Program-made: the position numbers and the translations under genes
Source: Drechmeria coniospora
Lineage: Eukaryota; Ascomycota; Sordariomycetes; Hypocreales; Ophiocordycipitaceae
Direction of reading: 5' to 3'
Assembly (NCBI RefSeq): GCF_001625195.1
Contig: NC_054390.1
Coordinates: 2,938,027-3,002,026 of the forward strand
DNA length: 64,000 bases
Shown here: one piece after another, positions 1-64,000 of the stretch
Layout of the letters: every line of letters starts with the position of its first letter
Position numbering within the stretch: position 1 is the stretch's first letter
Notes under the pieces: generated by a model
Seen by the model: the letters and a program-made list of their open reading frames with translations, nothing else
Databases searched by the model: none
Told to the model about the DNA's origin: nothing

Positions 1-2963
1 AGTCATCGTTGGCCTCCAATCCGTGTTTGTTTGCCAAGTTGGCCAGGATGGACCTCGTGGAAGAGAGCATTATCGGGTCACTTGGTGCCGACACTGATGA
101 AGTTCCATCTAGCAGGATACTCTGAGCAACACCCATGTCATACTATTGCCTGCAGGTCAGAAATTGGCCTCTGAAGCAAACACGATGCCACTTACGAGTC
201 TGGTGATGCAAGGTTGTTGCAGATTTTGCAACACTGCTGCCGAGAGGATGCCCAGCGGTCCGGATACCAGCCAATTCCAGTTCATGCCACATGAAGCCGA
301 TCCATTGGAAGTGCATGGGGGCAGAGGCACCGTCTCGTCGCGAAAAAGGGTCAGGAACCAGGTTTCCATGTTTGGGCATGACAGATTCGCATTGCCCATC
401 AGGAGAATGACAAGCCTGGCAAGGCGAGACAGCTGGTGCAGGTACTGGTTCTCCGAGTCCTTGTCGACTCCAGAAAAGTCGTCGCTAAGACCAAGGGCCG
501 GGAAAGGTGATTCCACTGCTTTTGTTGCTCTGCGGTAGATCAAACGGCAAACGTGCATGGCCACTAGCAAACCGTCATTTTGGAGCTCGACCATCTTCTC
601 CTTGTCAATCGTGGCGTCATTCCGAAACTCGGGAGTCTGGTAGGGTTCGTCGACCAATACTTGCTCGCTACCGGCAACGCCGATCCGCTCCAGCGCCTGG
701 TACCTGTTCATGAATCTGGAGAGCCATGGATATGCTACCTCGGTGGGCGACTGCTTCACTCCTGCCAGCAGGTCGCCACAGGCGTCGTGAAAATATTGCA
801 TCATCGCCATTATTCCGCTGACGAGTCCAAAACACGTACTGAAAGGTGATCCAACATCCATGGCAACAAAAAGATCGGTACTCATTGTACTGATAAGATT
901 GACAAAATGTCTCGCGCCATTCGTCGGAGACGGACGCAAGTTTGAGAAGCCGACGACGGCTAGAATCGAGCACAGTCGTTGGGTTGCAGCGCCGACGGCT
1001 TCAGGATCGGGCGAGATGTTGTTCTTTCGGATCAAAGCCGACGACTGCTTTACCAGCTGGTTGTACATCCTGGGGTAGGCGAGCACTGCACGTTGAAGCG
1101 CGCTGATGGTCTCGTTTACGAGCTCATCAAAAGCAACTCTGTGGCAGCGCAGTGACTGACGTTGCAAGATGATAAACAACGCATCGCAGACTTCTGTGCA
1201 GGTGGCTTCTGGTAGCAACAGATATACATCCGACTGCACTCGGCCGTCTTGAACGTCTACCTTGTCGGTCACCCACTGGCGGATCAACGCACTGGCACCC
1301 TGCACGGCCACCGTTGACAGCTTGATATCGTCATGCGTCGGATCGTCCTTGATGGCCAGTTCCAGTGGGGCTTTGTACACTTCCGCATACAGCGACTTAA
1401 ATATCGGGTCGACGGCTGAAAAATCCGACCTCTCTTGGTCTGTCATGTCGACATGCCTGAGAAGCAGGCGAGTTTCGAGAATGATGTGCAGGATCTTTTG
1501 CAAGTCTTGGCCGTGTCTAGGTGATTTTGGATGCCGCAAATTCTCCTTGATATGGGTAATAGTCGGCGCTACAACAAGGACAAAGGCGGTCGTACTCGCG
1601 CTCAAAACGCTGACAAGCAACCGGCCAGCGGCGGCGGTGTAGACAGGATTCGACAGGTCGTTGAGGCAATCGCGTGTGACCGTCAAAGTAAAGTCTCGCA
1701 GCAGGTCGGCCTCTAGTCGCGTGGTGAGGGTCCTCATCACCTGCAGTGTGACGGCGATGGTATCCTCGACGTCACCGTTTCGCACTTCGTACTTGAGGCT
1801 TCCCCACACGCTGTTGACGTAGGGAGCGATAGACTGCTCGGTATGTGCGAATTTCTCGAGACACATGTCGATGGTGTGGAGAATGTCAAGCTGGGTCCGG
1901 TGAGCGTGGTCCTGTCGGTGGCGACTTGTGTCCGAATGATGCATACCTTGACGTTGACGGTGACGCCGTCACCCTGATCCAGCTTTCCGATCAAAAACGG
2001 CAGAGACAGCGGGGCCAGTCGATCGTTTGATGCAAAGCATTGCCGCAATGCCAGCTTGAGGGACTGGGGATCGACCCGGCTCTGTGAGGTCCGAGGCAAA
2101 GTGATGGGAAAGTAGGCCTTGAAGGCTCCAAAGACCTCCTCCGTCACTTCTTGGGGCGGCGATGGAAAATCTTGGAGAAACGCGCTCAGGATGTCAAACC
2201 AAACCATGAGACAGTCGGGATCCCTTTCATTTTGGCAAAGATGAAGTAGGTTGCTCATGAAGCCGGCAGCGTCATCGCGACGCTGCAGGTCTCTGGCCAC
2301 CGCCTGGTCTGTGATCAAGAGCCTCAGGAGTTCGAAAACGGCAAGGCGAGTGGCTGCGAGCTGGCGCGGGAAGTTGTCTCCCAGGGCGCAGGTTTTCCGG
2401 ATAATGTCATGTCCGTTTTGGGGTTGGAAGGCCTCCATGCCGACTATCTTGTAGAGAGCGGTGGCTGATGCTTTGATGCCGGCCTTGTGGTCGACATCAA
2501 ACATGGCTCCGAAGAAGGAGACGAGGAGTTTGACTGCGAGAATTAGACGGGCAGGAGAATGGTAGCAGGAGACATACTCTGGGCGGCTTTGAGGACATTG
2601 GGGCTGAGAAACTGAAGGGTCTGCGACAAGAATTCGAGTGCTGGAGGATCGATTAGGAAAGGTGGCAACCATTTCGACATTTGGAGCAGAGATTTGCACC
2701 TTTCGATCTTCCCGTCCAGTCGGGATCGTCCTGCATCGCCTCATCGCTGGTGCCCGGCATCCAAGGCTGAACGGCCTCAACCCAGCGAGCAATGGGGTTT
2801 GTGTTTGCCGGTGAAGTGGAGATTTCTGCGCAGGTTAGAACATGTTCAAAGAACGCAATGGGATCCATCATCAACCTTGGGCTGTTCGTCGGGCGATGCT
2901 ACCCAGTTTGGTTTGATCATCCTCGAGAACGAAGTCGAGGGCCAGCTGCCTCAGGTCGGCCAT
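1..2963 (-). CDS. MMS19: MMS19/Met18 homologue, 3' end cut by window edge
   Basis: HEAT-repeat scaffold of the cytosolic iron-sulfur targeting complex, which delivers Fe-S clusters to DNA repair and replication enzymes. I read six exons on the minus strand: 2876-2963, 2700-2825, 2578-2640, 1947-2533, 196-1890 and 1-121 (continues off the window). All introns are 44-74 nt GT-AG and phases join cleanly. The N-terminus MADLRQLALDFVLEDDQ, NPIARWVEAVQPWMP, KLLVSFFGAMFDVDHKAGIKAS and the YFPITLPR...LKLALRQCFAS stretch are the MMS19 N-terminal domain. The long exon 196-1890 (565 codons) carries helical repeat sequence. The start at 2963 was chosen because MADLRQLALDF is the family start. About 750 residues are visible; the family is usually over 1000. 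No disabling change seen. Family recognised from memory of its N-terminal motif. Confidence 0.88.
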
Positions 2964-3650
2964 GGCGAGAGCAGGGATGACGTATCGAAAAGTCAATCTC
3001 CGACAGATGAATCATACCAGATGCAGCAGGGAGAGTTTCTCGGCCCACGGCAAGGTGAAAATAAAAGTTGAGAAGTGGTGCGTTTGGGTTCTCGGCCGTC
3101 GTTGCTGGAGCAAAAGTTGATGGGAGTTGCGGACCCCTTTTGAGGATGAAATGAAGCTGCTTTTCGGCGCAGATTTAACGAACGAGTAATGACGGCTGGA
3201 TTATCAGCAAAATGAAAGTGCGATGGCTTCACCCTCCATGAAGGTGAATCAACATGAATGAAGTCCAGCCTGGGTTGGTGGGCATGATGTGATGACGGAT
3301 GAAATTCTGCACTACGTAATTAATGGGGATCTGGCGGTGGTCCGTCAGAACACACCAAGTACTTACTTACAGAGGGGAAGGCAGCGGGATGCGAGGACTA
3401 GCATACGCCAAATCCAAGCAAGTACTTACAAGTACTTTGAAGCGTGGGGTGCGAACTGTTGTAAAATCCCTTTCAGGTGTACTTGTAGCGTACAGTACAG
3501 TGCATATATGTGTACATTGTACCTGTGTATGGCAGTATTGGAAGTACTATGTTATGTACTAGTATGTACTCCGTACCCACTACCTTGAAGTAACAATGCA
3601 CGACACCACTTTTTACTGGTCTAATCAGCTTTTACAGTGACAGCGGTCTC
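2964..3650. other. Intergenic, upstream of MMS19
   Basis: No gene is supported. From about 3340 the sequence becomes rich in GTAC and AGTACTT words and holds an ACTCCGTAC motif near 3567. It leads into the minisatellite that follows and contains the presumed MMS19 promoter. Confidence 0.5.
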
Positions 3651-3654
3651 TAGT

Positions 3655-4206
3655 ACCGTACAATCAAGTACTTACTGCTGTTGGTACAATAAGTACTGCT
3701 GTTGGTACAATCAAGTACTGCTGTCGGTACAATCAAGTACTGCTGCTGGTACAATCAAGTACTGCTGCTGGTACAATCAAGTACTTCTATTGGTACAGTC
3801 AAGTACTGCGGTTGGTACAATCAAGTACTGCTGTCGGTACAATCAAGTACGTACTGCTGTCGGTACAATCAAGTACTGCTGTCGGTACAATCAAGTAATT
3901 ACTGCTGTCGGTATAATCAAGTACTGCTGCTGGTACCATCAAGTACTGCTGCTGGTACAATCAAGTACTGCTGTTGGTACAATCAAGTACTGCTGTTGAT
4001 ACAGTCAAGTACTGCTGTTGGTACAGTCAAGTACTGCTGTTGGTACAGTCAAGTGCTGCTGTAAATGCAATCAGTACTGTTGTTAGTACAGTACAATCAA
4101 GTAAGTACCTAGTACTGCTACTGCTGTTAGTACAATCAAGTACTGTAAGTACTGCTACTGCTGTTAGTACAATCAAGCAAGTACTGCTGTGCTCCGTACT
4201 CCGTAC
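3655..4206. repeat. GTACAATCAAG(TACTGCTGTTG) minisatellite
   Basis: A near-perfect tandem array of a ~22-bp unit, GGTACAATCAAGTACTGCTG plus two bases, with roughly two dozen copies. Common variants are GTTG/GTCG/GCTG before GTAC. Some copies carry 4-bp expansions (TACGTACTG, TAATTACTG) and the right end degenerates, closing with a CTCCGTACTCCGTAC palindrome. Short open frames inside it (QSSTAVGTIKYCC-like) are products of the repeat, not genes. It sits between the divergent MMS19 and ATP11 genes, so it could influence their promoters; that is inference. Confidence 0.93.
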
Positions 4207-4356
4207 TTGATGTGCTTGTACCACGTTCTTGGTTCGACTTGTGCCGCTGAAGCAGTAAAATAATAGCTTCACATCGTTTCTTGCCGTTGCGCGACGCTGG
4301 CCAAGTGCACGCAGTCGGCAACCTCAAGCCTTCTGTGCGCCAATCTCATCTCCGAG

Positions 4357-5337
4357 ATGGCATCTATTCGGATCCCGAGCCTACGCCACCTGGCCACCTG
4401 GCCTCTGCACACCGTTCGCAGTCCCGGCCAGCGACGTTCGGCTCGCTTCCTCGACGTGCGCTTCCTCGTCACCACGCCGCCCTCGCAGGTTGTCATCGAC
4501 AAGTACCGCACGAGACTCGAACAAAAGGCCAAGAAGGAGGGACTGGACGGTATCGAGGGCTTGAAGAGTGCCTACGCAGACAAGATCGATGCCGAGCGCA
4601 GGAGGGGCGCTGTCGAGTTTCCCGTAGCGAGCCGCCCTACGGCCCCGTCTCCTGAGAGGACGTCGCAGCCGTCGGAAACGACATCGAAACCTCCACCGTC
4701 TCGAGCCTCGAATTCTCCCCTGCCGAGTGCTGAAAAGCCGGCGATCAAGACGTTGGACCAGATCGTCGACCTCGACAAGGTGCGCGGCCTGCCGGAGAAG
4801 GAGCTGGCGGCCATCTGGCGGCTGCGGCACGCCGACTCTCCGCAGCGCATCTGCGCCATGATCCCGGCGGCCACCTACCAGGCGATGGATGACGTGGCCC
4901 GCACGTCGCCGCAGTTCGTCCTCCCCGTGCCGCACGAGAGCCATGGCGCCGAGATGCACTTTCTACAGTGGACCTTCGACCCGGCCACCAAGACGAGCAC
5001 CGTGCTCTTCACCCAGCTCGCCGAGTACAAGTCGAGGGGAGAATTTGCTCAGCCGCACACGACCATCACGCATCACTTGGACCTCGCGGCCGACAAGGGC
5101 GTCGTCTTGATGCAGGGTCAGGTCGTCGACGGTCGCGGCGTGCAGCCCGAGCATGCCAAGTGGTTGGTCCTGGGCCTGCAGCGCTTCTACGGCGGGTGGG
5201 AGAGCGGCGAGGGCGAGCTCACGGGGGAGCGAAAGGAGAGGGCGCAGGAGCGGAAGAAGTTGCTCGAGTGGTTCTCGAGCGGCGACTCGCGTTTTAGCGT
5301 GGAGAAGCTTCTTGAAGAGGCCGAGAGGATGGGTTAG
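4357..5337 (+). CDS. ATP11: ATP11, mitochondrial F1-ATPase assembly factor 1
   Basis: Single-exon 326-aa protein. ATP11 family members are matrix chaperones that bind free F1 beta subunit during assembly of the F1 sector. The first ~45 residues are Arg/Ser-rich without acidic residues (MASIRIPSLRHLATW...), as expected of a mitochondrial presequence. A charged, low-complexity linker (PSPERTSQPSETTSKPPPS) follows. The conserved ATP11 core runs from about residue 125: KTLDQIVDLDKVRGLP, EIAxIW-like ELAAIWRLRH, FVLPVP, EMHFLQWTF, VLFTQLAEYK, and a C-terminal HAKWLVLGLQRFYGG. Length matches the family (~300). The ATG at 4357 is the first in frame after a pyrimidine/purine 5' leader. No introns needed. 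Confidence 0.93.
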   Translation: MASIRIPSLRHLATWPLHTVRSPGQRRSARFLDVRFLVTTPPSQVVIDKYRTRLEQKAKKEGLDGIEGLKSAYADKIDAERRRGAVEFPVASRPTAPSPERTSQPSETTSKPPPSRASNSPLPSAEKPAIKTLDQIVDLDKVRGLPEKELAAIWRLRHADSPQRICAMIPAATYQAMDDVARTSPQFVLPVPHESHGAEMHFLQWTFDPATKTSTVLFTQLAEYKSRGEFAQPHTTITHHLDLAADKGVVLMQGQVVDGRGVQPEHAKWLVLGLQRFYGGWESGEGELTGERKERAQERKKLLEWFSSGDSRFSVEKLLEEAERMG

Positions 5338-5554
5338 AGGGGGCGGGTTATTGGGGGCGGCTTAGAGGGGGTGCATAGAGGGTGGCTCGGAGGACAGAAG
5401 ACGGGGGTAATGATGAGGAACAAATAGAGGCCCGTACATGGCACCGGCCAGCACATACTAGATAGATACCTACTTGCTACTACGTCAACATCACTCAGCG
5501 TGCAATCGTGGGTGGCTGCAAATGTACTCGTGCGCAGCACCACGGCGCTGGCTC

Positions 5555-7643
5555 TCACAGTTTCGCCCTCAAGGCTGGTTCCTCCTCCTTGGCTCGTTCC
5601 CGCAAGACCCTCCTCAAGATCTTGCCCGACTGCGACTTTGGAATCTCCTGGACGAAGCGGACGCCGCCCCGGAGCTTCTTTGGCGGCCCGACCCTCTCGC
5701 CCAACCAGGCGACGATGTCCTTGGCGAGCTCGTCGCTCTCCTGCACGCCGCTGCCGACGACGACGTAGGCGCGCGGGACCTCGGTGTGCTGCTCCGGATC
5801 CCAGACACCGACGACGCAGACGTCGGCGATGTCGGCACGGCCGATGAGCTTGGCCTCGAGCTCGGCGGGGGCGACCTGGAAACCCTCTGAACGACGAGCG
5901 CGTCAGCGAGAGGAGGCGGGGAAGACGTCGGGGGAACGCACTGTACTTGATGAGCTCCTTCAGGCGATCGGTGATGAAAAAGTTGCCCTTGGGGCAGACG
6001 TAAAAGACGTCGCCCGTCTTGTACCAGCCGTCGTCGGTAAAGGTGTCCCTGTTGAGCTCGGGCTTGTTCCAGTAGCCCTGGAAGATGTTGGGCCCCTTGA
6101 GGAGCAGCTCGCCGCGCTGTTCGGGTCAGCGTCCAATGCCATCTCGGCCATGGCTGGACCGTGATGCAAATACCTCGCCGTGGCCGAGCTCCTTGCCCTC
6201 GGCATCGACAATCTTGGCCTCCATGTTGGGCAGGAGGCGGCCGACGGAGCCCTGGAAGCGCCACCATTCATCCGTCAGCTGGGAGTGCACGACGGGGCTC
6301 GTCTCGGACAGGCCGTAGCCTTGCTTGACACCAATCTTGAGGCGCTCCCAGACGGCGACGACGAGCTCGCGACCGAGGGGCGCGGCGGCCGAGTTGATGT
6401 ATCGAACGCTCGACAGGTCGTAGTTGTCGACGATGGGGTGCTTGCCGAGGGCGAGGATGACGGGCGGCGGGACGTAGAGGAAGGTGACCTTGTGGTCCTG
6501 GATGAGCTGGCAGGCCTTTGGCAAGTCGAACTTGGGCAGGACGATGCACCTGGCGCCGCTGCAGAAGGTGGCGTCGAGGACGACGGCGAGGCCCTGGCTT
6601 GTGAGCGTGGCCTCGGCCGCCACGGGCACGACGCGAGGGGTCTTACGTAGATGTGGAAGAAGGGAACGACGCAGAGCTGGGAGTCGAGATCCCAATTGAG
6701 GTTCTTGACGTCGAGGCGACGAGCCTGGTGCGAGTTGGCGACGACGTTGCCGTGCGACAGCATGACGCCCTTGGGAAGTCCGGTGGTGCCCTGTCGACGG
6801 GGGTTGACGACGCTCAGCCGGGGACTGCCCTTCCGAGGCGGCGGGAGTGTTGGTTGCTTACCGAGCTGTAGACGAGGTAGGCGAGGTCCTTGACGGGATC
6901 AATCGCCGGCTTGCTGGGCTGCATCCAAGCGGCGTTTGCGTTTACGTCGGTCCAGTGCCTGTGCAGGCCCGTCTCGTCGCGCGCGTCGCCGGCGAGCATG
7001 ATGTTGGCGAGCGGCAAGCCGGCCTTGCGGGCGGCATCGCGCGCCGCCTCGAGGAAGGGTTTCTGGGTGACGAGGGCCTTGGCGCGCGAGTCTTGCAGCT
7101 GGTGAGCCAGCTCGTCCACCGTGTAGGTCGGGTTCGCCGGGCTGGCGACGCCGCCGGCCCATAGCAGTCCGAGGTTGACGATGGGGGTGTCGATGCTGTT
7201 GGGGGTGTAGAAGGCGAGAACGTCACCCTTCTGCCACTTGAAGTGGTACCTGAGGCCCTTGCCGAAAGCGACGGAGAGGTTCTTGACGTCGGCAAAGGTG
7301 TAGGAGCGATTGGAGTCGCCGTCGACGAAGAGGGCTGGTCGAGGGTGATGCCGTCAGCGAGTGGCCGGTCGGAGGCTTGGTTCGACGGGCAATCCGTGAG
7401 GAGAGCAGGGAAAGGAAGGGGAGGGGTGGGGGGCGAGGAGCACTGGGGACAGGAGCGCCGGAGACAGGAGCGTCGGGGACAGGAGGAGGGGCCAAGATAG
7501 GGTAGGAAAGCATAGGAGAGCGGAGAGCTCGAGGAGGCATCCATACTGTGATTGTCTGGATAGTCCCGGGGCTGCTGCATGTACATGGACCAGACGTCGA
7601 TGGAAGGGACCTCGACGGCCGCAAAGGGGGACGTGACGACCAT
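5555..7643 (-). CDS. Peroxisomal 4-coumarate/acyl-CoA ligase (ANL superfamily)
   Basis: Six exons give 546 aa: 7547-7643, 6862-7334, 6647-6790, 6174-6593, 5942-6116, 5555-5886. Junction phases add to a whole ORF (1641 nt). Motifs in order: AMP-binding P-loop YSSGTTGLPKGV (split over the exon 2/3 boundary), HSQL/GYGLSETSP, KTGD, the hinge-lysine region KYKGFQVAPAELE (split over exons 5/6) and the catalytic PKSQSGKILRRVLRE lysine. The last three residues AKL are a PTS1 peroxisomal signal. The enzyme should activate a carboxylic acid to its CoA thioester via an acyl-AMP; the substrate cannot be read from sequence (phenylpropanoid-like, medium-chain or jasmonate-type acids are all possible). Intron 1 is unusually long (212 nt) with a C/G-biased repeat strand. 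Confidence 0.92.
7335..7546 (-). repeat. Low-complexity tract in intron 1 of the acyl-CoA ligase
   Basis: On the coding strand the intron contains imperfect CCTGTCTCCGGCGCTCCTGTCCC-type 11-12-bp repeats around 7440-7490. This makes it about three times longer than the other introns of this gene (54-72 nt). Confidence 0.55.
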
Positions 7644-9312
7644 GGTGTTTTTTCGCTCTACCCGCTTGCCACCCTGCGATTCCAGTTGCCTCACTGACGA
7701 CGCGACGATGGTACTGTCGTGGGAGAGTGTGGAAGCAAAAAATGAGATTGGGTGGAATGGAATAGATGATTCGAAATAAATGCCAGCGAGGCGAGCGTTC
7801 AGCTTGCCTGCAAATACAACGACAAAGAAAGCGAGGGGCCAATAGGTTGCTGGCACCTCGGAATGGCTCTCTGGTGGTCTCGAATTATTACTCATTAGTC
7901 CCGAGCGAGTCCCGGAGAGCGCAGGGCCAACATGCGGGCGGGCGTCGTCGCTGTCGCAGCGGGAAGCGGACCCGTAGCTTGTCTCATCCTATCCGCATCT
8001 GCATGATTTTTCTGTCCTATTTCTGCCTCTCGCCCTGTCATGGCCAAGTCGGAGTGTGGAAGGGCAAGTTTTTCGACTCCGTTTGACCTCGGCCTCCGGA
8101 TTTCGATGCCACGGGACGAAAGGCGAAAACGCCGGCGGCTGGCCATCACGGGGGGTCGCTGGCCATCGTTGTATCCACCAGGCCAACCGTGTGGGGGTAA
8201 CACTCAACTGCTGGATGGAGTGTCTCTCGATCGAGTCGGTCATCGCCAAGGCTGGAGAAAGGGGGGAAGCGGCCAGCTGTCGGCGTCTCCAGCGTCCACC
8301 GTGGAAGAGGCCGACGTGCCGAACCGAGGATGCCCCGCAAACCAAGCTTCTGAACCCCAGACTCTGTCAGCGGCAAATCCCAGCCGTCCAGGGACCAGGG
8401 ACCGGGGCAATAACAGTAAACTTGACACCGCGTCGGCCGGCATTATGGGCCATGGTCAGGAACTGCGGGCGAGTAGACTTTGGGCTAGTGGGCGAATGCA
8501 GGGGGTGGTTTTGCGAGCTGAGCGGCGATGGACGGGGCGTCATTGTTGCTGTGGAGTGGCAGCTTATCGTAGTGCGTCTCAGGTGCGTGGTGTGGCCTTG
8601 TCCTAGGGTCTGGTCCTACAAGGCCTCGTCGCCGAAACGCACAGAAATATTCGCCAGAAATATTCGCCAGTGGAATATGTGTGCTCCGTAGCAAGACTCC
8701 GTACCCGTACACTGGCAGTCGTTCCATTATGATCGGCCTTTATCGTCATTGCCAGGTGGTCGTGATAGATACCAGGCACTGGGTATTTGGTACGAATATG
8801 ACATGTACTGTAGGCCTGTGTTACTCTGTAGGTGTACCTACATGTAGCTACTACTTACTACTGTAGGTACCTAGTATTATTAATAGCAGGCATGTACTGT
8901 ACAGCACAAGTACGAAGCAGTCGTACCAAGTATTGAAGTACAACTACATGCACAACACAGTACAGTACAGTAATAGTCTGTCCGCCGCAGTGCAGGCAGG
9001 TACGGAGACAACTCCTTGGCACCTGCACAACAAGACCACGTACAGGAAACATGTACAAGAAGAGAAGGTGCACTCGTGGGCGGTACGAGCTCTTGACTGT
9101 TCTTCCATGAATACATATACAGCACTCTGCCGTACGCTTATGTCATCATACACGTGGCCCGTTTGCTTCGATCAAGATCGCCAACCCGTCCAGCTCCCTC
9201 CATGATTCGATTCCTGTGCATCATGAATCCATCATGAAATCCATCACCACCTTGTCCGTCTGCCGTCCCACGCCTCCTCTGTTTTCCCGTCTCGGTCCCC
9301 GAACCGTCCCGC
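7644..9312. other. Intergenic region between acyl-CoA ligase and RNase T2
   Basis: Overlapping open frames of 100-211 codons at 8040-8690 show no domain, start context or codon pattern I trust, so none is called. 8680-9080 is rich in GTAC, TAGGTACCTA and CAGTACAGTACAG words, the same vocabulary as at 3.3-4.2, 54.4-55.1 and 62.6-62.9 kb. An IATTCGCCAGAAATATTCGCCAG-type 13-bp direct duplication lies near 8648-8672. Promoter of the ligase gene presumably lies at 7650-8050. Confidence 0.45.
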
Positions 9313-10237
9313 CTAGGCGTGAATTTCGTCCAGCTCGGGCGCGCGGATGCTTCGGCGCCGCCCCTTGGGCTCGTACTGCACTCGCGGCGGACACGTGCTC
9401 TTGGTCCCGTCGGGCATCGCCGCCACGAACTTGCCCTCCTGCAGCGAACCGCGGACGTTGAAGTGGTACCAGACCTCGTTCAGGACCTTGCCCTTGCAGC
9501 CCAGCGTCACCTTGGCCCCGTGCTTCCTCTCGAGCACCTCCTGGATGGCGTCAATGTCGTATTTCTTGCTGGCCGAAGGCTTGATGCCCGCCTCGGCGAG
9601 CCACTCGTACGTCGGCAGCGTCTTGAAGAGGGCCACGGTTCTGTCAAAGTAAGCGCCCACCTCCTCCTTCGGCTGGTAGTCGCCGTAGCATCGGGGCTCC
9701 AGCGTGCTGACGCAGGTTCCGTGCTTGTTCCATTCGTGCTGCCAGAAGCTCTCGTCGTCGCCGCGGTTGTCCTTCCAGTACTTGTTCATGTACGCCAGCG
9801 TCTGCTCCGACACGAGGCTGCCGATGTCGTCGTACTCGCGAGACGGGTCGCACTTGGCCGGATAGGTGCCGTCGCAGTGGTCCTGCGTGCATCCCGCGTC
9901 AGTCGGCGAAGACGAGGGCGTGGTGGGCCAGGTCCGGCAGCACTTACTGGCCACAAGCCATGGATCGTCCAAGAATCTACCGACGCGTCAGACCGGTTGC
10001 GAGCCCGCATCCAGGCGACCACATCGCTCATGCCCACTCACCAGACGGCCCCGTCGCCGGTCGAGCATCCCAGAACTGAGTCAGCAGAAGCTGGCCGGCG
10101 GGGATGAAGCAGCACGTGTCGGCGACGATGGTGTTGTTGTGGCACGACAGAGGCGTGTCGCTCGGGCAGCTCTTGGGACCAGCCAGGGCGCCCGTCGAAA
10201 GGGCCGCGAGCGGCGCCAGGGTTCGGAGAAAAGTCAT
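9313..10237 (-). CDS. Secreted ribonuclease T2
   Basis: Three exons (10042-10237, 9948-9976, 9313-9882) give 264 aa. The N-terminus MTFLRTLAPLAALSTGALA is a signal peptide. The mature protein begins GPKSCPSDTPLSCHNN and shows both catalytic signatures of T2 RNases: CAS I (SWTIHGLWP) and CAS II (HEWNKHGTC). The family's conserved LNEVWYHFNVRGSLQ is near the C-terminus, and the many cysteines pair as in other fungal T2 enzymes. It cleaves single-stranded RNA through 2',3'-cyclic phosphates, extracellularly or in the vacuole. The C-terminus adds a basic tail (KGRRRS). CAS I, with its catalytic histidine, is encoded almost wholly by the middle exon of only 29 nt, flanked by introns of 65 nt. Phases (196+29 = 225) confirm the model. 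Confidence 0.93.
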
Positions 10238-11983
10238 CTTGTCGGCTCGTCTGTCTCGGTCTTGTCGAGCGCCGGCATCGTCGACAGCAGCGCCCGGGAG
10301 TCGCCTTATTTATACCCTCCCCGCCGTCGGGTGTCGTGGCTGGCCAAGCGCGATCCTACTATCCACCCGTCGCACATGTACATGTGCTGCGTGCGGCGCC
10401 TCGTACGTGACAATCCTCACGAGCCATCACCTGGTCCCGTGCCTTCGCGGCCGCCTATCGTCAAGGAGCAATGGACCGATGCGGTAGGTGGCTAATATTA
10501 CGGAGAGCATCGCAACGGGGCCTGACACCTGCACCTCGCCCATGGAGCCCCGGCCTTGCCTGTCAGCATCCTCGGCCGAACTACCTCTTTTCTGACAGGT
10601 CATCTTCCTCCGACAAAGGTCCTCCACTCACGGCCGTGACCGAAGTGTGATCCGATCGGCTGGCTCCGCTTGCTCGCCGACGTCGTATCGAACTATTTCG
10701 AATCTCTCCGACGGCCTACTTCCGGTCTAGCACTTGCTTGACTTGCTGAGCTCAGACAGTCCAAGGCAAGGTGCACGTAAATGCATGTGCTGTAGAGACA
10801 GGCCATCTGTGCCGAAGAGAAATTGGCCACATGCAATGATGGCGGAATGCAACGCGGGCGGTGGGCGTGAATCTCGGCGCCGTACATGAATACGTGAGTG
10901 TCGCGGAGCACTGTCCAGCCTCACGCGCTCGTTGCCTTCGACTACACGAACGGAACAAAACCTTCAAGATCCATAAGCTAACAATTTTATCTGACTTCCA
11001 GGTGTACATGAAAACCAGTTATTTGGTCTTAAATCTGCATATTTACATCATTTCCCCTTTCATCCACCGGTGAGAAAGCACTGCCGGGCACAATGCCATG
11101 CATATGGCTCCGCATTCACTGCATATTCCTCGCTTCGCTTGAAGGCGCGCGACAGGCATCCCCTCGACTTGCCGACTTGGTGGCATAAGGGAGGACGGTA
11201 CCCGGTAGGAGCGCCTTGTATCGCCGAGAGCAGGTGTAATGTGGACACTGCCGCCAGCATCAAGATGATTGTCCTGGCTGCTGTGGCTCGGAGATGAGGT
11301 TGGGGCGATCCGTTGCCGGCGTTCCTCGGACATGCCGAAGAATCTCGAGACACTAGGACACCCGGCTACCATTTCGCTGCGTGTTGGGCGACTTGGCACC
11401 TAGCTTTCACGGGCCTGGGACGTCTGCCATCCCGGCGTGGTCGGATTCAATATTCTTTGGCAGTCCTCGAACAGGCTGTAGGTATGTATTCGTCGGCATT
11501 TGCCTGGTGAGAATACCCTGTGCCGTGTGCCACGCAATACCTGCTACACTAATGCGAAAAGATGGTGTAGTGGTGCTATTTTCATCTCTTACACCGCAAT
11601 ATACACCTCAATATATACCAAACAATCGTCTTCTCTGGAGGAGCCTTCCCACTTCGCTTCGGTTCCTCTGACTTTCTGGTCGATCGAGTCGTCACGCATT
11701 CACACTATCCACTTGCGTCGACGGAGATGACTTCGCCGTGTTGGGTCGTGCAGGGCCCGCAAAGCCCGGCCAGCTACCGGCTGTAGTTGACGGGTTGCAC
11801 AGCAAGAGTACGCATGTTGGATGCCCGCCGGATTGATGAATAGTCCGACTGAATTATAACCGTAGCTCTCAACAACCGGCTGCGACCGGCCAGCTTCGTC
11901 TGCAACGAGGCCCTTGGTTGAATTCTACGGTCCAACGTTCTCGCATCCGGTTGGCACCGGGCAGATGTCGCGCGCGTCGCAAA
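10238..11983. other. Intergenic, no supported gene
   Basis: The first ~150 bp hold the RNase T2 promoter. Short overlapping frames of 60-127 codons on both strands have no recognisable domain or splice logic. GC content falls gradually toward 11.5 kb, where CAATATACACCTCAATATATACC is a small direct duplication (11590-11616). Confidence 0.4.
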
Positions 11984-12881
11984 TCATCCAGAGCACTTTC
12001 CGAATCTCCGTAAGACCTGGTCAATGGCGCCCATGGCCCGGAGCGGATCGAGGTGTTCGTAACCGTCAATGACCTTGCTGTGAACGACGCGGACGTACGG
12101 TTCTCTGCCTTTCTCAAAGCGACGTGGCAGTCGCTTACCGTCGACAAGTTCATCGTTTTCGCACGCCCACAGGGCAAACGGAGGCACCCGCGCGTCGTAC
12201 CATGCCGTCGCGCCCGCCGGCTTGTTGTCCGCCGAGGAGTCTGTCGACAGGTCGGCGCGTGAACCCTCGGCCTCGGCGCTCGCCTTGTCCACCCTGTCCT
12301 CTTCTTGCGCCGTCTCCCTGGTCGTCGGGATGCGCTTGTGCCTCGCGAAGCACTCCCGACCTAGCCGCCAACGCATCGATTCGGCGCTCACGTACACGGA
12401 CGCAAACTGGAACATGCGGTTCCGCAGGCCACGGTCCCGGCGGGCGTCGGACCAGTCGAACAGGACTGAGAACACGTGGTAACCGCGCCAGCCGTGGAGC
12501 CGTGGAGGCAGCAGGCGGTGCATCTGCATCATGAATGGGATGAAGGCATGGATGCCAAACATGATGCGGAACAGTGCCGGGGAGAGGAGCCGCACAATCT
12601 TGAAGTGCATCCTACCGATCAGCGGCCCGGCGTATGCGGCGGGGGAGAACGCGCGGAAGACGCTCAGCTTTTCGCCCAGGACCGGTCGTTGCTCCTTGTC
12701 GTTGCTCCTTGGCGAGGGCAACAAAGGCTTCTGTCATGCCCTGCGAGTGGCAGATGAGGCCGATCTTGCCGAAGCCCGTCTCGGTCAGGACCTTGGAGGT
12801 GAGAGCTGAGATGGCCATCTGACGGGTGTTCCACGCCTGCATGCGCGGGACTACTCCAATGCCAAGCCTCGTTTGCTGCAT
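11984..12881 (-). pseudogene. C-terminal half of a fungal AB-hydrolase lipase, broken
   Basis: Two overlapping frames carry the C-terminal two thirds of an AB-hydrolase-associated lipase. From 12881: PRMQAWNTRQM, ALTSKVLTETGFGKIGLICHSQG (nucleophile elbow GxSxG, with Cys at the first Gly), EAFVALAKEQR. After a frameshift come VLGEKLSVFRAFSPAAYAGPLIG, FGIHAFIPFMMQMH, FSVLFDWSDARRDRGLRNRMFQ, YVSAESMRW, then ENDELVDGKR and YEHLDPL (the usual Asp and His of the triad). The frameshift is caused by a 13-bp tandem duplication (AAGGAGCAACGAC twice) near 12700-12726. The N-terminus is absent: upstream of Pro-Arg-Met the sequence turns into the AT-rich island. The missing N-terminal half is found on the same strand at 52.8-53.8 kb. 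Confidence 0.82.
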
Positions 12882-12899
12882 ACTGCCATTACTCGATAG

Positions 12900-14000
12900 G
12901 CAGCTTGTGTACTGTCGAATGGTAGAATCAGTGCAACTACAGTTGTTGAAGCTTCTGGAGGAGACATGCTAACTCTGGCTCTTACTTGTTTCGAATCCAC
13001 CACCTCAATTCCGCATCACTTTCTGGGCATTCTTTTTGCAGGAGGTCTTGTAATGTAAGTGACCTATCTCGATTAGATTGCTGTGGCTGACTAGATGCCT
13101 GTAATCGACAGGATTGCCGCAATGGACGTGGTGATTGTGACCGTCAAAGGTTACTGTAACCGACCCAATGGCTGCGACTGGCCGGATTACTATGACCGAC
13201 TCGGTGGCTGTAAACGACTCGATGGCTATGATTAACTAGGTTCCTATATCCAACCACAGTGCTGTACCTATGAACATTCTTCATAGTAGAAAGGGTAGGC
13301 AAAGTTGCATTTCGAAGTATACGGGGCCAACCCCGAGGGTTTTGTATTGCTATTTTTGATCACCTATTGTACGGCAGCTTATTTACATCCAGTAGAACCT
13401 GTAGCTACTGCTCTAGATGCTAATCCTTCTTTTTGACCGCATCAACCAGTCCTAACGACCAAACAATAGTACAGACCGATCAGCTGCATGAACCAACATA
13501 TTGTATGGATCAACCTGTATCTATAGATGCTTAGTTTGTTTCCTAAACAATGGAAGCAGTCAGACTGCCGATCTATGCATCTATTATTTTACCCATCGAC
13601 GTAATACCTCTCATGTATAAATAGTTCTGCCTCTCTGGCACTTCTCTTCGATAGAATATCGCACATTACATATTTGAATTGCACCGCAACTTCTTCGATT
13701 CATGCCTCTTGCCCAGTCACTCACTGGCACACCTTCTGCTGTTACTAACAGCCAACAGCCTGATTGATTCCCTGGTCCTTGCAATGCTTCCCACTGCCTC
13801 TTTGCAAATTGCAGGATTTTCTGCACCATGACGCTTAGAATGCATCCGTAAACTCTTGTCTCTGCACCCTACTGGTCTCAAATACATCCGTATTGCGTGT
13901 CTCGTGCAATTCTTCAACTGCATCTGTCAGAAGATTGGATGTTACAAGGCATGTTGATGAGTATCAATACATGCAAGTTATACTGTAGTGGTACACTATA
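12900..14000. other. AT-rich leading edge of the island
   Basis: 13080-13240 has a degenerate ~25-bp repetition around GTAACCGACYCRATGGCTG. No ORF is convincing. The remainder looks like mutated, non-coding remains. Confidence 0.4.
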
Positions 14001-14005
14001 GCTGA

Positions 14006-14235
14006 TGGCCAAGTTGAAAGGGAACCGGGAAACGGTCTCTACAGGTGTGACTAGAATAATTGTTTATAACCTACCTTGCCCCGACCTGAAACTAGGAGGA
14101 ACAAGGACAGGCAATCAACCAAGATTCAATCTATGCATTCTACCCCTTCTATCTGCAATCCGTTCGACAGTCCCACAAGTGTAGTAGTGATGTTTACACT
14201 AACTGCACTATGCCATTGCTATTCTTCTGACATGA
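14006..14235 (+). repeat. Inverted-repeat arm 1 (pairs with 14640-14875)
   Basis: The stretch beginning GATGGCCAAGTTGAAAGG and passing through CCTTGCCCCGACCTGAAA and TAGTGATGTTTACACTAAC is the reverse complement of 14640-14875 at about 90% by eye. It is separated by ~400 bp of unrelated sequence, the geometry of a foldback or MITE-like element or two opposed insertions. Confidence 0.8.
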
Positions 14236-14639
14236 ATGGGATACTCCTGCGTGCCTCGAATTAAAAACATTCTCGCTCCAGTCAAAAGTAGGCTCAGTCC
14301 GCCAGAGGAGGCAGTACTATTAATCGTACGCCGTCGCCGACGTTTCAATACCAGGCAAGAAGGATACAATGCCGGTTATCGCGGAGCGCTTGGTATATAG
14401 TACGTTCGCCGCTACACATACATTGCTAACAATACTAACCAGTTGAGCAGTGGCCCCCAGACAGCTAGTCTTAAAATGGTTACTAGGCGCTTGTTCCTGA
14501 TTCATGCCAAACATTGACTTTGAATCACAACCAGTGGGTTCTCAGATTCACTAGTCTTCAAACGGTCCCTCGTACGTAGCCTAGATTTAACTAGTATAAA
14601 CTTTCCTTTAGCTAGCTGTAATAGACAGTAGGCCAAGTC

Positions 14640-14875
14640 TGTCAGAAGTTTGGTAGAAATGGTATAGTGCAGTTAGTGTAAACATCACTGCTACTTCCGG
14701 TACCGTCGAACGGATTGAGAATATGTGGATTGAATCTTGGTTGATTGCCTGTCCTTGTTCCTCTTAATTTCAGGTCGGGGCAAGGTAGGTTATAAACAAT
14801 TATTCTAGTTACACCCGTAGAGGCCGTTTCCTGGTTCCCTTTCAACTTGGCCATCGGCTGCTTATCCTCCAAACA
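14640..14875 (-). repeat. Inverted-repeat arm 2 (pairs with 14006-14235)
   Basis: Minus-strand copy of the arm above, including TTTCAGGTCGGGGCAAGG and CCCTTTCAACTTGGCCATC. A third, shorter copy in the direct orientation lies at 16045-16178. Confidence 0.8.
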
Positions 14876-15839
14876 GTCTCTGGCTGTTGGTTGTTATACC
14901 GGTGTAGCTGAACGATGTCGGTGATCCTATTGTTGAACTATTGTTCTAGCCTTACAGCAGCAGTTTTTGCTGTTGGCTGGTTGCTGTGGCTTGGGTTAGC
15001 CTCCATGGCTGGTAGGTTTGTCGATGTGACTGGTAATACATCCACCACACTTCTTTTATTTTAGTGCAATACCACTACTACAGTATAAGTAGTATGGATT
15101 CATACTCAACATACTGTGCAATAGCCGATTTTCTAACAAAGTTCGTAGCAAGCGCTGTATTTGATCGTACGATATCTCAAACGGTTCACGCGGGAAACCT
15201 CACGGGGAAGACACACTAAGCAATACCTGGATTCGACCTTCTTAGACCAACTCTTGGCGGGCCAGGAATTTATTGAGTTTTGTAAGCATGACAATAAGGA
15301 TATATAGTGGACTCATATTGCATGGGATACCATTAGAAATACTAGTATTTATGCTAGTAAGATTACTCAATAGGATACTATCCTATTCCCTGCTACTTCC
15401 AAAGAGGTGCGGCAGTACCACTGCCAACCAAAATAGTACTATATTACTACCTGTACAAGTAGCATCAAGTCATTAAATGGCATATCTAGACTGGGAAGAC
15501 TCTGAGGATAATCGTCTTGACGCCTAGGTAACCGAGGAGATTATAGTACAACCCTTTCTAAGTAGACGACGAATTGGCGAGCTTTGGAGGGCTTGTAAGA
15601 GAGATGCTGAGGAGCAGTAGGCATTTTATTCAGCTAAATAACTATCGAATACATGTATTTATATTTATATTGTACGTATAGTTATCATCAATGCAATGTT
15701 AATATGGTATGCGCAATGCGTGCTGTTGTGCGCGCAACGCGTTTAGTAGTAAACAGCGTGTACATAATAATATTGTAATATTACTTGGATGCACGGGTAC
15801 CCGTATCCCAACTCCCGCCGTGGATATCCTATTGGTATT

Positions 15840-16040
15840 GTCAAAAGATCGGCTGTTGTACAGTACATTTAGTATGAATTCACACTGGCTATACTGTATA
15901 GGTATACTGAAAGCAGTGTGGCGGATAATACACTATCAGCTATACAATTAATAGCACAAAGCCGTTATAACTTACACCAATGTCAAATGTTAATTTACAC
16001 CAGCGCTATAAACGCTAATTTACACTAGTAGAACAACCAA
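15840..16040 (+). repeat. TE terminal sequence, copy 1 (second copy 40085-40260)
   Basis: The run TATACTG...AAAGCAGTGTGGCGGATAA, then TGTCAAATGTTAATTTACACC and AGCGCTATAAACGCTAATTT, ending CAACCAACAGT, recurs at 40085-40260 next to the adhesin. It marks the end of a dispersed element. A weaker relative is at 15040-15130. Confidence 0.7.
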
Positions 16041-16044
16041 CAGT

Positions 16045-16178
16045 CAGAGACTGTATGCAGGATAAGCAGCCGATGCCCAAGTTGAAAGGAACTAGGAAAC
16101 GCTGTTTACTAGTGTAACTAGAATAATTGTAAATAGCCTACCTACCTTGCCCCGACCTGAACTTAGGAGGAACAAGGA
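16045..16178 (+). repeat. Third copy of the 14.0/14.7-kb repeat
   Basis: Reads GATAAGCAGCCGATGCCC, AAGTTGAAAGGAACTAGG, CCTTGCCCCGACCTGAACTT in the same order as 14006-14100, showing the element is dispersed. Confidence 0.75.
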
Positions 16179-16443
16179 ATAATCATAATCCGTTGGACTA
16201 GGCAAATCGGCATCTTGCAACTGCTAGCTCTTTTTTTTTTGCAATGGGTCGTTATGCAACGCAATACTCTCCAAAGCATCCGAGGCTTAGGGATTAAAAC
16301 AAATCCCTCAACCTGCAATATCATATGACCAACCTCCTGGAAGAATATCGAAATCCCAGTAGCCGCGGTTACGAGCATTCAGTCACAAGATATGTTAATG
16401 ATCCAACGAACAAGGTAAGGGCAACACTAGGTCTACTAGATCT

Positions 16444-16615
16444 AGTCGACCCAATCAATCCGGCTAATCCGGCTAAACCGAGCAACCCGGCTAACCCGGC
16501 TAATCCGGCCAATCCGGCCCACCCGGCCCACCCGGCCCACCCGGCTAATCCGGCCAACTCGGCCAACCCGGCTAATCTAGCCAACCCGGCTAACCCGACC
16601 AATCGAGTCAACCCA
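16444..16615. repeat. 9-bp GC-rich minisatellite (AACCCGGCT)n
   Basis: About 19 units of AAYCCGGCY (variants CACCCGGCC, AACCGAGC). Translated it reads NPANPANPAHP on the plus strand and GLAGLAGWAG on the minus. It is an isolated GC-rich tract in AT-rich DNA. No start, splice or domain context makes it a gene. Confidence 0.9.
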
Positions 16616-17002
16616 CCCATCTGGTCGATACAATCAGACCAACCGGCGGACTAGATCAAATCGATCCAACAAATCCAATAGATCTAAAAGCTACACACAA
16701 TTAAGGAATACTACTAGTTTCTTAGTTAGTAACTACAGTCTAGCTTCTGACTGCATGGATTTGCCTGATTTCTATCGGGAATCAGATACCAATTCTGAGT
16801 TTGATCACTATCTGGAATTAGATTAGACTGGTATAAATCCTTGTCTTGTTAGAGTGGGCAGGTATTGTATTCCTTGTACTTATAAACTTCTAACTAGTTG
16901 CTGGAAGGGAGGCTATCCAACCTTACTTTATAGGTACAATCGTATAAGGTGGATTACATCCTTACCTGATCGGTTGGACCTATATTAGTGGCTGTAATGT
17001 GG

Positions 17003-17110
17003 CTGTAACTGTTAGTTCGGTTCTGGAGGAAACTGGTAACAAGAGATCCCTTGCAATGATTCAGTTTGGTACGGGGGGACAAAGTCAATGATTCAATTTA
17101 GTACGGAGGG
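17003..17110 (+). repeat. Inverted-repeat element end (pairs with 17505-17592)
   Basis: Begins GTTAGTTCGGTTCTGGAGG, then AAACTGGTAACAAGAGATC, followed by three ~30-bp degenerate repeats of AATGATTCARTTTRGTACGG. The same end is found reversed at 17505-17592 and directly at 40253-40335, where it abuts the start of the adhesin repeats. Confidence 0.8.
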
Positions 17111-17308
17111 AAAAAGTCAATGGTTCAATCCGGTACGGAGGAGGTTGCACTCTTGCAGCATATTTGTACCCCAGTTGGTTACAAGGTTGCGAATACGCAG
17201 CCCTATCTGAGTTATTATTATTTTGTATTGCATACAGCTGGCGCTAGAGATTTGTAGCGGGACGCTGTATTAGTGCGCTAGACGAATTTTCGTGTAAATG
17301 CAGAACAG

Positions 17309-17386
17309 GTTCGTATAATTAGGAATACTCTTTGTAATTTTGTTATGGTTTTCCTTTTACAAAGAGGATTCCTAATTATACGAACT
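17309..17386. repeat. Palindrome of a transposon TIR
   Basis: Arms GTTCGTATAATTAGGAAT.. and ..ATTCCTAATTATACGAAC enclose a 20-bp centre, a near-perfect hairpin. The arm equals the terminal sequence of the elements at 22.7, 38.9, 39.1 and 40.1 kb, so this is two TIRs fused head to head. Confidence 0.8.
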
Positions 17387-17504
17387 GTATGTAATATACA
17401 GCAACCAAGACAAGTCAATGCGTGGGCAAAGTAATAGATTGGGTTACGTATTCGTAACTTTGCGACCCACTGGGCGATAAGTAGGACGCAACAGCGCAAC
17501 CTCC

Positions 17505-17592
17505 TTTTTCCTCCCTTCGTACTATATTAAATTATTGAAAGAGATCTCTCGTTACCAGTTTCCCCCACAACCGAATCAACAAGAACTGTTTC
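17505..17592 (-). repeat. Inverted-repeat element end (pairs with 17003-17110)
   Basis: Contains GAGATCTCTCGTTACCAG, TTTCCCCCACAACCGAA and the TACTATATTAAATTATTG stretch, the reverse of the 17.0-kb copy. The two ends delimit an element of about 590 bp that encloses the palindrome at 17.3 kb. Confidence 0.75.
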
Positions 17593-19430
17593 TCTACATA
17601 CACGAAATTTCGTCTAGCGTACTACAATGCCCTGCTAAAAATCTTTAGTGCCTATGCAATACGAAAAGGTACAACTACAAACAAGTAATTCTACGCACTA
17701 CTATTAAAATGTATAAGCAGCTATACTATAGTATCGATACTATTATGCGCATGTGGCTACTTTGAAGATTACAACTTATACAATAATAATATAGTAGTAT
17801 CTATAAGTAGGATACTTCATACTTCTCCCCAGCAGTTAAAGAATTACAACAGTTCAAACTGGATATTTACTCTATTCGTAATAGGGGTTCATTTACAAAT
17901 GAACCTCGTCCTAACGGCTTCAGCAGTTACAGCGGCGGCCCGGCTAGTCATAACAGCACCGTTAGTCACAGGAGCAGCTCGGCTAGTCGCAACGGCCCCG
18001 GCAGTCACAGCCATAGGTTAACTAACTATAATGACCGAGACGTTGATAGTTACGGCCCTAAAGCAGTATTTTTATAATGTGGCAGGATGTAGTGTATGCT
18101 GAAATATAGACTGAATTCGACACAAGATGGGAAAGGCTAAATACAATATACCCGGAATTTTAAGGACGAATCTTGGACTGTATTTCTGTAGAATAAATAC
18201 TCTTACAACGCAAATGGGCAGGGTACTATATTAAGAAGTACCTCAATGTAATGAATGCTTAAAGCGTCCTAAGGGGGTACTGTTACTTAGGAAGTAAGTC
18301 GGCCGTAACGTAGAATAGTATGTTTATAAGAGTCCGTTAAGAAGCTTTGTACTTCTCAATTACAAGGCAATTGCTTAGATTAATCAATACAGAACAAAGC
18401 TATCTATTAAGCGGTAAATACTGTCTTATACAATTTTTATGATCGTGCTGGATCGGCTGATTATGGTTATAATCTATCGATCCGTAGTTATTGTGATCGA
18501 TACTCGATCTATCGATTGCTGCTTCGAAGGTCACATAACCTTAAGAACTTGTCTTTTCCTTAGTTGTTAGCTCACCCCTTCTGACTTACACGCGGCTTGC
18601 ATCTGGGCAGCTATTTCACGTTTGTGACACTCAATTTTGGTTAAAGAGTTAGTATCCCAGTTCAAAGTAACACTAGGCGTAATCGCACGGGTTGTAATTA
18701 CATAATTATAGTCTAGGATACTTTTCCTACGCCTTGACCTGCCTTGGTTACTATATATACACAAGATCCTTTATACAATCAGCGTACTACTCAAACGGCA
18801 TTTAAAATCACAACTTCGAGGTAGTACCCCTAAGAGTAGCTTGAGATCTTCATCTTCCAGGATCATATTACTGTTAATTTACTTTCTTACCAATACCGTC
18901 CTGCTTGTGCTGGAATATCTATACAGTAAGAGAGCCAAACCCAAAACTATAACTACGTTGCAAGAACAATATGCTCTTCCATGCTGCCATTTAATTTCTG
19001 AACGCCTTAAATATACTACCTTGGTAAAGGAAGATTGTTACCTATATTGGTGGTTAGATAAGCCACCTGATCTTGAAGAGCCATAAGACTGCGACAGGTT
19101 TGGATGATTCATGTTTTAAATCCTTCCCTCAACTCATACTATACACTCAAGTTGTTGCAAGTCGTATTCGAAGGCGAAATTTCCCCAACAGCCGCCTATA
19201 TTGTAATAGAATCATTTTCCTCTTGCCATATTGTTGAATTATTGTACATTCATAGGTCTATCTATCGGAAAGCTATTTCCACTCTTACACCGCGCTTTTC
19301 TTCAACAGGCGTCCCTTTAGTCTGCACGAGTCCGCTGACACTGCGTTACCAAGGGACGGACCATAAGCACCCCTCGAAGTAGAGGCCGTAAGATGCGTCT
19401 TACTGTAAGCGCTGTTATAAAACTCAGTGT
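17592..19430. other. AT-rich stretch with no supported gene
   Basis: Contains a fragment of the GC-rich AGTYACAGCRGCGGCCCGGC minisatellite (17925-18015) that recurs at 39.2 and 39.65-39.97 kb. Apart from that I see only stop-riddled sequence. Confidence 0.4.
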
Positions 19431-19433
19431 ACT

Positions 19434-19605
19434 AGTGCGACGTACACCGTATTCGTATATTTGGTGGTGGGGGCCGCGGACCGTTCTCCCATGGCCCATG
19501 GCGCATTTCGCTAGTTGGATTAAAGTTCCGCTACTCAACATCCCATTTCGATGTAGATTCGACACCATACAGCTGCAACGTATGACCAGTCAACAAGGAG
19601 CAGTA
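19434..19605 (+). repeat. Direct repeat, copy 1
   Basis: ATATTTGGTGGTGGG...GCATTTCGCTAGTTGG...TCCCATTTCGATGTAGATT...CAACGTATGACCAGTCA is repeated at 19795-19948 with about 75-80% identity by eye. Both copies abut ACTCCGTACTC or GTACACCGTATTC words. Confidence 0.8.
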
Positions 19606-19794
19606 ACTTTTATGTAATACCCAGTATATCTTGTTTAATACATGAAAGCGCTTATATAGATTTTCATATGATTCGACGTATCAGAATTCGATCTAAGTGC
19701 GAGGAAATGTATACACCTGCTCCACTTTACACGAGTGCATGTAGCGTTTATACGCACATTCTCAAGTTCCAGTGCACTACTCCGTACTCCGTAC

Positions 19795-19948
19795 TCGAAA
19801 GTATATTTGGTGGTCAGGGCTGATAGATCTCTCCGACAGCCCTTGGTGCATTTTACTGGTTGGTTTAAAGTTCCCCTGCCCAGTATCCCATTTCGATGTA
19901 GATTAGAAACCATACAACTACAACGTATGACCAGTCAGTTCTATTGTT
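19795..19948 (+). repeat. Direct repeat, copy 2
   Basis: Second copy of the 19434-19605 unit. Substitutions between copies are largely transitions, as expected of repeat-induced point mutation, but I have not counted them formally. Confidence 0.78.
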
Positions 19949-19949
19949 C

Positions 19950-22310
19950 TACCCAGTACTGTTTCTATAACTATTCCAGATATCGAGGCCGTTAAAAAGC
20001 AGCTAGAAGATGGCTATAATACTTTACAAACGCCCAAACGATCGCACGATACTCAAATGCTTGTTGCAAATGTATATGCACCTGGCCAAGTTAATCGAAC
20101 TGCAAGACGGTTATTTTAGAAGATTGGCCGGGGCCTTAATGCATACAATACCAGTCTTGCAGAGGCCCAAGCAAAAATTGCTCAATTGGAATATCAAGTC
20201 TATTGACTTAAGCCTCAGAAAAAGCAAAAAGTAGCTCAAGATCTCAACGAGCGCTTTGTACAGATTGGTACAATTACTGAGACTCGAGCCAGACTTCGGC
20301 AGGTACTAGATCCGGCTCTAGTAGCCGCCTTGACTTCTAGCTTTGACTTTAATAGCCTTTTCTTTAAATATCAGCTTAAATAGATACTCTAGATATTTTA
20401 TTTTAATATTATAGCCTTGGTAATAATGTGTTCTTGGGCTTTGAAGTTAGCCGCCTTATTGTCAATTATGGTGCCCGCCTTGGGGTGTGCCCGTCTTGGG
20501 GGGTGGGCTGACTTATCGATTTGCCTGATCTAGTAGGTCGATATTTACTCCACTAAGTTGAAGTTGAGTAAGTTAGTTGTTGAATTCTGAATTAAAAGCC
20601 TTAAGTGTTACTTTGTACCCTTTGAGTGTAAGGTTATGGTAGGAATTGTAAAGGTTGTAACGTTAGGCTAATTTGCCTTTGGAGTAATGTTTTTTCAGTG
20701 ATAGATAGGCATCTGTTGGATTTTGAATCCATAGAATTAATGCTCGCGAGCCCTCAGTACAGCTATCCCGAAGTAGTATAAGTATTAAACATTGATTGCA
20801 TATTGAATAATTAGTAGTAATTGATGGGTTTTTTAGAAAATCTTCCAGGCGAAGGGATCCAAGTTGAATGGATAATAATTATTCCCATAAGTCAAAGTTC
20901 TTAGTGTCTTTAAGCTAAGCATTCTCTGGGAATAAAAATACCTTCTTGGATAGCTCAATATTAGAGCTCAGATTAGCTATTTCAGTAGTAGTAGTACTAG
21001 TACTGTGTATTGGGATTCCTTGGATAGGTTTGTATTCGGGCTCTATTTTGTCGAGGCGTTTTTGAATTGGTATAATGGTATTATTTAATTGTTCCGTAAG
21101 TTAGTTGAACCGATTGGTTAGTGGAATCCATTTTGGGAACACAGACACAATCTAGTTAGTAACTAGATTTCGGTTTGCCCTTTTGCTAGTAGTACTAGCA
21201 GTTTGGTATTAAAATAATAATAAGTAGTACTTATTGTATATATTGGCAGCTGGGTGCTGCAGTTAGATCGATTTCCTGGAATTGCAGTAAGTAGTACTTA
21301 CAGCAGAAATGCATCAGGATATACAACAAGTAGTACTTGTAGTATGTATTGGCAGCTGGGTACTGCAGTTGAATCGATTTCCTAGAATTACTATAGTAGT
21401 ACTTATAGCAGAAGTACATCAGGATATATAACAGGTAGTACTTGTTATATGTATTGGCAGCTGCGTTGATTGTTCCGGAGGATTTGATATAGTCCTTCCG
21501 GGCTCATAACCTCTTAAAATTGGGGAAAAGAAGGAAAATAGGAAGGGTGCGCAGTAGAAATATAGTTACCAGGACTATCCAAAATAGATATCAATCAAAG
21601 CTGTTAGGAACAGCAGGACAGGCACCAGTTAGTAACTGGGCAGGGAATACAGATTTAAAGAAGTCAAATTATAGTGCTAAGATGCGATTCAAATAAAAAA
21701 AGAAGGATTGCTTTTTTCTTATGCTTGCTTGTTCTTCCTATCTAGAAGTATAGGAAAGGTAGGACTATTTTATACCTGAGAGGTAGTACCTCAATCAGTA
21801 TAATGTATACGTGTTGGAATTCTGTCTGATTCTACACAATGCATCTCCGAACAATCTACTTGTACGTAATGCAGCTCCAAATACTCTAGTTAAGTCATAC
21901 TGCTAGTTGTATAGTTGGTATATGCAACTGGTAGACTTAGTTGGTATTAGTGTTCGGTTGTGACAGTACTACTAGCACGCAACTGCTAGTTGCAGTTGGG
22001 TTGGTCCTAGTGCGCAATAGTAGTACTGTTGGCGGGCAACTACTAGGAGTAGTCTTAATTAACAGTCCGATCAATAATCTTACTTAGTCGACCGAGTACT
22101 ACTTACACGGGACACGCAATAGTAGTAAATTGGTTAGCAGTAGTACTACTATTAGTCGTACCAAGTCGGAGCGGGGAGAAGTTGTATTGTAAATACAATT
22201 CGTCAACTCGATGTACTACTCGTACGTATAGTACAGTAGTAGTATATTAGCGGACAGTAATACTATCGCTAGGTATTGCAAGTAGCAATACACATAGGAT
22301 AGGATCCTAT
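19950..22310. other. AT-rich DNA with TAGTAGTACTTGTA-type repeats
   Basis: 21230-21470 holds three imperfect ~70-bp copies of a unit containing GTATATTGGCAGCTGGGT, GCTGCAGTT(A/G)RATCGATTTCCT and AAGTAGTACTT. The region 21.9-22.26 kb is rich in TAGTAGTACT and CAACTGCTAGTTG words. No gene supported. Confidence 0.5.
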
Positions 22311-22735
22311 TTGGGTAGTCTTACTAGCATAAATACCAGTATTTTTAACAAAAACCTACCATTACGGTATACAAAAGCTATGTATGATTGGTGCCTTGAT
22401 TGGAAGTATATGGGAAAGCAATATAAAATGCAAACTGGTACTAGAGATTGGACTAGGGAAGAAATAATAGCGTATATTGATTGGGATACGGCTAAAAACG
22501 ACCGCCTTGATAATAAGTTGGCTAATGTAATTTTTGTATAGCCTCTTCCAACAAGGCGACGTATTAATGGAATCTGGAGAAATATTAAGGAAGATATTGA
22601 GGAACAACAAGAATTATGCTCAAGATAATTACTTGTATGTATCTTTTTACTGCATAGGCGCTATCATTTTATAGCGGGGCGTTGTAGGGCGCTAGGCGTA
22701 AAGTCGTAGAACACGGTTCGTATAATTAGGAATAC
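22311..22735 (+). mobile_element. DNA-transposon 3' end with TIR
   Basis: A short frame (22311-22541) reads RDWTREEIIAYIDWDTAKNDRLDNK, continuing after a stop as RRRINGIWRNIKEDIEEQQ, a decayed coding end I do not assign to a family. It is followed by CGCTATCATTTTATAGCGGGGCG and the TIR ...GGTTCGTATAATTAGGAATACT. The same 215-bp end occurs inverted at 38870-39085. Confidence 0.65.
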
Positions 22736-22989
22736 TCCGAAAGTAATATTTTGGATAACTTGGCGGTGGGCAGCTGTAATAGTTAAAAGCATAATACGTC
22801 AAGTAACTAAAAGACGTGTAAGGCGTGAGATGGTAAGAAAAGAAGATAAAGGTCATTCTCATAACAAAAATACATAAATTGATCAGTCTGATGACTTCCA
22901 TGACCATCAACAATAAGTATCCGTTTCTCTGACTTTGTTGCTCTAGATAGGGGGATAAAGATCTGCTCAAGCCACTGTACTGCCGACAC
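22700..22989 (-). mobile_element. Fot1/pogo-type transposase fragment (DDE domain)
   Basis: Minus-strand translation from 22989: WLEQIFIPLSRATKSEKRILIVDGHGSHQT, then DQFMYFCYENDLYLLFLPSHALHVF. The LIVDGHGSH motif with its catalytic Asp and the LLFLPSHALH stretch are the Fot1/pogo/Tigger DDE core. Only about 70 residues survive and the frame then breaks, so this is a relic. Confidence 0.8.
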
Positions 22990-22995
22990 TAAAAT

Positions 22996-23789
22996 TTATT
23001 GTAGTTTGTTGCGATTATAATCTATATTATCGAGGTATAATCTGTAATATACGATTTGGGAATGTTGACTGCTATCTGCGGAGAAGTCGACGTCAATGCC
23101 GTCGAATCCCCAGTCCTTTATGAATTCGACAGCCGACTTAGCAAAGACGTCCCGGCCAGGTTTTGTAGCCGCTACGGTCCGGAAGATCCTGGACGAGCCC
23201 CAGCCACCAACTGACAGTATCATCTTGGTCATTCGCTTATGCTTCTTGAGCAGGTAGAGCTCCTTGACGCAGCCGTACGCATTTGTCCCCGACCTCTCCC
23301 AGGCTACAACTTGGCGTCAACGGAAATTTTCCCCATTGCTGCGGGAGTAGCAAGACCTACCGTAGTGCAGATACTTTTTTTGCAGATCGGCATAACGGTC
23401 GACGGAAACGCTAGATTCGCTATGCTTGTTAGCACCGCAACGTCCTCTCCGTTGCATACGTCGACTTACACCGTACCGTTGCTCAGGACGCCTACAAAGG
23501 AGTAGAATACGTAGGTGATATCGGAGAGCGGGAGATCTTGCGGCTGGTATTTCTGCTTGTAGATATCCCTGCAGTAAAACCATCATATCATCAGCTGGCT
23601 TGGATCGACGACGATAAATGCGGAGGGATGGAGTACGAACCGGTTGGAGAAGAAGACGGTATTGCTGTACCCATCAACCGAGGTCCCCGCTGCGCTTGCC
23701 GTATCCACGGGGTTCGGTGCGGCATGCCCGAGGCTCACCAAGGATGCAGCCAGTACTAACGTGAAGGACTTGAGGAGCATGGACGGCAT
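22996..23789 (-). pseudogene. GH18 chitinase, truncated at its catalytic motif
   Basis: On the minus strand a gene starts at 23789 with MPSMLLKSFTLVLAASLVSL..., a signal peptide, followed by GYSNTVFFSN. After a putative intron (acceptor near 23539) comes IYKQKYQPQDLPLSDITYVFYSF; after another, VDRYADLQKKYLHYG. Then MTKMILSVGGWGSS (the SxGG motif) and FIKDWGFDGIDVDFS. This last is the DxxDxDxE signature, but the sequence reads Ser where the catalytic Glu follows and diverges immediately, merging into AT-rich DNA at about 23060. The TIM-barrel C-terminal half is missing. Family certain, activity impossible as it stands. Confidence 0.82.
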
Positions 23790-26230
23790 CTTAACGACGT
23801 CCTTGTGGGATGGCAAGAGTTTAAAAGGGAAAGATGGAGAAAAAGCGTTGTAGTGTCGGTACGTAGGGAGGAGGGATAGTGTATAGGGAGGAAGAGACAA
23901 CGATACGGATAAATGGGAAAATGAAAAGGAGCGTATTGCGTCCAGCTGTACTGAAGGATGTTGTCGGACCCCGTGTAGTTGACGACAAACGAACAAGGGT
24001 GGGAAGAAGAAGACATGATCTTGATCCTCTTTAGACAAGAATTTATCATTTGATATCTAATAAACTGCATATCAACATTCTCTCAATAGGCACCTTTGTC
24101 TGGTGCCAGGGATGGCTTCTTATCTGCCGCAATTGCAGTACTATCTTCGTTAGTCTATGGGTTCGTTACAGGAGCCTTCGACTTCCATAACGTGGTAGAT
24201 CTCTGAATGTGAATTGGTCGTTAGTTTCCTCAAGATACTTCGATCAAGAAATGCGTAAGCTTGTACGAGAGGGTGGGAAGACTCCCGCGATAGTACGCTG
24301 TTGCATCTTCCCGGAGTGCAGTTTGCGTAGGGACGCGTACCGGGCTCGTAACTGTTACGACAGTCTGCTGGGTATTCTCATTACCAACTGCACTAAAAAT
24401 TCAACCATCGTCGGATGGGTTGGAACTAGGTCTATCGATATTCTTCCTTAATCTTCTTGTTGCTAACCACTAGGTGTCTACAGGGCCTGCTTGAAAAGGC
24501 AAGAAAGCCGACGTCGTTACGTAACTAACTACCAGGACTTGAACCCCGTTGCTATCACCGTGCAGTTTTGGAGACAGTCTCGAGGCACTGTAATGATTGT
24601 GCATTGACTAACGAACAGTAACCGGTCCCGTAGTGCTACGAATCGTCCGCTCGTCCGGCGGCTCTTGTCGTTCCGTTCTGTGGCCCTGCGAGTCACTCCT
24701 CTTTCGTCCGCGGCGCCACGCATCCGTCGCGTCATGTCAACTGGTACTGTGCATTGTCGATATTGTCGTCGGTTATTGTGTCTTCCACTGTACTGTAGAA
24801 GTGTAGTTTGATGCGCGCAGTCTGGGGCTGCGGCAGCTGTCCTGCGGCTGCGCACGTGATGGTTCCATCACAGTTACAGGCACTTTGGCGCGATGTAATC
24901 TCCATCTCCAATATATATAATTTGTTTCCTCCGTGCGAAATAATCACTCTGTCCTCTCTAGCCCTGTAGGTTATACTTGGAGCAACATTGAGGGAAATTT
25001 TCTTTCCATTTGTATGAAGGCGCTATATACCCCAGTGGTAGAATTGATTCAAGCTTGAAGCCCGACTAAGTCAGTCGCATCGAATCGCCACAGAGGTCGT
25101 TCGACTGGTATAAACCATGCCTTATCGATCGGAGACTGGTCCACCGTATACTATTGAACCAGCCAAGGAAGCCAAGGAAGTTCAGATGGTGTACGGAGTA
25201 ACCTACTCCGTATTACTCCATACTTCTACTAACTACCAGTAGTGCTTCGTACTAGATAGAATCCTATACCGATACGGGATGTTACAGTGGGGAGGACAAC
25301 AGTTGCGGCCCAATTTTAATCACGACATGCACAAACACGTCACCTCCATCACAACCTTCAACCTTCAACTCGAACCCTACGCTATTCAAGCCGGAACCAA
25401 ACTAACACTGGGGCCCTCATAAGAATACGAAAATGAAAACCCTTTGTGATTCAAAATTTTCAACATGTACTGCAGCGATAAAAGAAGAAACATCCCCTCT
25501 AGCAGTACGCGGTATCATTCGGCGCTACCGTACACATTCCAGCACAAAACTCGTTATCACGATCTGCAAGACCTTGATGCGTCACTCATACGCATAAAAT
25601 ATATATTTGTCGATGCATCCAGAATAGGCCTCTTATTTCCAACAAGCATCTTCTTCAGGAATGCAATATTGGGTGTTCTATCCGGACATTGCATCAGTGT
25701 CTTTACTCAACTCCATATAAATTGGGTACTCGTATACCGAACCCGATCCAGTGAAACCTTGTTTTGGACCAAGGTACGGAGTTGGTGTAGATGCATTAAG
25801 TTAGTATGGACTGTTTAATTTTTGGTGCCAACCTTATAACACCCGTTCCGTAGCTACAAGTACAGTGCCTTCGACCTCCTATGTTATATTCTTTGCTGTA
25901 TTACCTTCTTGGACGGAGCATAGCGCCACGTGCTGGACGCAAAGGCATTTCTATTGCGAGGGAATTTCTTATGCATTAATGCAGTAAAAATTCTGAACTT
26001 CTGTAAGAAGTACGTAGAGTCGTAGTATCAATTAATGATTCAACCCCCCTTACGATACTCGAATAAATGCCTGAACCATAAAACTGGGAAGCAGAACAAA
26101 GTTGGCGCCAAAAGGAGATTTGGCTAGTCCATCGCCACTTGCACGCTTGCACAAAAGCCAGTTTGGTATTGGGACACGTATATAGTTACTGGAAAGCAAG
26201 CAGTAGGAGGGTTTTGCACTAATACGCATT
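23790..26230. other. Region between the chitinase relic and the microexon gene
   Basis: No gene recognised. 24600-24900 is a GC-richer pocket with short frames but no domain. 25190-25215 holds GTACGGAGTA and TACTCCGTA palindromic words. 25440-26230 is AT-rich and unassigned. Confidence 0.4.
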
Positions 26231-26254
26231 TCAAGGCTAGCCCGATCTTAGCTC

Positions 26255-26393
26255 TTAATGGATTATAAGATTCCAGTGACCTACTGCCATCTCATTCTTC
26301 TTGTCTCCCGCGTTAATTTTGTTTTGCTATAGATTTCCCCCTTCCATTTACTGATATTTCTGCATTTATTTCTCGGCAATTCTTATCGCCAGG
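26255..26393 (+). promoter_or_regulatory. Putative promoter/5' leader of the microexon gene
   Basis: A TATA-like GATTATAAGATT lies at about 26261-26272. It is followed by a pyrimidine-rich tract (CTCATTCTTCTTGTCTCCC, then TTTCCCCCTTCCATTT), the usual composition just upstream of fungal start codons. The ATG at 26394 has the context CCAGGATGAAG. Placement is inferred from composition only. Confidence 0.4.
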
Positions 26394-26489
26394 ATGAAGC
26401 CCTTCGCTTTGTTAGTGGGGCTACTTGCTGGTCAAGCAATCGCATTTGGAACAGAAGATGTCAACAAGATCTCCGAGTTATTCCCTCGC
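26394..26489 (+). other. Exon 1 of the microexon gene: signal peptide
   Basis: Thirty-two codons, phase 0, ending TTCCCTCGC before donor GTAAGT at 26490. A hydrophobic core (FALLVGLLAGQAIA) follows one Lys, with a likely cleavage after AIA-FG. This is the only exon long enough for ordinary gene finders in the first 8.5 kb of the gene. Confidence 0.85.
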
Positions 26490-29400
26490 GTAAGTTCAAT
26501 AACGCAATTCGGGTATGACTTATTCTTATGCATACGGCCACTATAGAATGTAAGATCCAGCCGGTAACTGGCATTTTCTCGGATTTGGCTAATACGATTG
26601 GAAAACATAGCGCGTGAGTTCCTGCTTTTGTCTTTAATTGAAGCCAATTGATTACAGCAATGGCCCTAAGACGCACAAACTCTAGCTTGTCAGTTTCTAC
26701 CAACGTCCCAGCAACGAATAAGCTCCACGGCAGCATAATAATATATAGCAACTTTAGCTGGTTAGCTCTTCCTGAACTCGTATATTATGTGGTAATTCAG
26801 CTATATTCTAATACGTTTCCTATACTAGAGAGTATGTTCGTCCTATTCATGTACGAGAAAATTATTTGCAGTGGTATTCTAAAGCATCTGACACCTAAAG
26901 ACCGTATGCGTGAATACTAAATACAGATCTATCTAAAATATCAAGATGGTAACCACGCCAGTAACTTCAGGCCGTAAGTCCTGTATCGAAACGCAACAGC
27001 ATTTGTTTTTGTAAATCACTAATACAGCAGGCCACTCTAGGCGGTAGGTACTAGTATAGACTGTATAGTTCAATGTCGCCAGTAAACCTCTAATACAGCG
27101 ATCAACCCTATAGAAAGTATACAACTCCACATGATTCATCTGTAGCAATATGCTGGCAGTAATCTAATGCATCAGGCAACTCAAGCTCGTAAGTTTAAGC
27201 CAAGAACTACTAAAAGGTTTCAATATCTAAATACTAATACTTCTGGAAAACAATAGTTAGTAGGTTACACCTATATCTATAAGTAGAAGAAAGATACTAA
27301 TATGGCATATTAATCTAGCTGGTAGGTGTTAGTCTCGACCAGCAAACAAATCTCTAGAGTACTCATACGGCTACCAATATTAGAAAGTATGCTCTATGCA
27401 ACGATATCCGACACGAGACTACGGAGAAAGTAGTCTAATATAGCTGCTATTTCCAGACAGTAAGTTAGAGCCAGTAAAAGGAGGTCTGTTCATCAAATAT
27501 AGCAAGATGCTAAATCCACTGTAACTTTTAGACCGTAAGTTCCTTCACCTCACCTATCATAAATTCATCTAGTAACATACTATTACGGTTGCGTATAACA
27601 GAAAGTATGCTTCTTGCAATGATCAATTATGTTCATATGGGGATAATAATATCATGTTACAGAACGTAAGCGGCAGTATATAATATAGACATATGACAAT
27701 AGTGTAACTAGTACTAGGTCGTACGTCAAAACATAAAGCTAGGAACGGTGGTAGCGTGCTAATAAAGAGTCCAATACTAGGATGTATGATCCCTGCTAGG
27801 ATAAGCATTTGCTGGTAATATTCTAAAGTTACTAGCATCTCAAGATTGTACGTTCGAGATATTCGCAGCATTTTTATAGCGCGATACTTATAAGGCTGGT
27901 ACTATTAGTTAGTAAGTTCCGGAATCTGATATTCAAAAAGCTGATTAGGATACTAATTGGATTTTTAACGCTAGAAAGTATGTAATGACGAACGATTTTC
28001 GGCTACTAGTACCAGTCTCTAATACAGCTAGCAACTCTAGCCGGCAAGTTAAAACCAATGAATACGGCAAATCAACATGCTAATATCGCTGTTAACGATT
28101 AGATGGTAAGTATTTGCTCGTAATATATATACGTCGTTTCTATTTATCGTCTAATACAACTACTATTAACTAGAATGTAAATATCCTATTGGAATATTTT
28201 AATTCCAGTGCTAATATAGCTAGTAGAAAGTACGAAATGTGCAATAGTGATTTTATTAGTGATAAGTTACTAAGCTGCTTTGCAAATTTAGATCGTAAGT
28301 TTGAAATACCAATATCCGATCATCGAACTTATCTCGTTCGTACTAAATTGACTGTGAAATTAAATATAGCACGTAAGATCCTATAATAATCTAGAAAATC
28401 TAGTGAGGTGCTGATATGGATGGATCTCTAGGGTGTATATTTGTTCCGTCTTATCTGCAATACATAATGATACTAATTTGGGACTGTTAAGGTTGTAAGT
28501 TGGTTAAATTTCCTAGGGATAGGGCAAATGACCCGTAAGGCGTGTTCGTGGCTGAAAACTATAGGCTGTAAGTTTGGTTATTAATAGCACTACCTATAAG
28601 TAACGAAATGCTAATACTGGACGAAAATTTTAGACTGTACGTTCCTTGCCACTAAATAACAAATGATACGACTGTTAAAATGCTGAGTTGATAAACCAAA
28701 AAGGCCGTAAGTTCCTAATTTTTTCTACTCAACAGTCCGGGTGCTAGTGTGGAACTAATACAGCTGTCTTGAATAGTATGTAAGCTCCAGAGTATAATAT
28801 ATGAGCGTTGCTTTTAGTAGTAACCAGTTAAATGGTTACAATAGGCCGTAGGCACTTACCGGAAAAAGTATAAAACAGTTCGCTACTAATATCAAATATA
28901 GGTAGTAAGCTGCTAGTTATATCTATAATTTTGATTTCTAGCCATTTGCTGATCTAGCTTGGTAACTTGAGAAAGTAAGTAACTTACCGTAATGATAATT
29001 ATTTAGGTTACTTAAAGTACGCTGACTTCACATTAATTATAGAATGTAAGTTCTTCCTAGGTGGCAACAAGAACTGTGACTCGGCTTGGTAATAAAGTTG
29101 GAATATCTAGGAAGTATGCGCTCTATTAAGACCACAAGAGCATAATTACTAGAAGAATACAATGCTAAAATGAATCTAGGTGGTACATTTACCCAATACA
29201 GTATGTTAGGAGTCTATTTGCTGAAAATTTGACCCGAAATACTAGTTCGTAAGTTGGAAATAGAAATTTTAACATTGATGACTCTACTATTAATTCATTC
29301 ATTTAGTCCGTGAGTCCCTACATATTACCGACATATACTATATTTACGAGCAAGAATCGATAATCGCCTCAATAGAAAGTATCACACGCCGCCCCCCTCC

Positions 29401-32400
29401 CCCCTCTACCCTACTACCACTCTAGGAATACTAAAGTAGCTGGCAAATCAAGAGCGTAAGAGCTTCCTATACTAAAGGATTATCTCATAAATCATGTTAT
29501 TGATGTCCAGTTAAACCTTAGTTCGTATGTTCTTATCTAATATAAAGGGTTATTTGGTTTCTTTCTTGTACTGACGGTAATGAAAACCAGAAAGTATGCT
29601 CTTGCTTGTTCTAATAAATGACCAAGATGCATACTTATATATTACCTTAGTTGGTTCGTTGCTCGTTATATACGCTATAGGGTTGTATTCCTGCCAGATG
29701 CTAATGCAACTAGCGAATTTAGCCTGTGAGTTAATCCATAAGTTATGAGCTGTTCGTCACGAGCAATGTTGCTAATATGGCTTATAGGTTGTATGTTTTA
29801 CTCTTTTTAGTTTTGGTAATTATGATTGCATAGTATGCTAACCTGGCTTATTATTAGGAGGTTTTATTTTCCCATAACATCAAAAATTCCTTCCAATTGT
29901 ATTACGAGTCTAATACGCCTGGTAACTAGGATGTATTTTCTTACTATAGCAACCGATATTGTTACCAATATGCTAAAATATATCGATTTAGAAAGTAAGT
30001 GACTCCTAGCAACTCATACCAAATCGTATTGCTGGTTATAACCTGATGTCTCAATTGTAGAAAGTATATCGCACCTCGTATCTAAATAGTTTTATTGCTA
30101 GCAAGTTACTGATATAGGCAACGCATTTAGCTTGTTAGTGCCCACCTGTATAAGAAATAACTTTATTTGCAATCTTTCGCTAAGTTGACCGGTATTTAGC
30201 TTGTACGTTGCTTACATGTACTTCAAACGCTTGCCATTATTGTTTGTATACTAATAGGGCTGGTAACTAGGGAGTACGATTTCAATCAGCTACAATAAAC
30301 TGCATTGCTAGTATTGTATGCTAAAGTAATGCAAAAATAGATCGTACGTAATTATATTTTACTTAACTTATAATATCTCTACTGTATGGATGCTGACATT
30401 CTGATATTTAGGGCGTATGTTTTAATATACTACTAACAGTGACTTGGATTACTAATAAGACTTAAATCTAGAGAGTACGTTTTTATGTAATAAATATTGA
30501 CTCTGCTAACTACACAATGCTAATACTCCTGATATATTTAGACTGTGAGTTATATATCATATTATGAACGATATTTACTACTTGATGATTTAGTACTGAT
30601 GCCTATACGTAGTATGTTAGTTAATATGGAAAAATTGCTACCCTAACCTTTAGGAACGTTTTGTATAACTCAGATTCATAGGGTGTATGTTCGTACTATT
30701 GAAAGCCTTGTTAAGAAGATCATAAATCATCTCATTACCGCAGTCCGTATGTTATACCTATTACTAGCATCCATTAGTAGCATTATACTAAAGCGATACC
30801 AATTGCAGATCGTAGGTTAATTCTGTAAAACACACTATTCTCTTTCGAAATTTAAGAAATGTATTACACTAGGGTGTAAGATATTGTCTCTTATGGCGTA
30901 TTTTTATTTGGTACATACTAATGCAGTTGTCGTCAATAGTGGGTGAGTTTTGATGGTCTATTGCAAAGCCTAAATTGAATACTACTCATATGCTTCATTT
31001 TTAGCCAGTATGTTACTATTAGCCAGCAAAGTACAAGGAGTATACTCAAAATCCTCCAGGGTGTATGTATTTTTCTTGGTAACAGTTTGCTATTCAGACA
31101 CTAACCCAATGTGAATCGTAGCATGTACGCCTGTTAATAAAACTTCATAATGCATCTTTGTATTGCATGATTAATACGATTTATAACTATAGAAAGTAAG
31201 ACAATGATTCAAACAGCAAACTATGTTTCAGAAATTCTAATGAAGTTAAAATACTTAGGCCGTATGTTCTAAAACCGGAACTACAGTAATAACCTTGAAT
31301 ACTTATACGTTTGGAAATCATAGAACGTAATTTCCAATATTATAACATTTAGGTTTTAATGTTCCTGTATAACTTACATATATTAGGAGGTTAGGTATTA
31401 CCCATTGTAAAGCTATATAACTTATTGATTTTGTTAATATGGTTGGCAGCTATAGTCTGTTAGTTTCCATATTATCTACAAGTTCACACTAGCATACCCT
31501 AAATACTTGCCATATTAGTGGGTAAGTTCTATAGGTAGTTATGTGCTCTAAATATATTTGTATACTAATATAGCTGGCGACCAGTTTGTAAGTACATTCT
31601 AGCCAGTATTAGACATTTCGTTATTGCGAAATGATATGGTAACGAGATTATGCAGTTTGTACGTCAAGATTATCTATAAATAACGGACTTCAAAATATAG
31701 ACATGAAGCTAAAACAAGTATACTTTAAGATCGTAAGTCCCAAGCTTTTACAACGGGAATACTACTTCCGCTTAATAATAAATAGAACGTGCGATAATAC
31801 CCGATACTTGAGAATATACTTTTTAGTAAAATGATACTAAGTTAGGGAGTAAATGTAGAAGGCAAGTATTGAATAATGCCTTTAACTTTTTGAAACAAAT
31901 TTTGTATGGAATTACTAATATTGCTACTAACTATAGCCTGTAAGGTCTATCTCAAATTTAACAAGTTATCCAAATTCCCTACCGTATAATAATTAATAAA
32001 TGATTAGATGGTGAGTACTTCGCTAAGATAGTGACTACCTACTCAATTGGCAAAATACAAAGTCGTAATATAATATAGATGGTAAGATCTAAACTGTTGA
32101 GGAAAATGTTAAGAAGACTGTAGGATAATTATTTCTATCAAATATAGCTAGTATGTCCCCGCTCATTATGTATGATTGGAGATAATATTTTATTGCTAAT
32201 GTGATTCTAGTGGGCAAGTTATATTTATTCTTGTTGACTCTTGTCTAGTTTTAACTCGACTTTTGCTTCTAGGATGTATGATTACGAAGTTTGTCGTATT
32301 ACTACTATGCATGCTAATACTTTAGTATTGATAGTGTGTAGGTTTCCTCTGACGGCTAGCAGAAAGTTGGGTCAACTTGCAGGGTACTAATATAGCAGAG

Positions 32401-35400
32401 ATTGATAGCATGTATGTTCAATCCTATGAGAAAGAGGAGAATGGGCTCTCGTTACTGATACGTCCGGTATTTGTAGAACGTAAGTACTTACAATAACGTG
32501 CAGGAATATTAGTACTATTATTAATAGCGTAAAAATCTAGAATGTAAGCTTTATACGGAACAGATTCAAATTATTAGAAATTTACATGCTAATACTAGTG
32601 TAAAATTATAGCCGGTAAGCCCATACGTATATTTTTATTTGTATTATCCTTGTGCTATTTTAATATGAACGGAATGTTTAGGATGAAATTGTACGCTCTA
32701 TACTCCCTGCACATAACAAAGCAGAGCCATACTGAATGTCTCTATTCTAGTTCGTAAGTTGGTCGTATAAATATCCAATTGTAAAGTATATATACGACAG
32801 CAACTAATACTATAAAAAAGTATGTACGCTTTAGGCCACGAAACTTTAGTGACTGAATATATAATAAGTAACGGATATGACAACTACTTTAGGTTGTAAG
32901 TTTAACTATATAGCCCTTATATTACAATCGACGTTTCTTTTAACTGGCAACTCTAGGCTGTAGGTTATACTTGTAGTTAATTACTGTGTTTTGCTAAAAT
33001 TGCCGGTAACTTTAGTGCGTGGGTTCTTCTCTGCGAAGGTTAAGTAAACTACCAGTCGGAAGTTAATATGATTATCGACTAGATGGTAAGTATTGGGTTT
33101 AACTCTATAGGGGTAGTAAAGGTTTTGCTCAAAACTCTGAAATCTCTAGCGGGTAAAGTTTTGCAGTAAAAAAGTATTACTGAGTATCTACAAGCTGCTG
33201 ATGTACATACGACATCTAGTGCGTAAGTATTTCAGCAGAAATTATTTGGAACTACTTGCTAAAATATATTCATCAGAATGTAAGACTTTAATTATAGTCC
33301 GAAAGGTATTATTCCTGGCTCTGGGCTAATGATGGCAAACAAGGCGGTAAGTATATTCTTGGTCAGCCTTCAAAGTAATAATAATTCTAATAGCGAGGCT
33401 ATATACATCTAGCTTGTACGTTACTTCCTATAGCGAAGTAAAAGTCATGGTACTTGGAAGTATTGATAAGCTGTATCATTAGGAGGTAACTTCAACTATA
33501 TATTGTGAGCAGTTATGATTTTTTAGCATGCTAATTCGTTACAACTTTAGTTTGTACGTTTATATGCTAAAGAGTGTATACGTTAAATATTTCATAGCAA
33601 TTATCTTAACCAATGCGAAACATATAGCAAGTAAGCTGTCCAAAACATTTAATTTACATTGATAAAAAGAAAACCGATATACTAATAATGCATATAACTT
33701 AGTTCGTAAGTTCTGGCTTTGTAAAACAAGGCGATTATCTTATATAATTCAGGACGTAAGTTTATACCATGCCTGTAACTGTGTATAGGTGCAATGATGG
33801 CTGATATGTATAGCACGTATGTTTATCCTTGCACTAATGTCTACCGTTATTGAAGTTTGCTAATGCACATATGAAGGGCGTAAGAATTTTGCCCCGATTC
33901 TCGAGAATTTCAGCAATATTCTAATACGCCTGGCTACTTTAGGCGGTATGTTATTTTGAAAGCTTGGGACCGATCCAATTACTAAAATTTATCTAATGCG
34001 GCTGTAAACTCAAGAACGTAGGCTTTTCCTAGTTTCGAAGGAATGTTATTGATAGGGAAATCTAAGCCATTGTACTTCAGCTAGTAAGTACTCAGCCTAG
34101 ACATTTCTAAATTAAAGTGTTACATTGGCTTACAATTGGAAACCACTAGTGTGTGAGTTTGAGAGGATTAGTCTAGGAAGTATTGGAGATACTAACGTAG
34201 TATTAGCTTGTACGTTGATGGAATATTAATACGGAGCCAGCAATCTACTGCGAGATGCTAATGACATGAACTGTAGAAGGTAACTCATACGAATTCGGAG
34301 CCAAACATCCATTATTAGATACTAATGTATATGAACTGTAGAATGTAAACATCCCAAATAATAGATGAACGTAGTATAACTGGCAGCACTCTGTTACAGT
34401 CTGCTAATTGCATTGATAACAATAGTCGGTAAGTCTGTCCTACCTTAGCAAATAGAGTAACGTAATCTTTATAGTTGGGGTATACTAATAGAAATGGGCA
34501 CTATAGGAGGTAATTTCTGACTAATTATATGTAAGGATAGAGCTTGTTGCGCTAATTATTTGGCTATCTAGTTTGATGTAGGTTGGAACCTATCCAATAA
34601 ATAAAATCAAAAACTACTAGTATACTAATCTAATATGTTGTGCTATGATAGCCTAGGGTATGTTCTAAGTTCTTCCGTATAGTTATTAATGACTTGAATC
34701 GTAGCCATGTACTGACTTATGTCTCCATACTAGATAGTAAGTTTAAATTATTTTTCATTTCAAGTCAGAGTTTTGTCGGTATTCTAATACATTAGACGAT
34801 ACTAGGACGTGGGTTGTAACCTGACTACTAAAGCGGTGGTTATATGTTAAATTGTTCCAGATCGTACCTAGCGTGAGTTAATCTTACGAATAATTGTTCA
34901 AGAAGCATTCTGATATATTTCGCTATGGGCGGTGCGTTTCTACTTTCTCATTAATGTTTGTAAATTAGTGTTATTCTATTGCTGATATAGTTGATATTAT
35001 AGGACGTAAGTGCCTTCCATGACCGAGTAGTTTAAGCTTGGTCTGATTGTAATCCTACCGGCCGTTATAGAAGTTGGAAATTGTTCCATTGGACCAATTG
35101 CTGGAATTAGTGCGTTCAATCTAATGAATAAGATGGCTTTTTGTTTTAGTTGCAGAACTCATTCGGCTAAACTTATACTTAGTGGCAGCAAGTAAGTTTT
35201 AACCATTCGCAATGTATGAAATAGAACCTATTCACTAATACACCGGGCGTATTTAGAAGGTAAGGCCTTCTGGCACCTTTGGTGGAGTCGCACTATTATT
35301 ATAGGAGTTTACATATGCAATTGCAATAGAAACAAAGTCTCGAGGTAGGTTCTGGAATGAAAAAGGCAACATTACTATGCATATTACGCTCATGCCATAC

Positions 35401-37154
35401 TGGATTTAGCCAGTAAGTTTCCGTATATAGTAGATAGTACGTATTCCAACTAGCTATTTGCTAATATAGATGCATATTTTAGAATGTATGGTTTTACCTA
35501 CCGCTCGTTCTGAGTTAAGTTATCAAGACACTAATACTACTGACTGCTAAGGTCGAAAATATTCCGGATGAAGTAAGTTTATATATTACAATATTGGGCG
35601 TTGCAGTATTATCAAAATTCTTACCTTTATTGTAACCTTAGGCAGAGGATAAGGTAAGTTACTATAAACTTTCCAGAGCAATTGATATTGTCAGGGAAAA
35701 TATGATATGTATAGCATGATTTAGAATGTATGTCATTGCAGTCCTATTATCGTCGTAATAACAGTTCTACTGTAAGTTGCTACTCCGTGTAAACCAATAT
35801 GTATATTACAAGGTGTACTAATATATTTTGCTTGGTAGAAATAGACGGTTCAGCTTACCGACGCCGGAAAGGTATGTAAACTACTCCCCTTAATGAACCG
35901 AGTAGTATTTCAATATCTTCGATGTGGTGCTAATAAGGTTTGGAATAAGGACTCTCCCGACGCAGTTGATAATACTGTTCGTCCATTCCCACCATTCCAA
36001 AGTACGAAACTTTATGCTTAGGTTGATCGTAGCTTGCCGATTCCGAGATTGAAGTAAGTTGCTATGCGTTGGGGATCTAGCCTTGTACAAATTTCAATAT
36101 GATAGTATATTGACATTGATTAGAAGGTAGCTTGACTAGCAATAATGTTGAATTATTACTTGCATGTTGATAAGGCTACTATAGGAAGCTCAACATTCAG
36201 TTAACGAGACTAACCCTCCACCTGAAGTGATTAATAGCACTCCAGTTGAACAGAAAATAGTTAGTCTATGCCGAATATCAAGAATCGTCGAGATATAAAT
36301 ACCGTCTATAGGAATCTACGGTTGTTGCTGAGGAACATGCCCAGAGAGATAATCCGAGCTATAAAGTGAGCTACTTCTAATTCAAGAGAGGAGTCAATAT
36401 TGCAAGCGACGTACTGATGCATCATCTTCCGATGTTTGAAGGTAAATATATTAGCTACTACAGATCTTCCCAGTATATTAATCGCGTGAATATTTACAGT
36501 ACTGGGAAGTAAGCTTTCGCAGCACTACGCATATTTCGTATACTATTAGATGCTAATAGTATAATATGCAATTTCAGAGAGTAAGTTCCACCGATTCTGC
36601 CGAATGATATTTAGGGCAGTATACTAAAGGAGATATTCATATAATAGAAGAGGCCTGTACGCTTTTACCATTTTATTATTTTTTGCTACTTGAATCCTAA
36701 TGCAATATGTATATCTAGATCGTGCGTTAACACCCATGAGAGTGGCATGCAGAATTATGGTTCCATGTTAATATATTAGCATATTACAGAAGGCATGTGG
36801 TTTTGACAAATTAGTAAGTTAAGTTTCGTTACGCTAATACCTATAATTCTTACTTTAGGAAGTAAGCTATTCCTGGCCACAATATATCAGACAGTTAGTC
36901 TACTGCCGTTTTGAATACTAATTTAGTGTTGTTGTGTTACTATAGCCGGTATGTCGAACAAATACGCTGTAATATCCGATATTTCTTTACTTATGTAAAT
37001 GCTTCTGATAGCCTTGGTAAAAGGTATGTTTAAACTGGCAGCGTACTATTTCGAACTGCTAATAGGACATTCGGCCGGCAAATATAGCGGGTATGCTTCC
37101 TAACTACACAAATATTTGCTGCAAGCGTGTGAAATTGACTTATAAATATAGTAG
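26394..37154 (+). CDS. Secreted protein encoded by ~150 exons, mostly single-codon microexons
   Basis: Exon 1 (26394-26489, 96 nt) encodes MKPFALLVGLLAGQAIAFG, a clear signal peptide, plus 13 residues. From there the DNA has a regular grammar: donor GTRNGT, ~40 variable bases, branch CTAAT/CTAAC/CTGAT, 10-20 bases, TAG/CAG/AAG, exactly three bases, next donor. I placed 151 exons including the stop exon (37152-37154, TAG). About 132 are 3 nt long; the first 91 after exon 1 are all 3 nt. None of the triplets is a stop. Longer exons (6-75 nt, all multiples of 3) appear near 32.7 kb and mainly after 34.5 kb. Introns average ~65 nt. The product is ~274 aa with four Cys (codons at 32335, 33016, 33220, 34150; the middle two form CMRC). 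N-glycosylation sequons include NES, made by exons at 31324, 31387 and 31456. No family recognised. The model after 35.0 kb is less certain. No splicing evidence is available here. Confidence 0.8.
26547..29113 (+). other. Microexon block 1: exons 2-40, all 3 nt
   Basis: First base of each 3-nt exon: 26547, 26611, 26686, 26758, 26829, 26901, 26971, 27041, 27114, 27186, 27257, 27319, 27384, 27457, 27532, 27602, 27663, 27718, 27781, 27845, 27909, 27975, 28041, 28103, 28174, 28227, 28292, 28370, 28432, 28492, 28565, 28634, 28704, 28777, 28845, 28902, 28972, 29043, 29111. Examples: TAG|AAA|GTATGC at 27384, TAG|ACC|GTAAGT at 27532. The intron after 28041 has a GC donor (GCAAGT). Weakest calls: 26686, 26758 (donor GTTAGC) and 26971, where an alternative ATG triplet at 26946 would leave a 22-nt intron. 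Confidence 0.8.
29180..31939 (+). other. Microexon block 2: exons 41-82, all 3 nt
   Basis: Starts: 29180, 29246, 29307, 29376, 29453, 29522, 29591, 29651, 29723, 29788, 29858, 29930, 29992, 30061, 30131, 30200, 30271, 30341, 30412, 30472, 30542, 30613, 30682, 30744, 30809, 30873, 30940, 31005, 31060, 31122, 31193, 31259, 31324, 31387, 31456, 31519, 31585, 31656, 31730, 31786, 31846, 31937. Weak donors follow 29651 (GTTCGT), 29858 (GTTTTA), 31387 (GTTAGG) and 31786 (GTGCGA). A C-rich run (GCCGCCCCCCTCCCCCC) sits inside the intron after 29376. The 88-nt intron before 31937 is among the longest. Confidence 0.8.
32008..34509 (+). other. Microexon block 3: exons 83-120
   Basis: Starts: 32008, 32079, 32148, 32211, 32273, 32335, 32409, 32477, 32541, 32612, then a 9-nt exon 32682-32690, then 32751, 32821, 32893, 32957, 33016, 33083, 33150, 33220, 33277, 33344, 33413, 33483, 33551, 33628, 33703, 33753, 33814, 33877, 33943, 34015, 34081, 34150, 34207, 34277, 34342, 34426, 34507. 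All but 32682 are 3 nt. A second GC donor (GCAAGT) follows 32211. All four cysteine codons of the protein lie here, each an exon on its own. Confidence 0.8.
34572..37154 (+). other. Microexon block 4: mixed exon sizes to the stop
   Basis: Exons: 34572-34577, 34652-34657, 34734-34736, 34806-34808, 34861-34872, 35003-35005, 35071-35109, 35183-35191, 35257-35259, 35330-35344, 35410-35412, 35483-35485, 35552-35572, 35642-35653, 35725-35727, 35845-35871, 35950-35976, 36033-36053, 36124-36126, 36185-36259, 36312-36320, 36387-36410, 36500-36508, 36578-36580, 36648-36656, then 3-nt exons at 36719, 36790, 36859, 36946, 37088 and the stop at 37152. All keep phase 0. 35552 reads VENIPDE, 35642 AEDK, 36185 has NET and NST sequons, 36648 KRP. 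Alternatives exist at 35.73-36.5 kb (a 7-nt exon at 35765; a longer exon at 36312). GC donor after 36790. Confidence 0.62.
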
Positions 37155-37159
37155 TGAGC

Positions 37160-38860
37160 TACTACTATTCTGAACAATTTCCCGGCTAGTCTGGAGGACT
37201 TTTAGGTAAGATATTTTGTAGGCGGATGGTAGCTACGGTCGTTGTATGGAGTTCTCTACTGGAGTTTAAGCTCGGCCGATCGTTAGCGGGGTCCTGTCAT
37301 TACCGTTTATTTAGTTGGAAGGGGGGATCAATTCTATACTATATTGAAAAACCTTGAAAAATTCTAAACGTATATACTATCTGCCGATTGCTATTCCCCG
37401 TCAATACAAGGTAATGCAGTATTAACGGCGGATATAATTCATGGAGGATGCCCCACTATAACAATTCCATGTAACATAGATTGAGTTATAAGGCTCGCAA
37501 TATTAAGGAACCTATATTTTTGAGTCTTTATGCGCATCTGATTTTGGGAAGAGCTAACCGTAAAACCAACAAGACATACAATGTAGGTGCTGCGTACGCC
37601 CATAGCTGCAAAACCATACGGTATTTCTGTGAGCTGGGGGGCGAGTTATTATTCGAACAATATGCGAATGAATACAGCTGCGGGAAATAGTAAAAAATTC
37701 TACATTCCTGTAGTATGCTTTTCTATTTTTGTAAATGCTATTTCTACTCCTATTGTACGAAAGTATAAGTGGGATGATTGGAATTACAGTATCTATATTT
37801 GTTTGAGAATTGCTACAAGTCGCTTTAAATATAAGGAGTGAAGCTTGCATTAGGATTAGTCTCCAGATAATACACTTCGTACTTATAGTACGTATTAGTT
37901 TTGAAGGAATTGCTGTTCTTGTAATTTGCAGTAAGACATGAAGAGTGTGACTAGAGCACTAAATATATCATATGACTATAGCAATAGTGATAATAGAAGG
38001 AACTACTACTTAGAAACTTCCTAGATATCTATCTATATATATCGAACGAGGGTCGAGGGGTATCTGAATATGTGCATGGGCAATCTGGAACGTGTGTAGT
38101 ATATAAGCCATCTGGAACGCATATAGAACGTACATAGAACGTACAGATGCATAGTTAAACGAGTCACACGAAGTTACAACAACGGTTAGGAGGGTGCACT
38201 TTTAGTAACAAGTGCGCATTCCTTGGTAAGTAAATGAATTGTTTGGTATGCCAACGGTCTATAGCCTGTAGATATAGCAGTGTTATTTATACAGGATTAG
38301 GAAACCCCCAATCAGTAGAAAGTATAAATTTCTCAGATGACACAGAATACTCGTCAAAACCGAGTTGCCCGCTAAGTTTACCCTGTAATTACCTTATGTC
38401 TTGAGTGGTCTCCAGTATTATAAGATGTCTCTGACTTGGAGCAGTAAACCTATCATCTGACGTAAAGTGCGTTATGTAAATAGTGTTAGCTAAGCCTACT
38501 GCCTGACTGAGGTTGACTAGACAAACCAGATAATATAACGATACAATGTCCTGTAGAAGCGTACCGTGCCTTAGTAAACCTACTACTTGGGCGCGCTGCG
38601 TTATTAAGTATGTGGCGCCGGTATTTATATATAAATTAGGTAAGGTGACTGGGAATCAGTTGTTCTAGAAGGATATACTCATACAGATGCAGTGTATGCT
38701 GTATGGCAGTTATGTAGTAAAGCAGACATACTAGTATAACTACTAGGTTTGTTAATATATTTCGGCTGTACAACATATTAGCGCTGCCCTTGCTACAGGT
38801 TTATTCTAATCTTGCAAAGCAGGTTATAGGTATCGTGAATCCGAACTGATAATAGCAATA
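37160..38860. other. AT-rich DNA after the microexon gene
   Basis: A few splice-like words continue to about 37220. Frames at 37481-37850 on both strands (62-98 codons) have no domain I recognise. The rest is unassigned AT-rich sequence, a possible decayed transposon. Confidence 0.4.
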
Positions 38861-38869
38861 AGTATTCCT

Positions 38870-39085
38870 AACTATACGAACCGTTTTATCTCTTCACACG
38901 ACTTTACGCCTAGCGTCCTACAACGCTCCGCTATAAAATGATAGCGCCTATACAGTACAAAAAGATACATACAAGTAATTATCTTGAGTATAATTCTTAT
39001 CGTTCCTTAATATCTTCCTCAATATCTCTCCAGATTCCATTAATACTTCACCTTATTCGAAGAGGCTGTACAAAAATTACATCAG
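38870..39085 (-). mobile_element. Second copy of the transposon end seen at 22.52-22.74 kb
   Basis: Reverse complement of 22520-22735: TTCCTAACTATACGAACCG, CGCCTAGCGTCCTACAACGC, ATCTCTCCAGATTCCATTAA and GAAGAGGCTGTACAAAAATT match in order. The decayed coding end is included, so this is a dispersed DNA transposon. Confidence 0.78.
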
Positions 39086-39111
39086 CCAATATGAATTCAT
39101 ACTAGAGTACT

Positions 39112-40090
39112 CATAATTATACGAACCGTTTCCTCTATTCACACGATTTTTCGCCTAGCGCCCCACAACGCTCCGCTATAAAAATTTAGTGCCCATATAG
39201 TACAAAAGGATACATACGAGTTACAGCAGTCCTAGCAGTCACAGCAGCGGCCCGGCTGGTCACACCTCAGCCGAATACTAATTGTACGAACGCTCTCGGA
39301 TAGTTACTATATTAATAAATGCATAATGGAGATGGAATAAGTCAGCAGAATCAGTTAGAATAAAGCCTTTAACGTTATGATAGGCACGTTCAACTGGACT
39401 ATTAACTCTCTAACCAAAGTTACGGTACTTAATACAGTACCCTACCCGTTCGTACCGTAGGAGTATATATTCCGAAGAAATATAACGTAAGATTCGTTCT
39501 TGGTATTCCGAGTAAATTGTATTTAGCTTTTCCTATCTAAGGTCAAATTCAGCCTTAGTTTCAGTATATACTACATGCTGCTACATTATAAATATATTTT
39601 TAGAGCCGTAACCATTAACGTCTTGCTTATTACAGTTAGCTAGGCTATTACTGTGACTGCCGGGACCGCTGTGACTGCTGGGACCGTTGTGACTAGCCGG
39701 GCCGCTGCTGTGACTACCGGGACCGCTGTGACTGCCGGGCCCGTTGTGACTAGCCGGGCCGCTGCTGTGACTGCCGGGACCGCTGGGACTGCCGGGACCG
39801 TTGTGACTGGCCGGGCCGCCGCTGGGACTGCCGGGACCGCTGTGACTGCCGGGCCTATTGTGACTGCTAGGACCGCTGTGACTGCCAGGGCCGTTGTAAC
39901 CAGCCGGGCCACTGCTGTAACTGCCAGGACCGCTGTAACTGCCGGAGCTGTAACCAGCCGGTCTGCTAGTACTGTGACTCGTGTGTATCTTTTTGTATGG
40001 GCACTAAAATTTTATAGCGGAGCGTTGTGGGGCGCTAGGCGAGAAATTGTATAAATAGAGGAAACGATTCGTATAATTATGAGTACTTTA
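39112..40090. mobile_element. ~980-bp non-autonomous element with ~95-bp TIRs
   Basis: Left terminus TACTCATAATTATACGAACC...CGCCTAGCGCCCCACAACGC...AAATTTAGTGCCCATA (39112-39213) is matched by the reverse complement at 39995-40090 (GGGCACTAAAATTTTATAGC...GGTTCGTATAATTATGAGTA, allowing small changes). No transposase lies between; the interior carries the GC-rich minisatellite. The terminal 20 bp relate it to the element at 22.7 and 38.9 kb, so it was probably mobilised by the same transposase. Confidence 0.75.
39650..39975. repeat. 18-bp GC-rich minisatellite inside the non-autonomous element
   Basis: About 18 imperfect units of ACTGCCGGGACCGCTGTG, some with an AGCCGGGCCGCTGCTGTG variant. Plus frame reads TAGTAVTAG; minus frame TTVPAVTAVPAV. 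Related short pieces are at 17925-18015 and 39222-39265. No coding evidence beyond repeat-driven openness. Confidence 0.88.
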
Positions 40091-40252
40091 GTATAAATTC
40101 ATATTACTGGTTATACTATAAGCGGTATGCTTAAAGCAGTGTAGCGGATAACTACAGCCATAGAAATAACACAAAGAAACCTATACTAGTGTCAAAGGTT
40201 AATTTACACTAGCGCTATAAACTCTAATTTGCACTAGTATATTATACCAACC

Positions 40253-40335
40253 AACAGTTAGTGTTGGTTCGGTTCTGGGGGAAACTGGTAACAAGAGATC
40301 TCTTTCAATGGATTCAATTTGGTACGAAAGGAGGG
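40253..40335 (+). repeat. Third copy of the 17.0-kb element end
   Basis: GTTGGTTCGGTTCTGGGGG, AAACTGGTAACAAGAGATC and ATTCAATTTGGTACG match 17003-17110. It abuts the 5' end of the adhesin repeats and may be what removed the adhesin's signal peptide. Confidence 0.72.
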
Positions 40336-40439
40336 AAAAGAGGCTGCCCCTGAGCGGCCACTTTTATCCTCCCCGGAATCGTGCCCCACACGATTACGTG
40401 ATCCTAGTCTACTATTGGCTACTATATACATACAACACA

Positions 40440-43400
40440 CACTTACCGAGCTAACGCCAGGGCTTACCCCAGGAACTTCAACTATTCCGCCGTCATCGGG
40501 GTGCATGACAAACTGCGTAACGAGAATCATTATTACTGTCACTGGGGATGTTGTTACCGAAACAACAAATGGATCGATCCCTGGAACAACCACTATCAAA
40601 CCACCCTCAGGGTGCATAACCGATTGTGCAGCAAGAGTAGTTGTAACGGTCACTAGCAATATTGTAACGCAAACCGTCCTCGGGCAATTAGGTGGAACAA
40701 CGACTCTTAGACCACATCCTGGATGCGTTACTGATTGTACAACAACAGTCGTTGTAACTGTCACAGGTAGTATTGTTACTGAGATATCTCCCGGAGTAAC
40801 CCCAGGAACGTCCACTATTCTGCCACCGTCAGGATGCATGAAAAATTGCGTAACAAGAATTATTATAACCGTTCTTGGAGGCCTTGTTACCGAAACGACT
40901 GTAGGGTCAATTGCTGGCACAACTACAATCCCACCGCCATCAGGGTGCACGACGGAATGCACGCCGAAAGTAATTGTAACAGTTACTGGCGCTATTGTAA
41001 CGTATACTACTACCGGTGAAACCGCTGGAACAATAACTGTCCTTCCATCTATAGGATGCATTTTCGATTGCACAACAAGGATTGTTGTAACGGTCACAGG
41101 AAGTATGATTACCGAGATAACGCCAGGTCCTACCCCAGGAACATCGACTATTCCGCCATTATCGGGATGCATCACAAATTGCATAACCAGAATCATTGTA
41201 ACCATCACTGGAAATATCGTTACCGAAACGACCGTTGGACCCACTGCTGGAACATCCACATTCCTACCATCATCTGCATGTATTCTGAATTGCACAACAA
41301 GGGTAGTCATAACTGTTACAGGTGCCATTATTACTGAGATGACACCGGGGCCTACCCCGGGAACATCAACTATTCAGCCGTCATCAGGATGCAAAACAAA
41401 TTGCGTAACAAGGATTATTATAACCGTTCCTGGAGATAGTTTTACAGAAACAACTCCCGGACCTATTGCTGGAACAATTACTATCAGACCTCCTTCAGGG
41501 TGCACGACAAGCTGTACTACAAGAATAGGTATAACAGTTACTGATACTCTTGCAACTAAAACGATCACTGGTCAAACAATTGGAACGACAACTCTTCTGC
41601 CATTATCTGGATGTATTCTGAATTGTACAACAATGGTAGTCGTAACTATCACGGGGGGATTCATTACTGAGACAACGCTCGGACCTGCCCCAGGAACTTC
41701 AACTATTCCGCCATCATCAGGCTGCATCACAAACTGCGACACAAAAATCATTATAACCGTTACTGCACAGATTGTTACTGAAACGACTCCTGGCGCCAGT
41801 GCCGGTACAACAACTATCCCACCACCACCTGATTGCACGACCAACTGTACAGCGAAAGTAGTTGTTACTATTCCCTGTACTATTATTACGCAAATTACAC
41901 CGGGCCCAAAAGCTGGGACAACAACTGTCTCATCACCATCTGGATGTATTGTAGATTGCACAACCAGGGTAATCATAACTGTCACAGGTAATATGATTAC
42001 TGAGATAACAGCAGGGCGTAGCCCAGGAATTCAACTATTCCACCGTCACCAGGATGCATCACAAACGGCGTCACAAAACTTATTATAACCGTTCCTGCAG
42101 AAATTACTACTGAAACAACTCCTGGGGCGAGTGCAGGTACTTCTACCATTCCACCACCACTAGGGTGCACGAACAATTGTACAACGAGTGTAGTTATTAC
42201 TATTCCCGGTACTGTTCTTACACAAACTACTACAGGCACAACAGCTGGGACAACAACTATCTTACCGTTATCTGGATGTACAGATTGAGCAACAAGCGTC
42301 ATCGTAACTATACCTGGTAGCGTTGTTACAGAGATGGTTCAAGGACCTACCCCAGGAACGTCCACTATCCCGCCGTCATCGGCCTGCATTACAAGTTGTA
42401 TAACAAAAATCGTGGTTATCGTCAGTGGAGCTATTGTTACTCAATCAACACCTGGGGCCACTGCTGGTACAACAACAATCCGTCCAGAACCGGGATGCAC
42501 TGCCAATTGTATAACTAGAGTAGTTGTTACTACTGGCGCTATTATAACGCAAACTACTCCGGGTCCAACAGCTGGAACAATAACCGTCCTTCCATCTTCC
42601 GGGTGTATTACAGATTGTACAACAAAAGTAATTATAACGATTACCGGTAATATTATCACTGATATAACTCAAGGCCTATCAGCTGGCACAACAACTATTC
42701 CGCCATCAGCAGGGTGTATAAGCGATTGTACAACAAGAGTCATTATTACTATTACTGGAGCTATCGTTACCGATACGACTCCTGGAGCCAGTGCTGACAC
42801 ATCAACTATTCTACCATTACCAGGCTGCACAATCAATTGTACAACGAGAGTTGTAGTTACTGTAACTGGAGCTATTGTAACGCAAACCACTCTGGGCCCA
42901 ACAGCCGGGACAACAACTGTCCTACCATCATCTGGATGTATTTTGGCATGTACAACTAGGGTAATCATAGCTGTTACAGGCGACACTATTACTGAGATAA
43001 CAACGGGGCCTTCCCCAGGGACTTTAACTATTCCGCCGTCATCAGGCTGCATTTCAAACTGCGTAACAAAGATCATTATAACCGTTACTGGAGGCAATGC
43101 TTCAGAAACAACTACTGGAACAAGCCCTGGTACATCAACTATTCCACCATCACCGGGTTGCACAACTAATTGTACAACGAGAGTTGTAGTTACTGTTACT
43201 GGTGCTATTGTAATGCAAACCACCCCGGGCCTAACAGCTGGGACAACAACTATCCTTCCGTCATCAGGGTGTATTATAGATTGCACAACAAGAATAATCG
43301 TAACTATCACACGCAATATAATAACTGAGATAACTCCGGGGCCTACACCAGGAACTTCAACTATTCCGCCGTCATCAGGCTGCATTTCAAACTGCGTAAC

Positions 43401-46400
43401 AAAGATCATTATAACCGTTACTGGAGGTATTATTACCGAAACGACTCTTGGAAAAAGCCCTGGTACATCAACTATTCCATCAGCACCAGGGTGCACAACG
43501 AATTGTACAACGAGAGTTGTAGTTAGTGTTACAGGAGCTATTGTAACCCAAACTACCCCGGGCCCAACGGCTGGGACAAAACCCATCCTACCATCATCTG
43601 GATGTATTACGGGTTGTACAACAAATGTTATTGTAACTGTAACTGGTGGTGTTGTTACTGAGATGACTACTGGGTCGACTCCAGGGACGTCAACTATTCA
43701 ACCGTCATCAGGGTGCATTACAAATTGTATAACTAGAATTATTATTACTATTACTAGAGCTATAGTTACCGAAACTTCTCCTGGAGCCAGTGCTGGTACA
43801 TCAACTATTCCACCACTACCAGGGTGCACAACTAATTGTACAACAAGAGTTATTATTACTGTGACTGGAGCTATTGTAATGCAAACCACTACAGGCCCAA
43901 CGGCTGGGACAACAACGGTCCTCCATTATCAGGGTGTATTATAGATTGCACAACAAGAATAATTACAACTGTTCCAGGTGACATCATAACTGAGTTAACT
44001 CGGGGGCCTATCCCAGGAACTTCAACTATTCCGCCGTCATCAGGCTGCATTACAAACTGCGTAACAAAAATCATTATAACCGCAACTAGAGGCATTATAT
44101 CAGAAACAACTACTGGAACAAGCCCTGGTACATCAACTATTCCACCATCACCAGGTTGCACAACAAATTGTACAACTAGAGTTGTAGTTACTGTTACTGG
44201 AGCCATTGTAACCCAAACTACCTCGGGCTTAACAGCTGGGACAACAACTATCCTACCAATATCTGGATGTATTACGGACTGTACAACAAGTGTCATTATA
44301 ACTGTTACAGGTAACATAGTTACAGAGATAACACCAGGGCCTACACCAGGAACTTCCACGATTCTACCGTCTTCTGGCTGCATTACAAACTGCCTAACAA
44401 ATATCGTTATAACAATTCCTGGATCTATTGCTACTGAAACGACTCCTGGAACCCATGCTGGTACATCGACTATTCCACCATCACCAGGTTGTACGACTAA
44501 TTGTATAACGAGAGTTGTAATTACTGGTACTGGAGCTATTGTAACTAAAACTACCCCAGGCCCAACGGCTGGGACAATGACTGTTTTACCGTCATCTGGA
44601 TGTATTACAGATTGTATAACTAGTGTCATTGTAACTGTAACTGGTGGTATCGTTACCGAGATAACGACTGGGCCTACCCTGGGAACTTCAACTATTCCGC
44701 CGTCATCAGGCTGCGTTACAAACTGCATAACTAGAGTCATCATTACCATTACTGGAGCTATCGTTACCGAAATGACTCCTGGAGCCAGTGCTGGCACATC
44801 AACTATTCCACCACTACCAGGGTGAACAACTAATTGCACAACGAGAGTTGTTATTACTGTTACTGGAGCTATTGTAACGCGAACTACCCCGGGCGGAACA
44901 GCTGGAACAACAACTGTCCTACCATCTTCTGGATGTATTATGGATTGCACAACAATAGTAATTATAACTGTTACAGGCGACATAATTACTGAGATAACAC
45001 CAGGGCCTACTCCAGGAACTTCAACTATTCTACCGTCATTAGGGTGCATTACAAATTGTATAACTAGAGTCATAATTACTATTACTGGAGCTATCGTAAC
45101 CGAAACGACTCCTGGAGCCAGTGCTGGTACATTCACTATTTTACCATCGCCAGGTTGCACAACTAGTTGTACAACGAGGGTTATAGTTACGGTCACTGGA
45201 GCTATTATAACGCAAACTACGCCGGGCCCAATTGCCGGGACAACAACTATCCTACTATCGTCTGGGTGTATTATGGATTGCAGAACAGTTGTAATCATAA
45301 CTGTTACAGGTGATATAATTACTGAGGTAACACCAGGGCTTACTCCAGGAACTTGAACTAATGCGCCGTCATCAGGCTGCGTTACGAATTGCATAACTAG
45401 AGTCATCATTACTATTACTGGAGCAATCGTTACCGATATGACTCCTGGAGCCAGTGCTGGCACATCAACTATTCCACCATTACCTGGTTGTACAACTAAT
45501 TGTACAACGAGAGTTGTAGTTACTGTTACTGGAGCTATTGTAACGCTAACTACCCCGGACGGAACAGCCGGAACAACAACTGTCCTACCATCATCTGGAT
45601 GTGCCTTGGATTGTACAACACGGGTAATCATAACTGTTACAGGCGAAATGGTTACTGAGATTACAACGGGGCCCACCCCAGGAACTTCAACTATTCCGCC
45701 GTCACCAGGATGTACATCAAACTGCGTACTAAAATTGATTATAACCGTTACTGGAGGTATTATTACACAAACAACTCCTGGCTCCAGTGCTGGCACATCA
45801 ACTATTCCACCATTACCTGGTTGTACAACTAATTGTACAACGAGAGTTGTAGTTACTGTTACTGGAGCTATTGTAACACAAACTACCCCGGGCCCAACAG
45901 CTGGGACAACAACTATCCTACCATCATCTGGATGTATTACGGATTGTACAACAAGTGTTATTATAACTGTTACAGGTAACACAATTACTGAGATAACACC
46001 AGGGCCTACTCCAGGAACTTCAACTATTCTACCATCTTCTGGCTGCATTACAAACTGCGTAACAAAATTTATTATAACTATTACTGGAGGTATCATTACA
46101 TTAACGACTCCTGGAACAAATCCTGCTACATCAACCATTCCGCCATTACCAGGTTGCACAACCAATTGTACAACGAGTGTTGTAGTTACTGTTACTGGAG
46201 CTATTGTAACGCAAACTACCCCGGGCCCAACCGCTGGGACAAAGACCGTCTTACCATCATCTGGATGTATTACGGATTGTACAACAATTATTGTAGTAAC
46301 TGTAACTGGTGCTATTGTTACTGAGATAACACGGGGACCAACTGCTGGTACAACGACAATTCCACCATTAGCAGGGTGTACAAATCATTGTACAACAACA

Positions 46401-48400
46401 GTAATTGTAACTGTTACTGGAGCTATTGTTACTGACACGACGTCTGGAGCTAGTGCTGGTACATCAACTATTCCACCACCATTAAGGTGCATAACTAGTT
46501 GTACAACGAGAGTAATTATTACTGTTACTGGAGCTATTGTAACGCAAACTACCACGGGCCCAACAGCTGGGACAACAACGGTCCTACCATAGTCTGGATG
46601 TATTGCGGATTGTACGACAAGTGTTATGGTCATAGTAACTGTTGGTATCGTTACCGAGATAACACCTGGGCCTATCCCAGGAACTTCAACTATTCAGCCG
46701 TCATCAGGCTGAATTTCAAACTGCGTAACAAAAATAATTATAACCGTTACTGGAGGTATCATTACAGAAACGACTCCCGGAACAAGCCCTGGCACATCAA
46801 CTATTCCACCATTACCAGATTGCATAACCAATTGTATAACGAGAGTTGTAGTTACTGTTACCGGAGCTATTATAACACAAACTACCGCGGGCCCAACAGT
46901 GGGAACAACAACTGTTCAACCATTTTCTGGATGTATTACTGATTGTACAACAATTGTTGTAGTGACTGTAACTGGTGCTATTGCTACCGAGATAACACCG
47001 GGACCGACTGCCAGTACAACGACAATTCCACCATCAGCAGGGTGTACAAATGATTGTACAACAACAGTAATTGTAACTGTTACTGGAGCTATCGTTACTG
47101 AGACGACGTCTGGAGCTAGTGCTGGTACATCAACAATTCCACTATTGCCAGGGTGCACAACTTGTTGCACAACGAGAGTTATTATTACTGTTACAGGTGC
47201 TATTGTAACGCAGACTACTCCGGGCCCAACAGCTGGAACAACAACTGTCCTACCGCCATCTGGATGTATTACGGATTGTACAACAAGTGTTATTGTAACT
47301 GTAACTGGTGGTATCGTTACAGAGATAACTCCAGGATCCACCCCAGGCACATTTACTGTTCTGCCGTCATCAGTCTGCATTACAAATTGTATAACAAGAG
47401 TTATTACTACTGTTACTGGTATAATCGTCACTGAGACTACTCCTGGAGCTAGTGCTGGTACATCAACTATTCCACCACTATCAGGGTGCACAACTAGTTG
47501 TACAACGAGGGTGGTTATTACTGTCACTGGAGCAATTGTTACACAAACTACCCCAGGCCCAACAGCTGGAACAACAACTGTTCTACCATTACCGGGATGT
47601 ATTACAGATTGTAAAACAAGCGTTATTGTAACCGTAACTGGTGCTATCGTTACTGAGATCACCCCGGGACCAACTGCCGGCACAACGACAATTTCTCCAT
47701 CAGCAGGGTGTGTAAGCGATTGTACAATAACAGTAATCATAACCGTCACTGGAGCTATCGTTACTGAAACGACTCCAGGAGTCAGTACTGGCACGTCAAT
47801 CATTCCACCACTACCAGGGTGCTCAACTAGTTGTACAACTAAAGTTGTTATCACTGTCACTGGTGCGATTGTATCGCAAACTACCCTGGGATCTACACCT
47901 GGGACAACAACTGTCCTACCATCATCTGGTTGTATTTCGGATTGCACACCAATTGTTATCGTAACGGTTACTGGTGCCATTGTCACTGAGATAACACCGG
48001 GACCAACTGCCGGCACAACAACAATTCCGCCATCAGTAATTGATTGTACAACAAAAGTAATCGTAACCATTACCGGAGCTATCGTTACCGAGATGACCCC
48101 TGGGTCCAGCGCTGGTACATCAACCATTCCACCACTATTAGGGTGTACAACTAATTGCACAACGAGGGTGGTTATTACTGTCACTGGAGCTATTGTAACG
48201 CAATCTACCCTGGGCCCAACAACTGGGACAACAACTGTCCTACCATCCTCTGGATGTATTACGGATTGTACAACAAGTGTTATCGTAACCGTTACTGGCG
48301 ACATTGTCACTGAGATAACTCCTGGACCTACATCTGGTACATCGACGATTCCCCCATCACCAGGGTGTATAATTAACTGTACAATAAAGTTAATCGTAAC
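40440..48400 (+). repeat. 111-bp coding tandem repeats, ~72 copies
   Basis: Consensus unit (37 aa): TTRVIITVTGAIVT, then (E/Q)TTPGPTAGTTTI, then LPSSGCITDC. Every unit has one GC-x3-C cysteine pair and a Thr/Val-rich beta strand. Units alternate in subtle types (TQTTPGPTAGTTTVLPSSGC versus TETTPGASAGTSTIPPLPGC), suggesting expansion in blocks of two or three. There is no run of C-to-T decay, as expected since units are short. Confidence 0.92.
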
Positions 48401-50112
48401 CGTACCAGGTACAATTTTGACTACAGTTACTACCGGAACGGTACCTGGAACCTCTACGATACCCCCTCTCGTTGGATGCATACCTCCATGCACCACCACT
48501 GTTGTTATTACCGAACCTCTTGATGTAGTCGTCATTACAACAGTTACTACCGGAACGGTATTCGGAACCTCGACAATTATTCCACTATCAGACTGTACGC
48601 ATCCCTATACAACGAGAATTGTTGTTACGAAGCCTCGTAATACGGTTACGACGACTATAGTAATCGGAAGCGTCCCTGGCACAATGACTGTCCCCCCCCC
48701 CACCGACCGACTGCATAAAGCCGTGTACGACTAGGATTATCGTTACGTCGGTGCAGAACACGGTTGTAACAACAATAGTACTTGGCACAACACCAGGAAC
48801 CACTACCATTATACCGTCTAGTGACTGTATCCGGCCTTGTACTACCAGCATTATCATTACGCAACTCCCCGATGTTGCTGAAACTACCACGGTTATAGGT
48901 TCTGAAGTTGGCACGAGTACTATTTTACCATCTCCCGGTTGCGCGAATCCATGCACCACAAGCATTATTATTACCGAACTTCCTGATGTAGCTGTAACTA
49001 CTACAGTTACTGGTTCTACCGCTGGCACAAGTACCGCTCAGCCGTCGCCTGGTAATATGAAACCCTGTACTACGACAATTATTGTTACCGAACTTGCCGA
49101 TGTCGTTGAAACTATAACAACTGCTGGTTCCACAGCTGGTACAGCTACTCTTTTACCGTCTTCCAACTGTATAAAACCTTGCACTACTAGCATTATCGTC
49201 ACACAAATCCCCAATGTTGCCATTACCTCAACGGTTGCTGGTCCTTCAGTTGGTACGAGTACTATTATACCGTCGGTCGATTGTACAAGACCGTGTACTA
49301 CTACGGTAATCGTTACCATTCCCCCTGATGCGATCGTTACCACGGTTGTTACTGGCACATTACCTGGTACCAGTACTATAACACCGCCGCCGGACTGTTC
49401 GCGACCCTGCACAACGAGCGTTATAATATCTGCTACAACAGTTGTTAGGAGCTGCGCAGTAACACCACCATGTGAGCCTATTGGGTTGAATATGTCGTAC
49501 TATACCTATCCGTTTTGGTGCTGTCAGCCAATCTTTAATCCATGGAATCCTGTGGTACAACCCTTTAGGCCGGACATATACAGGAGCCAAGTGCCCATTA
49601 ATACTTCCCTTACTGATATTGTTTACTTTGCTCAGGACAACGTCCGAGCAGCACCTTACCCAAATACCCTGAAATGTAGTTTTATTAGTACTTGCTTACA
49701 TTTCGGAGGTTACACCCGGACAGGTCCAGGTTTCGGCGGTATGGTAATCCAAGCGAATAATTTTACGTTGGTTTATACCGGATTCTATCGCGCTCCGGTT
49801 GATGGAGATTACGAACTCTGTCTCTCTACCGATAACTTTGGCAAACTTTACATTGGCGAAGCTGCATTTGATTGCAGTGGGCTTACTGATTTCTCAGCGC
49901 CATCACTTGTTACTGGATCTGGCGGCGGTAACTTTGTAAAGCCGACGAGTTGTTCGATAGTACCCTTCTATAAGGACAGGTATTATCCCATTAGAGTTGT
50001 AATGGCTAACTTTGGTCAAGAATCACACTTGAACTTCGCCATCAAGGAGCCTGGAGGGATACGGAAGAACTCGCACCCAGGCCTTTTCTACCCGGACAAC
50101 TGTAGACCATAA
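40440..50112 (+). pseudogene. Giant GLEYA-type surface adhesin, decayed
   Basis: One ancestral reading frame spans ~9.7 kb: ~72 tandem 37-aa (111-bp) repeats, then ~9 variant ~38-aa repeats (48.4-49.45 kb), then a C-terminal GLEYA/PA14-like domain (about 49490-50109) with YFAQDNVRAAPYPNTLKC, TGFYRAPVDGDYELCLSTDNFGKLYIGE, and a Trp/Cys-rich lead-in (YPFWCC). Such proteins are glycosylated wall adhesins whose terminal beta-sandwich binds ligands, as in Schizosaccharomyces adhesins. The gene is broken: 1-nt losses near 42028 and 43919, an extra C in a C-run near 48700, and stops at 42286 (TGA), 44823 (TGA), 45354 (TGA), 46590 (TAG) and 46710 (TGA). No signal peptide is visible at the 5' end, where a repeat element abuts. 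The 758-codon antisense frame is an artefact of the repeats. Confidence 0.85.
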
Positions 50113-50760
50113 CAGACCTGAGTACGTTTCGTTGACGAATTGATGGTGCACTTTTTCGCTTCGTTGTTGGATATTCTCCGCAGGGCCCCGCCAAGTAGGT
50201 GCCTGTTTGCATGAAATTTGAAGTAAACATTGCAACCCGCAATCTAGTACTGGGATAACGGGCTCCTGCACATTACAATTATACCGTCGTCCGAGTGTAT
50301 TGGAATTTGCTCTACTAGAATCATTGATACTGTAACAGATGGGTTTACTGCAGAGTCAACATTCGGACCAACGGCTGGTAGAATACCTCCGTCTTCTGGA
50401 CGTATCGGAAATTGTCCTACGCGGAATATTGTAACATTAAGGTCCAGTGAAGGAGTCAATGCAGACTTCATGTTCGGACCTACTCCTGGTACCAGTATAA
50501 TTTACCGCCGTCCAGTTGCACGAGATTTTGCCCTACTAGAATCATTGTTGCTGCAACAAGTGGATTTACTGCAGAGTCAACATTCAGCCCATCCACCGGA
50601 ACTGGTACAATACCTCCGTCGTGTGCAAGTGTTGAAAATTGTCCTGTGCGGATTATTGCAACTATTCGTCCCCGTGAAGGAGTTGTTACAGACTCCATGA
50701 TCGGACATGGTAACTCGCGAAGCCAACCACACGATCGTGGCCTAGGAGTCTGACTCTTGC
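50113..50760 (+). repeat. Degenerate adhesin repeats beyond the stop
   Basis: 50270-50460 and 50470-50700 contain out-of-frame relatives of the repeat (CCGTCGTCCGAGTGTATTGG, CTACTAGAATCATTG, ACCAACGGCTGG, ACCTACTCCTGGTACCAG). This indicates a second, older repeat-bearing copy or a rearranged end downstream of the GLEYA domain. Confidence 0.65.
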
Positions 50761-52424
50761 GCAAACTGGGGGGGATAGCCGTGGAAATTCTTGTTGTTTT
50801 GTTGCTTGTCGATACATCAGGCACGCCGTTTCTCTCCTGCATCATATGAGGGCGTGGAAGGCTGATGGTGATTGCCTCCTCGGTTCGGTATGACGCTGGT
50901 CGGCATCAAATCTGCACGAGCAATTCCCACTTTGGCGCTCAATTTTTGCCGCCTTGTATTTGGTGCAAAATTTCAATATTCAATATGTCTGTGTCTGTTC
51001 AGCAGTTTCGTTTGATGCGCAAGATTCGCCGTTGGATATTTGACGGTCGCCAGGGTTGCGTCTCCTTCCGCATGTCCTCCGGCTTGCCTGCTCCACATGG
51101 CCGCACCGTCTGGCCGTCGTAAACCATCCAAGTTATTCTTGCAAGGTGAGCGGCACGTCCATGTCCGTATTAGACAGTCGTTGACTGGTCATCGTAGTAG
51201 TCGTAAACCGGTTTTGGGGCTGAGACTTGGTGGATATTCGTTTAAATCGTGACGGATCGTAGGCCATCCTGCGTGCCGGCTCCACGGCACGGGCAACCGC
51301 CTCTATATTTTCCGTCAAGATGCATCGCCCGCTGGGGAGCGTGTCCTCCTCGGCTGGTGAAGGACTGGCCATGTACATGGAGACTGCGGCCCTGATGTAG
51401 GACGCCTACCCATTTGGTCTGGGACACAATTCTGTGCATAAATTAGTCGCTCTTCCTATGTGGTAAGGCATTCCAATGTAATTGTGGGAGTTTAACATCG
51501 ATCTTGTACAAACCTCCGTCAACCCCTGCTTACGATGTCTAAAATAAGGATTAGCAGGTAAGATTACTACCTAAAAGATGGGACAGAATGGGTAGCCGCC
51601 CGTTCAGCCTAGCAGACAGACCCTACCTACCTGAGTCCTAGCCAACTATCCTGCCAACAATGACTGCATTTACGAGCGCTGTTATCGGCGATCGTGTTGT
51701 ACAATGTTTTCTTTTAGATGACGATGGTGACGGTGATATCAGGCTAGCTTCTGCTGGTCTGGCTTTCTTATCCTCCTGGAGGCGTCGTTCAACAATAAAG
51801 TGGCAGCCCGGGCCGCAAAGTCAAGGCCAGCAACCTCGTGGCCACGATGAGAGTAACGATATCGACTGTAAGCACTTGATGCCAAACCCGGCCGCCACTC
51901 GAGCGTATTGCCACTGGGTACTTGATGCCCTTTTAAAGATCTATTTTGTACGCCAAAGGGCGAGTTTTCCGGCTCTGCAGCTGGTTGAGGGTATCGTCAA
52001 CAAGGCTTAATCTGTTGATAACATCAATCGTCAAGGGACTTTATTCTGATGTACAGAAGTTCCTTTAGTTATCAACTGGTGATCTATCCATAGATTTCTA
52101 GCGATTTGCCCGTTCTGACGTCATCAGACTTTGCAGCTTTGCAACGGAAACGCGGAGTCTTAATAAAGTGTCGGCATTTTAGCTCACAAGTCTCCATGTC
52201 TCAATCCACAAGAGGGTATCGTTATATGCTCTTAATCTTCTTTACTGACGAGCATCGCTAGATTCCACGAGACTCGAGGCAACGAGCACAGCGACCACCT
52301 AGGAGCGCTGCTCTTGTACTTGTGTAGCCTACTTGCAGAGGGCTTCCTTCCATAGGATCTTTGAATGTATCGGCAAAAACAAGGCCGTCACGATTCGACC
52401 CGTTTTGGCACACCTGCCGAACCA
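50761..52424. other. Right part of the island, no supported gene
   Basis: GC content rises here. A 116-codon frame at 51660-52010 and an 81-codon frame at 51133-51378 (minus) have no domain I know and no clear splice context, so I do not call them as genes. Confidence 0.4.
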
Positions 52425-52828
52425 TGTCGTGGAAACAAGTCGCTGCTTTTTGGCAACGTCTCGCACCGTCAACTTGTGAAACACGGCGCGGGCGACTCCG
52501 TGGATACCGCTGATGTGAGCCTCTGGGTCACGGCTGACGACGACTGATTGCTGTCGAGACGACCATGGGACATCATTTCAGCCTGTTGCGCACAGCCGAT
52601 GCCATCCTGAGCGAGTCGTGTCTCTTGCAGACAACTCGTAGGTCTCCTCACGATGCGCTTTTCCTTCCCGCTTCCCCCTCTTTGAAGAATGCCGAACAGG
52701 TGTGGAGAACTAATAGCCTCTGACTTGCTTGGTCGCCGTTGCTGCTCCGTGCTCAACGCTCAGTATCCAATGCTCAGTGTTCAATGCTCGATATTCATGC
52801 TCCATGCTCTCTGGTCGATGGTTAGTCC
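52425..52828 (-). pseudogene. Second, partial copy of the lipase 5' end and promoter
   Basis: Aligns with 53370-54060 (same strand): GTTTCACAAGTTGACGGTG, GACGACGACTGATTGCTG-containing leader, TTGCTTGGTCGCCGTTGCTG and ATGCTCCATG words are shared at ~85% by eye. A segment of ~270 bp present at 53.46-53.74 kb is absent here. Copy A lost the equivalent of the other copy's ATG (MGSNQSSSVV reads LDSNQSSSAV here). Its upstream end joins directly to the truncated end of the other copy. Confidence 0.78.
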
Positions 52829-52837
52829 GCCCACATG

Positions 52838-53785
52838 CGTGGGTCGCCGTGCTTTAGGGAGGCATGGCGGGGTCTGAACCCGCAGCGATTGTTGCCCAGC
52901 CAGACGTCGAATCCAGACTTGCGGAGCCAGGAAGCGAGCGGCTGGTTGTCGTCGCAACAGTAGGCGCCGGAGCTCTGCAGCAGACCGTGGATGAGAAGCA
53001 CGGCATACTTGGCCCCCTTGTCGACTCTGAGCTGGTTTCTGCCACTTCGAGACAGGTTCGGTCCCTTTTGACTTTCGGCAGCTCCATCCGGGACCTTGCA
53101 CTCCTTGGGGTCGTTAGACGTGCCAAAGCTCGATGATGTATCCGTCCTCGGTCTCTACGCTGCATTCTTCCACGTCGAGGCCAACTCGGCGTGCGTAGTA
53201 TTCAGCATCGCAGAGTATCGGATCCGGCCCGCCCACGGTTGGTAGATGCTCGCTCTCGGTGGCCGCATCGGTGGCCGCATCGTCTGCCCCAGGCCTGCCG
53301 ACAGACCTGTTGCGATGCCAGGCCTGCTCCCGGAGCTTTCGAACGCCAGCCTGCCGAACTTGGTCGTGGAAAAAAAGTGGCTGCTTTTTGGCGACGTCAC
53401 GCACCGTCAACTTGTGAAACGCGGCGCGGGCGACTCCACGGACACCGCCGACGAGAGCGCCGAGGACACGCTTTCTTTTTCCTCTCGCATGCATGCTGGG
53501 ATGGGTCCCCTTATTTTCTGGTTCCCGGCGTCGGATACGATTGGGTGGGCGGATGCCCTTCTTTGGCTTCTCCCCATCTCGAGCTGTGTCCGCAGTCGTG
53601 TCATTCGGCTCGTTGTCCTTGTTATGGAGCTTCCCCTCCGGATCCTTGCCGAAGTCGTCGAGTTTGTGCCGCTCATGCTGTGGCACACCGGACAGACAAC
53701 CGCCGTCTTCCATGAACACGGGAGGGATCTGAGTGGTGAAAGTGTCTCTCTGGGCCACGACTGACGACGACTGATTGCTGCCCAT
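52838..53785 (-). pseudogene. N-terminal half of the AB-hydrolase lipase
   Basis: Starts at 53785 (MGSNQSSSVV) and reads on the minus strand to CDAEYYARRVGLDVEECSVETEDGYIIELWHV, the typical AB-hydrolase-lipase N-terminal region. An inserted A near 53128 breaks the frame (GTC TA A CGA). In the other frame it continues GAKYAVLLIHGLLQSSGAYC (oxyanion HG motif) and KSGFDVWLGNNRCGF, RPRHASLKHGDPRMWA, then Asp-stop. The family continues at exactly this place with WNIRQMG..., which is what the left-flank fragment at 12.87 kb encodes. The catalytic Ser, Asp and His are therefore all missing from this half. Confidence 0.82.
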
Positions 53786-54059
53786 TTGATCATGGGACAG
53801 CTTTTCAGCCTGTTGCCCACAGCCGATGCCACCCTGAGCGAGTGCTCTCTCTTGCAGAAAACTCGTGGGTTCTCCTCGGGATATATTCCCCCTTCCCGCT
53901 TCCCTCTCTCGATGAAAGACGAAGAGATGGGGAGAATTAAAAGCCTCTGACTTGCTTGGTCGCCGTTGCTGCTCCGTGTTCCGTGCCCACGCTGAGTGTC
54001 CATCGCTCAGTGTTCGATGCTCGATATACATGCTCCATGTTGCATGCTCGACGATTAGG

Positions 54060-55444
54060 TCTCGACGCCATGGACGGACAAAGCACGACCGGTGCTTGAT
54101 GATAACGAAGGCGAGCTGCCATCATGTGCGTGGGGTACACATACTGTGCAAATCCAAACCTATCCTAGATCGAACGAAGGAATGTCTCGGCAGCGACCCC
54201 ATGATGGTTATGGGGCCCTTGGCAGGGAGTTGCAATGAGGAGGGTCCGTATGATGGATGGGGACAATACATTGGGCGAGTCAGCATGTGATGGGCCTGAA
54301 GGCGTTTGATGCGAAGCATGACGAAGTTTGTTTGCCGTACGGACAATGGCGGTAGGTTAAGAGCTGGGGGACAGAGAAATACCCCGTGACTGACGAAGAC
54401 GTGCCTTCCAGGTAGTGAGTGTACTGCGGCACTACTTGCACCTCCAGTATATCTACAGTACTTACAGTATATACGGAGTATACTATTGCGTACTCGCTGT
54501 AGGTGCCTAGTGTTCGGTACGGAGTATGTACCTAGTACAGTAGGCCTTGCTACTAGTAGTGAGGAATACAGGCGTGGTGCGGCGGCGCTGGACGCTACAG
54601 CTGGACGTCATTGGCAACCATGCTATCAGATCAGACAACTCCGCGTACTGTATAGTACAACAAGCACATGCAACTACTTTCTTCGTACATTGGTATTATG
54701 TACCTACTATATTAGGTACTTGAGAAATTAATAGGAACCTAGTAGCTATACAAGCAAGTACAGTGAGTTGTCCCGGTTGGAGCAGTTGGCGGCTTTCTTC
54801 GGTACCAGTGCACCTACTGTCCTCACAGTGCGCTTACATGGACATGCACATGTGCAATACTTGCTTGTACTGTAACAGCACTGTAATGGTGGGTGTGGCT
54901 TCCTCGGCACGGAGTACTCCGTGCAGATAGTAGGGTACCTGCATACCAAGGCACCTGCAAGTACCGAGTACTCCGTACGGCTAGTACTATTGATAGCCGT
55001 TTTGTACCAGCGACTCGGGTTTTGGTAGGCCCAGGAGGACCTAAGTAGGTGCAGTACGACGAACCTAGCGCTACGTACCTAGTAGGGACACCAACGCCTA
55101 CGGTACAGTTGGTGCGAGCAAGTACTCGTACAGCATTCTTGGTAGGTACCCAAGTATCCCGTAGCACTCGGCGGGTACTCCAAAAGACCTGGGCAGGCTG
55201 TGAAATACCAAAGCCGAGGCTCTGAGCCTCGACCAACCGAAATTCCTGGCACGTCCCGTCGAACCCTCAACCGGGACTTCTGCCGATGCAACTCTGCTGC
55301 AGCTCAACCCGAGAACATGCACAAAGCCGTCCCTGCCGAGTAGCCGTTGCTCCTTTGGTTTCCTGTCCAGAAGTCGCCATGAGCCCGTCGCCGCTGGCCG
55401 CTTAACCTTCCATCGACTCAGTCGCTCCTCAGCCTCCCATCGAC
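54060..55444. other. Intergenic, GTAC-rich, upstream of PEX6
   Basis: 54420-55160 is packed with GTAC, CTAGTA, TACGGAGTA and CGGAGTACTCCG words, including clear palindromes near 54908 (CACGGAGTACTCCGTG) and 54968. Short frames read through these words and are not genes. PEX6 promoter expected in the last 300 bp. Confidence 0.5.
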
Positions 55445-58400
55445 ATGGCCGCGTCGGCACCGGCCTCGCACAAGAAACGGGGTCGCAGGCGGAGGCTGGA
55501 CAAGCCTGCCATCTCCTCCAGGCTCATCCTCGATGACCGCATCAAGAGCGACGTCGGCACCTTCTCCGAGGACCTCTTCGCCGACCTGTTCCCTTACCTT
55601 GCCGACGGTACGTCTCGCGAGCCCTCCGTCGAGCTGCTCGACTGCCGTTGCCGCCGCTGACCTCGGTGGCTGCTTCCAGCCGTCGACGATGAAAAACCGG
55701 ACAGGATACATCACGTTGCCATCTCGCCGTGGACGCCGAACGCGACGCCGACCGAGACCGCTTGGTCGGTCGTTCCCGTCGTCCGCTCGGCCTCGCTGGC
55801 CCACTCGACCGTCCAGTTCTCGCCCTCGTCCCCGGCCCTTCAGAGCTTCGCCGTCACATTGCAGCACGTCGCACCGTCGAAGCTGTCCAGCCACAGCCGC
55901 AGCGGCATCGAAATTCTCGTCCTCGACGTGGCACCCGTGCCTCTCGACACCGTCTTCGTGAGCATCGAGAGCGAATCGACCAAGCGGCTCGAGAAGGGTG
56001 AGGGGACCTTTTACCGCGACCATCCCACGACCCCCCGACCGAGGGCGACGAAGCACGAGACGCCCGACGAGCGGCTGGCGACGGCCATCAGATCATCGCT
56101 GGCCAGTCTCCGCGTCGTCCACGCCGGAGACTTGTTTCCCTTGCCGCTCGCCCCGCACCCCGTCACCCACGTGCCGCCGAAGCCGGGCAGGATCGTGCTC
56201 TGCGAGCCCGTCGCCCAGGGAATCCTCACCGACGCGACCGAAATCGTCCTCATGCGCGGAAGGGTTCACGCCAGACATGCTCGGAGCCAGGCTTCCATGG
56301 CGGCGAACCATCGGATGCACCATGACGAGGAGGATGGCAACACCGACCAGTTCTTCTCCGCCGCCGAGGAGCGCTACCGCACCGATGCGCGAGCCGACGA
56401 GACCGAGATCGTCACCGAGACGGACACGGACACGTCCGACCCGGACCAGGCCGACGATCTTTCCGACGACTCCATGGATGACATGATTTCTCTGCAGGCG
56501 CCGTCGCTCCCGCCCACCAGTGTCAGCGCCCTGGGAACGATGCAGCCGGGCACGCCGATGACCATGGGAACCATGCGCGGACGCAAGACGAACGGCGCCA
56601 CGACCCCCGGCTCGGTGTTTTCCAACTTCACCTCCGCCACCGCTCGGCCGGACCGTTCGCGAGGGAGGCTGTTCAAGGTCCAGGGGCTTCTCCGGCCCTT
56701 GCCCGCCGACCTCCTTCACCCCAAGCCCTCGGCGGACGAGGACGAGGAAGCGAGAGTCTACGTCGACATGTCCTCCCTGTCCAAGATTGCTTGCTTCTCC
56801 GGCGACTGGGCCCACGTCGAGGTGGCCGATGAGCCGCCCCTGAACGGCTTCGGTGCCTTTGGACTCGGGAGCTTCGGTCAACCGGAGACGGAGACGTCCA
56901 ACTGGCGTCCGGTTCGCGTCTACGGCCTGCCCGAAGGGTACTCCCCCCGTCCCGTGACTCGCATCCCGAGCTCGCGCGCTGGAGAGCGGAAGATGTCCTT
57001 TTTCGAATCCCAGGTCCAGCGGCCGACAAGTCCTACCGTCTACGCCTCACCCATCCTGCTCGCCAACCTCGAGAACGCGACGCACCTCCGCATCTCGGCG
57101 CTGAAGAAGGCAGCCTACCAGGGAAAGGGCACGCTGCCCCGGTTCACGAGCGCATCGCATCCACCCTACGCCAAGGACATTGCCATCCACCACATCCGCA
57201 CGCCCATCTCTGCCGAGCGAGCCTATCAAACGGCTGTCTTGGGCGGCTTGAAGCGACACTTTGCGCAGAGAACGCGGCTCGTGCGGACCGGTGACCTCAT
57301 CGCCGTTCCCGTCGACTCGCAGCTGGGCCGCGCCCTCCAGGAAAAGCCCGGCGGCGGTTCCGAGGTTGACGACGTCATGGCCTTGACGGCCGAAGGCGAC
57401 GGCAAAGGGCAGGCCTCGACGCGCATCGACGGCGTCGCCTGGTTCAAGGTCGGACACATACGGATACAAAAAGCCGACGAGGACGAAGATGGCACGGCCG
57501 AGGCTTTTTGGGGCACCATTGCCTGCATCGACAGTTCCACCGTCGGCATGCACGGATCCGGCTTCGAGACGAGCCGGATACCCGCCGGCATACAGAGCAC
57601 CTGGCCGTATTACCTAGGCTTGAAGAAGGCACCGAGACGACATTCCGACGTGGCATCGCCAACCTTGTCGGATGCGAAACCGCACCACCTTTCTCCTCTC
57701 CGGCGAAAGCTTAGGGAGCTCTTGGCGGCGGCCACGAGCCAGAGAGCAGTTCGTCTCAAGATGCCCCCGATGGCCATCCTGATCACGTCTACCCATCGAA
57801 ACATTGGAAAGTCCACGCTTGCCGTGACCGCCTGCGCCGACATTGGGCTGCACACGTACGCGATTGACGCCTACGACATTCTCAGCGAGGGTGGTGGCAG
57901 CGGCGGCGACGTGAAGACGGAGGGCTTCTTGAGAACCCGAGCGGACCGTGCCGTGAGCTGCGGTCCGGATTGCTGCGCCCTTCTCCTCCAACACATCGAG
58001 GCGCTCACGGCGGAACGGATCGAGTCGACGTTGAAGGAGATCCTGGAGGAGACTCGGGTGCTCATCGCGACAACCAACGACGTTGACCAGGTGCCCGACG
58101 GCGTCAGGGGCCTCTTCACCCACGAGTTGGAGCTCGGTGCCCCTGACGAAGCGGAGCGAGAGGCCATTCTTCAAACGGTCATCGATGATCGAGGCATCAC
58201 CCTTGAGCCGTCGATGGACCTGAATTCGATCGCGCTGAAGACGGCCGCGTTGGTTGCCGGTGACTTGGTTGACGTTGTCGAGCGAGCTTCCATTGCTCAG
58301 CAGGCTCGGCTGGAAAAGCTGTCGTCCACGGCCGGCGGCGGCGGCGCTTTGGTGACGGTCAGGGACGTGCAGGTCGCGGGGGGGCCCTTGGCACGGAGCC

Positions 58401-59865
58401 TGACCGCGGCCGACTTTGAGGTGGCAGTCGAGGCGGCCCGCAAGAACTTTTCGGATTCGATCGGTGCGCCCAAGATCCCCAACGTCACCTGGGACGACGT
58501 CGGAGGCCTGAGCAACGTCAAGGAGGCGGTGACGGAGACGATACAGCTGCCGCTGGAGAGGCCGGAGCTGTTCGCCAAGGGCATGAAGAAGCGGTCCGGC
58601 ATTCTGTTCTACGGCCCCCCCGGAACGGGCAAAACGCTGCTGGCCAAGGCCATCGCGACCGAGTACAGCCTCAACTTTTTCAGCGTCAAGGGGCCCGAGC
58701 TCCTCAACATGTACATTGGCGAGTCGGAAGCCAACGTGCGCCGCGTCTTCCAGCGAGCGCGCGATGCCCGACCCTGCGTCGTCTTCTTTGACGAGCTCGA
58801 CTCGGTCGCGCCGAAGAGAGGCAACCAAGGCGACAGCGGCGGCGTCATGGACCGCATCGTCTCGCAACTCCTGGCCGAGCTGGATGGCATGTCGGGTGGC
58901 GAGGACGCCGGGGGCGTGTTCGTCATCGGCGCGACGAACAGACCTGATCTGTTGGATCCCGCGCTGCTCCGTCCCGGACGATTCGACAAGATGCTGTACC
59001 TCGGCGTGTCCGACACGCATGAGAAGCAGCGAACCATCCTCGAGGCACTGACCCGAAAGTGAGTCCTCCGCCTCCTCCAAACCGCTCACCACGCAGCCAT
59101 GCCTGCGTGCCGTGTTGTGTGTATCGCGTGCTGATGCGACGTCGCAGGTTCACGCTGCACCCATCCGTCTCCCTCAAGACGGTGGCCGAGAGCTTACCGT
59201 TCACCTACACCGGTGCCGACTTTTACGCCCTCTGCAGCGATGCCATGCTCAAAGCGGTCACGCGGCAGGCGGCCGGCGTGGATGCGAAGGTCAAGGCGAT
59301 CAACGCCGAACGGGGTGACGAGCTGCACCCAATATCGACGGCGTACTACTTTGACCACTACGCCACGGCCGACGACATTGCCGTCATGGTCACCGAAGCC
59401 GACTTTGCCGCCGCCCACGAGGAACTGATCCCTAGCGTCAGCGTTGGCGAGCTCGCCCACTACGAAAGGGTACGCGCCTCCTTTGAGGGTGTCGGGGAGA
59501 CGACGAGCGGGACGCGGACGCAGTCGCTGAGCAACGGCTCGGCGACTGCTGCGTTGCGGCGCAAACCAGTGGCCCCGCCATCTCCATCACAGCCTCCGCT
59601 GAAGAGCACGGTGAGCAGCTCGGTCGGATCAAGACCCTCCTCGAACGGCAAGGGAAAGGGAAAGGGAAAGGGAAAGGGAAAGGGCAAGGGAAAGGGCAAG
59701 GGAAAGGGAGTTGCGCTGAACAGCGACGACGAGTTTGAAGACTCGGACGGCGACGAACAGTTGGACAGCGGTGGTCATGCGGTCAATGGCCGGTCCAAGG
59801 GCAAAGGCAAGGCGGCGACGGGGTTTCAAGAAGGGACGGCTAGCGACGATGATGGTCTGTATTAG
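55445..59865 (+). CDS. PEX6: PEX6, peroxisomal AAA+ ATPase
   Basis: Three exons (55445-55607, 55680-59058, 59148-59865) give 1419 aa. Pex1-Pex6 is the motor that extracts the Pex5 import receptor from the peroxisomal membrane. The N-terminus (DKPAISSRLILDDRIKSDVGTFSEDLF) is the fungal Pex6 start. An acidic, disordered insertion follows (about residues 270-350, ETDTDTSDPDQADDLSDD). D1 is degenerate (STHRNIGKSTLA near residue 756). D2 is complete: Walker A GPPGTGKT near 1033, Walker B VVFFDELDS near 1088, GATNRPDLLDPALLRPGRFD near 1137. The last ~120 residues are low complexity with a (GK)n tract at 59649-59709. Phases 163+3379+718 = 4260 close exactly. Intron 2 lies between TRK and FTLHPSVSL. 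Confidence 0.94.
59645..59712 (+). repeat. GGGAAA hexamer run encoding Gly-Lys repeats in PEX6
   Basis: About eleven consecutive GGVAAR hexamers give a (Gly-Lys)n stretch near the PEX6 C-terminus, outside the conserved AAA core. A shorter GKGK echo follows at 59800. Confidence 0.9.
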
Positions 59866-60013
59866 ACTCGATGCCCGTCCTCTCTGGGAGGGGGTGACGA
59901 GGATACACCAACCCCCCTCCCCCGTCCGTTGCGACATGTGCGACGTTTATGGAGGCTCAATTCTCTTTTTACGTTTCACTGCTTCACAGAGCATCGACTA
60001 GAGGTTACAATTC

Positions 60014-60268
60014 ACGGCGCTACATAGTTTGCTGCATACTGTTCAAACCCGTGGAGGGTATGCGCTACATAGTTTGCTGAATACTTTTCAAACCCGCGGA
60101 GGGTATGATTCAATGGCCCGAAACGAATGGCGCTACATAGTTTGCTGAGTACTGTTCAAACCCGTCGAGGGTATCATGCAATGGCCCGAAACGAATGGCG
60201 CTGCATAGTTTGCTAATACTGTTCAGACCCGTCGAGGGTATGATGCAATGGCCCGAAACGAATGGCGC
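60014..60268. repeat. 45-68-bp tandem repeat downstream of PEX6
   Basis: Four units of GCGCTACATAGTTTGCTG, then ATACTGTTCAAACCCGTCG, then AGGGTATGATGCAATGGCCC and GAAACGAATG. The first unit lacks the last ~22 bp. Lies in the convergent 3' interval between PEX6 and the SH3BGR-like gene. Confidence 0.9.
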
Positions 60269-60392
60269 TTCGCAATAAAATATTGTCGTCGGGTCATGAC
60301 AAATGACCATCAATCGTCCTGCTTGCTCTCGGGCGGCGGTTGTTTCCGAGCTGCCATGTCTCATATTCATCATCGGCTTGATGGACCTCATC

Positions 60393-62141
60393 TCACTTCT
60401 CATCGCCCGACCCTTGCTTCTCCTTGTCCGCCGGAATATCTGGTTTCATTCCCACCGTGGCCTCTGGTGTCGTTCCCGCCATGGCTTCTATGTTTTTGTC
60501 CACTGTGGCCTCTGGCTTCTTGTCCGCTGCGGCCTCTGGTTTCTTGTCCGCTGTAGCCTCTGGTTTCTTATCCACTGTGGCCTCTGGCTTCTTGTCCGCT
60601 GTAGATTCTGGCTTCTTGTCCGCTGTGGCCTCTGGTTTCTTGTCCGCTGTGACCTCTGGTTTCTTGTCCGCTGCGGATTCCGGTTTCTTGTCCACAGTAG
60701 CCTCTGGTTTCGTCTCCGCCGTAGCCTCCGTCGTAGCCTCCGCCTTCTTTTCGACTACAATCTCCGGTTTCGTTTCCGCCATAGTCTCCGGCTGCTTTTC
60801 CACCATGGTCTTCGGTTCCTTTTCCGCCGTAGTCTCCGGTTTCGTTTCCACCATAGTCTCTGGTTTCTTTTCCGCCGTTGGATTCGGTGCTTTTCCCACC
60901 GCAGCCTCCGGGTTCTTGTCCACCGTCGTCTCTGGCCTCCGTTCCACCGTAGTCTCCGCTTTCTTCTCCGCCGTAGCTTCCGCCTTCTTCTCCACGATCG
61001 TCTCCAGCACACTTTCCGCCATCGCCTCTGACTTCTTGACCACCGTGACTTCCGCCATCGCCTCTGACTTCTTGACCACCGTGACTTCCGGCTTCGCATC
61101 CGGGGGCTGCTTCATCTCGGTCGTCGTCTCAGACGCCACGCCACCGTCTTTGAGGCTGACGGCCGCCAATTGCTCCGTGACGTCACCGGAGCCAGCGGAG
61201 GCAGGCCAACGGCCGCTGATCGGGCTCTGGACGCTTTCCCCCGCGAGCTCTCGGTTCTGCTCTGGACCGTCCTTCCAGGTGCCGCTGGTCGGGGACTGCA
61301 GGGTGCCGAGTCCAAGGTTGGTCGTAGCCGTCGACGACACCTCGGAAGGCTTTGCAGGCGCGGCATCGGCAGAGGTGGAGGCAGGTGGGGATGTCGGGGG
61401 GGCCGCGGTCGCGGCGTCGGTCTTCTTGCCGTGGACCTTTTCGCGCAGGCTTTTCAGGCGAAGGTCCTTGGCCTTTTGCGCTGCTTCGTCGGCGACGGAC
61501 CGCATCGGGTTGGGGGCGAGGGTGGCGGGGCTCGGCGGAGCCTTGGCCTTGCTCTCCGGTTCGGAAGACTTGGTGACGGCCGTCGTGCCGGACGGCGGCG
61601 GCGGTGCGGCGGGCGCGGCCGGGGCAGACCCGGTCTTGGACGCCGCGACGACGGTGGCGGCGGCGGCGGCCTTGTTAGATTTGATTTGCTGCTTCAGCTT
61701 GGACGGCTCGGGGGGCTTGTCGTTGATGGAGGGGATGGTGAATTCATCGTAGTGGATCTTGACGTGCAGCTTCAGCTCGCCGTACTCGTTCCAGTCTTCG
61801 ATCTCGACGAGGTCCTAGCGACAGCGTGTGAGGGATTGGCGTTTGGCACGGACAAGGTGCGGGGAGGGCAGGGGAGGGGGGCTGGGTTGACGCACGCCGA
61901 CGACCAAGCCCTCCTGGATGAGGCCGGGCAGCTTCCGGAGGCGTCCACTCTCGTCCTTGCCGGCACGACGACCCCAGAGCATGCGGGCCTTGTCATCGGT
62001 GGCGATGTCGACGGCTTTGAACGGCACGCGGTTGGCGCGGAGGATGGTCTCGAGCCGCGAGGTCGCCGTGACGATGTGCGAGGAGCCGGCGGTGAGGGAG
62101 GTGACGAGGAAGAGGGCCGGGTCGGTGGAGAGGGTCGTCAT
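60393..62141 (-). CDS. SH3BGR/thioredoxin-fold protein with long KPE-rich repeat tail
   Basis: Two exons (61896-62141, 60393-61814) give 555 aa. Residues 1-100 are a thioredoxin/glutaredoxin-like SH3BGR domain: LFLVTSLTAGSSHIVTATSR, LETILRANRVPFKAVDIATD, RMLWGRRAG, LPGLIQEGLVVG, then across the intron DLVEIEDWNEYGELK. There is no CxxC, so redox catalysis is not expected. The middle is Ala/Pro/Ser-rich. The last ~230 residues are Lys/Pro/Glu/Ala/Thr repeats of about 8-9 aa (KKPEATADKKPEATVD), likely disordered or coiled. The SH3BGR domain is the well supported part; cellular role of the fungal proteins is unclear to me. Downstream end converges on PEX6. Confidence 0.85.
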
Positions 62142-64000
62142 GGCGGAGTCGGGATGAACATGGACCCGTGCGTCTGGTAGGTGTGTGCGTCTGCGTAGGT
62201 GTGTGCGTCTGTGTCTGCGTCTGCCTCTGCCTCTGCCTCTGCGTGTGTGGTGTGCAGCCCAATGGCGAGCTGATGGTATGGAGGAGCGGAAATGAGGTTG
62301 TGATGCAACGAGTAAGTCGAGACGAGTGTCCTCAGGCCTGCGAATCCAGCATGGGCCCTCACTGGCAGCGGCGGGGGCGGGGAGGGGCCCGCTAGCCGTG
62401 AATCGGCGATGGGCAGAATCCATGGCGGTGTAGCGGGCGACGCAGCAGCCTGCCGAGCGCGGTGGACGGACAATGGCATAAACGAGAGGGAAAGAAGAAG
62501 AAAAGCGAGCGGCATGTGAGTGGCATGTGTAGAGATGACGCACGAGCACGCCGTACGCCGGGCACATGGGAAAAGTGCCCGAGGGTGAGGACGACAGGCC
62601 GTGGCGTGGCAGTGAGAGGGTACTGATGAAGGTGAACCGTCAGTACGTGCAGGACGGAGTAATGGCACTGCTAGAGGTGCAGATACCAGTACGGCACTGT
62701 ACCGAGTGCTGGACGCAGTGCCAGACGTGGTACATGCATCTAGCACGAACTGTACTGTTTTCTGGTCGTACACATACGGTGCTGCATGTACATTGACCTG
62801 CTCGGACGCCGCCGCGCCCGTGCTAGCACATGTACACTGTACGCCACTCGCTGCTCCCGGCACGCGTGTCCTTACTGTGCAGCCAGTACATGTACTTGTC
62901 GACCGCGGCACCCACTGTACATGCATGTACCGTCGCTAGGTAGCTATCAGATAGCATGGCATGACTTCTGTACAGTGGAGGAACGGTCATGTCCAGAGCA
63001 ATACGTATGTCTTGGATGCCATCACGCCATGCCATGCAGCAGCAGTGCAATGGACGGACGATTTCACTCACCTCGCCGGATGGCCGTGGGCGGACAGCCG
63101 AGACGATTTTTCATCAAGGGCACATGCACCCGTGATGATGGTGCGTGCTTGTGTAATGATGAAGATGCATTACAATGAATATACAATTGTTGATTTTGCA
63201 GCCGGGGATGCTGATCAAATGGCCAGATCAACGGGTGTCCACAACAACTTGCGAGCAAGCATTCGTCAGCACCTGTTGCCCTTGTCCTGTTGCCCTTGTC
63301 CTGTTGCCCTTGTCCTTGGTCTGCCCGGCGGCCCTGTGTTGGGCCCTTTGACTTGGACCATCCATCCTCCAAGCGTCGGGCGACACCGCTGCCGTTTGCA
63401 CGGAGTGGTGTGCTTGTACGCAAAGGGAGCCGCCATGCATCAGCGGGACCTGCCGTGCCGCGAGTCTCGGCGTACTTGCGTGGGCACGCATCTCATGGCT
63501 GTATTTCTGTTTCGTTTATTGTCACGCCGCGAGTTTGCCGGCACAGCGGAGGCCCCGAGCGGGCCTGTCGTCCGCACGCATCGGATGTCGGTAAGCCATG
63601 GTCGGGGGCTCACCATCAGGTGTCCCCGATCATGTTCGTCTCGCCCACGTCACTGCATCTTTTCAGCGCTCCCTGGACTCCATGCACAGGCAAGTGTGTC
63701 GAGGTGCCTTGCCCGCCTGCCCGTGAACAGCCCGGCCCTTGCTCGACGTGGAGCCCTCGCAAATTGCATGTCGGCGTCACTTGTCCTCGCGACGTGTTCC
63801 CTCGCCGTACTCGGTACGCCGTACCGTGCTCGGAAGTGCGTCGGCAAGTACGCATGGCATGCGTTAGTGATGAATGTAATGAACCCTTCGTCGTTGCATG
63901 AGTGTAGTCGTAGACGCGACACGCACATGGACCATGCGGGGATGCAAGAGCGACCGTGCCGGTCCCGTCCTGCAGGTACGACCCACCCCTTGTGTGGCCA
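62142..64000. other. Right end, no supported gene
   Basis: 62180-62260 has a GTGTGCGTCTGYGT microsatellite within the presumed SH3BGR-like promoter. 62640-62940 is another GTAC/TGTACATGTAC-rich patch. 63265-63325 holds four ~15-bp units of CCTGTTGCCCTTGTC. A 203-codon frame at 63290-63901 has no domain and begins inside that repeat, so it is not called. Confidence 0.45.

Follow-up and report, generated by a model that had tools for sequence, protein, structure and literature searches.

In a 64,000-nucleotide stretch of the Drechmeria coniospora genome (hereafter the window), we identified a plus-strand locus that is almost certainly a real coding gene with more than 120 single-codon exons. 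The gene is very probably intact, one of six paralogues, and processed by ordinary splicing to encode a secreted orphan protein of about 280 amino acids, the cysteine domain of which lies almost entirely in single-codon exons. The initial annotation had proposed a gene of more than 130 single-codon exons here; the final model contains 130, and the proposal was borne out by the absence of stop codons from 613 triplets, by five collinear paralogues and by decoding controls.

The spacing of splice-like motifs was tallied over positions 26394-37160 on the plus strand, on the reverse strand and in 300 shuffles, with GTRNG as the donor-like motif and YAG as the acceptor. On the plus strand, a YAG was located exactly 3 nt before the donor-like site at 96 of the 157 GTRNG sites, and every other spacing from 0 to 20 nt was seen at 10 sites or fewer. 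The same arrangement occurred at no site on the reverse strand and at 2.77 sites on average in the shuffles (maximum 10, n = 300), and the flanks of the window (1-26000 and 38001-64000) held 4-9 such sites per 26 kb per strand. The repeated acceptor-3 nt-donor array described in the initial annotation is thus real, and the AG-NNN-GT spacings tallied by program were not random, with a peak at 3 nt only. When a splice search was run with exon length, frame and stops all ignored, 102 of the 141 internal exons it placed in the gene were 3 nt long and 127 were multiples of three; a variant of the search gave 105 and 130 of 145, respectively. The same scoring on the reverse strand returned 2 exons of 3 nt and 27 multiples of three among 75, and five shuffles returned 5-10 exons of 3 nt among 80-90. 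The motif sites themselves served to train the splice-site matrices, which were also used to score the controls; the exon ceiling was 400 nt in the controls and 200 nt for the genes. When one exon length at a time was favoured, length 3 reached a score of 1648, compared with 1078-1102 for the remaining lengths in the range 1-9. The spacing tally, the shuffles, the reverse strand and the length-blind search together rule out chance as the source of the spacing.

The final model allowed GC donors and penalised off-frame exons and stops, so that its open frame, like those of the other copies, is partly built in; unlike the final models, the motif test and the length-blind search carried no frame or stop penalty. 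In this model, the window gene has 148 exons, namely 147 coding exons and a terminal exon that opens with the stop codon. All 147 coding exons are multiples of three in phase 0, 130 of them are 3 nt long, and the predicted spliced product has 282 codons. The introns have a median length of 66 nt (range 45-161), three donors are GC, and six introns of 117-161 nt may hide further exons. Both gene ends given in the initial annotation, the start at 26394 and the last base of the TAG at 37154, coincide with those of the model, and its count of about 132 exons of 3 nt among about 150, the rest being multiples of three, is close to that of the model. Its estimate of a protein of about 274 amino acids from about 150 introns was close, with 282 amino acids and 148 exons in the final model.

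Along the plus strand, the gene is preceded by a region conserved with the paralogues (26051-26393), which is probably the promoter and 5' untranslated region (UTR); blastn matches upstream of the gene begin at 26051-26065 for copies E, C, D and A and at 26333 for copy B. Exon 1 (26394-26489) contains the start codon and a sequence, MKPFALLVGLLAGQAIAF, judged by eye to be signal-peptide-like, ends in phase 0, occurs in all six copies and carries 13 of the 27 residues that are invariant among them. The microexon array follows at 26547-32614, as delimited by the spacing tally and the splice searches, and comprises 90 exons, 89 of which are 3 nt long. The claim of 91 consecutive 3-nt exons behind exon 1 was therefore nearly right: there are 90 before the 9-nt exon, and one of them has 21 nt. 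This exon (29180-29200) may instead be GTG (29180-29182) followed by a weak donor, in which case 90 of 90 would be single codons. Three exons of the array have GC donors (28041-28043, 31859-31861 and 32211-32213), and two others are the invariant tryptophan codon TGG (31519-31521) and the first invariant cysteine codon TGT (32335-32337; TGT or TGC in all six copies), both assigned from the same alignment columns across the copies. A 9-nt exon (32682-32690) is kept as such in all six copies in the protein alignment with exon marks. It leads into a second run at 32751-34509, in which 27 of 27 exons are 3 nt long and spell the motif FYVACMRC...H...C, with the second (TGC, 33016-33018), third (TGC, 33220-33222) and fourth (TGT, 34150-34152) invariant cysteines. 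The charged C-terminal tail (34572-37090) is built from 28 mixed exons, 14 of 3 nt and the others of 6-75 nt in multiples of three, and this C-terminal third is the least certain part of the model. The stop codon TAG (37152-37154), located by alignment of the copies, stands straight after the last acceptor, and TAG, TGA or TAA is found at the matching place in the other copies.

The introns have GTAAGT-like donors, CTAAY-like branch sites and YAG acceptors, most of them near consensus, and such signals are ordinary for fungi. The commonest distance from branch to acceptor was 18 nt, and a simple pattern found no branch site in 23 of 145 introns. Between intron bodies, similarity scores were alike for adjacent (-0.180), distant (-0.201) and shuffled (-0.195) pairs, and no pair scored above 0.5, which means that the introns are not recent copies of one another. 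This agrees with the statement in the initial annotation that the intron bodies share no sequence beyond splice signals and form no tandem repeat, and an array of introner-like elements was rejected on the same grounds. We also considered that the locus might be a decayed non-coding tandem repeat with a unit of about 69 bp containing splice-like signals, as the regular spacing and the duplicated units in copies E, D and A could suggest. Against this stand the lack of mutual similarity among the window-gene introns, the positive coding tests described below, and the conservation of exon 1, the stop position and the 3' UTR, and we regard such an origin as extremely improbable. Fusion of neighbouring introns after loss of an exon was weak as an explanation for introns of at least 110 nt: within 11 of 41 such introns, two or more of the other copies have an exon.

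A search of the genome (32.8 Mb in 28 contigs, the window lying on the 10.2-Mb contig) revealed five further copies, A-E, arranged in tandem on the minus strand of this contig, 1.3 Mb away (C2:4297000-4379500). Over the 90 kb from 4290001 to 4380000, the gene strand held 528 motif sites and the opposite strand 17, and the motif density within each of the six genes was 8.2-9.5 sites per kb. One DNA search of the genome missed copy E; taken together, the DNA searches matched these six loci only, with no more distant member, so that six is a lower bound and the family has at least six copies. A six-frame search with the N-terminal 228 amino acids of copy D for a conventionally encoded relative gave no match beyond exon 1 of the six copies. 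The models of the other copies comprise 148 exons in A (125 of 3 nt), 159 in B (138), 152 in C (134), 182 in D (152) and 156 in E (142), and the copies thus differ in exon number as well as in exon content. The model of copy D, in which one stop was left in and two introns in the 3' part are off phase, is uncertain. On a DNA alignment of the six copies built without coding information, we counted 178 distinct positions of 3-nt exons, of which 88 were common to all six copies and 140 to at least four. The proteins spliced in silico form one alignable family with 27 invariant residues over the N-terminal 183-205 amino acids of each, and in the mature domain W, C, Y, C, C, L, H and C are retained around the motif FYVACLRC.

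The coding character of the microexons was assessed with 613 motif-defined triplets from the six copies, picked by motif alone and with no information on frame or stops. No stop codon occurred among them, against 22.8 expected from position-specific base frequencies; taken separately, each copy had 0 against 3.3-4.6 expected. All 61 sense codons were present, and the only absent codons were the three stops. By comparison, stops made up 8.5% (135/1590) and 2.5% (9/353) of control triplets from the same loci and 6.7% of aligned intron triplets. Part of this deficit may be a splicing effect: TAG contributes 7.1 to the expected 22.8, an additional AG could interfere with the acceptor, and CAG, AGT and AGG were depleted too. 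For TAA and TGA alone, the count was 0 against 15.7 expected (P = 1.5e-7). Pooled figures of this kind overstate independence because the six copies are related; for the window gene alone, it was 0 stops against 3.3 expected (P = 0.04).

Comparison of the copies pointed in the same direction. Among the 88 shared 3-nt exons, 12 encoded an invariant amino acid, compared with 43 of 893 intron triplets (Fisher P = 0.002), and the invariant W, C, Y, C, C, H and C are carried by single-codon exons in all six copies. Paired exons encoded the identical amino acid in 622 of 1699 cases, exceeding the mean (562) and the maximum (588) of 200 simulations. The GC-donor exons, which lay outside the first model, added residues in agreement with the paralogues (KPMMLWDC beside KPYRLWDC and KPYFLWEC). 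Of the eight exons with an invariant residue and variable DNA, seven changed at the third position only, but this bias was dropped as evidence because the genetic code itself produces it. These results bear on another reading, in which the AG-NNN-GT steps would be recursive-splicing or ratchet sites that remove a few long introns, the triplets being lost or irrelevant. Acceptor and donor do almost abut, much as they do at recursive sites, but classical recursive sites have zero nucleotides between AG and GT, and neither the 0 stops in 613 triplets with all 61 sense codons present nor the invariant Cys, Trp, Tyr and His codons would be expected of such sites, making this reading very improbable.

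Selection on the codons was detected through stop absence, paired-exon identity and invariant exons, and it was weak on average. The ratio of nonsynonymous to synonymous change (dN/dS) in the 3-nt exons ranged from 0.32 to 1.35 over the 15 copy pairs. The intron cores differed by 24-42% between copies (36-42% in 13 of 15 pairs); the exons differed more than the intron cores in 13 of the 15 comparisons (51-71 strictly aligned exons per pair), indicating that conservation rests on few residues. The 95% interval of the exon difference was above the intron value in the pairs A-C, A-E, B-C and D-E. Such fast exon change outside the core fits diversifying change in these sequences, and misalignment may also contribute to it. 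The family might alternatively have coded once and be silent or degenerate now, for which the AT-rich, RIP-like surroundings and the stop left in copy D could be cited. We consider this highly improbable, as an open frame runs through the 147-158 coding exons modelled for five of the six copies (with stops penalised in the model), and the motif-defined triplets are free of stops in every copy despite intron-core differences of 36-42% in 13 of 15 pairs. Within the introns, RIP indices were moderate (TpA/ApT 1.05-1.13).

For the intact coding gene, we propose that the ordinary spliceosome would remove about 147 short phase-0 introns (GTAAGT...CTAAY...YAG) by intron definition. Since a 3-nt exon is too small to be recognised across the exon, each intron would be defined across itself, and the introns could be excised singly and in any order. 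The resulting mRNA would be a normal reading frame of about 0.85 kb with a signal peptide. The window gene is very likely to be fully spliced in vivo. Fusarium belongs to the same order as this fungus. The Fusarium gene CYP621A contains a single-nucleotide exon that, according to its abstract, is accurately spliced on RNA evidence (PMC12940212), and by analogy this supports the feasibility of splicing ultra-short exons in the order. CYP621A likewise has an ultra-short exon flanked by introns, but it is one such exon in an ordinary gene. In another filamentous fungus, Trichoderma virens, Xlr2 is reported to contain a functional microexon (PMC11121469); it differs in being a single regulated microexon. 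We do not claim that the splicing chemistry itself is new.

Splicing of these exons might also be variable. Variable skipping of microexons has been proposed for schistosome micro-exon genes (MEGs), and each copy here could in the same manner be a combinatorial gene that yields a cloud of in-frame variants. Any skipping would stay in frame because all 147 coding exons are phase-0 multiples of three, donor strengths vary (including the three GC donors), and exon content differs between the copies. On the other hand, the core residues are invariant and most donors and acceptors are near consensus, which fits constitutive inclusion, and we think variable skipping unlikely. Constitutive splicing of the whole array, the reading that we prefer, would mean that a fungal spliceosome handles about 147 consecutive introns, mostly 3 nt apart, with direct implications for intron definition, the smallest possible exon and the fidelity of splicing.

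The signal-peptide-like exon 1, conserved in six copies, makes it likely that the window protein is secreted. D. coniospora is an endoparasite of nematodes and infects C. elegans. The fast divergence around a fixed W/C/Y/C/C/H/C core would fit a secreted protein facing the host, and we put the chance that the protein is host-directed at about even. In a search against 5.8 billion predicted proteins, which required exact shared words of five residues, none of 5045 candidates was a homologue at E 0.001, and the best match in the PDB had an E value of 0.89; no sequence relation to known MEGs was found in these searches. One of the six members matched DUF3615 at E 0.018, which was treated as noise. 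Annotation pipelines would, however, miss genes of such architecture.

The nearest structural counterparts are microexon-rich genes for secreted proteins in animals. Schistosome MEGs encode fast-evolving secreted proteins with a signal peptide in the first exon and mostly short exons in multiples of three; by their structural criterion, about 75% of the coding sequence lies in symmetric exons of about 36 nt or less. The window gene may be alike in its first exon, which by eye looks like a signal peptide, its family also evolves rapidly, and most of its coding sequence lies in short multiple-of-three exons. Exons of 36 nt or less hold 582 of 846 coding nucleotides in the window gene, 681 of 816 in A, 660 of 795 in B, 615 of 789 in C, 862 of 1269 in D and 567 of 792 in E, and the 75% level is reached by three of the six copies. 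A MEG microexon spans several codons, and such exons are counted in tens, whereas the window gene has about 130 one-codon exons and belongs to a different kingdom. MEGs are described as products of secretory oesophageal glands (PMC5825161). Aphid bicycle genes are reported to have tiny internal exons that are almost all in phase 2 and about 17 exons on average, some homologues lacking the CYC motif, and a megacycle gene of M. sacchari has 118 exons for 2092 amino acids (PMC9168663). The likeness to the window gene consists of many tiny internal exons in one phase, putative secreted effectors, fast divergence and a paralogous family. Small exons in excess of 100 thus have a precedent in megacycle, where division gives about 53 nt per exon. 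Unlike bicycle and megacycle genes, the window gene has 148 exons, mostly of 3 nt, for 282 amino acids, and all of its modelled introns are in phase 0, not in the bicycle-type phase 2. The spaced C..Y..C of the window protein (C124-Y133-C136) is invariant and recalls the aphid CYC motif by letters only; contiguous Cys-Tyr-Cys is absent from the six spliced proteins, and the passages compared do not give the spacing of the bicycle motif. MEGs and bicycle or megacycle genes resemble the window gene in outline (secretion, fast change, many small in-frame exons), differ from it in phase and exon size, and showed no relation to it in the searches; we rate it as a new and extreme form of microexon-rich secreted genes.

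No description of single-codon exon arrays was found in the open-licence PMC literature, judged by titles and abstract starts among the matches listed, and the exact phrase 'single-codon exons' is absent from the open-licence PMC papers searched. The parts seen of four Drechmeria genome papers (PMC4792172, PMC7500977, PMC10512298 and PMC4859500) contain no mention of a microexon gene. To our knowledge, this would be the most exon-fragmented protein domain described, with about 130 of 282 codons in exons of their own and a similar arrangement in six genes. If the reading is true, a class of secreted genes can escape both annotation and spliced alignment. If the protein is host-directed, it would provide a third unrelated case, after schistosome MEGs and aphid bicycle genes, of parasite secreted proteins made from tiny in-frame exons, and the reason for such exons could be tested in a fungal parasite of C. 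elegans.

The copies also offer hints as to how the array changes. Copy E has four consecutive exon-intron units (introns 6-9), three of them near-identical and one similar, the tail of copy D contains four copies of a three-intron unit, and copy A has a few similar tail introns; in the window gene, intron similarity gave no trace of unit duplication. Exon-intron units thus do multiply in copies E, D and A, which supports stepwise growth by single codons as one of the ways in which the genes change. Unit duplication does not explain the origin of the bulk of the array, since the 88 exons common to six copies must predate them. Because every exon is a phase-0 multiple of three, the gain, loss or duplication of a unit changes whole residues and causes no frameshift. 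It is conceivable, though we hold it only tentatively, that the codon-per-exon layout serves as an evolvability device, in which residues of the mature domain are independent cassettes that can be gained by unit duplication, lost by splice-site decay or skipped. In that case, single-residue insertions and deletions, and possibly splice variants, would be explored far faster than in an ordinary gene, and a secreted host-facing protein would still keep its fixed cysteine core. We know of no described counterpart to such a gene architecture.

Beyond the stop codon, a near-invariant block of about 70 nt lies in the 3' UTR (37230-37298, plus strand) in the six-copy alignment and is a possible stem-loop. 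Searches of 26000-37600 found no Rfam family at E values up to 1. RNAalifold predicts a stem in the block, for which covariation lends no support because hardly any pair varies. The published genome of strain ARSEF 6962 is reported to measure 32.5 Mb, divided among three chromosomes (12.5, 10.2 and 9.8 Mb), and D. coniospora is placed in the Ophiocordycipitaceae near Tolypocladium inflatum (PMC4792172). A neighbouring ATP11 protein has 73% identity to Tolypocladium, followed by Hirsutella, Metarhizium and Ophiocordyceps among the best 120 of 1013 matches.

Five paralogues of the window microexon gene lie in a tandem array on the same contig (C2:4297000-4379500, in whole-contig coordinates), all on the minus strand and with gene starts 15-21 kb apart. 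Some of these paralogues carry duplications of exon-intron units. In copy E, introns 6-9 (C2:4378716-4378967) belong to consecutive exon-intron units, three of which are near-identical and one similar; this row is a recent event in which codons were gained singly. In the tail of copy D (C2:4333174-4334548), a unit of three introns is present four times, resulting in a repeated peptide within the C-terminal tail of the model protein, after which a stop codon interrupts the model, which is uncertain in this part. Across all six copies, including that in the window, a 3ʹ UTR block (window 37230-37298) was almost unchanged.

The window protein contains an invariant, spaced C..Y..C (C124-Y133-C136), which recalls the CYC motif of the aphid bicycle genes, a family of microexon-rich secreted-protein genes, in its letters alone, and the likeness is probably a coincidence.

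Beside the microexon gene, a 333-bp tandem repeat of about 21 copies with 76% match (window 41262-48331) lies in a run of plus-strand ORFs, and an ORF with a GLEYA/PA14 domain (48751-50112) is located downstream of this run. Together, these ORFs look like a large repetitive adhesin neighbouring the microexon gene. The TpA/ApT ratios were 1.19 and 1.30 in the AT-rich stretches at 14000-26000 and 38000-50000, respectively, compared to 0.70 and 0.62 at the GC-rich window ends, and the pattern in the AT-rich stretches resembles the aftermath of repeat-induced point mutation.
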